The notes under the pieces are model-generated. The model worked only from the letters and a program-made list of their open reading frames with translations. It did not search any database and was not told the origin of the DNA. Source: Sycon ciliatum (Eukaryota > Porifera > Calcarea > Leucosolenida > Sycettidae). From it: a stretch of DNA of 64,000 bases. The DNA lies in assembly GCF_964019385.1 (NCBI RefSeq), contig NC_088655.1, positions 8,144,833 to 8,208,832 on the forward strand, read 5' to 3'. Within the stretch, counting starts at the first letter, position 1; each line of letters begins with the position of its first letter. The translations under genes were made by a program, and so were the position numbers. Shown here in pieces: positions 1-64,000 of this stretch.

Positions 1-62
1 AGTGGGATGGTCTAAGACCATGATTGAGAAACAGAGGGTGCCAGGTTCAAGTCCTGCACCCA
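1..62 (+). repeat. tRNA-like sequence, possible SINE head (cut by window edge)
   Basis: A box-B-like TGGTTCAAGTCC-type motif (CAGGTTCAAGTCCTG, a four-pair stem around a seven-base loop) lies at about 42-56. An A-box-like TGGTCTAAGACC lies upstream at about 9-20. The spacing fits the 3' two thirds of a tRNA or tRNA-derived SINE whose 5' end is outside the window. No complete cloverleaf can be checked, so a functional tRNA is not claimed. Confidence 0.35.
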
Positions 63-91
63 TTATTGCGGTTCTATAATTGTTTTGTGTT

Positions 92-92
<1 letters not shown>

Positions 93-138
<46 letters not shown>
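93..138. repeat. (TG)n microsatellite
   Basis: Nearly uninterrupted TG dinucleotides, directly after the tRNA-like sequence. It may be the tail of that SINE. Confidence 0.9.
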
Positions 139-139
<1 letters not shown>

Positions 140-244
140 ACGCATGTGTGTGTCGATGGTGTGCATTTTTGTGCTGGGTGAACACTCTGATCCCTAAACC
201 GCGATACCGGAGCTCCCAAGCTACAGCCTCACATTGATTTATAG

Positions 245-644
245 TTCATCGTTGGGAATGAGTTCGCTGCTCATGATGCTGTTGCGGATGTTGCGGCCCT
301 AGCTGAAATTGTCGAAGCTCGCCCTGATGCCAGTATCCTGTAGCACTCTGTCACTTTTGCATCAGCATGTTTGGCGAAGGAGTTTGCAGAACATCAGCAA
401 AAGCGGCTGGCCACCCTTCAACCGTTGGTCCAAGCAACGTGCTTCTCTAAATCAGTTGCAGTGCGGGCAGCTGCTAGTGAGTTGGTGATGAAGCACTTTG
501 TCTTGTCCTACAAACGAAGTGGTGAATCAGCCATTTCCAGACTGATGAAGGAGCAAGTCGGAGGTAAGAAGCGGGTGACAGCCTCAAGGAAGATAATATT
601 AGCGGTGGCTGAACACCTAGCCAAGAACCAGCAGCAACCCAACT
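245..644 (+). pseudogene. Exon-like DEDDh exonuclease C-terminal segment with an in-frame stop
   Basis: Seen: an open frame enters right after a splice-acceptor-like TTGATTTATAG (ends 244) and leaves at a consensus donor GTAAGT (645-650). Near its start is HDAVADV (His codon 272, Asp codon 287), an H-x4-D motif followed by an A/L/E-rich helix, as in the last catalytic motif (Exo III) of DEDDh 3'-5' exonucleases. A TAG at 341-343 breaks the frame. The remaining 100 or so residues are helical, basic at the end and without a recognised domain. Inference: one exon of a host or transposon-carried exonuclease-like gene, now a pseudogene or containing a sequence error. The earlier catalytic Asp/Glu motifs are not in the window, so the family call rests on one motif. 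Confidence 0.4.
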
Positions 645-652
645 GTAAGTAA

Positions 653-1890
653 CGCCCTGTGGCACAGGGCTTCACTTGTTTGTGCGCACCGTAAAATACT
701 ATCATTTTGGCCAGTGTGGGTTCACGTTCTAGCTCGCATAGTTGAAGAACAAGAGGACTCAATGTTGTCTGATTCGTTCCAACATGTCAGCTTTCATTGT
801 AGTTTGATATGGGGCAGTGCTAAGCGCTATCACAGCTACATGTACATGTACATGTATCAAAACCAAGTACCAACAGGAGAGTAATCATGGAGAAAAGTAG
901 CTATCGATAATGCGTGCACCCAGGGTTTTCCGGCAAATTCACTAGTTCAGCTATTCCATCCTTGTATTGTTCTGAACGCCGAGGGCTCTAGCGAGTTTAT
1001 GCAACACCTAACAGCCAAGAATCCAATAAGCTATGACCAAAGCAGCAACAGAGAAGTACAAGCAATATAGATACGTGAATTTACCAATTTTAGGCAAATT
1101 TTGACAGTTTTTTGGATTTTTCTCCAGTATATGCACGGTGACCCCTATTTTCGCCGCGGTAAACCTGTTCCAACCCACTTATAGAACGTATTTGAAGTAT
1201 CCACATGTGGGGCAAACTCAAAAATAAGCTGCAAAAAATATTAAAAGTTTCATTTTTTGCGTCTTTTTGTTCTTCTCCAGGAAATGACGACCTGGATCCC
1301 ATCGTCAACCAAAGTGTACATTTTTCGGTGGTGATATCATCTTAGTCAATACCTCGAACAGTCTGTGTAATTTTATGTCATATTTTCTGTCCTATCTGGT
1401 GTTATGGACGATTTCTCATCAATTTTCGGATTTTGCGATATTGTGTGTTATCAAGGAAAATTGTGTTTTTGGCAAGACCTATTCAGGCATTTGAAAAACT
1501 GATGTCACTAAGCGAAAATATAAGGCTGTACCTATTCAAACCTGATGTCAGATTGGGCTGATGTTGAAATTAATTTTTTGGGCCTAACTGTCCCCAACCC
1601 CCTTAATGAACAATTTCCTTGGACACAAGAATGCAATTTTCACTAGTATACTTTCATGCCTGATCATCAGGTGAAATACAGGCAAAATCCAATGAACATG
1701 GCATGGCTCATGTTGTGTGTGATTGTGTGCGCTTGTGCATGTTCATGAATGTTGAGCACACACACGCAGGCGTACACACGTGTGTGCGCGCATGAGAGCA
1801 TGCCGTTTACTTTGCATATGCATGCTACTGCAGGTGTGCGTATGTGACGTATTTGTGTGGGCAAGGGGTACTTGTTTGTTGGTGTGATTA
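653..1890. other. Non-coding stretch, no gene recognised
   Basis: No supported ORF. There is a short TGTACATGTACATGTA-type palindromic run near 838-858 and a GT-rich, purine-pyrimidine alternating patch near 1710-1850. The block CCTAACTGTCCCCAACCCCCTTAA near 1583-1606 resembles one near 25890-25915, suggesting a shared dispersed repeat. Confidence 0.5.
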
Positions 1891-1892
1891 TG

Positions 1893-1943
<51 letters not shown>

Positions 1944-1963
1944 TTCACTCTCTCTCTCTCTAT
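1891..1963. repeat. (CT)n microsatellite
   Basis: CT repeats with occasional TTT interruptions. Apparent ORFs across it are low-complexity artefacts. Confidence 0.9.
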
Positions 1964-2236
1964 ATTACTTTCTTGATATCGAACGTATTTACTATTGATC
2001 ACTACATATCAATTCTTGTTGAGCTTTGTATTATTTATCCGCGCTCTGCTCGTGACGCCCATCCATTTTCCAGTATTATTTTTCTAGTATTGTTGTGAGT
2101 GCACACGATGACGTAGGTCGCCATTTTGTCCATGTGATCTTGGTGCGCGAGCCATGATCTTTTTTCTCTTGCTCTTTTAGTTTTAGTTCTTCTTGTGCAA
2201 AAGCAAGTAATTGGTCCAATGTCGAGTGGGATGTGA

Positions 2237-3660
2237 GTGTTGGCAAATAATTTCCGTTTGTCCATGGCAGGCAAGGACCTGAAGGTGAATGGATGCCTTG
2301 ATAGGATCCGGGCACTGCGAACAGCAACCGACACCAGAGTTGGTGCAGTGTCCGCAGCTGCCACATTTGTGCAAGACAGTGTTGCCACGCCATCACCGCA
2401 GCTTTGCTACCATTGTGGAGAACCGGGCCACTTCAAAAGGCATTGCCCGAAGTTATCCCTAGCAGGGAATGGTACAAAACAAGAGCACCGGCGCAAGGAC
2501 CTGTTCTGCCACTTCTGTGACAAGAAAGGGCATGTCAAGAAGGACTGCGTGCTGAGACAAAAGTGGCTGGATACACATGGTAGCTGCTAAGTTGATGGGG
2601 CCTCAGTCTACTCCAAGGGTGTGTACTTCCTGGCATCTGCATCATCATCGTGCCCGAAGCTACCTCGTGTGTTTGTTGAATGTGCTGGTCCTAACGCGAG
2701 TGACAGTGAGCGTGCTGCAGCAGTGATAGACACTGGCTCCACCCGGACGTTAGTAACAGAAGCCCTGCAGCATTGCCTTGGTCTCGATGTGACGCCACTG
2801 ACGAGTAGTGACAGTGTTGCAGCGCTGGATGGCAACACCATGCAGACGTGTGGTACAGTGACCCTCACGTTTTGGAGGCATGACGGACCAGTGAGTATAC
2901 ATGAAGTGGTATTGAATGCTGTCGTTGTGCCTGATCTGTATGTAGTGGCCGCCGGCGTACTGATTGGCATTGACCTGGTGACTTTGTGTGGGCGCCTGTC
3001 TGTAGAGTATGCGAATGATCAGCTTGTGCGTGTCGTAATTCGGCCCGGTCCAGCTCACGCAGATAGTAGCCCGCCAGTGCAATTCGCATCAGTAGCTGTG
3101 GCGCCTCCTGAACAGTCTACACGATTGTTAGTGTATGAGGATCAGCTGACCGATGGTATGGCCCCTAATGCTAACAACGAAGTTCTCCAGCCAGTCGCCG
3201 ATGACTCACCAATGCCTGCAGCTCCGACGCGCCCGCCTTCAAAGCTGTCTCATCATGTCCAAGTAGAGAGTGACGACAACGATGTCATCCTGAAGGTTGA
3301 CGACGGCGAGATGCATTGGATGTCGGCGGAGAAGCTTTGGGAGGTTAAATGGGTATAGAAGTCTGGTGAAGAACCAAATGGCTGTGATGGTCCGGGTATC
3401 AGCGAGTACCCGCGGAAGAAGATTACGGCAGAAGAGGAGACACAGTTCTTCTCTGCTGTGGAGGAGTGGATTGAGCGAGGCTGGCTGGTGAAGCACGCCG
3501 CTGACACCCATGGTCGCCCAGTCTGTGTCTTGTCGTTGATTGCTGTGAGTCAGCCGCACAAGACGTCTACGCCTGTGCGTCCGGTGTTAGACTATCGGCA
3601 CTTGTACAAGTTGTTAGTGTCCCACCCTGGAACTAAGTTACCTGTGTACGCACGTGCGTG
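2237..3660 (+). pseudogene. LTR-retrotransposon gag-protease-RT remnant
   Basis: Seen: a single reading frame, broken only by TAA at 2588-2590 and TAG at 3356-3358. It encodes in order two CCHC zinc knuckles (C-x2-C-x4-H-x4-C, CYHCGEPGHF... from 2405 and CHFCDKKGHV... from 2507), an aspartic protease with a VIDTGST active site (Asp codon 2729), a linker, and the start of a reverse transcriptase with a PVRPVLDYR motif near 3570-3600. The first ATG is at 2264. Known: Gag knuckles bind RNA, PR processes Gag-Pol, RT copies the RNA. The RT stops at 3660, where a (TG)n tract and LINE sequence begin, so the catalytic box, RNase H and integrase are missing. No LTR was found. The superfamily is not assigned; the RT start differs from the other gypsy copies here. 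Confidence 0.8.
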
Positions 3661-3664
3661 AGTG

Positions 3665-3697
<33 letters not shown>

Positions 3698-3701
3698 TTG
3701 T
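3661..3701. repeat. (TG)n tract at the break of the retroelement RT
   Basis: TG repeats lie exactly where the RT homology ends and before LINE sequence begins. Confidence 0.85.
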
Positions 3702-3817
3702 GGAGCCAGCTTCTGCCAGGGCCAGCCCTGGTGAGTAGAAAACACTTAGTGACGCGGTGTTAGACAAGGCAGTCTTCATCTTGCTGCCGCGGAGGAGGAA
3801 AATTCAGCGTTGACGAC

Positions 3818-4243
3818 ATGGCCACTTCGGATGTGACCACTCGCGCTGACCCTCTTTCGCCTGGGTGTAGAGGTCTTGCAAACCCTCGCCCAGAGTCTTT
3901 TCACTCGCGTGCACCAGCGGCTCGAAAGGTTGTTCTGTCTCTGGGAACGTGGAACGTCAGGACTCTTGTCGACACTGACGGAAATTTGAATACGGCGTCC
4001 AAAGCAAAAACATCAAGGAAAGTTTGTTCGAATATTCGCGAGGAGAGAAAAATTGACCTTGTGTGTCGTCAGCTCGAAAAGTATGGAATGGACATCGTTG
4101 GCCTCCAGGAGACGCTTTGGTTTGGCTCTCATCAATATACTGTCGGAGATTGCTTAGTTTTGACAAGTGGTCGCCCAACACCGACTGGGGCCGCCGCCGT
4201 CAGGATATCGCACGGCATCGTTGTGCTTTGCGGCGTTCAATAG
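3818..4243 (+). pseudogene. Non-LTR retrotransposon endonuclease (APE-type), N-terminal fragment
   Basis: Seen: an ATG-initiated ORF of 141 codons. About 40 polar residues precede LGTWNVRTL, then about 60 residues later DIVGLQET. Known: these are the first two conserved blocks of the apurinic-like endonuclease of LINEs (asparagine in the WNVR block, glutamate of LQET), which nicks the target DNA. The C-terminal catalytic blocks (GDFN, SDH) are absent, and the frame ends at a TAG about 35 residues after the LQET block. The 5' GC-rich leader from about 3705 may be LINE 5' UTR. A 5' piece without RT is unusual for a LINE, since truncation normally removes the 5' end. Internal deletion or recombination is likely. 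Confidence 0.75.
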
Positions 4244-4797
4244 CAATTATAACCCGTGGGAATGCGCCGTCACGTCGGTCGTCGGGTCCTGGTGCCGCTT
4301 CCCGGAGACAGCGCTAATCCAAGAGCTGCCCCGTATGGGGCCACTTAGCCAGTCATGGCAGTGGAGAAGAAGGAAGGAAGTGTGTTTGTGTGTTTGTGTG
4401 TGTGTGTGTGTGTTTTTACTATTATTCACAAACCCAACTCGTAAAATAAATAATTATGTGGACAAAACAAACAGCTACTGAGCAGGGGCTGCACTGGCCA
4501 GCAGTGGTGGTGAGGTACCAGGGGCTCCACCGACCAAAGGTCTCGGCTTCAATGCCACAAGCACGCACCAGGAAAAAGAAACAGAAATGTAAAGCAAAGC
4601 TAGATCTAGCTATGGGGAAGTAGAATGGGTAAAAGTACCGATTGGTGTTTAGAAAAATAAAAACAAGATGAAAAGAGAGGTTCTAAGTTCGTAAGATGAA
4701 AAGAGATTGTAAATTATCAGTGTTTGGACTGATGTACAATGTGCATGTACATGTCAACTTCATCAACCAAAACTTATTGACTTTTTAATTAGATCTG
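4244..4797. other. LINE-derived remainder and spacer
   Basis: Immediately after the endonuclease fragment come G/C-rich sequence, a (TG)n run at about 4386-4413 and an A-rich AAATAAATAATT stretch at 4443-4456 that could be a LINE tail. A weak box-B-like CGGCTTCAATGCC lies near 4545. No gene is seen. Confidence 0.4.
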
Positions 4798-4848
4798 ATC
4801 ATGATGATGATGATGATGATGATGATTGTGTGTGTGTGTGTGTGTGTC
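4798..4848. repeat. (ATG)n-(TG)n compound microsatellite
   Basis: About eight GAT/ATG triplets run straight into a TG run. Confidence 0.9.
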
Positions 4849-4859
4849 TTGAAGTAGCA

Positions 4860-5538
4860 TTACGGTGATAATGCAGATTAATGGGTGCACGCAGCTTTGT
4901 GCTACCGCTCAATCTATGCTGCTGGGTTTAATAGTGCTGGTACTGCATGCTCATGATTTGCTGCTGGCTATAGTCTCTGTGCGGCTTGGCACTCTGCATG
5001 ATATTGAATGCTTCTCTCTACCTGACCTTGAACGTGTCTCTGACATTGAACGTGTTCATGCGTGTCGTTCGCCTCCGATGTGGAAAGCGTGTGGCGGCGC
5101 TATTATGACGTTTGCTTGTAGCGCTCAACGTGGGTGGCATGCATCGTTGCATGTCTTGCTAGAGTTTACTCTGCTAGATATTTCGATCCGTTCTGTGCGA
5201 CGATCATTCTTGCTTGCTCGTAGTGTTTCACCCTCCCACCTCCCATTTCTCATCACTAATTTGCTTTGATAAAGTGAATAAACGGGGTGTTGGCCACGCT
5301 CACTTCCGGCTACTCAGGGCCCTCGGTCGTCGTCCCTCGGATTCAGACACTTGTAGATACTTGGCTGCGCCAACATTCTGCTTCGGCAGTGTCTACACGG
5401 CCGACTCTGAATCTTCTCTCGTAGATACTTGGCTCCGCCAACATTCTGCTCCGGCAGTGTCTACGTATTTCTTCCTGTAGCCTCTCACTCCGCTGGCCGG
5501 CACTCCCCCGTACCGCAAGTTGCTGTGTGTTGTAGTTA

Positions 5539-5540
<2 letters not shown>
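4860..5540. other. Unassigned stretch with a 44-bp direct repeat
   Basis: The segment at 5353-5396 is repeated at 5421-5464 with two mismatches (period 68). It begins GTAGATACTTGGCT and ends GTGTCTAC. Open frames here (for example 4865-5269) match nothing I recognise and are not called genes. It may be LTR or other retroelement DNA. Confidence 0.45.
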
Positions 5541-5617
<77 letters not shown>

Positions 5618-5639
5618 GCCATTTCTTGGCAACTGTCGA

Positions 5640-5692
<53 letters not shown>

Positions 5693-5725
5693 TGTGTGTG
5701 TGTGTGTGTGTTTTCGTGTGTGTGT

Positions 5726-5796
<71 letters not shown>
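5541..5796. repeat. Compound microsatellite (TG)n-(TAG)n-(TG)n
   Basis: A TG run (about 5541-5613), a 25-base unique spacer, about 17 TAG triplets (5640-5690), then a second TG run to 5796. All ORFs across it on either strand are repeat artefacts. Confidence 0.95.
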
Positions 5797-5797
<1 letters not shown>

Positions 5798-6200
5798 TGT
5801 GTCGTTCTGTGGATGGTTTTGATCAACAGAAGTCTGTAAATATTGAGTTGATTAAACCTGCTGTTGAATCTAATGTGTTGTCGTGTGAGTCTGGTTCTGT
5901 GCCTGAATCGCCAGTGCAGTGTGATCTCGATATTCTTACTTTGTAGCTGAGTCCAGGCTCATTGGAATACTTAGCCGAATTCTCCGCCGGGCTCTAGTTC
6001 CCTAGCTTCTCTAAGAATTCTCATTACAGACTCCTTTCTAGTTTCGAAGATATTTATATTCTTGTGTATCTGTTCTCAAACAAATTCCTCGTCTTGTGCC
6101 TGTGTTCTCAAACACATTCCTCATAGTATTTGCAGTGGTCTCGCGCTCTTTGATTTGTTTGACTCGCGCATGACTTTCCCTTCTTTTCTTTTGTCATGTT

Positions 6201-6847
6201 AGCATCCCCCACCTCACAACAGAGCAACCGAGTTTTGGATTAAGCTGGGAGTGCCGATTCGAGCAACTGGTACGATGGTTCTGCTTGGAGCAGCTAGATG
6301 GCTCGCAGCTGAGCTAGCAAATGACTCCTCTTGGAGCAGGTGAATGACTCCGCATGGAGCCGGGAAATGACTCCGCATGGAGCCGGCGAATGACTCCGCA
6401 TGGAGCCGGCGAATGACTCCGCATGGAGCCGCCAAATGAGTCCACATGGAGCCGCCAATAACTCCCCTTGGAGCCGCCGAATGACTCCGCATGGAGCCGC
6501 CAATGACTCCGCATGGAGCCGCCAATGACTCTGAGTAGAGCCGCCAAGTGCTAAATATATAGAGATGCATAACCAGTTGAGAGCATATATTCTCATGGAC
6601 TATACAGATACCGTCATATGTGCGCCAGAAACATGAGTTGAGCTAGTGGGTGGGAGGGTGGGAAGGAAATTGTTTGGGAACACATGTTCCGCAAGTTGCA
6701 CGCTCGAAAGTCCAAACAGCTATGACATGCAAGAGACATTGTACAGGATTTTGAAGGGGGCGTGCCGTCGTGACTCGCGCATGCGTGCAGGTTGGGCCAG
6801 CTCGCTGGACTGGCTGCAAACTCGTGTTAGCATGCTAACGCTTATTT
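6201..6847. repeat. 647-bp tandem unit, copy 1 (uninterrupted)
   Basis: It starts AGCATCCCCCACCTC and ends ...GCATGCTAACGCTTATTT. Inside are about 130 bp of unique sequence, a 22-bp minisatellite (6331-6545), then about 300 bp ending in the perfect 14-base palindrome GTTAGCATGCTAAC. Copy 2 is nearly identical. No credible coding sequence. Because it lacks the 1,032-bp insert, it is the empty-site reference for copy 2. Confidence 0.85.
6331..6545. repeat. 22-bp hairpin-forming minisatellite
   Basis: About nine units built on GACTCCGCATGGAGCCGCC. Each contains CTCC-GCAT-GGAG, which can fold into a four-pair hairpin. The same array recurs at 8012-8225. Confidence 0.85.
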
Positions 6848-6979
6848 AGCATCCCCCCACCTCACAACAGAGCAACCGAGTTTTGGATTAAGCTGGGAGT
6901 GCCGATTCGAGCAACTGGTACGATGGTTCTGCTTGGAGCAGCTAGATGGCTCGCAGCTGAGCCAGCAAATGACTCCTCT

Positions 6980-8011
6980 CATTGCGCGAAATCACGCGAC
7001 ACCTGTACATTTTCGATCTGCGGGATGAAGATGACGACGTCCATGCATCAGGTATCAAGGGGTAGTAAGATACTGGTATATTACTACTCCACGCCTCAAA
7101 TTGTGCTGTCAAGCGTATGCGGGGGAGTGTAGCATGCCATCCCTTACACTTTCCAGCTCAGGGTTACCCTCGCTACCAATGGACGAAATTTCAGGGTCAC
7201 AGCTTGCGCAACGGCTTTGTCCTGTGCGAATGGCCACTCGACATACTCAGCACAAATTTTCTATTGCATGCATGCACAAAATGTTCAACTTTCGTATTTT
7301 TGGCGACTTTACCACCGTCGTGGAGGCTGGTTGGTGAGGAGCAGGTAGCCATCCCTTGTGGAATCAAACACATGGTTCCACAGTGTGGCTGATTCCGCAA
7401 GAGCCAGGTTCATACGAGGAACATTCGCTTTGTCTTTTGCCATCGAAGTAAGTCACTTTTCTTGTTCTCAGTGTTTTTTACGTTCAACGTTTCTGAGATT
7501 TTTGAATTATTCACTTTTCATTCTTTCATACTTTATTTCTTCATGTTCACTGCCTCACTTGCCTTCTGATCTGGAGAATGTGACGGAGGTGACTGTTGGT
7601 TACTGCCTGGTATAACGGTTGTCGTGCTGTTGCTGTATTTCCGTCCTGCTCGCGACGTTGTAGATCACAAACAATTTAAAATCACATGAATTGTACTTAC
7701 CGTCGTGCGTGCGGTATTAGGAAACACTGTGCAGATTAGATCGTCGCAATGTATCTATATGTGTGTCTGGTCATCCTGTGCCACGCAAGAACTCCAACCA
7801 GACGCATTCGTCCTCGGCCCTGTTGATCGATTGTCCACTCGTCTTTCCTTGAAGAACGATCGATCAAAAAAAATCGAGCTCGAGGACTTTTTGCAAAAAA
7901 ACGGCTGAAAAAAGGAAGAAAAAAGGGTGCTCAGAATGAGATTCGAGTACACAACCATGGTCCCAGCAGTTTATGTGGATGTCGCTCATAGATGCGCGAT
8001 TTCGCGCAATG
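6980..8011. mobile_element. 1,032-bp non-autonomous element with terminal inverted repeats
   Basis: Seen: the left end CATTGCGCGAAATCACGCG and right end CGCGATTTCGCGCAATG are inverted repeats with one mismatch. Aligning copy 2 of the tandem unit with empty copy 1 places both borders to the base: CTCT|insert|TGGAGCAGG. No extra target bases are visible, so a target-site duplication is absent or ambiguous. No ORF above about 90 codons resembles a transposase. The family is unassigned. The insertion post-dates the tandem duplication, or was removed from copy 1. Confidence 0.75.
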
Positions 8012-8225
8012 TGGAGCAGGTGAATGACTCCGCATGGAGCCGGGAAATGACTCCGCATGGAGCCGGCGAATGACTCCGCATGGAGCCGGCGAATGACTCC
8101 GCATGGAGCCGCCAAATGAGTCCACATGGAGCCGCCAATAACTCCGCTTGGAGCCGCCGAATGACTCCGCATGGAGCCGCCAATGACTCCGCATGGAGCC
8201 GCCAATGACTCTGAGTAGAGCCGCC
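8012..8225. repeat. 22-bp minisatellite, second copy
   Basis: The same array as 6331-6545, with a C-to-G change in one unit. It begins directly at the right border of the 1,032-bp insertion. Confidence 0.85.
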
Positions 8226-8527
8226 AAGTGCTAAATATATAGAGATGCATAACCAGTTGAGAGCATATATTCTCATGGACTATACAGATACCGTCATATG
8301 TGCGCCAGAAACATGAGTTGAGCTAGTGGGTGGGAGGGTGGGAAGGAAATTGTTTGGGAACACATGTTCCGCAAGTTGCACGCTCGAAAGTCCAAACAGC
8401 TATGACATGCAAGAGACATTGTACAGGATTTTGAAGGGGGCGTGCCGTCGTGACTCGCGCATGCGTGCAGGTTGGGCCAGCTCGCTGGACTGGCTGCAAA
8501 CTCGTGTTAGCATGCTAACGCTTATTT

Positions 8528-8667
8528 AGCATCCCCCCACCTCACAACAGAGCAACCGAGTTTTGGATTAAGCTGGGAGTGCCGATTCGAGCAACTGGCA
8601 CAATGGCTCTGCTTGGAGCAGCTAGATGGCTCGCAGCTGAGCCAGCAAATGACTCCGCTTGGAGCAG
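8528..8667. repeat. 647-bp tandem unit, truncated third copy
   Basis: Repeats the first 140 bases of the unit (AGCATCCCCCCACC... to GGAGCAGGCG) with a few more differences than copies 1 and 2. It then runs into unrelated sequence. Confidence 0.8.
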
Positions 8668-8879
8668 GCGATTACGCCATAGGACACGGCCACTAGGGAT
8701 CTTAACGAATTCCTGTAGATTGCATAATATTCGCGCGGATAAATGTTCGCTATTTTTTGGCGAGAAGAGCGTAACGCGAATATTAACCATCGCGAAATCT
8801 AACTTCAACAATGGGTGTATGTAAGTGGCCCCAGTGCTTCACGAACTTTTGCCATCCCAAGCTCGTTGGTTTTAAGAAA

Positions 8880-9792
8880 TCACGAAAAATTAGTGACTCG
8901 TATATTGGGCGGTTTACGGTAGTCGTGCCGACTGCCAATTGCTACAATGACGCCACGCATGGACCACAGCTTGGTCTGGTAGTGCTGAACATCAATGTGG
9001 GTGCCAATCCATAGAGAATGGAGAGAGCGTGCCGATGTGTCATAATGTGTTTTCGGGTCTACAGAGTCCACAGCGTCATCAGATGCAATTCGGTGCGGAT
9101 CAAAACTAGCACGGTCGGAGAGCATGAACGACTGGAGGGACTGGCCGAACAACACTTGGGCGGGACTGCTGCCATTGGAGTGTGGAGTATTGCGCTGCTT
9201 TAACAGGCCGTGTTGGAAGGAGTCTACATCCAGATCTCCATTCCCGGTCGTCTTCGCAATGAGCATTTTTCCTGCTTTCACTGCTGATTCCGCGTGGCCG
9301 TTGGATTGGGGGTAGTGTGGGGTGGAAAAGCACTGTTCCACACCCCAACGCTTGCAGAACTCACGTACACGGGAAGAGGCAAACTGCGGGCCTCCATCTG
9401 TGAATATCTTGCACGGTATGACAACATCTGCGAACCAACGGCCGAAGTGACAGATGATGTCATGGGAAGTAGCGGTACAGCCAATTCGAGCTACACACGG
9501 CCGGCCGGGCAGATGGTCAGAATATACCAGGAACTGCCGGCCTTGGCAGGAGAAGAGATCTGCGCAGAGAATTCTCCAATGGAAAAGTCGGCTGTGTCTC
9601 GCGCATCCATGGCTCCTTCTGCTGCGAACGTTGGAGCTCACGGCAGACAGGGCATGCAAGGATCAGGGCTGTGATGTCATCACTCATCCTCGGCCAGTAA
9701 ACAACTTGGCGCACACGACGCTTGGTGCGTTCCAGGCCTTGGTGAGACAAATGCAGGTCACTCAGTACACGGCGTTGTAGAGACTTGGGCAC
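8880..9792 (-). pseudogene. Ty3/gypsy integrase (element B)
   Basis: Seen on the minus strand: an H2C2 zinc module (HLSHQGLERTKRRV... with the CPVC pair about 30 residues on, 9540-9790), then the integrase core with an Asp in the LVYSDHLPG segment, IFTDGGPQF, and YPQSNGHAE, the three parts of the D,D-35-E catalytic site. A C-terminal tail of about 100 residues follows to about 8880. Known: integrase inserts the cDNA copy. The zinc module and the core are in overlapping but different frames near 9520-9660, so at least one frameshift is present. It is the downstream end of the element reading gag (13193) to integrase. No 3' LTR is recognised between 8668 and 8880. Confidence 0.85.
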
Positions 9793-10103
9793 AACAAGAC
9801 AACAAGAGAGCCACGGAGGACAATGCCGTTATCCAGGTTGAGGTGCTCACGGCCATTCCAATATGGAGCGAGAGCAGGTGTCATGTTACGCCTGGCAGAA
9901 GGGAAGCCGTCACGAATGTAGGAGACTAACTGCACGTAATCAACACCAGACCTAGCGGCATTGCGGAGCCCATGGAACGGGAAAACGAATAGCGCTAATC
10001 CGGAGACATCCTGCTGAAGGCATGCACAAATGGCGTGTCCACATAGCGAGTCGCCTTCTTCCCCGGAGATTATCGGCAACCGGGCTCTGCACTGGAGCTC
10101 ACG
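9793..10103 (-). pseudogene. Gypsy element B spacer between RNase H and integrase
   Basis: Continuation of element B on the minus strand, with fragmented frames linking RNase H to the zinc module. No separate gene. Confidence 0.5.
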
Positions 10104-10601
10104 TCAAGGCCTCAGCATAGGCATGCTCAGAGCCCTTGCGCCACGAGACGTCGAAATGATAGAGTTGGCCTTGGTCATCAGATGTTGAAGCCGAGGGCTT
10201 TCAACCTGGTCCAGTGTGTAGGTGTTCAATATTGGAACAAGAGGCTGATGGTCAACAACTACATGAAATGACATGCCAGCAAGATAAGTGTGGCATTTTC
10301 GGGTGGCCCAGGCGACACCCAACATCTCCAGTTTGATCATTGCGTACCGGGATTCGGTGTCGGTGATGAATCTGCTGCCGCACTGAATGAGGCGCCACGA
10401 GGTGTTCAGGTACTGCCAGAGGCCAAATCCAAGACCCTTGGCTCTAGCGGCGTCACACTCGAGACGTGTCTGTGCTGACGAGTCGAAGAAGGCCAATAAT
10501 GGTGGGTCAACTAGTGCTTGCTTCACAGCGTTCATAGCGACTGTGTGCTTGGGTAGCGAAAGAAACTCATTATTGGCCTTAAGCAGACCGTGGAGAGGCA
10601 C
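10104..10601 (-). pseudogene. Ty3/gypsy RNase H domain (element B)
   Basis: Seen: LECDAARAKGLGFGLWQ (first catalytic Asp), SRYAMIKLEMLGVAWA (catalytic Glu) and HVVVDHQPLVPIL (second Asp), in the order and spacing of retroelement RNase H. The region before it (LLKANNEFLS) is the RT-RNase H connection. Known: it removes RNA from the RNA-DNA hybrid. The frame closes at 10104, before the zinc module. Confidence 0.85.
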
Positions 10602-10639
10602 GGCGTGTTCGGCGATGGCTGAGCTGAAATCACTTCACT

Positions 10640-11575
10640 GGTTGACGAGACCCATGAATGATCGCAAGTCAGTGCGATTTGCAGGGATCTCGAAGTCGGT
10701 GATAGCGCGGGTCTTTTCCTAGTCTATCTTCCAGCCGTACCTTTTTTCCCACGTAGCCTCAGAATTTGATCTCGGTCTCGGCGAATACAATCTTTTTGGC
10801 TGACAGGGTGATACTGTAGCGGGCCTGGAGGCAAAACAACCTAACAACTCGAAACTAACTTTATTAACAATTCTCTCTCTCTCTAGAACGGCAAAACTGC
10901 CTCTAGCAGTAAAACTCTGAACTCATTGTAAAAGATAAAATTAACGCAATTTATGGAAAATAATCACAAACAGCAACGTACTGTCATGCGACCGTTGTAT
11001 GGTAGAACGAACGTCGTATTGAACAGTATGCTGAGCGTATACGCAAATGCTGAGCTTGTGGCGAACGTCGTATTGAACAGTACGCTGAGCGTATACGCAA
11101 ATGCTGAGCTTGTAGCGTGACCAACGCGTGACCAACGCTACAATACCACACCGACAAGCGCATTAAAGAACTTCACGAGTTCGTTCCAGATGCTGCTAAA
11201 AGGAATCAGTGAAGACTAGGCAGTCATCCATGACCTTGGAGAATTGCTCAATACCAGCGAATGCTGCGTCGGCCTGCTGGTTGAATTCCTCGCCAGCATA
11301 AATCAGACCTTGTGGGTTCCGCAGGTGCTGTTATCTTCCCCACTGTGTGATGAATGTGGTCAAGCTTCTGGACTCGTCATCCAAGGGACCTGCCAGTAGC
11401 CGTGGTGAGCAGTCAGCTTGGTAATATACTGAGCGTTACCAAGGTTGGAGACGACATCGCGAGGTGCGCGCATGGGATGCGTGGGCCGGGCGACTTGCTT
11501 GTAAAGCTTAGTGAAATCCACCATCATCCGGACTTCTGTAGTGCCTTTTCTGCTTTGACGATGGGGTGAGACCAC
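10640..11575 (-). pseudogene. Ty3/gypsy reverse transcriptase (element B), split by a solo LTR
   Basis: Seen: minus-strand pieces carry RT blocks: MMVDFTKLYKQV (11500s), GNAQYITKLTAHHGYWQVP (11400s), and further down VMDDCLVF near 11210, the position of the F/YxDD catalytic box. The coding sequence is interrupted at 11146/10811 by the LTR at 10815-11142. The same reading frame resumes without change when the LTR and one 4-base duplicate are ignored. Other damage: a stop in the GR*QHL region near 11334 and frameshifts near 11560. Confidence 0.8.
10815..11142 (-). mobile_element. Solo LTR, 328 bp, inserted in gypsy element B
   Basis: Seen: it begins TGTAGCG and ends CGCTACA (TG...CA with matching inverted ends). 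It is flanked by the direct 4-base duplicate ATAC (10811-10814 and 11143-11146). On the minus strand an AATAAA signal lies at about 10858-10863, roughly 45 bases before the 3' end, giving the orientation. It holds a 54-bp internal tandem duplication (from 11009 and 11063). Known: solo LTRs arise by recombination between the two LTRs of a full element. Its parent family has no other copy in this window. Confidence 0.8.
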
Positions 11576-12534
11576 TCCGTTGGCTCTGAGAGCGGTGCGA
11601 TTATGCCATCTGCGACCATTTTGTCCAGCTGGAGCTTAACCTGGTCATGAAAGACGTAAGGTAACCAACACGCATTGTTCAACTTGAACGGCTGGGCATC
11701 AGGCGCGAGTTGGATGTGCATCGCCTGACCGTCCATGGGTTGGAGTGTGTCCTCTGCAAACACGTCAGGAAACTCGTCGAGGAGGTCCTGACGGATACAC
11801 ACAGGTGTATGGCTTCTGTGCTCTGCAGAACGAGATGTCCCTTGTGTCATTGAAGCGATCTGTGGCCAGTTAGGCAGCAAGAAACCTAACGCCTTTAGCA
11901 ATGAGCGCGATAGCAATGCGCTACTGAGCTCGGCGTACACATGTAGACAAATGGTGTGCGTGACATCATGAGTGACAACCCTGGCGGGAACAGTTCCCAA
12001 GTTGGTCAATGGCTGACCGTTCACGGCGACAACATGGCTGGAATCGGGTTCCAGATCAACGACACTACCACCAAGTCTACGGAGATGACTAGCACCAATA
12101 GCATCAACACCCGAGCCAGTATCTGGCAACCACTCTAACGTGCACGACCGGTCATTGTCGTCAAGATGTGTTGACAACATCACTTTGTCACCAGCCTGCC
12201 CTGCGTGAATGGTGAAGCATGTGATGGTCTTGCGGCACATTGTCGCGAAGTGGTCCACACCCTTGCATTTACAGCACTCTTTGCCCTCGGCAGGACACAT
12301 TGACTTGGTGTGCTGAGATTGTCTGCACTGCGGGCACTTCGCCGGCTTGTCGGCTGGAGGAGATTTTGGCTTACCCGCCAAAGCGGATTTGCGGCGTTGG
12401 TACGAGAACCTTTTCACGGCAATAACGGATGCAGGTACCATGTCGTCTCTGGTCTGCTGTGCGGCTTCCTCAGGCCTTTGCTGCGGTTTCCAGGGTGAGG
12501 GACGGAGATGCCAGGAGCTTATGGCGTGTGTCAT
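11524..12534 (-). pseudogene. Ty3/gypsy Gag zinc knuckles, protease and RT start (element B)
   Basis: Seen: 336 codons with two CCHC knuckles (CPQCRQSQHTKSMC and CCKCKGVDHFATMC), an aspartic protease with the LPDTGSGVDAI active site about 55 residues later, and then the RT approach EFPDVFAEDTLQPMDG and KMVADGIIAPLSEPTEWSHP. Known: the knuckles package RNA, and PR is a dimeric aspartyl protease. The frame closes at 11524 and RT continues in another frame. It is the longest intact stretch of element B. Confidence 0.85.
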
Positions 12535-12647
12535 CGTTGGCTATTCCAAGTACGATGTGGTCCCTCATCATGTTGTCCGTCACCTTGCAGAGGCTCTGGG
12601 GGCAAGTACTACACAACTGAGGTGTACATGTGCTACACAACTCCATG

Positions 12648-13193
12648 TCAGGAAAATCGAACTGCGCAAACAGTTCCTTTCAACGCTGTGAAGAATGGGT
12701 CAAACGACTCATTCCGCTGCTGCTTCCTGTTGTAAAAAGCAATCTGATCAAGGAGTGGGTTCCGCTGCCGTCGGATATACACTTTCACGGCTATGATGAT
12801 CTCCGGAGCATCGGCATAGTGGGAGACGACAATCACATCTTCGAGCTTGAAACGCCAAATGCCCGCATCAAACGCCTGACGAAGAGCTGACACCCGAGTC
12901 TCATGACTTTGGCTAGTGAGCTGCTGAGACACAGCATAGTCGTTCCAAGCCTCCTCCCATGCCTTGAAATCGGCCATGGTTGCAGTGCTAAGCAACACTG
13001 GTCGCTCGACAGAAATTGGTTTCTGATTGTCAGATGTCGAGGTGCTGCGCGGTCCCTGGTTGTCGCGGGTTGCATTTTCAACCAGTATGGTGAGGCGAGT
13101 CTCGCGTGCCTCGGCCGCTTTCATCTGCTGCTGCATCAAGGCGAGCAGGGATGCAATTCCTGCACTGATCGGGGAAATTCCAGGTTCCGCCAT
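12648..13193 (-). pseudogene. Ty3/gypsy Gag, N-terminal part (element B)
   Basis: Seen: an ATG at 13193 starts MAEPGISPISAGIASLLAL, followed by a Gln/Glu-rich coiled segment (LMQQQMKAAEARE) and a helical capsid-like region with FKAWEEAWNDYAV and RNESFDPFFTAL. Known: this arrangement, a short leader, coiled coil and retrotransposon gag domain, is typical of invertebrate gypsy Gag. The frame ends at 12648. The knuckle-bearing part starts in a different frame at 12534, so a frameshift lies between. Confidence 0.75.
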
Positions 13194-13199
13194 CACGAC

Positions 13200-13630
13200 A
13201 ATTCTACAAATTCTACAACTACAAGAAACCTACGCTACACGATCGATCGTTTGAAAATAAAAGGCTACAGAATTCACGGACAACTACCGACTGTCACATA
13301 TTCCGTACTCAGGTTACTAGTAGTTCACTGTGCCATGTTAGGTTTGGTAGACAAGAGACAAGTAGTGTATTGGTTGGAATACACGAAGTAGAAAAACTGA
13401 CAAGATGCAATCTGTAAATGACAGAGAAAACTCTCAAAGAAGTGCGTGAGTGCGTACACAGTAGAGCTAAAGTTGTACTACATTACGTCATAACATAACA
13501 CCAGTGTTCTACTATACGGCGGATGCAAGTTTTTGCGCTCCGCGGTCGAGTTTGTTTCACCGGTGTAGCTGCCTTCGGCAGGATCGCACCTACACTGATT
13601 TGTTCTAGTGTTGATGTATGACTCAATAAT
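13200..13630. other. Leader/LTR candidate region between two retroelements
   Basis: This lies upstream (minus strand) of the gypsy B Gag start, where a 5' leader and LTR would be expected. A TGTTATGACG border candidate exists at about 13493 (minus strand), but no matching LTR partner or clear primer-binding site was found. No gene. Confidence 0.35.
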
Positions 13631-13870
13631 ATGGCGACTAACGAAGATATGGACTTAGCTCTGCTGACATACGAGGAGCTGCTCACAGTTGCCCGAGCTA
13701 CAGGACTGACCAACCCGGAGACAATGGGCCGACAAGACTTGGTTGTTGCATTTCGGAAGGAAGGACTAGGAATACGGAAGTCACCAGACCAAATGGTAAG
13801 CGACCTGCTCTCCACTTTCCAGCTGCTTAACGAGACTATAAAAGGTATGGCTTCAGATCATCGTGCATGA
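13631..13870 (+). pseudogene. Gag-like N-terminal ORF with SAP-like segment
   Basis: Seen: an ATG ORF, 79 codons, opening MATNEDMDLALLTYEELL. Residues 11-47 (LTYEELLTVARATGL...GRQDLVVAFRKEGL) look like the two-helix SAP fold used for DNA binding, also seen at the start of some retroelement Gag proteins. A predicted helix SDLLSTFQLLNETIKGM follows. It ends where minus-strand gypsy C sequence begins (13867). Inference: the 5' scrap of another, plus-strand LTR element, with the break at the junction. It could instead be a small host exon. Confidence 0.4.
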
Positions 13871-14936
13871 GGGCCGAACCCAGGCCATATTCACTGGCGT
13901 CGTTCTACAAATTGTATATGATCTTCTTGTTTAGGTCGAAGAATGCCAAACCTGGTGTGGTGGACAACATCTGCTGGATTGTCTTGAACTTGCATTGCTG
14001 CGTGTCAGACCACACAAATGACACGTCCTTCTGCAGCAGGTTCTGGAGTGGCTGCATGACATCGGTGAAGTTCGGAACGAAACGAGAGAGGTACTTCACC
14101 ATGCCGATAAACCTTCATAGTTCAGTGAAGTTGGTTGGAGCTGCCTAGGCATTGATGGCCTTGACTTTCTCAGTGTCGACATCCAAACCATCCTTGTTGA
14201 TGCGGTGTCCAAGGAAGCTGATTCTGGATATACCGGTTTCACTTGCGACTGTTGAGGCGGATTCCGATGCTATCACATCGCTGCAGGAACCTGGCTAAGT
14301 TGGCGTCGTGCTCAGCCTGATCTCGACCATGTATTACAATGTCGTCCGCGATAACGATGATGCCCTGGAGGTCTCCAAGCACATCTTGCAAATGCGTTTG
14401 AAATATCTCGGATGAGAAGTTGGCACCAAACGGTAATCGGAGGAAATGGTATCGACCAAAGCATGTTTGGACCGTCGTCAACAGGCTAGATTCCTCGAAT
14501 AGCTAGACGTGCCAATAGCCTGATGCCAGGTCCGCCTTGCTAAACAACCTTGCTTCACTCAGCTCAGGCAGCTTGTCGTCGATAACCGGCAGGGTGTAGT
14601 GTTCGTGCTGTATGGCTTTATTTAGTTCCTTTGGGTTGATGCAGACTCGTAGGGCTCCAGACTTTTTCTTTGCCACGACTATCTGGCAGACCCAAGGTTT
14701 GGGCTGGTCTGCGGGCTGTATGACCTTGAGGTTTACGAGGTGGGTCAATTCCTCCTTAAAGCTTTGGGAGAACAGCTACAGGCACACGTCGGTTGGGCAT
14801 AATAACAGGTTTGACCGTCTCGTCGCAGTTCAAAGTCTGCTTTCCAGGCAGGCTGCCAAGCTTGTTGCGCTGAAAATGTCTTTGTAGTCCTCAGTCCAAT
14901 CCTTGAATAGCGCAACGTGGTCGAACTGGTCATCAT
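13867..14936 (-). pseudogene. Ty3/gypsy reverse transcriptase and RNase H start (element C)
   Basis: Seen on the minus strand in order: VIQPADQPKPWVCQIVVAKK and ALRVCINPKELNKAI (14503-14748), LFSKADLASGYWHV, then RYHFLRLPFGANFSSEIFQ and VIADDIVIHG (catalytic ADD in the YxDD position, 14239-14481), then the connection KYLSRFVPNF (13905-14102) and the first RNase H block around 13880. Breaks: a TAG in front of the block at 14481-14503, frame changes near 14745 and 14110-14240. The element stops abruptly at about 13867, so most of RNase H and all of integrase are lost. Confidence 0.85.
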
Positions 14937-15088
14937 TTACTATGATGAGGCCCATCCGCTCACATGTCTCCAGTTACAGTAGGGGAGTACATGTAGTGAT
15001 CGCTGAAGATCACTAGCTCGACGTCATACTGCTTGTTGCAAGGATTCTTCAGGTTCTTTCGGCACGCACCCACGGGCTTGACATCAGC

Positions 15089-15480
15089 CTAGTCCCATGT
15101 CCTGAGCTTGCCACGGTATGCCTTTATTGCTGCTTGGCCAACATACGTCTGTGGTATCATATTCACAGAAGCTCCGGTGTCAAGTTGAAACACAACTTCT
15201 TGACCATCCACTAGCATTCTTGTCTTCACCTTCTTCTTCATACGGCTATGGAGCGCATCCAACCAATCATCATTATCACTGCTAGGCCATACACTTGGCG
15301 CGTGTGTTGGACCCGCTTGCCTTTCTGGCTGGTTGGGTGATACGAGGTCTTGGGTTTGCCCTGCTGACAGACTGACTGAAAATGATTCTGCTTCCCGCAC
15401 TGCTTGCAGGTTTTGCCAAATGCAGGACATTTCCACGGTGGGTGACTGTGTCCACAGTACCTACAGCTCTTGGACGCCAC
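15089..15480 (-). pseudogene. Ty3/gypsy Gag knuckles and protease (element C)
   Basis: Seen: CRYCGHSHPPWKC (C-x2-C-x3-H-x4-C) and CKQCGKQNHFQSVC (C-x2-C-x4-H-x4-C), then, after a frame change within 15238-15436, the protease core VVFQLDTGASVNMIP. Known: Asp in DTG is the catalytic residue. Between protease and RT (14937-15088) the sequence is degraded. Confidence 0.85.
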
Positions 15481-15515
15481 GTGTCTGTCTGATCACCCTT
15501 GATGGAGAGGTGCTG

Positions 15516-16075
15516 TTACAACGACTTCTCGGATGCTTTACAGGCGTCGACTGCGCGTTGCAGTGTTAGACCAGGCTCTTTCAGTAGTGCAGACTGGACT
15601 GACGCTCTAGTGACTCCAAGAACGATTCTGTCACGTAGGATCGAGGGAGTGCAATTTTCGCAATAGTTGCACGACTTTACCAGCACATGAATTGACGATA
15701 AGAATTTTTCGATCGGCTCGTCTGGTCCTTGGCTGGGGATTTTGAGCACATAACGCTCGAAGGTCTCGTTTACCGCCCCAACAGCGTACGCATCGAACTG
15801 GGCAAAAATCTTGGCCACGGTACAATTACTCTCCGGCGTAGAAAACTCAAAACCGTTGAAGATTTTCAGCGCGTCGTCGTCAATCAAGCTAAGAAACATA
15901 GCTACCTGAAAAACATCTGGGCGGTTGGTCAAATAGTTGTGGATGATGTGGTTAAGTCATTGTTGTTTAAACAGCCTCCAGTTGTCAGCACTGTTTCCTG
16001 TTACGCAGAAACGAAATTTGGCTGGGGGTGGCAGACTGTTTCCGGCGCATGCACCCCACTACTGCTGCCGCTAGA
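15516..16075 (-). pseudogene. Ty3/gypsy Gag capsid region (element C)
   Basis: Seen: NRPDVFQVAMFLSLIDDDAL, then FEFSTPESNCTVAKIFAQF and ETFERYVL...GPDEPIEKFLSSIHVLV...RDRIVLGV, the helical capsid pattern of Mag-like gypsy Gag proteins. The start of the capsid extends to about 16020 but changes frame near 16005. Directly before it (higher coordinates) lies the Ser/Gly/Ala repeat. It ends LLKEPGLTLQRAVDACKASEKSL just upstream of the knuckles. Confidence 0.8.
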
Positions 16076-16080
16076 GTGAC

Positions 16081-17216
16081 TACTACTACTGCTGCTGCCG
16101 CTAGAGGAGCCAGCAGAACTGCTGTCACTAGAGGAGCCAGCAGAACTGCTCCTGATAGAGGAGCCAGCAGAACTGCTCCTGATAGAGGAGCCAGCAGAAC
16201 TGCTGTCACTAGAGGACTCAGCAGAACTGCTGTCACTAGAGGAGCCAGCAGAACTGCTGCCACTAGAGGAGCCAGCCGAACTGCTGCTGATAGAGGAGCC
16301 AGCAGAACTGCTGCCGATAGAGGAGCCAGCAGAACTGCTGTCACTAGAGGAGCCAGCAGAACTGCTGCTGATAGAGGAGCCAGCAGAACTGCTGCTGATA
16401 GAGGAGCCAGCAGAACTGCTGTCACTAGAGGAGTCAGCAGAACTGCTGCCACTAGAGGAGCCAGCAGAACTGCTGCCACTAGAGGAGCCAGCCGAACTGC
16501 TGCTGATAGAGGAGCCAGCAGAACTGCTGCCGATAGAGGAGCCAGCAGAACTGCTGCCGCTAGAGGAGCCAGCAGAACTGCTGTCACTAGAGGAGCCAGC
16601 AGAACTGCTGCTGATAGAGGAGCCAGCAGAACTGCTGCTGATAGAGGAGCCAGCAGAACTGCTGCTGATAGAGGAGCCAGCAGAACTGCTGTCACTAGCG
16701 GAGTCAGCAGAACTGCTGCCACTAGAGGAGCCAGCAGAACTGCTGCCACTAGAGGAGCCAGCCGAACTGCTGCTGATAGAGGAGCCAGCAGAACTGCTGC
16801 CGATAGAGGAGCCAGCAGAAATGCTGTCACTAGAGGAGTCAGCAGAACTGCTGTCACTAGAGGAGCCAGCAGAACTGCTGCTGATAGAGGAGCCAGCAGA
16901 ACTGCTGCCGATAGAGAAGCCAGCAGAACTGCTGCCGCTAGAGGAGCCAGCAGAACTGCTGCTGACAGAGGAGCCAGCAGAACTGCTGCTGATAGAGGAG
17001 CCAGTTGAACTGCTGCCGCTAGAGGAGCCAGCAGAACTGCTGCCGATAGAGGAGCCAGCAGAACTGCTGCCGATAGAGGAGCCAGCAGAACTGCTGCCGC
17101 TAGAGAAGCCAGCAGAACTGCTGCCGATAGAGGAGCCAGCAGAACTGCTACCGATAGAGGAGCCAGCAGAACTGCTGCCGCTATAGGAGCCAGCAGAACT
17201 GCTGCCGCTAGAGTGA
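16081..17216 (-). repeat. 27-bp minisatellite encoding a Ser/Gly/Ala-rich Gag leader
   Basis: Seen: about 42 units of 27 bp (nine codons). On the minus strand, the frame that also reads the ATG at 17287 gives repeats of the type AGSSIGSSS. The units differ mostly at third positions. Because 27 is divisible by three and no unit holds a stop, several frames are open on both strands; these are not separate genes. The array sits between the Gag start and the capsid of element C, so it appears to be an expanded coding minisatellite inside Gag. Confidence 0.85.
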
Positions 17217-17404
17217 CTTCTACTACTACTGCCGCCGCTGCTGCCGCTAGAGGTGGGCGCAGGGGCTCAACTGTTCGAGCTAGACATTGTTGACTGGCGC
17301 ACCTCCGCGGAAATAAATAGAATGTTCAACTGCATGAACACACAATGTAGCTACGGAAATACTAACTTGCTAGAGCGGAGTTCGGTATCCAGCTGCCACC
17401 ATGT
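17217..17404 (-). mobile_element. Gypsy element C Gag start, leader and primer-binding site
   Basis: On the minus strand an LTR-like end ...CACGTAACA (border at 17402) is followed immediately by TGGTGGCAGCTGG (17401-17389), a tRNA-complementary-type primer-binding site. About 100 bases later comes ATG at 17287 (MSSSNS then TGA), followed by the Ser-rich repeat in the same frame. The single early TGA at 17269-17267 disables the start. The LTR would lie at 17402 and upward, but its other border is not resolved. Confidence 0.5.
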
Positions 17405-17949
17405 TACGTGACCAGTCTTATCTATAACCAACAATGCTACAATGCTACAGCCGTGTGACTGGCACAATAGCAGGGAGTGGTAAGAACTGTCTCAGAAGGG
17501 AGCAAAGGCAAAACCAATTGCCAGAGGTGTAAAGAGCAGACAGCCTAGCGAAAGTCTGAAACGCCAGCAAAAAGCCAAAACCCAATCCACGCATGTCGTC
17601 ACCTGCACATGCATGGGGACACATAATAACAAATGTGTACGTGAACGCAGTACACGTGACACTAGGCATGTTCAGAACACATAAATTATGGTGACAATGG
17701 CTTGCTGTGGTGCTGGGTAAGTGATCACTCTGCTCTCCTGGTGGCAGTGGTAGAGAATTTGTTGTTATAGGTACTTTGTCTGTTGAGGTTGTCATAATAT
17801 CTGGACTCCGTTATGCGTACACTACTGTACACTTATGACTGTATGCGTTGCATGCTGTATGTACGAATACTACAGATGTAAGATCCCAGCAGATCAAAGC
17901 AATGGCAGATAGTGTGAGATATTGCGTACGATCACCAGACAGCCTCGTT
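17405..17949. other. Probable 5' LTR of gypsy element C and spacer
   Basis: By position this is upstream DNA of element C. It has no recognised gene. A direct repeat CAATGCTACA occurs at about 17430-17450. No TATA or second LTR could be fixed. Confidence 0.3.
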
Positions 17950-18118
<169 letters not shown>

Positions 18119-18476
18119 TTGATCTTTCTTTCTCCATTCTTGATTATCGCCAACTCCTCTCTCGCATTTACCTGAGTTTACAGTCTTATTCTTGTGCTTT
18201 CTTGCTTCCCCACACTATCTCTTTTCGCCGTAAACTGGCTGAGTTGCTGGCGATCCGCCATGGCAACGCTCGTACCTTGATTTGCTGGCCGCATGCTTAA
18301 CTGCTTTGTTCTTTGAGTTTTCTCCATCGAGACAAGAGAGAAATATTTTCTTACAATAATGAATCTTTGAGTCTGATTCTACTTGATCCGACTTATTAAA
18401 ATGTGCGTTTCGCTTCGAACGTCAACCAAACAAATTCAAATAATCTCAGGACGGAATAAACTTTACAGCTACCTAA

Positions 18477-18719
18477 GGGGTCGTCGCAAAAGTTTTTTGT
18501 CGCCCCTGAAACGAACATGATTCATTTGGGGGGGGGGGGGGAGGGGGTGAGAGCCAAAATCGAAAGTCGACCGACACTTTACATATGACATGTACATGCA
18601 TGCGATTTTCGTCGTCCAGCATAGTAAGCTGTGTTCGTTTCAGAGGGAGGGGAGGGGGTCCAAGTACGAAATGAACGATGTTCGTTTCAGGGACGACGGA
18701 AAACCTTTGCGACGACCCC
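18477..18719. mobile_element. PIF/Harbinger-type MITE, 243 bp
   Basis: Seen: about 43-bp terminal inverted repeats starting GGGGTCGTCGCAAAAG, with a few mismatches, flanked by the 3-base duplicate TAA (18474-18476 and 18720-18722). A G14 run lies inside at 18528-18541. Known: 3-bp TWA duplications and G-rich ends are typical of PIF/Harbinger. It has no coding capacity. Confidence 0.85.
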
Positions 18720-18722
18720 TAA

Positions 18723-20011
18723 CACTATCCTTCAGTTGTCAATTTGTGATGTTGAAGAAGAAATGGCTCCAACTCCAACGGAAGCAGCGGCTCGGTATCC
18801 TAGTCAACTCAAGAATTTTGCGTCCAAATTTTGTTGTCAGAGGACTCCTGTTGCTTCTCGCACAACACAGGGAAGGCCTGGTGCTGAAATCAACACCCCG
18901 CTGCGATGGGGGATTGTCACGAAGTACCAGAACCTCCTGGGCGATCGTTCTCGAGTGCCTCCTGGCGGATTGAAATCGCTGCAATCGCTGTTTCCTTGGC
19001 AGAATTTCAGCAAACGCGTCATCCATTTTCTTTCCCTTGTCATTTAATCACTGTCAATCACATACAAATACCGTCATAAAATATATAAACACAAGATTTT
19101 CTCATCTTTTTCTATTTCTTGTTTTTCATTAGCTTTAGCATGTTCATTCACATTCTTCATCATTTGTGAGAACTAGACCTGGTCTAGTGAGAAGGCATTC
19201 TACTGCCTGTAATTCTGGTGAAGTTAAATAAAGTAACAACAACAACAACAACATCCAGAAACTCGTGCAGAAAGCACCAGCATCGCTCCGTCCAGTTTGC
19301 TAATCTCTCTCGCAGTCGTTCACGATGTGGCGGCCGACGAATCAAGATCACAGAAGTGATCGTCGAGAAGTTGATCGAAATAAATAACCGGCCTTGAGGT
19401 CGACTTTCAAGCGACAACCTGGCTGGAAAACTGAAGCACAGAAAGGGTGAATTATCCGGGGGATACGGTGCGGAGTCCTCGGAGCCGCGATCCCGATGCG
19501 TCAAAAGATCGCCAGTCTCCAGGGCCAGTGGATTCGTGAAACAGGCAGCTCGCAGGGAAGAGCACGCATGGTCTGACTGCATGACATGTCGACACAGATC
19601 AGACTCATGATCAGTAGACCTACTCGCGCGGTACACGGTGGTCAGAAGTGATTTTTTATGCGTGGTGGTTTACTTGTTCGCCTAATTCGAAGGTGTTGTG
19701 GGAGCTTCAGGCGAAAACACCTACAGCCACCATTCTGGTAGTCGTACTGCACGAGGAGGAGGCGAAGTCGATCGTCTAAATCGTGCCTATGGAGTGAACA
19801 AATCAAAGAGGCGCAGTGTAGCTTGGAGGAGATGGAAAAAATGTCGACGTTTTGCAGGTTGACGCTCTTGCAGATGCGCCCTGAGACACCAGCAGCGATG
19901 AAAACTAGAAGGTCAGGCCAAGAAACGACACAGTAGTTATCTATCTACGGTCTCTTGGTTGTTTTTTTAGTACAGGTGCTCCTTTGTACACATGGTTGAG
20001 TTTTGAAGTGA
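18723..20011. other. Unassigned stretch with a retroposon-like 3' tail
   Basis: Frames at 18590-19047 and 19184-19636 match nothing I recognise. At 19205-19252 the sequence GTGAAGTTAAATAAAGTAAC is followed by (AAC)n, which looks like the 3' tail of a LINE or SINE. Confidence 0.4.
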
Positions 20012-20446
20012 AGCGCACATTTTAATGAGTCGGACCAAGTAGAAATTGTAAATTGGTCCTTCGAGCCTCTCAGACGATGGCTGACGCTGAAACTCGCCGA
20101 GGCGAAGGCGAAGGCAACCTTCACGAACCTTCGCCGCAGACTACTCGTCGCCATCAACGAACCAGATGTAGATAAAGACAAGATCAAGTACAGTCTTGTT
20201 TTACTTGAGAACGGCCTGAACGCTGTGATGGAGATCATCACTGAGTTATCCAGTGAATGTAGTAGTACCAGTCAGGACAATGTGTTGCTTGATAGTCTCT
20301 GCAACGATGCTGATGATCTGGAAAAGCAGTATACGGATGCTGTCACTCTTGCGAGTACAGTTTTGGCTAGCATGAGCCTTTACAATAGGACGTGCACCAG
20401 CGAGACGACTGGTGTACGGTACTCACGTAACCCTGATCGAGTATGA
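20012..20446 (+). pseudogene. BEL/Pao-type Gag N-terminal helical region
   Basis: Seen: an open frame from about 20012 to TGA at 20444-20446 with LTLKLAEAKAKATFTNLRRRLL, then a Glu/Asp/Leu-rich coiled stretch to SRNPDRV. An ATG at 20077 (MADAETRR...) is in another frame and overlaps, so the true start has probably been frameshifted. Known: BEL/Pao Gag proteins begin with such a helical segment ahead of the DUF1759 capsid domain, which is present downstream at 21529. Confidence 0.6.
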
Positions 20447-20452
20447 GAGCAT

Positions 20453-21420
20453 TTGGAGTCTGTGTCTGCGGCGAGGACACTGCATACTGCACAGGATCAG
20501 TTGCAGTTACGAATGCAACAAGAATCTAAACACATGCAGAGTAGCACCACATGTAGTGTGAGTGACATGTCGACAGTGCGTCTTTGGGTGCACCTACAGC
20601 TGCTCTGTCCCGTAGATCTAGTATGCAGGGCCAGGCCATCCCGTCATACGAGTACCATGAGTACGTTGTTGACCAAGGTCCGCCCGACATACATGTCAAC
20701 GGGGACCCATATATGCGGCGCTCCCAGAGGACCTCGAGGTCAAGCCTCCACGTGGGCTGATGGCCACAGCTACAGAGATCCTTTCGAATCCAAGTTCAAC
20801 ATCGCCGGCTCAACCGCCGAGCATGGAGTTTTCGAATTCCCTGACACAGCAGTCATATGCAGAGTTGTTGAGCTCTCTGGCTTCGCAGCAGCCGCCGTGC
20901 ACTGCGTTTTTGAACACTCCGCCGCACGCGCAGCCGCCGTATACGGCATCTCCGAGCTCTCTGGCTTCGCAGCAGCCGGCGTGGACGAAGTTTTCGAACT
21001 CTCGGCCGCAGCCATCGTACACTGCGTTTTCAAGCTCTCCGGCTTCTCTGCAGCTCTAGAGCTCTGTGCCGCACCTGTCTTACTTGGCGCCATGACAGTC
21101 GTCAACGCAGGCCAGGCGGCAGCCGCTGTACACAGCGTTTTCAAGTAGTTCTGTGCAGCAGCCATCCTACTCGGCGCCACAGTAGTCGTCAACGCAGGTC
21201 ACGCAGCAGCCTGTGTACACAGCGTTTTCCAGTAGTTCTCTGCAGCAGCCGCCGTGCTCAGTGCCACGACAATTGTCGACGCAGGCTACACAGCCGCAGC
21301 TGTACACAGCGTTTTCAAGTTCCGCACAGCAGCCGCCGCACGCAGCGCCGCAGCAGCCGCTGTACACAGCATTTTCAAGTTCTGCACAGAAGCTGCCGCA
21401 TGCAGTGTCGTAGCAGCCGC
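20453..21420 (+). pseudogene. BEL/Pao Gag linker with degenerate Pro/Gln/Ser repeats
   Basis: Downstream of the helical segment the frame shifts several times. In one frame the sequence reads tandem motifs of the type QPPYTAFSSS (for example 20880-21059 and 21213-21400), derived from a degenerate repeat of about 48-60 bp containing GCAGCCGCCGT. Low complexity opens other frames on both strands, which are not genes. Confidence 0.5.
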
Positions 21421-21528
21421 CGCACGCAGCGCCATAGCAATCGTCGTACGCATTGTCGACGCCACACCAGACCCTTCTGACCATACAGTCAAAACCCGCT
21501 GTCATCGCAGTCAACGCGTTTAGCCGTT

Positions 21529-22173
21529 ATGCCGCAATTGTCGCCACCTGCAATGACTCCCTCACCTGACAGTTACTCAGGTCAACGTCTATACAGCGCG
21601 GCACCATCTGATGTCTATCGCCGTTTGAAAAAGATAACCATCCCAACTTTCAGTGGCGACAAGAAGGCGTATGACACCTGGCGTACGGCATTCATGGTGT
21701 GCGTAGATCAACAGCCGATATCAGCCGAGTTGAAGCTCCTCCAACTCCACCAGTGCCTCACGGGCCCGTCACTCAAGAGCATTGAGGCATTTGGCTACTC
21801 AGCGTCCGTGTACTCAGCCGCAATAAGTCGCCTGGAGCACAAGTACGGTGGCCTCCGTTGTAAGACGGCCGTCCACATGACCGCACTCTCGGAGTTTACG
21901 CCCATCCGGGATTGGAGCACTGCCGCAGAGTTCGAACGGTTTGCTGACTTGCTGCAAGTCGCGATCATAAACCTGCAGGATGTTGGGCGACATGCTGAAT
22001 TGGCTGCAGGGACATTCTGCACCCAATTGCAGCGGAAGTTGGGTCCGGAGTTGCTGACCAACTACAACAGATTGCGATGTAACACAGGTGCCGAAGAGTC
22101 CGTACCCCACCTACTGCAGTGGGTGCGGCGCGAAGCAGACTTCCCCACGCAGGCGACTGAGACGCATCGCTAA
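21529..22173 (+). pseudogene. BEL/Pao Gag capsid-like domain (DUF1759 type)
   Basis: Seen: 214 codons with the pattern KKITIPTFSGDKKAYDTW, CVDQQPISAELKLLQLHQCL, GPSLKSIEAFGYSASVYSAAI, RLEHKYGG and LLQWVRREADFPTQATE. Known: this is the order of conserved segments in the DUF1759 Gag domain of BEL/Pao retroelements. It is the best preserved part of a plus-strand element beginning near 20012. The frame closes at TAA 22171-22173. Homology-like sequence continues out of frame to about 22290, where an LTR-like block begins. PR, RT and integrase of this element are absent. Confidence 0.8.
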
Positions 22174-22292
22174 CACAACACTGGGCTCCCGGTCACCGCC
22201 AACCGCCAAGCCTTCCAGTTTAGGACCAGCTACTGCGTCTGCACTAGTGTCATGGCCGCGCGTTGGCGGGTTTGTGACTTGGCTTAGATCAG

Positions 22293-22671
22293 TGTAGTGG
22301 CTAACCAGGTAGAATACCAATATAGTCGCCATCCAATTTAGCTAGCTCACGCAGAATGACAGGTTGCTAATTCCACTTGAACAGTGTTTATTGAACCATT
22401 GCAATGCTAAATCGAAAGAATCTAGCGTGAAGAGTCAAAGACCCAAAGCAGGAGAGAGTCAGAGGAGTAGTGAGCTCCCCGAGAGTGGAGGATGAATGCC
22501 AGCAAAACAGCTCCTTATATATGCTACATTATGTGATCAAAAGTAGGCAACAGCGAAAAGAACGCATAAGGATTATTTCTATATTTCAAACAGTGATGCA
22601 ATCAGCCAAACTAGGATATAACATTAGTACAAAGATCAATACGGGGAGCCCACTCACTCAAATGTGAATAC
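22293..22671 (-). mobile_element. LTR-like block, minus orientation
   Basis: On the minus strand there is a TATA box ATATATAAGG (about 22514-22523), about 130 bases later an AATAAA-type signal (about 22386-22393), and about 95 bases after that a ...CTACA end (TGTAG on the plus strand at 22293). This is U3-R-U5 spacing. The right border is uncertain and no duplicate was found. It separates the BEL/Pao gag from the gypsy scrap. Confidence 0.4.
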
Positions 22672-23330
22672 AGTGTTTTTCAAATGCTTGCATGTTCTTG
22701 GTCCGCGATCCGATGGCTGGGATGCATTGCAGCAGGCGGAAAGCGTAGCTGTGTCATTCTCGTTGTTTCACCCAATATGGGCTCTTCCCCCAAACATAAC
22801 AGCAGATGGCAATGCCGTTTTCCCTCCAACCTGCCGGCGATCTAGAGTATTGGTTCTAACCGACCAATCTGCAGCGCCCTCTCTAGAGCAACTGCCTCGT
22901 CAGAGTAATTCAACACCCGTACGGGAACACCACTCACTGTAGGCCCCACTAGCGCATGCGCCATCATCACATCGTTCATCCCTTGAAATCACCCATCGGG
23001 TATCTTCAAGGCACAGGTCAGCAACCCTTCCGACTTGTCTAGCACGGCGTTAACCGTCACCTCTGAAAATGGAAGTATCACTTCACGACTCCGCAAGCGA
23101 AGAACGTGCTCTCATTTGCCATCACTATCATGGCTCGGCGGAACGATGTCAGCTTTAGAAGCATAAAATGCAGTGCTCCCCAACCCAAAGTGATCTCGCA
23201 AGGAATTGGGACAGCACATCGCGTCCAATGTCAGAACCAGTCAGCAGCATCATACTCAGTACGTGACGAAACACCACAGGGTGCGGACGTCGACAGTGGG
23301 GCTATATCTCAAGCTTTATTATGAGCTTGT
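22672..23330 (-). pseudogene. Gypsy-like protease-to-RT linker fragment
   Basis: Seen on the minus strand: HALVGPTVSGVPVRVLNYSD followed by EAVALERALQIGRLEPI (about 22840-22965). This resembles the linker between protease and RT in gypsy elements, where a V-P-V-R-V-L-N block precedes a G-x-L/V-E-P block. Upstream, near 23230, is TGSDIGRDVLSQFL, like the end of the protease. Stops and frame changes are common. No RT follows before the LTR-like block, suggesting an internally deleted element. Confidence 0.4.
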
Positions 23331-23510
23331 AAAATGCACTTAAGCTGGGTTTTGCCCATTTTTGCGCTTCCCTAGCCAGTCAGGTGCTACGACCCAATCA
23401 GGCTACGAGCATCCAGAAGTCTTTGCAAAAATCCCAGCGTTCTACGATAAACTTTGAGGGAATTGTATTGCGATGAGTATTTCCCTCGCAATTAAGGAGG
23501 TTCACGACAG

Positions 23511-23905
23511 CAAGAGTACATAAACCAGAGTGTGCAACTGTGCATATCAGATCTGAAACAGCGCAGTTCGTACACTACGCCACCCTGATGAGGTCAGCCA
23601 AGCCGCGACTTGCGTACAGCTCAAATTTTCATGTTTCATAGCCCGGAAATCAGCCAAGTTTGCTTGATTTTAGACGCCCTGTTTCAGGATTTCGGTGTTT
23701 TGTGTGACTGTGTATGCTTCGTACATCCACCGACAAGTAAAGTCACCAGGCTATCAAGAAACCGAAATCAGGACAAACTCAGTGACCTGCACCACCGCGA
23801 CTGGTTACGCAACTTTTCACCGTACCTGTGGCTTACCACGCCGTCAGAAATTACGCTCCCATAGGAACCATCCCGAGTTGCACACTCTGGTTTATGTACT
23901 CTTGG
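23511..23905. mobile_element. MITE with CAAGAGTACATAAACCAGAG termini
   Basis: Seen: the first 29 bases (CAAGAGTACATAAACCAGAG then TGTGCAACT) recur inverted at the right end with almost no change. The flanks carry the duplicate CGACAG (23505-23510 and 23906-23911). Length 395 bp, no transposase. Its ends closely match the MITE at 52900-53205, so the two form a family. Confidence 0.75.
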
Positions 23906-23911
23906 CGACAG

Positions 23912-24115
23912 TTATCGCCATTTTGGCCAAGACCGAAGGTTGTGAGTTCGAACCCCACTTTCGGGAACCTTTTTTTCTTTGTTTCTTTTCCAAATCAAGG
24001 TTTGTGGGTTCGAACCCCACTTTTGGCGACCTTTTTTTCTTTTTTCTTTCCCAAATCAAGGTTTGTGGTTTGAATCCCAATATGGGCAATTTTCTTTTTC
24101 TTTTAATTACGTTGA
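23912..24115 (+). repeat. Three tandem tRNA-like box-B units with T-rich tails
   Basis: Seen: GTTCGAACCCCAC at about 23946 and 24008, and a mutated GTTTGAATCCC at about 24069, spaced 61-62 bp. Each sits in a T-arm-like stem and is followed by a T-rich tract (TTTTTTTCTTT). Known: RGTTCRANNCC is the Pol III box B and T runs end Pol III transcription. No complete tRNA can be folded. It is probably an amplified SINE fragment. Confidence 0.6.
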
Positions 24116-24877
24116 TACTTATGCAGGGGCGTAGCGTAGCTCCTTTTAGTCTGCTTTGGACGGTCATGTGACGTGACATAGGGTACAAAATTCATCCTAT
24201 TTATATTTTTGCAGCCAAGGATTTTTGCTCGGCCAGCTCCTTTTATTTTGAAGTTTCGCGGTAAACTGCACTCAGAAATGAGTGTGATGCAGCAGACTAC
24301 ATTGTATACCATGGTATACGTTGTACATGTACATCATTCCCTTTGATCTTGAACTACATGTACATGTACTATCGGCTGCTTCTTAAAAATGTTTTTCTGG
24401 AGGCTGCGACAGTTGGACTTGCAAACAAGCATGGCTTATTTTCCTCAAATAGCAGGGAGCAGCAAGTTGGAACAAAAACAGCACAGTGTAGTCACTTCAC
24501 ACCATGGAGCATTAAAACACCGGTACTTGCTGCTCCTTGCTTCACACTCAGCTCCTACCCCCCCCCCCCCCCGCCGCGCGCTCAGGTCACGCAGCTGTTG
24601 TACGGTTTCAAAGGTGCCGAAAATGTCTGCATGTACAATCCTGTTCAAGACTGATATACAGTATAGCGTGTAGAAAACATGTGTGATGAACCTATTCAGT
24701 ACATGATTGTACAAGTACAGTGCACTCATTGAAACACGGATGAACGAGGTTACGTTTAATGCGGGCACTTTGTGATACTTTTTATCCTGCTTTTATTTGA
24801 GCGTTTTGCGAACATAGTGCGGCAAACTCTAGCTGCTTTGTTTGCGAGTTTTGCGATACGGCGTTACGCGCCTGCTC

Positions 24878-25229
24878 ATGGAATCCAATTCACCACACCA
24901 CCACATTGCGCTTTTGGTCGATCCAAACTCTGCACTCACATCACCATCACCACAGCGAGGACAATTCCGGTATAATATTATAGATTGATATTGACAATGA
25001 CCCTACAGACAATTTGTCCCTATAAAGATCAGTCTATTCTTATTATTCTTTCATTGAACATCGTATGCCTCCACTGATGTGCTCGGGAGGAGCGAAACAG
25101 CTGTCTGGAGGGTCGTTGTCAAAATCAATCCATATACCGGAATTGTCCTCGCTGTGGTGATGGTGATGTGAGTGCAGGGTTTGGATCGGCCAAGAGCGCA
25201 ATGTGGTGGTGTGGTGCATTGGATTCCAT
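24878..25229. mobile_element. Foldback element with ~130-bp inverted arms
   Basis: Arms 24878-25008 and 25103-25229 are inverted copies, both starting ATGGAATCCAATKCACCAC and containing ATCACCATCACCACAGCGAG, with about 93% identity. The loop is about 95 bp. There is no coding region. No target duplicate could be fixed. Confidence 0.8.
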
Positions 25230-26630
25230 AATGGCCGGGTCGTCGCTACTTCTTCTCAACTACGTTGATACTTGCTTTTAAATCGCCTAGGAGGCATTAC
25301 CAAAAAAGACAGAACTATCTGGGTTTTACCTTTTTCACAAATTAAATTGAGCCACTTTGCATGCCTGAACATACAGTATCAAAATATGACATTTTTAGTA
25401 CATTAATTTTAATAGTAGTGTTTATTGTCTCAACGAATATGGGGACACCCTGTGTTTTATTTGGCAAACCTGTTCCTTTCCATGAAAGGATCCCATAAAC
25501 CCATGTTCATAAAAATATTACGTTGGAAATCATGTGAGAAATTACTTTCTTTTCTCCTTTTTCAAGGAAAAGCGCAGCTTTGCATTTTGCAATTTTCGGT
25601 GGGGTGCTTAGTCCCAATGACATTTTCCTACTTTCTTTACAATCCAAACCGAGTCGGTTTGTATTTCCGAAAGTTTCAATGCAATGCTGCAAGAGATTAT
25701 AAAGATAATACTTATAGTAGAAAATGTGCAACCACCCAGCAATGTCCGTAAAAATTAGGGGTGGAAAAGTGACTGAAGTTGACAAAACGGATATGGGGAC
25801 CACCCTTTTTTATTTCAGAATTTAACACCTAAGGTACCTAAGACTCCAAGCAATCTGTTCACATCAAAATATCATGATTATGAAATTTTGCCTAAACTGT
25901 CCCAAACCTCCTTAACATGACCCTGGCGTGTAAGCTTGCTTCGCTCACTGTACTTTTACGTTGATGCCCGTCATGTCTACAGGAAGTGTATTCCTTAAGG
26001 ATGGAGCCTTCCAGAAGGCTCAAGATTGTGAAAATCGACCTACAAGTTATTAGTGGAGTTATTAACTTATCGTGAGAGAAGAAGTATGTGCAAGAATGTC
26101 GATTTCGCATTCTCCGAGATCAGTTCTAGTCCTCAAAGATTGGGAAGAGAAAAGGTGGCCACGATGGCTCTCCTCATGGCATGAAGTTCCGCGCTGTGCG
26201 TGCCACCAATTTTGACAAGTGGACTGCTGAGAGCAACAAGGTTTCTGTGCGGTTTCCAAAGAAAATGTGTTGCGCAAAAGCTTCCCGGAGTCTTTTATCG
26301 TTGGGTCGAGAATTGAAAAAATGTTGGCTTTCAAAGACTTCTGTGGCAAAAATGGTATGTCCGTGAAGTGTCAGGACATTACGTCAGAACGACCATGATT
26401 TCTTATCACATGGCCTGGAACACCAAATGTGCACATGTTCTTCGTAACAAGCCGGGGGGGGGGGGGGCACAATTCAATAGAGGGCTATATATTTTTTCAC
26501 GTGCTCTTAGAGACTGAGGTACTCTTCAACATAGAGCACTATTCAAGAGAGGGGTCTAATCGCGAAAGCACGGTAATCCTTCTTTTCTGCTCCTACACAA
26601 CAAGCATGCACCAGGGATATCCTGACTTAC
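25230..26630. other. Intron-like stretch, no gene recognised
   Basis: This lies downstream (minus strand) of the ankyrin exon at 26631-26729. Short frames at 25425-25803 and 26062-26366 match nothing known to me. A G-run of about 16 bases occurs at 26453-26467. Confidence 0.4.
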
Positions 26631-26729
26631 CGAAGATTTCGCTTCCAATGGGTGTCCAGCATTAAGTAGATATTCTAGTACGGACACATGACCTTCCTTT
26701 GCTGCATAGTGGAGTGGTGTCCGACCATC
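26631..26729 (-). CDS. Ankyrin-repeat exon (one complete repeat), host gene
   Basis: Seen: 99 bp, 33 codons, phase 0 at both ends. The acceptor ATGCTACTTCCAG and donor GTAAGT flank it on the minus strand. It encodes DGRTPLHYAAKEGHVSVLEY then LLNAGHPLEAKSS, a textbook ankyrin repeat (TPLHYAA...GH...LLxAG). Known: ankyrin repeats are 33-residue helix-turn-helix units that bind proteins. One repeat per phase-0 exon allows exons to be added or lost without frame change. It is the most downstream exon seen of a minus-strand series (63375-63643, 48258-48380, 39062-39166). The remainder of the gene is not in the window, or its exons were not recognised. Confidence 0.8.
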
Positions 26730-26767
26730 CTGGAAGTAGCATCATTAATGAATACAAATCATGTACA

Positions 26768-26852
26768 CACAAACACACACAAACACATACACATACATAC
26801 ATACACATGCACACATACACGCATATGCGTGCACATGCGTGTGCACACAATT
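26768..26852. repeat. CA/ACAT-rich simple repeat
   Basis: Alternating CA with ACAT and GCACAT variants, just upstream (minus strand) of the ankyrin exon acceptor. Confidence 0.8.
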
Positions 26853-27503
26853 TGAATGGGGGATTTCCCCATCATTCTGGGCATGCAGTGACGTAGAAAC
26901 ACGTTCAAAATGGTAAACGAACTCATGGAAGTTTGTGAATTCTTTTTGAAGTAACAGTTAGTTGTTACGAGCAAGGAGAGCGAAATGGCTGATGCAAGAC
27001 GACTTCTGTCGGAATATTGGCGTTGCAGCTAAGACGCTGGGCTGTAGCGCTGGCGTTTTGACCTTCGTGGTGGCAAGCATGGGCTAAATGTGTTCCTCTT
27101 GCGACAAGCTTTCCAGGAAGCCCAAGATTGAAAAAATCGTCAAAAGGAGACTAAAGTTATGACCCAGATAATTATAGAATTTGAGGTGAGTCGAGATCAA
27201 ACTCAGTCTGTGTACAATTTTTTCAGTACAAAAAGGGTTAAGTTGATTATGGGCTTTGAGCAGTGTCAGCTCCAGTGCCAGTTCAAGCAGGTCAGCGACC
27301 CTGTGGGGGGGGGGGGGGGGAGGCGGGTTACCCGTTTGAAAAAAGAATTATTAACGAGAGAGCTTGGAAGCCCAGGGCCCTACGCTATGCTTTTATGCCT
27401 AGTTCATCATGCATGTTATTAGAACTGATGGAAATGTTTTTTTCCATTGATTGGTTACATCATTGTATTGCAAAAACATTTCAATCGGTTTGAATATGAG
27501 TTA

Positions 27504-27763
27504 GGGGCCGTCCAAGGTTACCAATAATATTTTCAAAACGAAATGTTTTCGTTTATGGGTGGGTGGGTTTGATGGAGTTTCGTTTTGAAAATAATTATTG
27601 AATGCTGATGGAGAATGCCCAGTTACTTCTGGGTGTCGAAAATTGACATCAATATTTTATTGAAATTCGTTTTACCTGCAGAAAAGGTGGGTGGGTGGGT
27701 GGGGGCTGAAAATTACTAAAACCTTTCGTTTTGTAAAAACAATCGGTAACCCCGGACAGCCCC
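27504..27763. mobile_element. PIF/Harbinger-type MITE, 260 bp
   Basis: Seen: inverted ends of about 44 bp starting GGGGCCGTCCAAGGTTACC (left) and GGGGCTGTCCGGGGTTACC (right, read inward), flanked by TTA (27501-27503 and 27764-27766). The inside has AT-rich sequence and a GTGGGTGGGTGGG run. The TIR differs from the 18477 MITE beyond the leading GGGG, so it is a separate family. Confidence 0.85.
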
Positions 27764-27987
27764 TTACGCAAAAATAATTGGAGAATTTATTGGTTTATAT
27801 AAACTTTCTCTTTGCATTCGAGGGTAATACGACATCGTCTCCCCCTTGATGACAAAGAGATGTTATGTATTTTTCATTTCTCAAACTGAAGTATTTTTGA
27901 GAAGAGGTTTTGAGGCTGCCTGCGGTTTCATAGTAGTATTTTACACAATTGGGTGAACTCACCCATTCCACAATTCTCTGCAAATCT

Positions 27988-29012
27988 GAACCATTCCATT
28001 ATAATACAACGTTTCGGCACTTGGCCAACGTCCGGTAATAACAATGAATACCATGGAAGCCACACAAGAGCAGTATATATAGGCATAATGGACGTACTAG
28101 GGCAGGCTGGCACCATTATACGCTTCAGGCTTCCAGCATTCTCGTACACGACTCTGACGGGTATTTTATATTTTCGTATGGCTTTGTTTACAGCATAATC
28201 CACTTGGTCAGATTTGTATGGTAATTTCAAGAAGGCACTGGATGGGTTTGTCCAACGCAGACGCTTTGGCTTGCTAGCTCGTGTGCGCGCCTTGTTGATG
28301 ACAATGTCCGGATAGTGATTCGGTTTTAGTTGCTTGGTTATTAACAGTTAACACAAGCACTGGCTGGGACCTTCTATAATGCATATAGCATAATATTACA
28401 CCATACTGTACATATACATGTACTAGTATACTACTTTCATTACCTGGGCTACCATCTGCACTTGCCTCTTTTTCACTTTTTGACCACACTGCTTCATCAC
28501 ACTTGACATACTTTGACTTTTTCTGCGACTTGGTGACCCGCCATCGGGGGCAAGTCGTCACTCTACACCTGTTTCCTATCACCCTGTCTCCCTGCTCCAC
28601 ACCTGACTCATACTCCCAGTCGACTAGTCATAGCTTGCTACTGCCCAGCGCCCTGCCGTCGGTGCAGGTGGCAAACTTCTCTCCCCCCCCCCCCACCCTC
28701 TGCATAGAGGTGCCATAACTCGCATCCCTTTTTTTGGCGCTACACTCTGCGTAACGCCATGGCACGCGCGCTCACTTCACAGAGCACAGTGCAATGGTGC
28801 GCTAGCCTCTGCTGCTTCTTCGCCGTGATGTGCTAGTTGCACCTTCTCTCTCTCTGTCCCCCCCCCTTCTGCGTACTAGGTGACATAATTCGCATCTTTT
28901 TTGGCGCTATACTCTGCGTATATATACTGCTCTTGTGTGGCTTCCACGGTATTCATTGTTATTACCTGACGATGGCCAAGTGCCGAAACGTTGTATTATA
29001 ATGGAATTGTTC
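27988..29012. mobile_element. Element with 95-bp inverted arms inserted in gypsy D integrase
   Basis: Seen: arms 27988-28082 and 28918-29012 are inverted copies (about 95% identical), running from GAACMATTCCATTATAATAC to GAGCAGTATATATA. The right arm abuts the integrase coding sequence of gypsy D, which stops exactly there. Between the arms lie a possible Penelope-like ORF scrap and a direct repeat (28676-28752 and 28846-28921) with C-runs. The left side does not resume the integrase, so the insertion was accompanied by deletion, or the left arm is a separate copy. Confidence 0.55.
28087..28320 (-). pseudogene. Penelope-like (or other GIY-YIG-type) retroelement ORF scrap
   Basis: Seen: an uninterrupted minus-strand frame with KARTRASKPKRLRW, then FLKLPYKSDQVDYAVNKAIR and KYKIPVRVVYENAGSLKRIM. 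Known: a segment LPY-x-S/N...V...A...IPVR.V....SLK..L precedes the Cys cluster and GIY-YIG domain in Penelope-like RT proteins. The nuclease itself is not visible here. The match is by pattern only and could be a chance resemblance. Confidence 0.35.
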
Positions 29013-29420
29013 TTAGCAGTTCGGACAGCTCGTCCGGCTTCGCCGTTCGATTGGGGGTAGCGAGGACTGGAGGTTCGGTGACTGAAGTCGTACAAGTGGG
29101 CAAAGCTACGGAAGTCCGCACTTGCAAACTGGGGACCATTGTCACTCACAAGGCATGCTGGGATGCCATGGGTGGCGAAGAGACCATGCAGCTTGGAGAC
29201 AATGCTGGCAGACGTCGTGGAACGCAGCGGGATGACGTCAAGAAATCGCGAGAAGTAGTCAACTACCAGGACGTACACTTTACTATTATGCTCCATCAGA
29301 TCACAGCCATGGCAGCTGAGGGTGCGGAACCGGCTGAAGTGGCTCGCTGTGCTGGAGGCGGTGTTTACAGCAGACAGGACATGCTCCAACCAGTGCGTAT
29401 ACTTCTTTGGCAAGGCCTGG
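29013..29420 (-). pseudogene. Ty3/gypsy integrase core (element D), truncated
   Basis: Seen: CDLMEHNSKVYVLVVDYFSR (first catalytic Asp), ACLVSDNGPQFASADF (second Asp) and SPRYPQSNGEAGRAV (the catalytic Glu is in the NGEA segment). The core stops at 29013, where the inverted-arm element begins. The C-terminal domain is missing. Confidence 0.85.
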
Positions 29421-30200
29421 CCACCACACTGAGTTTCGCGCTAATGCCTTACACTTCATGGTTCCCTGGTGGCCTTCGTGTAGAGTGGCAAGGATCGAGG
29501 CACGCTGCTTGGGTGGAATGACGATCCTGGTGCAATGATACAGGACGCCATTGCTGCATGACAGTAGGGCACGTTCGTGAAAGAAAGGGCGGACTGCATC
29601 ATCTACAAGATGGGCTGAGTCGGGCCACCCAGACTTCGTGTACTGCAGGACTTGCTGCAAGACGGTGTCTGCTGCAGTGTTGGCCGCAAGCTCTTCCGCT
29701 TTGCATGCCGAGTCGATTTCACTGGTGATCGTTGACATGAAGATCTCTTCCGCCAGCTGAGACGTTGGCGTGTCGACCGACGCGTCCGGAGCGCGTGATA
29801 GGGCGTCCGCTACAACAAGCTGCTTTCCGGGAATATACACAGCTGCGGGGTTGTACTTCATAAGACGCATGAGCAGTCGCTGGCAGCGCAGTTGTACACG
29901 GTTCAAGTCGCGCGTGTTGATCAGAGGTATCAATGGCTTGTGGTCAGTATGGACCGTCAATGACGGGTCGCCGTGCACAAAGCCATGGAACCGTTCACAG
30001 GCCCAAAACCACGGCGAGGCACTCCTTTTCAATTTGCGCATACTGCTGCTCAGTCGACGTCGTACGCAACTGGACGAAGACTGCCGTCGTGGTTCTGCAG
30101 CAAAACAGCGCCGAGACCATAGCTACTTGCATCTGGACTGATGACTGTCGGCCGTCTCGCATCAAAGAATGACAGGCAGGGGGTGTCGGTAGCGAGCAGT
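29421..30200 (-). pseudogene. Ty3/gypsy RNase H and zinc module (element D)
   Basis: Seen: LTVHTDHKPLIPLINTRDLN (RNase H, catalytic Asp), YIPGKQLVVADALSRAPD (RNase H end), a spacer of about 70 residues, then the H2C2 module LHEGHQGTMKCKALARNSVW to ACPVCCKHR. An earlier RNase H block with the first Asp lies near 30115-30150 in another frame. One long frame covers 29301-30041. The stops nearby show it is not functional. Confidence 0.85.
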
Positions 30201-30720
30201 TTTAGCCGATCCAGCGCTGTTTGTTGCATTGCAGACCATTCCTAGACTGCGTCGTTGGCCAGCAGAAGACGAAGTGGAGCACTGACTTCTGACAGATTCG
30301 GGATGAACCGTGACATGAAGTTGAACATGCCAAGAAGCCGTCGCAGCTCCGTGACATTCTTTAGTGGCTTGAGGTCAGTAACAGCAGACACTCTCCGTGG
30401 ACCCGGCCGCAGACCGTCTTTGGAGACAATGTGGCCCAGAAACTTCCCTCTTCCTTAAGTGACACTTGGGCTCATTGACGGTCACGTTGGCTTTCTTGAG
30501 GATGTCGAAAACAGCGATAGCGGCAGTTGCCAAAACCCATTAGCTGCGTCTAGTGTTGAGAACACCGTGGCATCAGCCAGCGAGGCAAGCGCGTCATCCA
30601 GTGTTGGCAGCTGGAAAGTTTCTCGTTCACGCATGCGTTGAGGCGCTTCAAATCAACGCAGATGCGCACTTTCCCATTGGGCTTTAACACTGGAACTATT
30701 GGTAAACACCAATCAGTCAG
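30201..30720 (-). pseudogene. Ty3/gypsy reverse transcriptase (element D), catalytic box deleted
   Basis: Seen: the RT start ELTDWCLPIVPVLKPNGKVR and ICVDLKRLNACVNE (30640-30730), then after a break at about 30510-30540 the thumb/connection part (KANVTVNEPKCH, then a stretch with LLGMFNFMSRFIPN-like residues near 30300). The middle of the palm, with the YxDD box, is absent. The jump falls within about 30 bases, indicating a clean internal deletion. Confidence 0.75.
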
Positions 30721-31197
30721 CTCATCCACCTTTGCAATAATGTCACCTTCTTCCATGTGTGCCAGTTCGTCGCGCACTTTGGAGTAGAGGTGGTGAGGCA
30801 CTCTTCGGGCAGTCATGCAGTGGTAAGGTGTGGCTTCATACATGAGCTGGATGTTTACAGCTGGGCCCTTCATACACTGTACCAACTCAGGTTTGCTGTA
30901 CTCAGATCCCAGGCGCTGGATCAAACCGAGATCAGAGCATGCTGACCGACTTAGGAGGCAAGTGGTAGCTCCTTCCAGGACATACACAGGAATGTCTGTG
31001 GATCTGTGGCGATGTGAGCAGTGTGCTGTGAAAACACCATGAACAAGTAAGAGATGATCAACAGGGCCACGTAGCTGAAAGGTGGAGGCAAAAAGGCTAG
31101 GTGTTGGCGACAGTCGTTTGAATGCCTTCAATGACATCGATGTAACATCCGCGCCGGTGTCCAGCTTGAATAGAACAGGGTGGTTTCCAACTCGCAC
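30721..31197 (-). pseudogene. Ty3/gypsy protease and linker (element D)
   Basis: Seen: GNHPVLFKLDTGADVTSMSL (active-site DTGA), FQLRGPVDHLLLVHGVF, IPVYVLEGATTCLLSRSACS and the RT approach MTARRVPHHLYSKVRDELAH. This is the typical order for gypsy pol. It shares one 215-codon frame with the RT start. Confidence 0.85.
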
Positions 31198-31229
31198 ATC
31201 AGCAAACCACGGTGAAGTAGGCCCACTTG

Positions 31230-31425
31230 ACTCAGCAGAACCGATGAACCGATGAATACAGTTTCACTGTCACTGTCACGCACTGGTGCAGACTCTTAGA
31301 CATCGGATACCTGGCGTTTGGACCAACAGACTTGTGCGAAGTGATTTCGCTTGCCGCACGCATTACACGATTTGCCGTGAGCTGGGCACTTACCCTGAGC
31401 ATGAGCTCGGCCACAGTTCGAGCAC
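31230..31425 (-). pseudogene. Ty3/gypsy Gag zinc knuckles (element D)
   Basis: On the minus strand, CSNCGRAHAQGKC and CNACGKRNHFAQVC (C-x2-C-x4-H-x4-C) lie at about 31310-31415, in a different frame from the protease. A stop lies about ten residues after the second knuckle. Confidence 0.75.
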
Positions 31426-31618
31426 TCCCCCGGGCGCCACTGTTGGGCTGCTGCTGTGTGGGTTGCTTACGTCCCGAGTCCCCAGGGCGGTGAGAGACGG
31501 CTGATGAGGAGACTGGCTTCGATACGGACGAAGCAGCTGCAGAGTGACCCTGAGCTGCAGCCTGGTCCTCAACTTTCTCCGCTTGCCGAGCATACGCGAG
31601 TGCCTTGGCAAGGGTCTG

Positions 31619-31945
31619 TTAGGATGCCTCCTTTATCTGGATCTCACGGCTGATGCGTTTCTTGCACATGTGCGCCACAAGACGGTCCCTGATCCGGTTT
31701 TCTTTCTCTCCGCCAAAGTCACAGAATTCGGCTCCCTTGTATAGATCGCGGACAAATTCCTCTAGAGTTTGTCCTGGCCGTTGGATGAGGTTTTCGAATT
31801 GCGCCCGCTCGTGGACGACATTCGTTGCAGGACGGAAGTACGTGTCGAATGCTTCGACAACCTCAGCATATTTATTTTTGTCGGCGGCGGACAAGCCCAG
31901 CTGGTATTCAAACACAGGGTCGGCGTCGGGTCCGAGACTATACAG
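31619..31945 (-). pseudogene. Ty3/gypsy Gag capsid fragment (element D)
   Basis: Seen: QFTLLYSLGPDADPVFEYQL, then YAEVVEAFDTYFRPATNVVH, ERAQFENLIQRPGQTLEEFV and DRLVAHMCKKRISREIQI, the Gag capsid helices. A stop precedes the segment near 31948 and no start or 5' LTR is visible, so the element is 5'-truncated. Between this and the knuckles (31426-31618) the frame is lost. Confidence 0.8.
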
Positions 31946-32283
31946 TAAAGTGAACTGTCGTTGTCAATGAAACAAAATTGAACTATTATAGAAAGAAAAG
32001 AAGCATGTTTCCATTATTCCTTGTACTTAGCCATAATGAGAAGGGAACGAAGACGTTCGGTTGCTAAATTGACTTTACTGAACTGTGTGGATTGCGCCGG
32101 TGCTGACACCATTTCTTTCGAAATTGGATACACCTTCAATTATTTCCTTATGTTATAGAAATTCAGAAACTGGTGGACATCACGCAACTGCATTGTCAGT
32201 AAAAGGGGGTTAGTCAACTGACTACCGCTCTATTCAGTTGCTATTCCCTCGGCATATGCGCTGGATGAAAATTATTATATACA

Positions 32284-32485
32284 TGATGTTGAAAAACGTA
32301 TTGACGTTTCGGGCCCTCACCCATCATCAGAACCATTTTCTGATGATGGGTGACTGGCCCGAAACGTCAATAATTTGTTCGACATCACTAATGAATGAAG
32401 TTGAAGACACCACTGCAGCTGTACTTATGGTTGATAAATATGGTGGTAAAACCATAAGACAGCTGCAGTGGTGTCTTCAACTTTA
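32284..32485. repeat. Two adjacent long hairpins
   Basis: Hairpin 1 has arms 32284-32332 and 32337-32388, with core TATTGACGTTTCGGGCC on one side and its complement on the other. Hairpin 2 has arms 32398-32432 and 32449-32483 (GTTGAAGACACCACTGCAGC and its complement). Both stems are almost perfect, with loops under 20 bases. Their sequences are unrelated to each other. Confidence 0.85.
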
Positions 32486-33511
32486 TTCTCCCGAGTCAAG
32501 CTCCGTATGAAGACATCCAAGAAGAAGATTGCCTGATGAGTCCAGCGGGGACGAAAAGTACGTCGCAATCGAGCTATGCTGTGTCATCTTCTATGTGCCA
32601 TGCGCTACTTGATGTACCAGCCTGCTATGTCAGATACCGCAAACCATGCATCAACTAGGCGCCAGGCGCGAACTGATGGTGGTGGTGGTGAGAAGGAGAG
32701 CTCTGTGCCAGAACTTTGCATCCTAGAGAGCGTGTGTGGGCAGGCGTGTGTTTACCGCCATATTGCCAGGTGTGTCTTTACCACCATATTTATCAATCAC
32801 TAATAGAATCATTTCATACAGCTCATGCGCTGAGTGAATAGCAAATGGATATAGCGGTTGTCAGTTGACAAACGCCCATTTTACAGATTATAGAAAACTA
32901 ACGTAAAACAACACCAATACCAACAGGAGTGATCAACACAAGTGTGAATTTTAAAAACCAAAGCAAGAGAAATCACGAATACATGTGCTAATGAAAAAAG
33001 AAGAGAGAGAAAAAGATTGACGAAGTAATAAACATAAACAGCGGTGCATTTCACCTAGAACTCCAGCTCCCTTCTACCCCTGTCTGATCCCCTTCGCTCA
33101 GCCTTAAATCTAGCTTGTATCTCCCAGTCATCATACCTTAAACGACTATCAGTTCTCTCCATCTTCCTAACCCACGGTGCACTGCTTTTTACTATTGTGT
33201 TATGTCACAATTATCTCAATCTCAAATTCTCCCCCTTATCGTTTGCAAATGTGCTTCCTTCTTGGATGCACATGCTCTTTTCTCCTACGTATCGGCACAC
33301 ATGAGTAACGATGAATCCGAGACCTTTGGTCGCAGGAGTTACTTTTGCCCTGCCCCCACTTCCATCCAATATGCCACCACCCCGCTTTGCAGCATCTGAT
33401 GGTTCTGTGGTATTCAGTGAAAATTAAATAAATAAATAAATAAAATAAAAACCACTACCGGCCAAGCTTGGCCAGACCAAACATTACATGTTACTTGAAC
33501 CATTTCTACCT
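32486..33511. other. Spacer with an (AAAT)n retroposon tail
   Basis: No gene recognised. At 33424-33452, (AAAT)n follows TGGTATTCAGTGAAAATTAA, the form of a LINE/SINE 3' tail on the plus strand. The region from about 33050 to 33424 may be its body. Confidence 0.4.
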
Positions 33512-34781
33512 AATAGACCAATCCCGAAAAGATTGTCTGGGTTCGTTAAAGGGAGCACGTTTGCAAGCCAGCTCGTGGGAAGTGCATCGTTTTGTATTCA
33601 GTTTGTGTGTGTCAGCTCATGGCGGAAGAGAGAGAGGCTTTTGCTCGCCGAGCTGAAGCTAAAGGATTTGATGGAGTCCTGCCAGCAGCTAGTCAAAGAA
33701 CTCTGGGTACATTAGGCAGACCCCGACGGAGTTTGGAGGCCAGCTACCTCTCGGTGAGGAGAGAAACATTCGCGTGGCGATCGACTTTCCGTAAAAAATA
33801 CTTGGTCCGCGTCAGCGATATTGTCGCCTATCTTTCGACAATTTGAACTTAGACTTTGGACAAACAACGAGTGCACTTGAGACGATAAAATTTGGTATGA
33901 TGGAAGGTAAGGTACAGAATGACAACTGGCCATGAGGAATTTATTGTCCAAGGAAGGGTTCATACTTTTTTTGGTCCTCCGCTTTCGCAAGCTCATCTCT
34001 CTTCCTCTCCGCTGCCTGGCTAGTTTCTAAAGGGAAGTCGACCGTGACGATCGCCTTCTCTATAGGACTTCGCGTGGACTGCCTGCGTGGTTTAAATCAG
34101 TCGCCGTTCTTTGCAAGATTTATTTTGAACGACGATGACTCGTACAGTACTTGCAAATCTCCACGATTCGCTGGATACTCTGAGCGTTGAGCTGGAGGTG
34201 AGGGAACTGCGATCTCAGCTTGGCGAGTGATCCCTGATGTGAGTGATCTCGGCCGTTTTGTAAAATCCCGGGAACTGATTCCGAGTAGCCGATTATTTTC
34301 TGGTACGTCGCGCTGCTGTTGCCTGCGCAGTGTGACAAGATAATCTATTTTGATGCGGTGCTGTATCAATCAGAATCACCAACATGTCGCTCTCGAAATC
34401 TAGCTAGACCTTTCAGGTACTCTTAAACTAACCAACTAACCAGAATTGGGATAAAATGGGCTGCCAAGTGAGCATTGGCGACATAATAACAAAGCTGAAA
34501 GGTAAGCGACAATATTGCTGACGCGGATCAAGTACAAGCTACATAGCGCCGACATACTGCAACAGGTACGATTTCAACTAACTTCTCGATCGCTGCTTCA
34601 CAAAGTTCAACTACCGGTATTTACAAATCCTGACTGTTGTAGTCTAAAGCTGAAGTCTCATCGCCCACCTTCAGGTAGCTTTTGGAGCTGACGGATTTCC
34701 CGACTAGGACTCCTTCAGCAAACTCTCGCAACATTACTACAGTGTATGCTGTGTTTCCGCACGCTCGTGTCGGCATGTCCC

Positions 34782-35126
34782 CTATACTGTACATGTACCG
34801 GAGGAGGAGCTTGACGACCTCCCCTGATTCCCGGTTTCCGAAATACTGCCGTCGTCTTCGTTGATGTCGCTGGTGACATTCTTCCTTTGCAGGGCATGCG
34901 CATAGTTGTCGTCCCTGTGGTAAAGATTATGTTGTCTTTCGAAATAGTTCTTCATCACGCTCGAGCGAATGATGTTTCTCATCATGAACTCATTCTGACG
35001 GTGTGACACGGTGATGGTCTTTGGCGGGGCACTGGCTTGGTGAAAACGCAATCTTCTTGTGCAATATAACAATGATCGGCTGCAGATGAGTACCGTCACT
35101 TCGTTGTTGGTCCTATAGGAGGACAC
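34782..35126 (-). CDS. Hypothetical C-terminal exon
   Basis: Seen: a strong acceptor CTGCCTCTTTCCTGGCAG ends at 35127. A 114-codon frame then runs to a stop at about 34782, including FMMRNIIRSSVMKNYFERQH and a polar tail rich in Asp/Ser (DINEDDGSISETG, then six serines). The composition is unlike the surrounding repeats. I recognise no family. It could be the last exon of a host gene or of a transposon. The strand agrees with the ankyrin gene, but the sequence gives no link to it. Confidence 0.3.
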   Translation of the reverse strand: MSSYRTNNEVTVLICSRSLLYCTRRLRFHQASAPPKTITVSHRQNEFMMRNIIRSSVMKNYFERQHNLYHRDDNYAHALQRKNVTSDINEDDGSISETGNQGRSSSSSSGTCTV

Positions 35127-35674
35127 CTGCCAGGAAAGAGGCAGGACTCATCGAAGACGAAGCGCTCGCAACAAATAATAGCACTCGAAATATCTCGGGA
35201 GATTTAGGGCCTATCGCTTTGAGCCACAGCGCTTACAGCCTTGCCTACTGCATCAAAGTGAGCTCTACATGTTTGTTGACCTCTTCACACTACACAGAAG
35301 AGCGAAACAAGGATTATGTCTTAGCATTTCAACTCCAACAGCCATTACCAGTGCGAGAGAGAAAACTACAAAGGGCTTTGCTTTCTGTCGCATCGTCTCT
35401 CTTGCATGCAACTAATGAGAAAGAAGCCTAGTTAGCCCATGTACGCGCATGCTGGTGGTGGAGTGCTGCGAGTGAGTGTCACGTGACCACCTCGTGATTA
35501 AGCCGCGTGCGCAGCGTGTGGCCTGGCAAAATTTTATGGTCAGTTGAGGCGGCGTCTAATACTTTGGAGACGTGTTTTGCTGAGCTGTCTTTGTGCGAAG
35601 GAGAGTTCTTTGCGTTTGCAGTCAAAGTTTTTTCTTCCTTCCGAGGTTTTCCCTTTTCTCCGTTAGTTGCTGAG

Positions 35675-36250
35675 ATGAGTACCCGACGTGTCGCGCCCCG
35701 CAGCGAGCTCCTCCTGCTGCTGCAGCACCCCCTGCTCCCCCGACCCGCAGCATGACTGCTCGAGCTCCTCCTGCTGCTGCAGCACCCCCTGCTCCGCAGC
35801 AATGCTGGCTCCGGCGCCCGGGTTTTTTCCTTGCCAAATTGCAACCCTCCAGGCCTTGATCGCCACATCGGTCCAGGCGGCTGTTGGAGCCGTCACCCTT
35901 GCAGCCACAGGTCAGGCGGGGTCGACACGCCGTCCGTCCCGCCCGGCTACCCCTGCCAACACCGCCGATCCTCGGGTGCAGGTGGAGGAGTCGCTTCCCA
36001 CAGGTACAGGTGTGTGTAGTAGTAGTTCCACACGTGTGCCTACTAGTGCTAGGCCCCCTACCCCTGTGGCTGCGTCGACTGTTGTAGACGGGCTGTCTCC
36101 CCCTAGTGGTGTGACTATCCATAGCTCTCATGTGCCTACTCCTAGTGTGAATATCTCCAGCAGTCTCGCATACAATGATTATGTGTGTAACCCTAGTGCT
36201 GTCAATGTCGGGTCCTGTAAGCCCTCGGTCACACTACAGCAAGTTTGAAG
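35675..36250 (+). pseudogene. Proline/alanine/serine-rich Gag-like ORF, split by a Harbinger element
   Basis: Seen: ATG 35675 (MSTRRVAPRSE), a 56-bp direct repeat (35703 and 35759) encoding APPAAAAPPAP-type sequence with a frame change, then a long frame with IATLQALIATSVQAAVGAVT and Pro/Ser/Thr-rich sequence to 36248. This resembles the start of a retroelement Gag. The frame runs straight into the TIR of the element beginning at 36221, so the natural end is displaced. A possible continuation with STYGEVLRGKYVELALFLTP lies just after that element (37075-37200). Confidence 0.4.
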
Positions 36251-37046
36251 CTGGACGCAGCGTCAAGCCGCAGCACTTGACGCAGTCGCGGGGTCACACA
36301 GTGTTTTGTTTTTGCAGCTCGTGACTGCCGCGGCCTGACGCATTTGTCAACGTGACAAAATCACCAGGGAAACTCAATGACGACATGGATTTCCACGGAA
36401 ACCGTCCTTTTGTTTATTATACAAAATAATTGTCAGACAAAATTTTCAAAATTTTCATTGATTTTTCATTATTACAAGAAGACGAAAGGTCCACATGTGC
36501 ACAATTGTTGTTGTTTCCTTCCGAATTATTTGAAGCCCTTTTCAGTTGTAGTGTCATGGATAAGCCAAGAAAAGTCCGCATCTCAGCTGTGTTTCTCCTG
36601 ACTTCGTCATAGTGGTTCTCCTTTTTTGGGGCTCTTGACGACAACACAACACTCACAAGTCAGCAGGCTCCAGTTGAGCGATGACCCACTCATACTACTG
36701 TCCTTTTTCAACATCATTTTCTTCTCAGAAAATGCCTCGCTCTTCCGCCAGGTTTGGAGAAGAGCAGCCTCGGCCTCGTAGGTCCACAGACTCATCTCGA
36801 AAAAAGAGGGAACAAAACAAACCTTGAAGAGACGAATGTCGAAAGACTGCTCAACTCAAGCAACTGCCTTAAAAGACACTGTTTTTTCGCCAAGCGTCAC
36901 TCCTATCAGCGGCAACACGGCCGATTTCCCCACGTCAGATGCAGCAGCGTCTGATGCTCAAATTTCCCGCGTCTGCGTCAGTTGCCATGGAAAGGCTCAT
37001 GATTCTGACGCTGACGCAGCATTTTTGCCGTAGTGTGACCGAGGCC
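36221..37046 (-). mobile_element. PIF/Harbinger-like element with Myb/SANT relic, 826 bp
   Basis: Seen: inverted ends GCCCTCGGTCACACTAC (left) and GGCCTCGGTCACACTAC (right, inward), flanked by TAA (36218-36220 and 37047-37049). On the minus strand near 36740-36795 is SLWTYEAEAALLQTWRKSEA, like the first helix of the Myb/SANT-type protein that Harbinger elements encode beside their transposase. Further frames (36417-36656) are shifted. Known: the SANT-like protein aids DNA binding and import of the PIF transposase. No DDE transposase is visible, so it is non-autonomous or internally deleted. Confidence 0.7.
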
Positions 37047-37049
37047 TAA

Positions 37050-37330
37050 TGGGCAACTGACCACGTGTCCTGCAGTACGTACGGCGAGGTGCTGCGCGGG
37101 AAATATGTGGAGCTTGCGTTGTTCCTCACTCCCCTTGCGGACGAGCCAGCCACGAAGCGAGTCCAGGTGTCAGAGGACAGTGGCCAGCTAGGGCTCTCCC
37201 CGTCCCTGTTATCCCGCCACAAGTAAAGCCGGCGGGCCGCTGGAGAAGCTCTGCATGCGAATGTTACGTGCGGCAGCCAGCCGGGATGCCTATCTTGTAA
37301 GTCAGTGAGCGGCTCTCGCAATTCAAACTA
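37050..37330 (+). pseudogene. Possible downstream part of the split Gag-like ORF
   Basis: After the Harbinger element a plus-strand frame reads STYGEVLRGKYVELALFLTP followed by about 35 residues up to a TAA near 37227. It is out of frame with the upstream part. The association is based only on position and composition. Confidence 0.3.
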
Positions 37331-37489
37331 GTGTGTGTATGCCTGCACGGGCATGGTATTACTGTGAGTAGCTAGCTCGTTGTGGATTGCGGGGAACGGG
37401 ATGCCATGGTTTCTAGGACTACTATCTTTTTTGGGGCGAACGGGCCTCCTATTGTGTCTGTATGTTGTGACGCCTGATGCCAGGCAGTC

Positions 37490-37745
37490 ATGTGAGCCCT
37501 CGGTGGGTGATTTGCTGGCCTCGGTAGCCGTTTGTGTTTGCCCTCGGCGGGCAAGATGATACTGGCCCTCAACGGGCGGTTTGCTGGCCGCGGCGGCCAT
37601 TTGAGCGCCCTCGGTGGGCAGTATGCTAGTTTAGCCCTCGGCGGGCGGTTTGCTGCCCTCGGCGGCCATTTGCGCGGCCTCGGTGGGCAGTAGGCTAGTT
37701 TAGCCCTTCGGGCGACCTCGGTGGGCAGTATGCTAGTTTAGCCCC
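37490..37745. repeat. Degenerate GC-rich minisatellite
   Basis: Irregular repeats of GCCCTCGGCGGGCGGTTTGC and CCTCGGTGGGCAGTATGCTA types, about 35-55 bp apart. Confidence 0.7.
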
Positions 37746-38334
37746 CGACGATGCTAGTTTCCTCCATGCATCTTTACTCAATCAATTATTATCAAAGAGC
37801 ATATTCTTGAATACTTGAATTGTCCAAAAGAAATCCTGGCAACCCCCAACCCAAGGTGTCTGTTGTATGTTTGTGCACGCCATAGTGAGCAGTACGTTGT
37901 GCGGGTGTCTGCGTGTCAGAGCATGGGTACGCCAGTGGCGTGTCCGTGCATGTGTTCGCTTGTGTCTGACTGCGTGGGTGCACGAGTGCCCAAGCTGGGC
38001 GTGCGGGTTCACTTGGAGGTGCTTGCATATTTACGGGTGCAGGGGCTAACCGTGTACTTACCCTCGCATTCACACACGAACTATCAAACACGTCCTGTGC
38101 CGCATGCTGATCAATTAGTGCCATATTTGCATTGTACAGTGCACTCTCAGTTGACATGCCCCCTTTCGAACCCAGACAATCTTTTCGGGATTGGTCTATT
38201 CTACCACTTTCTGTCTTCAGGATGCTGAGTCGAATGATTTTGGTCCGAGGAATTTGAGACGCTCTTTTCCTCCTTTATCCCCAATCGAACTCACGCTCTT
38301 CCACCGAAACTGGGTGACCCTATCAGAGGGGGAT

Positions 38335-38415
38335 TTTGGAAAGGGTTTGCTCCCACACTGGAGCTCGCGCTATTCCGACACTTGACTCCGGTGTGGGAGC
38401 AAACCCTTTCCCAAA
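38335..38415. repeat. 30-bp-stem hairpin
   Basis: GGAAAGGGTTTGCTCCCACA at 38338-38357 is repeated inverted at 38391-38410. The stem has about 30 pairs with two mismatches and a loop of about 22 bases. Confidence 0.85.
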
Positions 38416-39061
38416 AAAATCATCCCTGAAGTCGCAACCACTATTAAATAGAGGGGGATTTCTATGCAAAATGTCACTAAAAGCGCCATTTCGTTCTTAT
38501 GAGCACGGATGAACACGATTGGCCCATATGTTGTAGTCTTTTGGATGCAGAGTCGACTGGTATTGTTTCAAGAAGGCTACGATGCAGCGTTTGGCCCTTA
38601 TTCCAAAATAAAACACAGGTGAGTAAGCGATCACGTGCTGGTCCGTACACCAGTCACTTGGTCATCGTGCCTGCAGGCTACAACTTTTCTTCACACCAAG
38701 GTTCAACTCAAAGGTTTAAAGGGGGTTCAACTCGAGTGACAGGAACGCGCCCAAACAGGCTGTAAGTTGTAAGGAGCTTAGCTGCTCACTTCGCACCAGC
38801 TGTGTAAGCCATTGCCTGCCTGCTGGTTGTTTCACCTACTGCTTATTCTTCCAACCACAAACATCACATCGGAGAGGTCATTCAGTGCACTTCGCAGCCT
38901 GAAGACATTTATTTAATCCACACAAGACCGTGTCAATCATCTTTCTCCAAGTTATGAGAATTCGTATACATCTAGAGGTTATACCAATGATTTCATAGAG
39001 ATTTTCACAAGAGTTTGTTGCAAAGCGCATTTGATTGGTGCATTCCACCTCCAAAGCTCAC
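38416..39061. other. Intron-like spacer
   Basis: No gene. A weakly similar pair, GATGCTGAGTCGAATG (38221) and GATGCAGAGTCGACTG (38545), suggests degenerate repeat copies. Confidence 0.35.
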
Positions 39062-39166
39062 CTCATCTTGGACATTAACATCGACACCATGTTTTACCAG
39101 CAGCTCACACAGTGCTTTATGTCCACGGAACGCGCAGACATGTAGAAGTGATACTGGTTCGCTCTT
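39062..39166 (-). CDS. Ankyrin-repeat exon, host gene
   Basis: Seen: 105 bp, 35 codons, phase 0. On the minus strand the acceptor TATTGTAACCTAATAG and donor GTGAGC flank it. It encodes KSEPVSLLHVCAFRGHKALC then ELLVKHGVDVNVQDE: the ankyrin pattern with LLHVCA...GH...LLVKHGVDVN. It follows the exon at 48258-48380 after a 9.1-kb intron containing the satellite. It precedes the exon at 26631-26729 after 12.3 kb. The phase match and continuous repeat register support one gene. Confidence 0.8.
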
Positions 39167-39774
39167 CTATTAGGTTACAATAGCAGCAAACACACACATA
39201 CACACATACACATTATTACAATCACTTGCAAAGCATACAAGATCCAGATTTTTCCTTTCTATTGCAGCATAGTGCCATACACATGTACTCGAAGTACAAT
39301 TGACTTCTCCAAGAACACAGCATATCTCATCTTAGTGTGTGTGTCGTAGAGGACGGGGACATAGTAAATGCTGGGTGGAACTTGACACAAAATTCACAAT
39401 AATACTTGCATCAGTGGTGCCTATGAACTAAACTCATAGCCTCAGATTAGTGATACAATGAGCACATCACCCCAAGAGTGTGTAACTGACCACACAGCCT
39501 TTATCCAGTGCTGCTACGCCAAAACTTCACATCACACGTGGTTCAAAGGTTACGCTGGCAAGCAGTGCAAAGTGACCCGAGGAGAGTTGAACCCAAAACA
39601 GGGTTGGGTTCAACCCTCTATCTATCATGCATGGTGTGAACATACTGTGTGCAAGCTCGTCAAGTGATGTGAAGTCCTGCCATCTCATAACGTGTTACAA
39701 CAAAACTGCAGTAGCACACTCTTGGGGGTTGTGTACACTTGGGAGAACTAGAGTACCTTTTCCCTTATCGTTCA
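39167..39774. other. Intron, unique sequence before the satellite
   Basis: Short CA-rich patch at 39188-39212. No gene recognised. The frame at 39458-39667 lacks support. Confidence 0.45.
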
Positions 39775-42700
39775 CCTCTACTAAAGTATACCCACTGGCC
39801 AGTGGTTATGTTGTAGCTCTACTAAAGTATACCCACTGGCCCGTGGTTATGTTGTACCTCTACTAAAGTATACCCACTGGCCAGTGGTTATGTTGTACCT
39901 CTACTAAAGTATACCCACTGGCCAGTGGTTATGTTGTACCTCTACTAAAGTATACCCACTGGCCAGTGGTTATGTTGTACCTCTACTAAAGTATACCCAC
40001 TGGCCAGTGGTTATGTTGTAGCTCTACTAAAGTATACCCACTGGCCAGTGGTTATGTTGTACCTCTACTAAAGTATACCCACTGGCCAGTGGTTATGTTG
40101 TAGCTCTACTAAAGTATACCCACTGGCCAGTGGTTATGTTGTAGCTCTACTAAAGTATACCCACTGGCCAGTGGTTATGTTGTAGCTCTACTAAAGTATA
40201 CCCACTGGCCAGTGGTTATGTTGTACCTCTACTAAAGTATACCCACTGGCCAGTGGTTATGTTGTAGCTCTACTAAAGTATACCCACTGGCCAGTGGTTA
40301 TGTTGTAGCTCTACTAAAGTATACCCACTGGCCAGTGGTTATGTTGTAGCTCTACTAAAGTATACCCACTGGTCAGTGGTTATGTTGTAGCTCTACTAAA
40401 GTATACCCACTGGCCAGTGGTTATGTTGTACCTCTACTAAAGTATACCCACTGGCCAGTGGTTATGTTGCAGCTCTACTAAAGTATACCCACTGGCCAGT
40501 GGTTATGTTGTAGCTCTACTAAAGTATACCCACTGGCCAGTGGTTATGTTGTAGCTCTACTAAAGTATACCCACTGGCCAGTGGTTATGTTGTAGCTCTA
40601 CTAAAGTATACCCACTGGCCAGTGGTTATGTTGTAGCTCTACTAAAGTATACCCACTGGCCAGTGGTTATGTTGTAGCTCTACTAAAGTATACCCACTGG
40701 TCAGTGGTTATGTTGTAGCTCTACTAAAGTATACCCACTGGCCAGTGGTTATGTTGTAGCTCTACTAAAGTATACCCACTGGTCAGTGGTTATGTTGTAG
40801 CTCTACTAAAGTATACCCACTGGCCAGTGGTTATGTTGTAGCTCTACTAAAGTATACCCACTGGCCAGTGGTTATGTTGTAGCTCTACTAAAGTATACCC
40901 ACTGGTCAGTGGTTATGTTGTAGCTCTACGAAAGTATACCCACTGGCCAGTGGTTATGTTGTAGCTCTACTAAAGTATACCCACTGGCCAGTGGTTATGT
41001 TGTAGCTCTACTAAAGTATACCCACTGGCCAGTGGTTATGTTGTAGCTCTACTAAAGTATACCCACTGGCCAGTGGTTATGTTGTACCTCTACTAAAGTA
41101 TACCCACTGGCCAGTGGTTATGTTGTAGCTCTACTAAAGTATACCCACTGGTCAGTGGTTATGTTGTAGCTCTACTAAAGTATACCCACTGGCCAGTGGT
41201 TATGTTGTAGCTCTACTAAAGTATACCCACTGGCCAGTGGTTATGTTGTAGCTCTACTAAAGTATACCCACTGGTCAGTGGTTATGTTGTAGTTTACTAA
41301 AGTATACCCACTGGTCAGTGGTTATGTTGTAGCTCTACTAAAGTATACCCACTGGACAGTGGTTATGTTGTAGCTCTACTAAAGTATACCCACTGGTCAT
41401 TGGTTATGTTGTAGCTCTACTAAAGTATACCCACTGGCCAGTGGTTATGTTGTAGCTCTACTAAAGTATACCCACTGGCCAGTGGTTATGTTGTAGCTCT
41501 ACTAAAGTATACCCACTGGCCAGTGGTTATGTTGTAGCTCTACTAAAGTATACCCACTGGCCAGTGGTTATGTTGTAGCTCTACTAAAGTATACCCACTG
41601 GCCAGTGGTTATGTTGTAGCTCTACTAAAGTATACCCACTGGCCAGTGGTTATGTTGTACCTCTACTAAAGTATACCCACTGGCCAGTGGTTATGTTGTA
41701 GCTCTACTAAAGTATACCCACTGGCCAGTGGTTATGTTGTAGCTCTACTAAAGTATACCCACTGGCCAGTGGTTATGTTGTAGCTCTACTAAAGTATACC
41801 CACTGGCCAGTGGTTATGTTGTAGCTCTACTAAAGTATACCCACTGGCCAGTGGTTATGTTGTAGCTCTACTAAAGTATACCCACTGGCCAGTGGTTATG
41901 TTGTACCTCTACTAAAGTATACCCACTGGCCAGTGGTTATGTTGTAGCTCTACTAAAGTATACCCACTGGCCAGTGGTTATGTTGTAGCTCTACTAAAGT
42001 ATACCCACTGGCCAGTGGTTATGTTGTACCTCTACTAAAGTATACCCACTGGCCAGTGGTTATGTTGCAGCTCTACTAAAGTATACCCACTGGCCAGTGG
42101 TTATGTTGTAGCTCTACTAAAGTGTACCCACTGGCCAGTGGTTATGTTGTAGCTCTACTAAAGTATACCCACTGGCCAGTGGTTATGTTGTAGCTCTACT
42201 AAAGTATACCCACTGGCCAGTGGTTATGTTGTAGCTCTACTAAAGTATACCCACTGGTCAGTGGTTATGTTGTAGCTCTACTAAAGTATACCCACTGGCC
42301 AGTGGTTATGTTGTAGCTCTACTAAAGTATACCCACTGGCCAGTGGTTATGTTGTAGCTCTACTAAAGTATACCCACTGGTCAGTGGTTATGTTGTACCT
42401 CTACTAAAGTATACCCACTGGCCAGTGGTTATGTTGTAGCTCTACTAAAGTATACCCACTGGTCAGTGGTTATGTTGTAGCTCTACTAAAGTATACCCAC
42501 TGGCCAGTGGTTATGTTGTAGCTCTACTAAAGTATACCCACTGGCCAGTGGTTATGTTGTAGCTCTACTAAAGTATACCCACTGGTCAGTGGTTATGTTG
42601 TAGCTCTACGAAAGTATACCCACTGGCCAGTGGTTATGTTGTAGCTCTACTAAAGTATACCCACTGGCCAGTGGTTATGTTGTAGCTCTACTAAAGTATA

Positions 42701-45700
42701 CCCACTGGCCAGTGGTTATGTTGTAGCTCTACTAAAGTATACCCACTGGCCAGTGGTTATGTTGTACCTCTACTAAAGTATACCCACTGGCCAGTGGTTA
42801 TGTTGTAGCTCTACTAAAGTATACCCACTGGTCAGTGGTTATGTTGTAGCTCTACTAAAGTATACCCACTGGCCAGTGGTTATGTTGTAGCTCTACTAAA
42901 GTATACCCACTGGCCAGTGGTTATGTTGTAGCTCTACTAAAGTATACCCACTGGTCAGTGGTTATGTTGTAGCTCTACTAAAGTATACCCACTGGTCAGT
43001 GGTTATGTTGTAGCTCTACTAAAGTATACCCACTGGACAGTGGTTATGTTGTAGCTCTACTAAAGTATACCCACTGGTCAGTGGTTATGTTGTAGCTCTA
43101 CTAAAGTATACCCACTGGCCAGTGGTTATGTTGTAGCTCTACTAAAGTATACCCACTGGCCAGTGGTTATGTTGTAGCTCTACTAAAGTATACCCACTGG
43201 CCAGTGGTTATGTTGTAGCTCTACTAAAGTATACCCACTGGCCAGTGGTTATGTTGTAGCTCTACTAAAGTATACCCACTGGCCAGTGGTTATGTTGTAG
43301 CTCTACTAAAGTATACCCACTGGCCAGTGGTTATGTTGTAGCTCTACTAAAGTATACCCACTGGTCAGTGGTTATGTTGTAGCTCTACTAAAGTATACCC
43401 ACTGGCCAGTGGTTATGTTGTAGCTCTACTAAAGTATACCCACTGGACAGTGGTTATGTTGTAGCTCTACTAAAGTATACCCACTGGTCAGTGGTTATGT
43501 TGTAGCTCTACTAAAGTATACCCACTGGCCAGTGGTTATGTTGTAGCTCTACTAAAGTATACCCACTGGTCAGTGGTTATGTTGTAGCTCTACTAAAGTA
43601 TACCCACTGGCCAGTGGTTATGTTGTAGCTCTACTAAAGTATACCCACTGGACAGTGGTTATGTTGTAGCTCTACTAAAGTATACCCACTGGCCAGTGGT
43701 TATGTTGTAGCTCTACTAAAGTATACCCACTGGCCAGTGGTTATGTTGTAGCTCTACTAAAGTATACCCACTGGCCAGTGGTTATGTTGTAGCTCTACTA
43801 AAGTATACCCACTGGCCAGTGGTTATGTTGTACCTCTACTAAAGTATACCCACTGGTCAGTGGTTATGTTGTAGCTCTACTAAAGTATACCCACTGGCCA
43901 GTGGTTATGTTGTAGCTCTACTAAAGTATACCCACTGGCCAGTGGTTATGTTGTAGCTCTACTAAAGTATACCCACTGGTCAGTGGTTATGTTGTACCTC
44001 TACTAAAGTATACCCACTGGCCAGTGGTTATGTTGTAGCTCTACTAAAGTATACCCACTGGTCAGTGGTTATGTTGTAGCTCTACTAAAGTATACCCACT
44101 GGCCAGTGGTTATGTTGTAGCTCTACTAAAGTATACCCACTGGCCAGTGGTTATGTTGTAGCTCTACTAAAGTATACCCACTGGTCAGTGGTTATGTTGT
44201 AGCTCTACGAAAGTATACCCACTGGCCAGTGGTTATGTTGTAGCTCTACTAAAGTATACCCACTGGCCAGTGGTTATGTTGTAGCTCTACTAAAGTATAC
44301 CCACTGGCCAGTGGTTATGTTGTAGCTCTACTAAAGTATACCCACTGGCCAGTGGTTATGTTGTACCTCTACTAAAGTATACCCACTGGCCAGTGGTTAT
44401 GTTGTAGCTCTACTAAAGTATACCCACTGGTCAGTGGTTATGTTGTAGCTCTACTAAAGTATACCCACTGGCCAGTGGTTATGTTGTAGCTCTACTAAAG
44501 TATACCCACTGGCCAGTGGTTATGTTGTAGCTCTACTAAAGTATACCCACTGGTCAGTGGTTATGTTGTAGCTCTACTAAAGTATACCCACTGGTCAGTG
44601 GTTATGTTGTAGCTCTACTAAAGTATACCCACTGGACAGTGGTTATGTTGTAGCTCTACTAAAGTATACCCACTGGTCAGTGGTTATGTTGTAGCTCTAC
44701 TAAAGTATACCCACTGGCCAGTGGTTATGTTGTAGCTCTACTAAAGTATACCCACTGGCCAGTGGTTATGTTGTACCTCTACTAAAGTATACCCACTGGC
44801 CAGTGGTTATGTTGTAGCTCTACTAAAGTATACCCACTGGCCAGTGGTTATGTTGTAGCTCTACTAAAGTATACCCACTGGCCAGTGGTTATGTTGTAGC
44901 TCTACTAAAGTATACCCACTGGCCAGTGGTTATGTTGTAGCTCTACTAAAGTATACCCACTGGCCAGTGGTTATGTTGTAGCTCTACTAAAGTATACCCA
45001 CTGGCCAGTGGTTATGTTGTACCTCTACTAAAGTATACCCACTGGCCAGTGGTTATGTTGTAGCTCTACTAAAGTATACCCACTGGCCAGTGGTTATGTT
45101 GTAGCTCTACTAAAGTATACCCACTGGCCAGTGGTTATGTTGTACCTCTACTAAAGTATACCCACTGGCCAGTGGTTATGTTGCAGCTCTACTAAAGTAT
45201 ACCCACTGGCCAGTGGTTATGTTGTAGCTCTACTAAAGTATACCCACTGGCCAGTGGTTATGTTGTAGCTCTACTAAAGTATACCCACTGGCCAGTGGTT
45301 ATGTTGTAGCTCTACTAAAGTGTACCCACTGGCCAGTGGTTATGTTGTAGCTCTACTAAAGTATACCCACTGGCCAGTGGTTATGTTGTAGCTCTACTAA
45401 AGTATACCCACTGGCCAGTGGTTATGTTGTAGCTCTACTAAAGTATACCCACTGGTCAGTGGTTATGTTGTAGCTCTACTAAAGTATACCCACTGGCCAG
45501 TGGTTATGTTGTAGCTCTACTAAAGTATACCCACTGGCCAGTGGTTATGTTGTAGCTCTAATAAAGTATACCCACTGGTCAGTGGTTATGTTGTACCTCT
45601 ACTAAAGTATACCCACTGGCCAGTGGTTATGTTGTAGCTCTACTAAAGTATACCCACTGGTCAGTGGTTATGTTGTAGCTCTACTAAAGTATACCCACTG

Positions 45701-47373
45701 GCCAGTGGTTATGTTGTAGCTCTACTAAAGTATACCCACTGGCCAGTGGTTATGTTGTAGCTCTACTAAAGTATACCCACTGGTCAGTGGTTATGTTGTA
45801 GCTCTACGAAAGTATACCCACTGGCCAGTGGTTATGTTGTAGCTCTACTAAAGTATACCCACTGGCCAGTGGTTATGTTGTAGCTCTACTAAAGTATACC
45901 CACTGGCCAGTGGTTATGTTGTAGCTCTACTAAAGTATACCCACTGGCCAGTGGTTATGTTGTACCTCTACTAAAGTATACCCACTGGCCAGTGGTTATG
46001 TTGTAGCTCTACTAAAGTATACCCACTGGTCAGTGGTTATGTTGTAGCTCTACTAAAGTATACCCACTGGCCAGTGGTTATGTTGTAGCTCTACTAAAGT
46101 ATACCCACTGGCCAGTGGTTATGTTGTAGCTCTACTAAAGTATACCCACTGGTCAGTGGTTATGTTGTAGCTCTACTAAAGTATACCCACTGGTCAGTGG
46201 TTATGTTGTAGCTCTACTAAAGTATACCCACTGGACAGTGGTTATGTTGTAGCTCTACTAAAGTATACCCACTGGTCAGTGGTTATGTTGTAGCTCTACT
46301 AAAGTATACCCACTGGCCAGTGGTTATGTTGTAGCTCTACTAAAGTATACCCACTGGCCAGTGGTTATGTTGTAGCTCTACTAAAGTATACCCACTGGCC
46401 AGTGGTTATGTTGTAGCTCTACTAAAGTATACCCACTGGCCAGTGGTTATGTTGTAGCTCTACTAAAGTATACCCACTGGCCAGTGGTTATGTTGTAGCT
46501 CTACTAAAGTATACCCACTGGCCAGTGGTTATGTTGTAGCTCTACTAAAGTATACCCACTGGTCAGTGGTTATGTTGTAGCTCTACTAAAGTATACCCAC
46601 TGGTCAGTGGTTATGTTGTAGCTCTACTAAAGTATACCCACTGGTCAGTGGTTATGTTGTAGCTCTACTAAAGTATACCCACTGGCCAGTGGTTATGTTG
46701 TAGCTCTACTAAAGTATACCCACTGGTCAGTGGTTATGTTGTAGCTCTACTAAAGTATACCCACTGGTCAGTGGTTATGTTGTAGCTCTACTAAAGTATA
46801 CCCACTGGCCAGTGGTTATGTTGTACCTCTACTAAAGTATACCCACTGACCAGTGGTTATGTTGTAGCTCTACTAAAGTATACCCACTGGTCAGTGGTTA
46901 TGTTGTAGCTCTACTAAAGTATACCCACTGGCCAGTGGTTATGTTGTAGCTCTACTAAAGTATACCCACTGGCCAGTGGTTATGTTGTAGCTCTACTAAA
47001 GTATACCCACTGGCCAGTGGTTATGTTGTACCTCTACTAAAGTATACCCACTGGCCAGTGGTTATGTTGTAGCTCTACTAAAGTATACCCACTGGTCAGT
47101 GGTTATGTTGTAGCTCTACTAAAGTATACCCACTGGCCAGTGGTTATGTTGTAGCTCTACTAAAGTATACCCACTGGACAGTGGTTATGTTGTAGCTCTA
47201 CTAAAGTATACCCACTGGCCAGTGGTTATGTTGTAGCTCTACTAAAGTATACCCACTGGTCAGTGGTTATGTTGTAGCTCTACTAAAGTATACCCACTGG
47301 CCAGTGGTTATGTTGTAGCTCTACTAAAGTATACCCACTGGACAGTGGTTATGTTGTAGCTCTACTAAAGTAT
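39775..47373. repeat. 41-bp satellite array, about 185 copies, with higher-order structure
   Basis: Seen: the unit reads CTCTACTAAAGTATACCCAC, then TGGCCAGTGGTTATGTTGTA and one variable base. Each contains the perfect palindrome CACTGGCCAGTG and the palindrome GTATAC. Variants are GTAG/GTAC and GGCC/GGTC/GGAC. A rare ACG variant of ACTAAAG falls at about 40928, 42608, 44207 and 45806, giving a higher-order period of 1,599-1,680 bp (39-41 units). One unit at about 41290 is a base short. The array has hardly any ORF and no inserted element. It lies in the intron between two ankyrin exons. Confidence 0.95.
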
Positions 47374-47911
47374 ACCGTGTATACAGTAAACCTGTAACTA
47401 AGGACCACCCCTTGGGGCAAGAAGAAACGGTCTTTAGTGGCAGGTGGTCTTTAGTTAGAAGTTTGCACCATGCAACCCTATATGGATCCCATCTCTGATA
47501 TGTTTGTAAAAATGTAGCTAATACAATATCCCACCACTTGCGCAATGCCATTTCTCCTTTGAGAAGTAGCATCGATCATAGAGCAGGTTCGAGCAGGTGC
47601 TCTCCAAGACGTTTCGTTTCATGTTTGCTCATGAGAGCACTTGAAACTATGCCAGGTGCAGTTCAGCCCATTGTCAAAATGAGATTGCGTGAATTCGTGC
47701 AGCTATATTATCGAAAGAGTCCATTCAGGACAGAAATCATCAAAATGTCGAAGAAGCAGCTTCGAACAACCTTTGAATTCCTGCACTGCTGTCGCTAGTT
47801 ACATGTCAAAAATCGACTTTGGGACAAGAAAAGGCGGCCGCTGGATGCGTTCAGCAGGTAGTCGCTTGTCACAGTGCATTTTTGTATATGAGACCGTCCG
47901 TGCCTGGTGAA
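47374..47911. other. Intron, satellite flank
   Basis: Unique sequence after the array. AAGGACCACC at 47400 and GGTGGTCTTTAG at 47444 are echoed by the repeat at 47912. No gene. Confidence 0.4.
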
Positions 47912-48068
47912 GTGGTGTGTAGTACCAGGCTGGTCGCTAGTTACGGTGGTCTTTAGTACCAGGCTGGTCGCTAGTCACGGCGGTGTGTAGCAGCAGGCTG
48001 GCTGTTAGTCACGGTGCCGGTCTTTAGTACCAGGCTGGTTGCTAGTCACGGTGCCGGTCTTTAGTTAC
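47912..48068. repeat. 34-37-bp tandem repeat, 4-5 copies
   Basis: Units of the type GTCTTTAGTACCAGGCTGGT followed by CGCTAGTCACGGTG, with small length differences. Confidence 0.8.
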
Positions 48069-48257
48069 AGTTGTTTTACTCTATATGGCTTTGAGGCGCA
48101 TTGTTCACCACATTTACAAAGAGAGGAACATGCAATTTTCTGGGAACATCTTTGACAGCAAAGTGACGCTGCATGAGCGCGTGCTCAGTTTATCAGAATA
48201 AACAAACCAGTGATCAGAACAAACAGTTTCACGCCGAGCACTTTGGCCAGTACTCAC

Positions 48258-48380
48258 CTGCCGTGGCTCTGTATAGACGATGAACATAACTTTGCCGTGC
48301 AAGAGCGACGGATTACACCACAGTAAAAACTGGACACAATGAATGCTGCCATAGTAGCATGCTGCCAGCATCAGAAGAGC
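48258..48380 (-). CDS. Ankyrin-repeat exon, host gene
   Basis: Seen: 123 bp, 41 codons, phase 0. The acceptor TTGCACTTGCATACTCAG and donor GTGAGT flank it. It encodes ALLMLAACYYGSIHCVQFLL then WCNPSLLHGKVM and nine more residues ending PRQ. The first 33 residues match the ankyrin frame (LMLAA..G...CVQFLL), and the remainder leads into the next repeat. The upstream exon (63375-63643) ends in phase 0, so joining keeps the register. The repeat is divergent: it lacks the usual TPLH and the Gly-Ala before the loop. Confidence 0.75.
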
Positions 48381-48471
48381 CTGAGTATGCAAGTGCAAAT
48401 GCGCACACACGCACAAACAAGAACACAGATACGTACGTACATACATGCACATTCGCACACGCTGACATGCT

Positions 48472-48473
<2 letters not shown>

Positions 48474-48555
<82 letters not shown>

Positions 48556-48820
48556 CCATTTAAACACATATTTTGCACGCACGTATGCACATAAACACTC
48601 ACACAGGCGCGTGCGGACACACCGCACACACACAAAAACACACATACAGATACATACACACATATACACACACATACACATACTAAAAACACAAACAAAC
48701 AAAACAAACAGATAAAGATACACACATGCTAGCATGTTCAAACACACGCACACACAAACACACAAAATAACACAGACAAACACAAACACACGGACATTTG
48801 CATGCTCGCACATACACACA

Positions 48821-48862
<42 letters not shown>
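48474..48862. repeat. (CA)n and CA-rich tract
   Basis: Two pure (CA)n runs (48474-48552 and 48824-48857) joined by CA-rich degenerate sequence. It lies about 90 bases upstream (minus strand) of the ankyrin exon acceptor. Confidence 0.9.
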
Positions 48863-49084
48863 GAACTCAGAACTCAGACATGCCCATCATCACGGATGCG
48901 ATGATAGCTAACAGCTATGTTAGACATAGCAAATTGAGCTAGGATTACACCATTCAACAGCTTGCAAGGATGATGATTTAACCGCAACTAATTTTAGCCT
49001 GGTGTCCACCGCACAGCTGATTGAAGTGGCTTTTTCTGGCCAGTGAATCCCTATTTTTCATTTTCTTTCTCTACTTTTACACAC

Positions 49085-49315
<231 letters not shown>

Positions 49316-49690
49316 TGCTCACTGCCAAAACTGGTCACGTGAGTCTCACCGGGGAGGGGAGAGAAACTCCAAAGGAATCTTGGAAAGATGACTCAATTAG
49401 CTATTGAACCGCCCAACGGCCTACACCCCTGAAATCCGCAAAATAGCGTGGACTTGAAAGTATCCTACTTATGGGCTCACCACACCTCAGTAAGCGGGGG
49501 AGGACAAGGTGACGAAAAGGATTGATGGCATCAAGGTAACCGTCCCGGGATCCAACTGCAGTTACCTCTGCCCCCAGTGAAGGTAACACTTGGTACTAGT
49601 GCGGGTGGCTAAATAATGTAGTTTGGTCCTACAGATTGATCGCGGCACGGTGATCACGGCACGGCGGCACGGTGCCAACGAGTGAGGAAA
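49316..49690. other. Spacer before the LINE RT
   Basis: No gene. GCGGCACGGTGATCACGGCA and related CGGCACGG repeats lie at 49641-49672. Confidence 0.4.
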
Positions 49691-49699
49691 TCATTTGGC

Positions 49700-50745
49700 G
49701 TGCTCGGCAAAGACATGTCGAAAGCGTTCAACACAATATCCAGGTACCGTTTGCTCACTATATTAGCTAGCTTCCTTGAGAATGATGAGGTCACCATTAT
49801 GTCTTAGCTACTCAGGAACACGTCCCTTGATGTCCGGTTACCTGGAGGGAAGAGCGAGCAGTTCCAGACCACCTGAGGTACACCACAGGGTGACTCCATA
49901 TCACCTGTCTTATTCATTATCTACCTGCAGGCAACGCTTTGGGAGGTGAGACAGATTATCTGCGCAAGACCCGATCTAGATCGTCTGACTGCAAATGTAT
50001 TCAAGAGCTCCTGCCCGACATTGCAAAGTGCCTCAAAGCCTGGGACCTCAACATCAATGAATCTAAAACAGAACTCACAAACATCATATGGCTCAACGAC
50101 AGAGTGTGCGAGGAATGGCGCCTCACCATTGGTGACCACGAGGATGCTGCGCGGAGAACGCAACTCGCCACGGCTGCCCTGCACCGACTCTGGGCATTAT
50201 GGATATGTGGTTCCGTTGTAAACGAATCACTGAGAGTACGGCTATACAAAAACATTCATCTTACCAGTCCTGTGCTACAACAATGGGACTTGGGGCCTCA
50301 CTGGCACCGCTATGCATAGAGTTGATGCGTTCCATAGACAACAACTGCCAAAGGTTATTGGCATACGGTACCCAGCTAAAATCAAGAATATCACCCTGTG
50401 CAAGAGGACAAACTCAACACCACTTGGTATCTCGGTCCTGAGAGCCCGCTGGCGTCTGTTTGGGCACGTGCTGCGACTGGACCAGAGTGCACCGGCGAAC
50501 CTGTCAATGTGCTCCTACTTCAAGCCATCCACTGAGCCTACCTGGAGGGGGATGCGGGGCACAACTCTGGCTGTCGTGCTCAGACACGATCTCGAGCTGG
50601 TTGGGAGGACCCTCAAGACCTCGGCGGATCTTAAGGAGCTGAGAAGCATCGCCCAGAACCGCGGGGCGTCGAGCTACCTTTGCGGCCGTATCCTAGAGAG
50701 ATATGTTACTGCTCACGGAGGGTCCCTGGCAATGATCAGCAAATT
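49700..50745 (+). pseudogene. LINE reverse transcriptase, C-terminal part
   Basis: Seen: DMSKAFNTISRYRLLTILAS (RT palm, first catalytic Asp), GTPQGDSISPVLFIIYLQA (RT block), then KCLKAWDLNINESKTEL, RLTIGDHEDAARRTQLATAA, HRQQLPKVIGIRYPAKI and LRARWRLFGHVLRLD to SLAMISKFKFN. Known: this order is typical of the RT and C-terminal region of non-LTR elements. The YADD box is missing between 49930 and 49980, and there are stops at 49807 and 49873 plus frame shifts near 49940, 50270 and 50310. It could belong to the same lineage as the endonuclease scrap at 3818, but the two do not overlap, so this cannot be tested here. Confidence 0.8.
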
Positions 50746-50887
50746 CAAATTCAACTCGGTTGAGCTGCTTGTTTGCTTGTTTTAATTGTATTCTATTTTC
50801 GTCAGGCAAGCACCTAGAATTAATTCATTGTTTCGGCTCATTTCACTCATCCGTACCAGGGTCGGTCGGTCGGGTTTATTTTTTATT

Positions 50888-51247
50888 TTATTTTAGTTGC
50901 GGGCAGGGGTGTATGCATGTACAATTGTGCATATCGAATAGCTTTTCTCCATCAAGCCAGTCGATTAAATCTGACTGTAGTCGATCCAGCGTAGCCATTG
51001 TCCCATCAGATCCAGGTCCGGGGCCACGTCCCCTCCAGGACCAGATCTTGGCCTCGCTGGCAAACGAGTCTGACGAGCAGCTCTCACCGAAGTTCTTGAA
51101 AACTTCTGTCAATGAGCGACGCAGTGGCGGAGCTGATGCTGTTTCAGGACCGATTGCGAATCGGAGATACAATGTAGAAGACAACGTCGTCACTAAGTGC
51201 TGCAGGCAGCTTCTGACTCTGAGGTCGATGTCTGGACTGCTATACAT
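50888..51247 (-). CDS. Hypothetical terminal exon with polyadenylation signals
   Basis: Seen: a minus-strand frame begins at or near ATG 51247 (or after an AG at 51240) and reads 119 codons to TAA, with CLQHLVTTLSSTLYLRFAIG, SLTEVFKNFGESCSSDSFAS and MATLDRLQSDLIDWLDGEKL. Directly after the stop is AAATAAAATAAAAAATAAAC (tandem AATAAA, about 50877-50896). I recognise no family. It may be a retroposed or transposon ORF, since a host gene end is unexpected inside the ankyrin intron. The same region on the plus strand is low in evidence. Confidence 0.3.
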   Translation of the reverse strand: MYSSPDIDLRVRSCLQHLVTTLSSTLYLRFAIGPETASAPPLRRSLTEVFKNFGESCSSDSFASEAKIWSWRGRGPGPGSDGTMATLDRLQSDLIDWLDGEKLFDMHNCTCIHPCPQLK

Positions 51248-51627
51248 ATTTTGGGTCGTGTGTGTACATAGTCTACCTTGTAGTCATGCACATTTGCATG
51301 CACTAAAAAAATTGCGGTCAGGTGAAAAAAGTTTTATATCGCATATGTTTTTATATCGCTATCAATATCCTGTTTGGCTGTTGTCGCTTCGGCTTATGCG
51401 AAAGCTGTACATGCTGTGTATATCTACATTGCATTTATGCCGACGCGGAGAACCTTCTCATAATAATACTTCAACATGCCAATGTCCAATCGCAACCATG
51501 GAACCGCGGCTCATCTAGCTCCTCCTGAGCCCGCCTGGACTGATAAATCTGTAAAGGCATAAACAACTCGAAATAGCCGTTTCCTTTGACTGGGAAACAG
51601 CGAGAGTCTACGAGGAGGGTAGCGTAG

Positions 51628-51981
51628 GTGACAGACTTGCAGACGACGAAAGACTCGCCAATGCAGCCTCACACAGGTCATCGGCTCAGGCAATTACAAC
51701 CCAGAGAGCGGTTCCAACCTGAGATGCCACACGCAGGCAGGAATGTTCGTGCATCCAACATTGGCAACAACGCCCAATTCGAGCGAAGGCCATCAGGCCA
51801 CGGACTGTTTGACAACGATGGCCGAACCCCTGGCAGCGGCCTGCATTGCTGGACCTGCCAGCAGTTGGGTCACGTCAGTAGGCATTGCTCCCAGTTCGGC
51901 CAAGGCAGTAGTCGCCAACCACACTGGACTCAGCAACCAAAACCCACTGCTGGAGCTCGTCCATGGATAGACGGAGCATGA
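51628..51981 (+). pseudogene. Retroelement Gag fragment with CCHC knuckle
   Basis: Seen: 117 codons, basic and Gln/Arg-rich, with CWTCQQLGHVSRHC (C-x2-C-x4-H-x4-C) at 51847-51888. The frame continues upstream through stops to about 51545. It is probably the 3' end of Gag of the element whose RT start follows at 52030. Confidence 0.65.
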
Positions 51982-52019
51982 GTTCCCGGACTGGCTGGAG
52001 TCTGACGAGATAAGTGCTT

Positions 52020-52300
52020 GTGACATTAACGTTCATGGGCGGTTATTACACCGCATTGCATTTTGGGGAAATTATTGGTGCCTCAGATTTTGTTTTATGT
52101 ATTATTCGTTATGGCTATTTTTGTGTGTTGCGTTCGGGGGGGCTGTGGAAGAAAATACTATCCATGTAATTATCCCGCTGGGCGTGGTTCCTAAAAGCAA
52201 TGGAAAATTGAGGTTGATTATAGACCTCCGCTTCCTCAATAAGCACTCGGCCGACTTTCATTTTAGAGTTGAGTTGTTTTTTAAATCACCTTGCTCCCCC
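52020..52300 (+). pseudogene. Retroelement RT start, DIRS/Ngaro-like pattern
   Basis: Seen: HGRLLHRIAFWGN, after a frame change FVLCIIRYGYF, then VIIPLGVVPKSNGKLRLIID and LRFLNKH. Known: a Phe-Trp block, a V/I-L-x-x-I-x-x-GY block and VPKxNGKxRLIxDLRxxNKH precede the RT palm of tyrosine-recombinase retroelements. The RT breaks off at about 52270 in C-rich sequence, so only the N-terminal fingers survive. It differs from the minus-strand RT at 59095, so it is a second element. Confidence 0.6.
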
Positions 52301-52465
52301 CCCCTCCCATGTGTAGTCCGCCCTCTGACAGGCTGCCTTTTGTTGTCTCTTGGTGTGTTTTTCTTGTGCTTGCTGCCTATGCTGTTCTGTTTCTGTCGTT
52401 TTTTATTATAGAGTGCTTTTCCGTGTGAATTGCCAATTCAATGAACTTACCCTTACCCATGTGAA

Positions 52466-52745
52466 GTGAGATGCCCGGGGAGCAGGGATGATGAGGGAGG
52501 GAGTAGCCCGATGGGCAGTGATGATGACGGAGGGAGAAGCCCAGTGGGCAGTGATGATGAGGAAGGGAGAAGCCCGATGGGCAGTGATGATGAGGGAGGG
52601 AGAAGCCCAATGGGCAGTGATGATGAGGGAGGGAGAAGCCCAATGGGCAGTGATGATGAGGGAGAAGCCCAAAGGGCAGTGATGATGAGGGAGGGAGAAG
52701 CCCAATGGGCAGTGATGATGAGGGAGAAGCCCAAAGGGCAGTGAT
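52466..52745. repeat. 33-bp minisatellite
   Basis: About eight units of GGGCAGTGATGATGAGGGAG followed by GGAGAAGCCCRAT, some shortened by nine bases. It opens frames on both strands that are not genes. Confidence 0.9.
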
Positions 52746-52899
52746 GTTGACAATGGTTGTCTCAGCTTGCCTGTATGCATGACGGTATGAGGCGTGAGGC
52801 CGTGTTAACACGACACCTGGGTCGGACGGTGCAGCGGTTGTCAAGCCCAGTCCCCTACTCAATTCACACGGCGCATATTGTACACAACAAGCATCTTAC

Positions 52900-53205
52900 C
52901 AAGAGTAGATAAACAAGACTGTGCAACTCCGGATCTCTCCTGCACACTCTGCAGATACCCCGTCCCACACCGGAATCTTTTTGTTGACGTCACCTTTTTC
53001 CAGAAAAAACGCGCATTTTGCCGCAGAGCAGTGGGAGAGCACGTGCTGGATACCGACCTTGTAATGTAAAGCCCGGCCAAGTGCACGAGGCAAAACTTTC
53101 CAAAAGACTCGCAGCGCGTGCGTCGTAGAAAAGATTACGTCAACAAACAATTCCGCCGTCGGCGAACGCATCCAGGAGTTGCACACTCTTGTTTATCTAA
53201 TCTTG
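52900..53205. mobile_element. MITE, 306 bp, same family as 23511-23905
   Basis: Inverted ends CAAGAGTAGATAAACAAGAC (left) and CAAGATTAGATAAACAAGAG (right, inward), each continuing TGTGCAACTCC. The interior differs from the 23511 copy. The flanks do not show a clear duplicate. A TA at 52906-52907 and 53198-53199 could mark a shorter Tc1/mariner-type element starting GATAAACAAGA. Confidence 0.75.
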
Positions 53206-53865
53206 ATATTACACAGAGGAGGGTCCCGTCTCCCACTGCACTCTGATCTCACAGTCCTTGTTCCGTCAGCTGATGTCCACCCTGGCCCAACCAGATGCAT
53301 AACTATGGGATCTGCAATGTATGACCATGACTTGTCTTAGGTTCTTTGCCCTACTGCCCTGGGACTTGCATCGTCTCGTGGTGTCCTCGCTGGATTCTAC
53401 CCCGACCCATATGTCCTTGCACCTGCCAAGTCGCAAAAACAACTAACTTAAGCAGGGGACGTGATTCTGGTTGCTCGCAAATTCACCGGCTCAATGCCAT
53501 GTCCGGTCCGCATAACAGAGAGATTTCTCCATCAAGGAGGACATTCACCCGGCCAACATGTACTGGGAAAAGTAACCTCCGCCCGCTCTGGGCCAGGCGT
53601 GCGCAGCACCATGAGCTACAGCAGAGCCACGGAAATCCTCAAGTTGGCTATGGGCCGCACCCAGGCTGACCCTACATCATACGTCTCCTCAGCCTCTGAT
53701 CAGGTGGTGCGACGGTCGCAGCTAACTCGGGCATTGTGGACAGACTGCTACAACGGCACGGCGGTTGGAGGTCCGCGTCCTCCAAGGATAAGTATATCGC
53801 GGACTCACAGCACGACTTTCTTTCTGTATCCACACACATTGCTTCCACCTGACTATCCTTTGTTT
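53206..53865. other. Unassigned stretch with a 141-codon frame
   Basis: The frame 53461-53886 contains STMSYSRATEILKLAMGRTQ, which has a faint likeness to a tyrosine recombinase segment (SY-x-RA-x-E), but no catalytic Arg or His is visible. Not called a gene. Confidence 0.3.
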
Positions 53866-53989
53866 CGTGAGTACATTCTCTGGTAGACCACTACCCCATG
53901 AACAAACCGGTTGCTATGTGAGTGAAAACATTGTTTTCAGGGCTGAGCATAGCAAAAGAGTGTAAAACCTTATTTTTAACTCACCATTT

Positions 53990-54020
53990 TCTGTTGTGCA
54001 CTGTTGCTCTCCCACTGCGC

Positions 54021-54056
<36 letters not shown>
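53990..54056. repeat. (CT)n tract
   Basis: A short CT microsatellite between the two direct-repeat blocks at the 3' end of the recombinase element. Confidence 0.85.
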
Positions 54057-54058
<2 letters not shown>

Positions 54059-54254
54059 TGCCATCATGGTCCTGTGTTCCACGTTTTAGCCTGGAATGTT
54101 CCCACCCACCCTCCCTCCCTCCCTTGGGTCCTAGACGTTTTGGCTTGTTTTGTCCCCTGTTGTCACGCATGCACTCGCTATTGCAGACCAGTGGAGAACA
54201 CACAACGTATGGAGAATTCATGGAGTGCAGGGCAACCGAATCTGGCATGTGATA

Positions 54255-54515
54255 GTCATTATGTAGGATCATCCGCGCACGAGATGCAGCCCATGAAGTA
54301 GGCACCCAAGAAATGGGCAGAGTGTGGACGGCTCATATGATGGCATGTATGATATTCCACGCATGAAGTGCAGCCCATGACATGCGCACCCTTGAAATGG
54401 GCGGAGTGTAGACGGCTCATATGATGGTACGTATGATAGTCCACACACGAAGTGCAGCCCATGAACTGGGCGCCCATTAAATAGACGGGGTGTAGACGGC
54501 CCACGCACAAAGTGC
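54255..54515. repeat. 85-bp tandem repeat, three copies
   Basis: GCAGCCCATGA recurs at 54286, 54371 and 54456 (period 85). Each unit also has GTGTAGACGG-type and CATATGATGG motifs. It lies in the 3' noncoding part of the recombinase element. Confidence 0.85.
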
Positions 54516-54809
54516 GATGCCCGTTAGAGGGCAGGAGTCTGGGCGTAGGAGTGTGATGGCCGAAGGTTGTGGTAGATTGCCAGATGAGAGGAGATAGCTT
54601 GCTGATGTTTGCCCTGCCTCCATGCTAAGTTGTGACATATTGCAATGCACGTGAATGACGCTGTTGTTGCTATCAGCGCAGTTTGTCAGCACAATCTTGG
54701 CAGAGCAAATTGCTGTGCTGTTCCAAACAATCGGCAGCTGGTCTAAGCAAGTGTGTGGGTACATGCATCAGTGTGAGTTGTGTGCTCACGTGGCGGGTTC
54801 TTACATACT

Positions 54810-54931
54810 TCATTGTGTTCTGCGATGCGCCTGTCCCTCGAACAGCTGTTGGGTCAGCTGCGACATGTCTGTGTCGGTCGTCCTGATGTAGCACAGGACA
54901 CTGTTGCTCCTCCATCGGCCCATTGACCTGA
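54810..54931 (-). pseudogene. Tyrosine recombinase C-terminus (3' of the Kolobok insertion)
   Basis: Seen: SMGRWRSNSVLCYIRTTDTD to a stop at 54810. G-R-W and the Tyr in CYIRT match the end of DIRS-type recombinases, where this Tyr attacks DNA. It continues the frame that is broken at 57720 by the 2,780-bp insertion. Confidence 0.8.
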
Positions 54932-55195
54932 TTAAAGGGGAACTACACCCAAAAATCAAAACTTCATGGTCCGTAGAGTTTTGGACGCTGAGTCGAATGG
55001 TGAAGGTCCCACTTTGATCCGACCAAGCGTTCTTGAGATATATCAGTTTGCAATTGTCCTTTTCGGGTCCGTGCCGTGACGTCACAAACACGTGACGTCA
55101 TTGAGACTTGGTCATCCTTTGGCCAGATCCAGAAACACTGGGATTTCGCATCTTCTTTCTGTTTGTGCATGGAAGAAGAGGGTATTTGTGTCATC

Positions 55196-55508
55196 ATGGC
55201 TTCTGGCTGTGTTGTTGGCTACTATAATCTTACTGGTAACCCCCCTGGGATGAACCTGCACCAACTTCCGAAGGATTGTGCTTGGCGCAGGCCGAGCAGT
55301 GCACCATAGCAGCTATCAAGCGACATAATTATTTGCTTGACAATTTCGGGACTACAATGTAAATCCTTCGCGTGTGTTCCAGCCATTTGGCAGAGGAGGA
55401 TTTTCAGGAGGAATATTATGCACTCATCCGATGCGGACGCTGGTGGATGAAACTGTGGTGTGTCCTTTTTCGCACGCCACACTGTGAAGCGTCAGTCGAA
55501 AAGCGGAG
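55196..55508 (+). pseudogene. THAP zinc-finger remnant of the Kolobok-like element
   Basis: Seen: ATG 55196 opens MASGCVVGYYNLTGNPPGMN followed by LHQLPKDCAWRR; after a frame change near 55300 come AEQCTIAAIKRHNY and VCSSHLAEEDFQEEYYALIR. Known: the C2CH THAP finger has C-x2-4-C, then H-x-x-P, and C-x2-H about 35-50 residues later. Here H, P and C-x2-H are present, but the second Cys position is Tyr (GCVVGYY) and a stop breaks the middle. The segment ends at a donor GTGAGT (55509). Confidence 0.7.
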
Positions 55509-56009
55509 GTGAGTGCAATATTTCTAAAACAAGCTACTGTATGTAGTTCTTTCTTTTCCAAAGCATTTGTAGAATTGTTTTGGACTACATCACTACGAAA
55601 TGTGAAGCTTTCCGAAACCGGCTTGATGAGGTGGACGGCAGTAGATCTCCTGTTTCCCTAGGCTATACTGCGTGCAATCGATGAACCTGTCTGCGATTGC
55701 TGTTCTTGATTTTACAGGAAGAAGATCAAGAGCGGCTGTACCATCGGTCGCAGTGACTCACTGTTGAGCTACGACCACTGCCACCGCCCCAAGGTTATAG
55801 GAAGGACTGTTTGCAGCGCCAGCGCCTCTAGCTGGCATGTTTTTTCCTGTATGAACACACAGTATGTACTGCTGATAAGCTACATCACGCAATGACCCGC
55901 AGTTCAAGGAGAGAAGATAGTCCACATACCGGCAACAGTGTACACCTATTCGGGAACTCGTTGGGTTTTCTCAGTAAAACTGTATGGATGCAGATGAGAG
56001 CCAGACATT

Positions 56010-56350
56010 ATTATTATTATTGTGTGTATGCGTGCAAGCGCGCGAATGTGTGTGGGCGCGCGCACGCGCGTGAGTGTGCGCGCACGAGCGTGAGTGTGTG
56101 TGTGTGCGCCCGTGAGTGATAGTGCGCGCACATGAGTGTGTTTGCGTGCACGCGCGTGAGAGACAGACATTATTATTGTGTGTGTGGGTGCACGCACGTG
56201 AGTGTGTGTGTTTGCGCGCACGCGCGTGAGAGACAGACATTATTATCGTGTGTGTGGGTGCACGCGCGTGAGTGTGTGTGCGCGCGCACGCGCGTGACAC
56301 TGAGTGTGTGTGCTCGCACTTGTGTGAGTGTGTGTGTGTGCGCGCACATG
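56010..56350. repeat. GT/GC alternating tandem repeat with ~70-bp periodicity
   Basis: Units containing GAGAGACAGACATTATTATT or TTATTATCG (56158 and 56228; a related one near 55996) are separated by long runs of alternating purine-pyrimidine such as GTGCACGCGCGTGAGTGTGT. The type is prone to left-handed (Z) DNA. It lies inside the Kolobok-like element. Confidence 0.85.
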
Positions 56351-56819
56351 CGTGAGCTTTTGTGTAATGTAATTATAACATTCCAAAGATATTCATGTCA
56401 TCTATTCTGTGTTCTCCTTTATGTCATTCTCTGCCCCTTGCGGGAGGGACATGGAATGACAAGTAGTAGATGCATTGCCGTTAGTGATTCTGAGGAATGT
56501 GTGCGTGTGCAACCAATTGCATGAGTGCGCGTCTGTGTGCGTGCACGAGCATGTGCACAGGCACTTGTATGCTTATGTAGTCGTGTGCGCACGCGCTTGT
56601 GAAATTGCGTGTCTGCGTGCGTGAGCATGTGTGACTACTATACTATGTGCCCACCAAGGTGAGCACATGTGCGTGCGTGTGTGTGGGGCGCAGGCGGATA
56701 TGTGCACACATTTTAGAATGATAATCAAGACGGACAGAGCTGTTCCGGTAATGCAGTCATGAGACACCACAGTAGGGCAAAACGCACTCAATATGCTACT
56801 GTGCTGCTGCTGCTGCTGC

Positions 56820-57183
56820 TGCTGCTAGAGTGCACAGCGTAATTGTTGGTACACAGCTACGTGAAATAGAAGAGAACGTCTCAGCATTCTGTAAAGACTA
56901 AGTGATAATGCAAAAGGTGAGAATGTATTTCGCCACAATACCAATTGAGGTGCAGTCCACTTGTGTGAGATAAAGCACAAGTGAACCGATACACATTGCA
57001 CGACTTGCACGGAGATAATGCTAGCCATGTTACGCAGCAAACTCCATGTACAGGAGTACGAGTGAGGAGACTATTGATCTGAGTACTGTGCGAATACAAA
57101 ATTTCACACAATTTACGATATGAAGAGACAATTCGATTTATGAGCATTACGTAGGACTATATTGTGAAAACACTTACGGATTG
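56820..57183. other. Kolobok-like element interior, no gene
   Basis: A (CTG)n run lies at 56804-56825. On the minus strand a donor GTAAGT (57180-57175) follows the acidic ORF, hinting that it was spliced. Confidence 0.4.
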
Positions 57184-57475
57184 TCAGGCTTGTCTGAGCT
57201 GCTTTGGCTGCCGCTTTATTTCGAAATAGCCCAGCCAACCGGTTGCCAGATGTTGCTGATGGAGAGCGACTTCTCCAATTGCAGTAATTTCTGCTTCATC
57301 CACATTTACAGTCCGAATGGAAGCCACCGCTTGCGCTGCCATGTCCTTTCCTGAAAATTCCGGCTCATGCCCGAAGCCAAACATTTTCAGCTCAGGCTCT
57401 GAGCTTTCAAGCTCGTCTGATACGTCGGAATCGCTCATGGTGAGGACGTCTTCGTCAGAACTATTCCTTTCACAT
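57184..57475 (-). CDS. Acidic ORF at the right end of the Kolobok-like element
   Basis: Seen: a minus-strand frame of about 95 codons. It has no ATG at its head (first in-frame ATG gives MSDSDVSDELESSEPE), then FGFGHEPEFSGKDMAAQAVA. A donor GTAAGT lies four bases past its stop. Acidic Ser/Asp/Glu-rich N-termini are common in transposon-encoded accessory ORFs. I do not recognise the family. Confidence 0.35.
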
Positions 57476-57719
57476 ACCAAAATACCTGTACTTCTGAGCT
57501 TGGCCCAAGCAAGCGAGTCTCAATGACGTAGAAGGGCGTGCTGGGGGGGGGGGTGTCGCGGCCGCATGACGTCATGGCGCGTCCCCCGAAAGTACAATTT
57601 AAACCGAAGATATCTCAGGAACGCTTGGTCGGATCGAAGTCGGACCTTCACCATTCGACTCAGCGTCCAAAACTCTACGGACCATGAAGTTTTGATTTTT
57701 GGGTGTAGTTCCCCTTTAA

Positions 57720-58040
57720 CCAGTCAGGGGTACTCGCCATGACTGCAGTAGTGGCGGTACCGATGCGGAACGAATGACCAGCGTAATCGCGAGTATGGGA
57801 TGTTCCCATGAGTGGAAGATGCTGTCGTAGCTCTTCTTTCAGCTCCTGCCTAGTCAGGAGTCTCCCAGAGTGGTAGAGTAAGAGGGCGTCAATGGTATCA
57901 GGTGGATAGGCAGTCAAATATGTCAGCATGGCGCAACCAGGCAAGATTGTGGATTGGCTTCGAGATGCGTGTTGCGCACTACGGCCACGTAGACATGAAT
58001 TGTCCGTGGTTTCACCGGTTGTGGGAAGTGTGCTGCGAAG
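57720..58040 (-). pseudogene. Tyrosine recombinase (5' part of the split domain)
   Basis: Seen: LLLYHSGRLLTRQELKEELR and YAGHSFRIGTATTAVMAS (H-x2-R, catalytic His and Arg II) near 57730-57790, followed by the TTAA where the DNA transposon enters. Upstream frames carry AHFPQPVKPRTIHVYVAVVR, like the N-terminal part of these recombinases, in a shifted frame. The first catalytic Arg is not clear. Confidence 0.75.
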
Positions 58041-59338
58041 CAGCTGAGCATTATGTCCGTAGCCGGCATGGGCATCCTTCTCCCCTACGCACATATTTGC
58101 GTAAATTTCCTTTTGGAAGCGGTGTATGTGTGCAGCGATGTCAGACTGATTGCCATGGCTGCCAGGTCCGCAACCTTCCGCATCAGTCCAGGAGTGGGAA
58201 GCAGATCGCAGTGTCTGGGGCTTGCCGTGCCGATGGCGCCAGCTTATGGAATGCTTGCAGGTTGAAACTAGACATCGCATCGGCAATCGGCTAAACTCTT
58301 ATTGATATGCCATAAGCGCTGTGTAACTGTTCTGCCTGGTGCGACGATGCTTGACGCAAAGGAGGGTTTCCCAAGGAGTGATCGAGTTTGCGTTGTGTGG
58401 GCTGGAGCGTAGGCCGAATGGCAGCGCTCGATCAAAGTAAAATTTTCATTGCCACTGCATACCACGTAGAGACCAGTTTGGTGGGTGTACAGGGATGAGC
58501 AGAATGAGGAATGCATTGCGGATGGCCAGCTGTGTCAGCAATGCACCCTGCCCGTAGGCCATGATTGTTTGCACTGCGTTGTCAACCCGGTTAGAAGACA
58601 GGCTAAACGTGGACGGGTCGATGCCATCGTTAACGCTTTTGCCAACGGCAGCTGATAAATCGTGGAAAATGCGTAGTTTACCAGTTTACCAGCTGAGCAT
58701 TATGTCCGTAGCCGGCATGGGCATCCTTCTCCCCTACGCACATATTTGCGTAAATTTCCTTTTGGAAACGGTGTATGTGTGCAGTGCTGTCAGACCGATT
58801 GCCATGGCTGCCAGGTCCGCAACCTTCCGCATCAGTCCAGGAGTGGGAAGCAGATCGCAGTGTCTGGGGCTTGCCGTGCCGATGGCGCCAGCTTATGGAA
58901 TGCTTGCAGGTTGAAACTAGACATTGCATCGGCAATCGGCTAAACTCTTATTGATATGCCATAAGCGCCGTGTAACTGTTCTGCCTGGTGCGACGATGGT
59001 GGACGCAAAGGAGGGTTTCCCAAGAAGTGATCGAGTTTGCGTTGTGTGGGCTGGAGCGTAGGCCGAATGGCAGCGCTCGATCAAAGTAAAATTTTCATTG
59101 CCACTGCATACCACGTAGAGACCAGTTCGGTGGGTGTACGGGGATGAGCAGAATGAGGAATGCATTGCGGATGGCCAGCTGTGTCAGCAATGCACCCTGC
59201 CCGTAGGCCATGATTGTTTGCACTGCGTTGTCAACCCGGTTAGAAGACGGGCTAAACGTGGACGGGTTGATGCCATCGTTAACGCTTTTGCCAACGGCAG
59301 CTGATAAATCGTGGAAAATGCGTAGTTTACCATTCTCC
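58041..59338. repeat. 649-bp tandem duplication inside the recombinase retroelement
   Basis: 58041-58689 and 58690-59338 are direct copies, about 98% identical, starting CAGCTGAGCATTATGTCCG. The duplication contains the junction between RT (FDRALPFGLRS-like, near 59065) and recombinase sequence, so the RT C-terminal deletion is older than the duplication. Confidence 0.9.
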
Positions 59339-59760
59339 TTGGGCACCATGCCAATGCCGGAGTACTGGAATGATGGAAATGGAGGGATGAAATAAGGGCC
59401 GCAGGTCTTTCCTTGTGCACAGGACGTTGCCAGATACTCTTATATGTACACGGAATATTCAGTACATGAGGGAAGATTTGAGTCCGTCACAGTCTGACGG
59501 CGACCCATGAAGCCTAAGGCTATGCGGAATCCAGATTGTAAGCCCCTGCTAACGCAGGAAGAGAATGCCTTGCCTAAATGATCAGTGAGCAGTCTAGTAA
59601 AGCTGACAACATCGATGGGCGTGTGAATACATGGCATATTGGTATCAAGAGCAGGGATGGATGGTATGGTGAGTGAGAGAAACTGTGTGTTACTACTGTC
59701 TTCACATGCCTGCTTCAAAGCAGAGCTAGTGGCGTGGCGCCCCGCCATGCTTGGGTCGGG
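59095..59760 (-). pseudogene. Retroelement RT N-terminal half (tyrosine-recombinase element)
   Basis: Seen: PIDVVSFTRLLTDHLGKAFS with SGFRIALGFMGRR (59540-59640), then MVPKENGKLRIFHDLSAAVG and RVDNAVQTIMAYGQGALLTQ, then LRGMQWQ. Known: these are the segments before and at the start of the DIRS-type RT palm; the Asp expected in the L-T-K-L-D block reads LAIRNAF here, so the first catalytic Asp is lost. Stops separate the blocks near 59440 and 59095. Confidence 0.8.
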
Positions 59761-60017
59761 ATCTGCCAGACCGTTCGGCGGGTGGAGCTGATGTGCTAGG
59801 CCAGTTGCTGGAGGAGTTGGTCATGCATGCCAAATTTTGGGTGGCGGCCTTGACATTACTGTAAAGGTGCACTCTCCCACACTCCCCTTGGCATCTGATC
59901 CAGTTGTAACTCCGGCAAATTGGGCGGCCACTGACTGAGGATGAGGAATGTTTGCCACCGAGGAGAGTGGCAGATTGACGGCGTGGACACAGCCCCGTGA
60001 ACGAGTGAGGCTGCGAA

Positions 60018-60314
60018 TCACGAAGCTCTAGCCTTGCTAGTAGTGCTCAGTTGCCACATGCTATGGCATGGTCCTGTGTTCCTCATGTTAGCTTCAAGCT
60101 TTACCGCCCACCCACCATTGGGTCCTGTACGTTTTTGCTTGTTTTGTCCGCTGTGTTCTGGTTTTCCATGGCATGTCGCATGCTGTGTTTCTGTCCCAAG
60201 GGGCTCAGCGTTTTTTTGTATGATTGCTTTCTTCCACTTGCTTACCTTCGGCTTTTTGGGTGTGACTGGCAGTGGGGCAGGTCCCATCTTCGTAGAAGAG
60301 TTTTTTGGCGGCAA
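60018..60314 (-). pseudogene. Gag-like N-terminal ORF of the tyrosine-recombinase element
   Basis: Seen: a minus-strand frame opening with TTG where an ATG would be expected (PPKNSSTKMGPAPLPVTPKK), basic and Lys-rich, with KWKKAIIQKNAEP. A further frame (59821-60017) continues with ATG (MIRSLTRSRGCV). Its position before RT makes Gag the natural reading. Not conserved enough to be certain. Confidence 0.45.
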
Positions 60315-60537
60315 GGGGAGTTTTCCGCCAGCCCGGTTTAGCGGTCATGGCTGGAAATTTAGGGAGTCGGATTTTCAGGTGCTACCCTGCTGCCCAGTCA
60401 CCCACACCGTGCCATTGCTCTGCCCGTGTCTTGCACTGACATCTCTAATGCTGGCAGGCTTTCTCTTTATTACTTTCTTGCCTTGTATTTTTGCTAGCGT
60501 GTGGCTGCGAGTGTGGAATATGGTACACGGAGTGAAT

Positions 60538-61262
60538 TCTCTGGTAGACCACTACCCACGTGCATTCTCTAGTAGACCGCTACCCACGTACATTCTCTGG
60601 TAGACCACAACTCGGGAGTACATTCTCTGGTAGACCACTACTCGTGAGTACATTCTCTGGTAGACCACTACTCGTGAGTACATTCTCTGGTAGACCACTA
60701 CTCGTGAGTACATTCTCGGGTAGACCACTACTCGTGAGTACATTCCCTGGTAGACCACTACTCGTGAGTACATTCTCTGGTAGACCATTACTCGTGAGTA
60801 CATTCTCTGTAGACCACTACTCGTGAGTACATTCTCTGGTAGACCACTACTCGTGAGTACATTCTCTGGTAGACCACTACTCGTGAGTACATTCTCTGGT
60901 AGACCACTACTCGTGAGTACATTCTTTGGTAGACCACTACTCGTGAGTACATTCTTTGGTAGACCACTACTCGTGAGTACATTCTCGGGTAGACCACTAC
61001 TCGTGAGTACATTCTCTGGTAGACCACTACTCGTGAGTACATTCTCTGGTAGACCACTACTCGTGAGTACATTCTCTGGTAGACCACTACTCGTGAGTAC
61101 ATTCTCTGGTAGACCACTACTCGTGAGTACATTCTCGGGTAGACCACTTACTCGTGAGCACATTCTCGGGTAGACCACTACTCGTGAGTACATTCTCTGG
61201 TAGACCACTACTCGTAAGTACATTCTCCGGTAGACCACTACTCGTGAGTACATTCTCGGGTT
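60538..61262. repeat. 30-bp minisatellite, about 24 copies
   Basis: The unit is GTAGACCACTACTCGTGAGT followed by ACATTCTCTG. The last unit merges into the direct repeat at 61242-61306, and a single unit is also present at 53872-53895, so the array grew from the element's terminal repeat. Ten-residue repeat ORFs on both strands are artefacts. Confidence 0.95.
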
Positions 61263-61306
61263 GTCCCCTACCCCATGTACAAACTGGTTGCTATGTGAGT
61301 GAAAGC

Positions 61307-63374
61307 AACTAGTTCATAAGCCTCCTCAAGCTCGGCTTACGAAGGGTATTCCCCTTGTGTGTTCCAGATGGTAGTCATGATCATGCAATGTGAGCTTTTC
61401 AAAGCTTACAAATTCATAGTCTCACTATCCCGGTCCGTGGAACATCAAACATTCGTTGGTATCTTTGTGTGTTGTAAAGTTAGCCATCATGGCATGTGAC
61501 TACAAGGAAATGAATTTAGAAATCCTGGGTCACATTATTCTTCCTACAGGGCTGTGTGCCGATAGTTGTTTTTACTAGGACGCTTCAAGAGATTGCGAAT
61601 ACACTTCTGGTCTTTCTATGTATTTTTTTTCTATTTGATTTTTGTTTCTCAGAAAATAAGAACTGTAACGAAAACTATATTATCATCCGTTAAAAAGGTG
61701 TGCACCTTCCAGATACAGTGCTGTTCCGACAAAATTGTATGATGCAATAATTCTCTAGCGAGTGATTTACGATGTATTCACTGTCTGTTAACACATTACA
61801 TGGGATCATAATGTTATTTGTCCTCCACAGGTACAGGATGAGACATGTACAACATGCTTTGTATCATAAAGATGATGTCAACTTTGAATTCTGTCAGGAC
61901 AGAATCGATGGTTGAGTTGCACACTTTGGTGGCTATGTACTGTGAATGTAACTAATCATGTAGAGGTGTCAACGAGAAGTAGGGCACCCATGCTACCCGT
62001 ACGCGTACTTCCTCCGGAAGCAAAAACTTCGTTACTTTTTCACTACTTTTCGCTCCTGTTATTTTTGCTCTCTCTCTCTCTCTCTCTCTCGTTCTGTTAA
62101 CCTGAAACACTGACATGACATTTCTGGATCGTAGGAAAGCATGATTCATATCTTGGAGAGCCGACAATCGTCGCAGATCAAGGGTGTCGACGCTGCAAAC
62201 AAAGCAAAGCGAACATGTTTTTTCATTTTTCGTCCATCAGGCACAATGGGAAGAAAAGCACTGCGCTCACTGCTCGTCGTAGCTATTTTTTAGTTCCAAA
62301 CTTGACAAAGTAGGACAATGGAACCGAGGAGCAACACGAGTGCAAAATTAATAGCAATAGCAGCTAGCGTTTTGAAAGATTCGCCATCCCTGAAACGCCT
62401 GTTTGCATGCCAACAAGTCGGCAAGATGTCAAAACTCCAAAACGCAGAGATGTGACAATCATCACTTCGCGTGGATGGCCTCGCCTTTTCTAGCAGCCTC
62501 GACGATGTGTTCTTGGTCGCAAAGGAGAAGGCGAGATAATTATGATCGCGGCAGCCGGGAAGTGCTGGTACGACTATGATATCCCTCGGAGGAAATTTGA
62601 AATGTTTGGCGTGCCTGTGTTTGTTGTTCAAGGGCGTCCTTGAGCGAGAGCGGAGGCGATAATGAGTATCAGCGCTGCAGCGCTACCGTGGTCTCTGCCG
62701 AGATGTTGGAGAAGGCATCCAGGTAACAGCGAAGACGATCAGAAACGCGGAGAAGCTTCGTGACATACGACATCGCGTTAATCGACCTGCCACTTGGAAC
62801 GGTTTCAGCGGTGATGAGTTGAGAGATGTCGACCCAGACTGAGACTCTACTCCCACTAATCGATCCTGTAGATATTGTAGATATGTAGATTGAATGTGTT
62901 GAAGTGTTTCTCTCCCAAAAGAAAACGTTTGTTGAGCTCGGTAACTCCTTGAAAAGTAATGTCAAAAAGTCACGAAGTTTTTCTTTCCGGAGGAAGTAGT
63001 AGGGTATCCATTCTTTTCTCCTGAGAACCCGATTGGGTGGTTGGTGTACAGTGTTTTTTCAACAGTGCATGTAAATAGCATGGCTACACGTACATGCTAC
63101 TGTACAATTTCTATGTAGCGCAAGTGCACACTCACAGTACAAACTGTGTCAAAAATACCTGATAGGGTACCCGCGCTACCCAGATAAAATACCCGGACCC
63201 GTTATCCGACAAAACCCCTACCCGTGGCAGCCCTAAACTAATGCACCGCTAAAAGTTGTTGAAATTCATTGCAAGTTGTACATAGTTTGAGAGTTGAAAA
63301 TTGCTTTGGTGCGGCATTGGCAAAGCATCATTCATTTGGGGGGGGGGGGGAGGGAGGAGATACTTCTGACTTAC
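61307..63374. other. Intron-like stretch with unassigned ORFs
   Basis: Minus-strand frames at 62669-62965 (NVFFWERNTSTHSIYIS...) and 62290-62631 (ending LAAIAINFALVLLLGSIVLL, a possible membrane segment) lie in tandem but in different frames and match nothing I know. A (TC)n run lies at 62069-62090 and a G-run at 63338-63350. Confidence 0.4.
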
Positions 63375-63643
63375 CATGATTGTCATGGGAATTCTGCTAT
63401 ACTCATCATACCGGTATGAAAAGTATGACTCCGGCACTTGTTCCAAGAGATCCGGTCTAGTCACAGGTTCAGTTGGAGTGCCGATATCCACGGTTTGTCG
63501 GACTTTTTCCACGTCGTCATCTTCACATGCTCTCACCAGGTCTGGATGAGGTGCATTGGTTGAGTAGTAGTGATCACCGTACTCATCCAACTTTGGTGGT
63601 TCATACTTGTCCTTACTCTCCTCTTCAGACGCTGCTTCAATTG
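63375..63643 (-). CDS. Exon of the ankyrin-repeat gene (N-terminal side)
   Basis: Seen: 269 bp between acceptor TATGTTTGTACTGTAG and donor GTAAGT on the minus strand. It starts with two bases of a split codon, then 89 codons: IEAASEEESKDKYEPPKLDE, YGDHYYSTNAPHPDLVRACE and DDDVEKVRQTVDIGTPTEPV, ending SRIPMTIM in phase 0. The segment PDLVRACEDDDVEKVRQTVD looks like the helix pair of an ankyrin unit; the rest is acidic or Tyr-rich. The ending phase matches the ankyrin exon at 48258-48380. Earlier exons lie outside the window. Confidence 0.65.
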
Positions 63644-63689
63644 CTACAGTACAAACATAAGCACATGGATAAGCAATGTCTACTTGTAC

Positions 63690-64000
63690 ATGGTAAGATT
63701 GCATGGTGTGTAGGTAAATACTGGGATTGCGTGGTGTGTAGGTAAATACTGGGATTGCATGGTGTGTAGGTAAATACTGGGATTGCATGGTGTGTAGGTA
63801 AATACTGGGATTGCATGGTGTGTAGGTAAATACTGGGATGGCATGGTGTGTAGGTAAATACTGAGATTGCATGGCGTGTAGATAAATACTGGGATTGCAT
63901 GGTGTGTAGGTGAATACTGGGGTTGCATGGTGTGTAGGTAAATACTGGGATTGCATGGTGTATAGGTAAATACTGGGATTGCATGGTGTGTAGGTAAATA
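63690..64000. repeat. 28-bp minisatellite, at least 10 copies, runs off the window
   Basis: The unit is ACTGGGATTGCATGGTGTGT followed by AGGTAAAT, with rare substitutions. It lies about 50 bases upstream (minus strand) of the exon acceptor at 63643. Repeat ORFs across it are artefacts. Confidence 0.95.

Follow-up and report, generated by a model that had tools for sequence, protein, structure and literature searches.

A 41-bp minisatellite next to an ankyrin exon of Sycon ciliatum: a probable inherited intronic repeat of a dispersed gene family

The window analysed in this study is a stretch of 64,000 nucleotides from the calcareous sponge Sycon ciliatum (C14:8144833-8208832). It contains a tandem array of 41-bp units and, 610 bp to the left of it, a short ankyrin exon on the minus strand which lies downstream of the array in the direction of transcription. 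The features of the window and the extent of the block which it shares with paralogous loci are compiled in Table 1. Domains of LTR retrotransposons are also present in the window, whereas searches of the window for Rfam families and for tRNAs gave no match.

Table 1. Features of the window (position 1 is the first nucleotide of the window; a dot marks features to which no strand was assigned).
Feature	Position	Strand	Basis and remarks
Copy of a non-autonomous DNA transposon family, inverted ends, TA flanks	18383..20042	.	Class inferred from the ends and the TA, not from a transposase
Second ankyrin exon candidate, same strand, 12 kb further on	26631..26729	-	Pfam Ank, E 2.7e-07
Block collinear with paralogous loci; runs on to ~68102 (window coordinate); other minisatellites at 52482, 60536 and 63697	31952..64000	.	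Sequence comparison
Ankyrin exon with a single repeat (105 nt, AG...GTGAGC), hypervariable at codons 1 and 3 when paralogues are compared	39062..39166	-	Pfam Ank, E 0.00029; 26 genome copies
Putative intron segment between exon and array	39167..39775	.	Common to 16 loci, the window and 15 of the 16 fetched, in the first comparison of 17
41-bp minisatellite array	39776..47376	+	185 full units and a truncated last unit; TRF and unit walk
Higher-order repeat markers (ACG and GTGTACC units), dominant lag 39 units	40924..45842	+	Marker positions and lag test
Only 40-bp unit (1-bp deletion), making the first ACG interval 1680	41252..41291	+	Unit count
Right flank of the array	47377..47957	.	Common to L015, L016 and L029 directly, to L019 and L028 beyond an inserted transposon

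Over the whole interval of the array (39776-47376) TRF called 185.4 copies of a period of 41 with 98% match. By walking from unit to unit we found 186 unit starts, the last unit being truncated, with 184 spacings of 41 and a single one of 40. Both counts confirm the number of about 185 units given in an earlier, sequence-only reading of this DNA. The consensus is matched exactly by 104 of the 186 units. The same reading had assigned a 12-base palindrome to each unit. In fact the exact 12-base form is found in only 132 units and is broken in the other 54, and in most of the units without the palindrome its centre, position 24, is T or A. The folding of the unit as RNA is no better than that of shuffled sequences (z -0.36 and -0.45), and its folding as DNA is modest at best (z -0.21 and -1.44). 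Variant events within the 12-base core are not clearly rarer than elsewhere (30 of 133 observed, 38.9 expected, p 0.10); when the two most variable positions, which were picked post hoc, are left out, the same test gives 18 of 100 and p 0.026. As the folding is weak, the palindrome is broken in 54 units and core variants are not clearly rarer, the palindrome or a cruciform formed by it was set aside as the key feature of the array. The exact unit is absent from the prokaryote and viral contigs which were searched.

The array shows a higher-order pattern in addition to the basic unit. A marker of the ACG variant (CTCTACGAAAG) is found at positions 40924, 42604, 44203 and 45802 with spacings of 1680, 1599 and 1599, and a marker of the GTGTACC variant (AAAGTGTACC) at positions 42119 and 45317, that is at a distance of 3198 or 78 x 41. 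The first ACG interval comprises 41 units, one of them of 40 bp, and not 39. The agreement between units is 0.582 at a lag of 39 units (1599 bp), a value which was matched at any lag between 1 and 99 in none of 5000 shuffles of the unit order; at a lag of 78 units the agreement is 0.533, which was reached in 3 of 5000 shuffles. An earlier run had given 0.578 for lag 39 with a top shuffled value of 0.5625 in 2000 shuffles. Both the lag of 39 units and the markers 78 units apart show that blocks in register are more alike than neighbouring units. These results reproduce to within a few bases the positions and spacings of both variants in the sequence-only reading; the pattern persists when the array is analysed unit by unit, and the block-wise amplification proposed there is supported for the window array with steps of about 39 units. 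The same test did not reveal a higher-order pattern in the arrays L057 (110 units), L058 (77 units), L015 (48 units) and L016 (37 units), the best lags of which were reached by 871, 518, 612 and 3274 of 5000 shuffles, respectively. Among the five arrays tested the 39-unit pattern is found in the window copy only, and we conclude that it is real and private to this copy.

The exon next to the array is bounded by ACCTAATAG and GTGAGC, and with a match to the Ank family, an open frame and splice sites it has what is expected of an exon of an ankyrin-repeat gene. A query of 31 residues from this exon found 26 places in the genome, 16 on C12, 8 on C14 and one each on C3 and C9, and none of the 26 copies contains a stop. 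The acceptor AG is kept in all of them, and the donor GT, which was read by eye, in 25; it is lost in L054. Over 33 codons of the 26 copies pN/pS amounts to 1.25, which is not by itself proof of positive selection. Six codons, picked post hoc, have a pN/pS of 2.99 and the remaining codons one of 0.57. Among the 26 copies nine amino acids occur at codon 1 and ten at codon 3, codon 2 being nearly constant. In the 16 copies with flanks the diversity of the first nine bases of the exon is 0.413, compared to 0.071 on average and at most 0.243 in 650 overlapping 9-bp windows of the intron. That the variation tracks the codons argues for a coding function of these bases. A second AG is found 13 bases further in (24 of 26 copies, read by eye), so that the hypervariable first codons could fall outside the exon. 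A test for an excess of third-position changes in 394 ORFs across the shared block gave a lowest p of 0.0037, and none of them remained significant once corrected. The ankyrin exon does not appear in the 14 ORFs that scored best in this test because its changes sit at first and second positions. In designed ankyrin proteins the positions 3, 5, 13 and 26 are among those which are varied. The randomised positions of these proteins form the binding surface, as is stated in an extract of the source that gives no position numbers (PMC8683736).

According to the sequence-only reading the array sits between two coding exons. One half of this claim stands, as the ankyrin exon lies 610 bp to the left, and the other half was not confirmed, as no second exon was found in the range searched. 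On the minus strand from 47377 to 63700 the Pfam search in three frames gave no convincing exon, and in 6.4 kb of the next 10 kb it gave no convincing exon either, with a single sub-threshold match to EED (E 0.009). With a home-made ankyrin profile only two ankyrin ORFs were found in the window and 10 kb on each side of it. The position of the array in an intron is thus supported on the side of the exon 39062-39166, where the open frame and the acceptor AG are kept in 26 of 26 copies, and we infer it on the far side.

Some indication of the size of the genes comes from the second ankyrin exon. When this exon was used as a query, at least 150 scored matches were obtained among 343 candidates in the genome, and nearly all of these 150 matches are found in C12 6.27-13.36 Mb, C14 4.94-8.96 Mb, C3 38.25-38.60 Mb and C9 13.07-13.14 Mb. 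Out of 146 scored matches on these four contigs, 114 share their strand with one of the 26 exons and follow it in the downstream direction before the next exon is reached; the same intervals contain 29 scored matches on the opposite strand. There are 12 scored matches in 383 kb on C3 and 10 in 189 kb after the exon of the window, in both cases with none on the opposite strand. Three of the 26 exons have no scored match downstream. Very large genes would be the simplest reading of this arrangement, and runs of separate genes are also possible.

How the unit is distributed decides what kind of repeat it is. In the genome searched (538 Mb, 313 contigs) 664 copies of the unit with up to 3 mismatches were found, 389 and 275 on the two strands, and the reversed pattern used as a control gave none. 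The arrays were enumerated by a search for their left junction instead of by a listing of units. This junction occurs at 21 places genome-wide (control 0), and all 21 pair with one of the 26 ankyrin exons, with the opposite strand label and with 602-613 bp separating the two matches. Five of the 26 exons are without a left junction. For one of these, C12:7788568, an array (L018) is found 6.9 kb away, the left side of which has been replaced by other sequence including a copy of the transposon, and the total number of arrays is therefore 22. From 19 of them 599 units could be read with up to 9 mismatches, or 595 with up to 3 mismatches, and the three remaining arrays, sized by the spacing of left and right junctions, have 37, 22 and 4 units (about 63). 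Thus, about 658 of the 664 copies are assigned to the 22 arrays. The arrays read have between 3 and 185 units; the window copy is the longest and the others have 3-110. At C14:5.079 the right junction is 5.1 kb from the left one, yet only 11 units were read, so this array appears to be interrupted. The exons are spread over the four contigs C12, C14, C3 and C9, the arrays over three, and both orientations occur.

A classical satellite would be abundant in the genome in long and often heterochromatic arrays. Here only 664 copies in 538 Mb are found, at one kind of site, with the reservation that an assembly can under-represent heterochromatin. On the other hand, the unit has the properties of a minisatellite: head-to-tail units of 10-100 bp, arrays of up to several kb and an occurrence at particular loci, the variation in length (3 to 185 units) being here one between paralogues. 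As the unit is nearly confined to 22 arrays at one position of one ankyrin gene family, we reject a genome-wide satellite and regard the repeat as a locus-bound minisatellite. The puzzle of a satellite of heterochromatic type between exons, which the earlier reading had raised, largely dissolves. The array thus appears to be inherited, as an intronic minisatellite of ankyrin genes whose family is dispersed over C12, C14, C3 and C9.

The similarity between the loci extends far beyond the array. A left flank of at least 770 bp is common to the window and 15 of the 16 fetched loci, which are 88-95% alike beside the array. Long stretches were compared for four loci (A-D) after masking. In window coordinates locus B is collinear from 31952 to 68102, locus A to 63696, locus C from 36283 to 60535 and locus D from 35452 to 39773; insertions on one or the other side interrupt these alignments. 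The block shared with locus B is 84-98% alike, and in locus A the part which matches 52.7-58.9 kb is present twice, about 28.5 kb apart. The collinear long stretches indicate that the unit of copying was a piece of tens of kilobases.

In 11 of the 16 fetched loci a transposon with inverted ends is inserted in the last unit of the array. Past this transposon the sequence picks up again at window coordinate 47356 in L019 and L028. A change, 38C, in the last unit is common to 10 of the 11 copies bearing the insertion. Nevertheless, the inheritance of one insertion within a single clade fails, as the insertion-free L016 and L029 sit among the carriers on a tree of the left flank; recombination across the array would explain their position.

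All 15 arrays of at least six units agree in 40 of the 41 positions of their consensus unit and differ only at position 41, which is G or C. For comparison, when 12 of these loci are compared over the adjacent intron, a 41-bp stretch contains 3-16 variable columns. Constraint may lie behind this stable consensus, or an exchange between the loci, but a majority count over many units by itself also keeps an ancestral consensus intact. For exchange between paralogues there is further evidence in the flanks. On the left side of the array the locus closest to L016 is L019 (distance 0.039), the window being distant (0.110), whereas on the right side the window is the closest (0.063) and L019 is distant (0.133). 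Of 15 quartets drawn from six loci, 11 change their favoured pairing across the array, 10 of them with p<0.01; these quartets overlap in loci and are not independent, and Fisher's test takes sites as independent. In the strongest quartet (window, L016, L028, L019) 28:1 sites pair the window with L028 on the left and 30:0 sites pair the window with L016 on the right (p 5e-16). Exchange between paralogues hence breaks at the repeat, and the copies seem to have recombined at or beside the array. The pairing also switches where the exon meets the intron, between the last site in the former (39129) and the first in the latter (39176), and a further switch is seen by distances between 54 and 60 kb, so the array is one breakpoint among several.

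Taken together, we suggest that the array is a minisatellite which does not code for protein and lies in the intron directly preceding the ankyrin exon, and that it was ancestrally tandem, was copied with the gene family and was lengthened or shortened in each copy; we give this reading a probability of about 85%. The array would already have been tandem in the ancestor of the family and would have been copied along with the genes. Each copy would then have grown or shrunk independently, be it by slippage, by conversion or by unequal exchange. The 185 units and the private higher-order pattern of the window copy may go back to duplications of whole blocks, each of about 39 units (1.6 kb) and in one case probably of 78. 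Recombination between paralogues would also have used the array region as a breakpoint. The position of the arrays, their copy number, their one exon neighbour, the private higher-order pattern and the switch of relationships across the array are observed; we infer the exact molecular process by which the array changed, and the array presumably lacks a function of its own. Two observations count against this reading: the unit consensus is very stable, which a purely neutral array need not be, and the upstream exon was not found in the range searched.

The array could instead be an active part of the diversification of the family, namely a recombination substrate for the exchange of the hypervariable ankyrin exon and its surroundings. 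The flip of relationships in 11 of 15 quartets (10 with p<0.01), the retention of the array beside at least 21 of the 26 exons, the hypervariability of the adjoining exon and the unusually stable consensus all fit this idea, and the GA and GAT repeats around the Sp185/333 genes offer a parallel in the part of the source available (PMC5103432). However, the relationships switch without an array too, at the exon/intron border and at 54-60 kb, the quartets share loci, and four exons with no array nearby in the junction search are nevertheless open. We therefore regard an active role of the array as unlikely. A bolder version would see here about 26 giant ankyrin-receptor genes with the codons of their binding surface under diversifying pressure and with the 41-bp arrays as a built-in substrate for exchanging exon-bearing segments, that is a recognition system of invertebrate type shuffling via intronic minisatellites; we offer it as a speculation with rather poor odds. 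An assembly artefact, by which collapsed or falsely expanded copies would account for the length or the higher-order pattern of the array, is very improbable: long near-identical arrays are error-prone, but 7.6 kb fits the length of long reads, provided that the assembly used them, the blocks differ by private variants and are not exact copies, and the other arrays of the family show other lengths and variants. That a mobile element of the Helentron type (HINE) carried the array as its central repeat and dispersed it, as the scatter of the arrays over three contigs (the exons over four) and in both orientations might suggest, is hardly credible and was rejected as the main account, as the shared part is a block of tens of kilobases collinear with locus B over about 31952-68102 and including the exon, and not a short element whose common ends bound the array, as no shared ends are seen immediately outside the array, as 21 of 21 junctions lie at a constant distance to the exon, and as the only transposon that was identified had inserted into the array and did not carry it.

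Thus, we return to an inherited minisatellite that was copied with its genes. As such the array is a minisatellite of the common kind which has expanded, and the more interesting find is the ankyrin gene family around it, which changes fast. The array shows that a locus-bound repeat can keep its place throughout many paralogues with each copy growing independently, and the 22 arrays in one family are a marked place for testing whether paralogues are led to exchange sequence by minisatellites. The importance of the gene family, in which the first codons of the exon change several times faster than the adjoining intron, would be greater if it proved to be a recognition system. A literature search for a similar case found no report on this ankyrin family, which is weak evidence given its limited coverage.

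Several known systems resemble the one described here in part. The Y genes kl-3 and kl-5 of Drosophila reportedly have giant introns with megabase satellites which are shared with heterochromatin. They are alike in having tandem repeats within introns of very long genes, whereas the arrays of Sycon are of kilobase size and nearly confined to one gene family. In the sea urchin Sp185/333 immune genes, as far as the available part of the source describes them, GA and GAT repeats are found around short clustered genes (PMC5103432). Common to both cases are tandem repeats at fixed places beside fast-diversifying paralogues; in contrast, the sponge has a 41-bp unit in a putative intron of long and widely spaced genes, and the likeness is one of setting. 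The HINE of the Pacific oyster, a Helentron, is in the accessible text a short mobile element carrying central repeats (PMC7492417). Its satellite-like arrays are also dispersed, vary in length and have flanks in common, but in the sponge the carrier is an exon-bearing block tens of kilobases long. The hnwd non-self recognition genes of Podospora are likewise paralogues of repeat proteins which diversify and exchange sequence; in the excerpt available it is the coding repeats themselves that form the unstable array, whereas our array is non-coding (PMC2873952). With intronic minisatellites (VNTRs), finally, the array shares a unit of tens of bases, the restriction to a locus, a length that differs between copies and internal block duplications. 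What sets it apart from them is one conserved position in at least 21 paralogues together with a private 39-unit pattern in one of them.

The ankyrin exon has an open frame in all 26 copies, that is, in the copy of the window as well as in the 25 others (see table). Across these copies the first codons are hypervariable, namely codons 1 and 3, and their diversity lies above that of all 650 neighbouring 9-bp intron windows. Single ankyrin exons follow one another on the same strand in long runs with a spacing of roughly 10–40 kb, and most of these runs are headed by one array-bearing exon. Judged from this arrangement in the sequence, the runs could be either very large genes or gene clusters.

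Features in the window and on other contigs of the assembly (window positions unless a contig is named; the shared block is collinear with paralogous loci)
Feature	Position	Strand	Remark
Ankyrin exon	39062–39166	minus	25 further copies on C12, C14, C3, C9
Ankyrin exon runs	C12 6.27–13.36 Mb; C14 4.94–8.96 Mb; C3 38.2–38.6 Mb; C9 13.04–13.14 Mb		
Putative non-autonomous transposon	18383–20042		long inverted ends, TA flanks; also in array-bearing loci L018, L019, L028 and others
LTR retrotransposon fragments	8880–12540; 28907–31618	minus	integrase core, RNase H, aspartyl protease
ORF, tyrosine recombinase C-terminus-like by eye	57675–58298	minus	
27-bp repeat	16092–17213		41.6 copies
33-bp minisatellite	52482–52750		within shared block
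30-bp minisatellite	60536–61261		within shared block
28-bp minisatellite	63697 to about 67525		within shared block

The sequence CACTGGCCAGTG occurs 689 times genome-wide as compared to 6 times for the reversed control, and 334 of the 689 occurrences are located within 17 of the arrays. It also forms a cluster on contig C2 of assembly G000 (32.57–33.03 Mb) and is found at scattered single sites on C1; both lie outside four C1 contexts that were compared and had nothing obvious in common.

Among the other tandem repeats, the 28-bp minisatellite has a length of ∼3.8 kb and extends past the window end. The 27-bp repeat shows a higher-order period of 108 bp, corresponding to four units, and several of its frames are open across long stretches.

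The recombinase-like ORF gave no match in Pfam, and its tentative assignment is based on a motif. A relative of the putative transposon is present inside the last array unit in 11 of the 16 fetched loci. At the array-bearing locus L030 (C14, 5.079 Mb), where 5.1 kb separate the left and the right junction, the array passes from about position 2260 of that locus directly into a coding stretch which we take to be retroelement-like.
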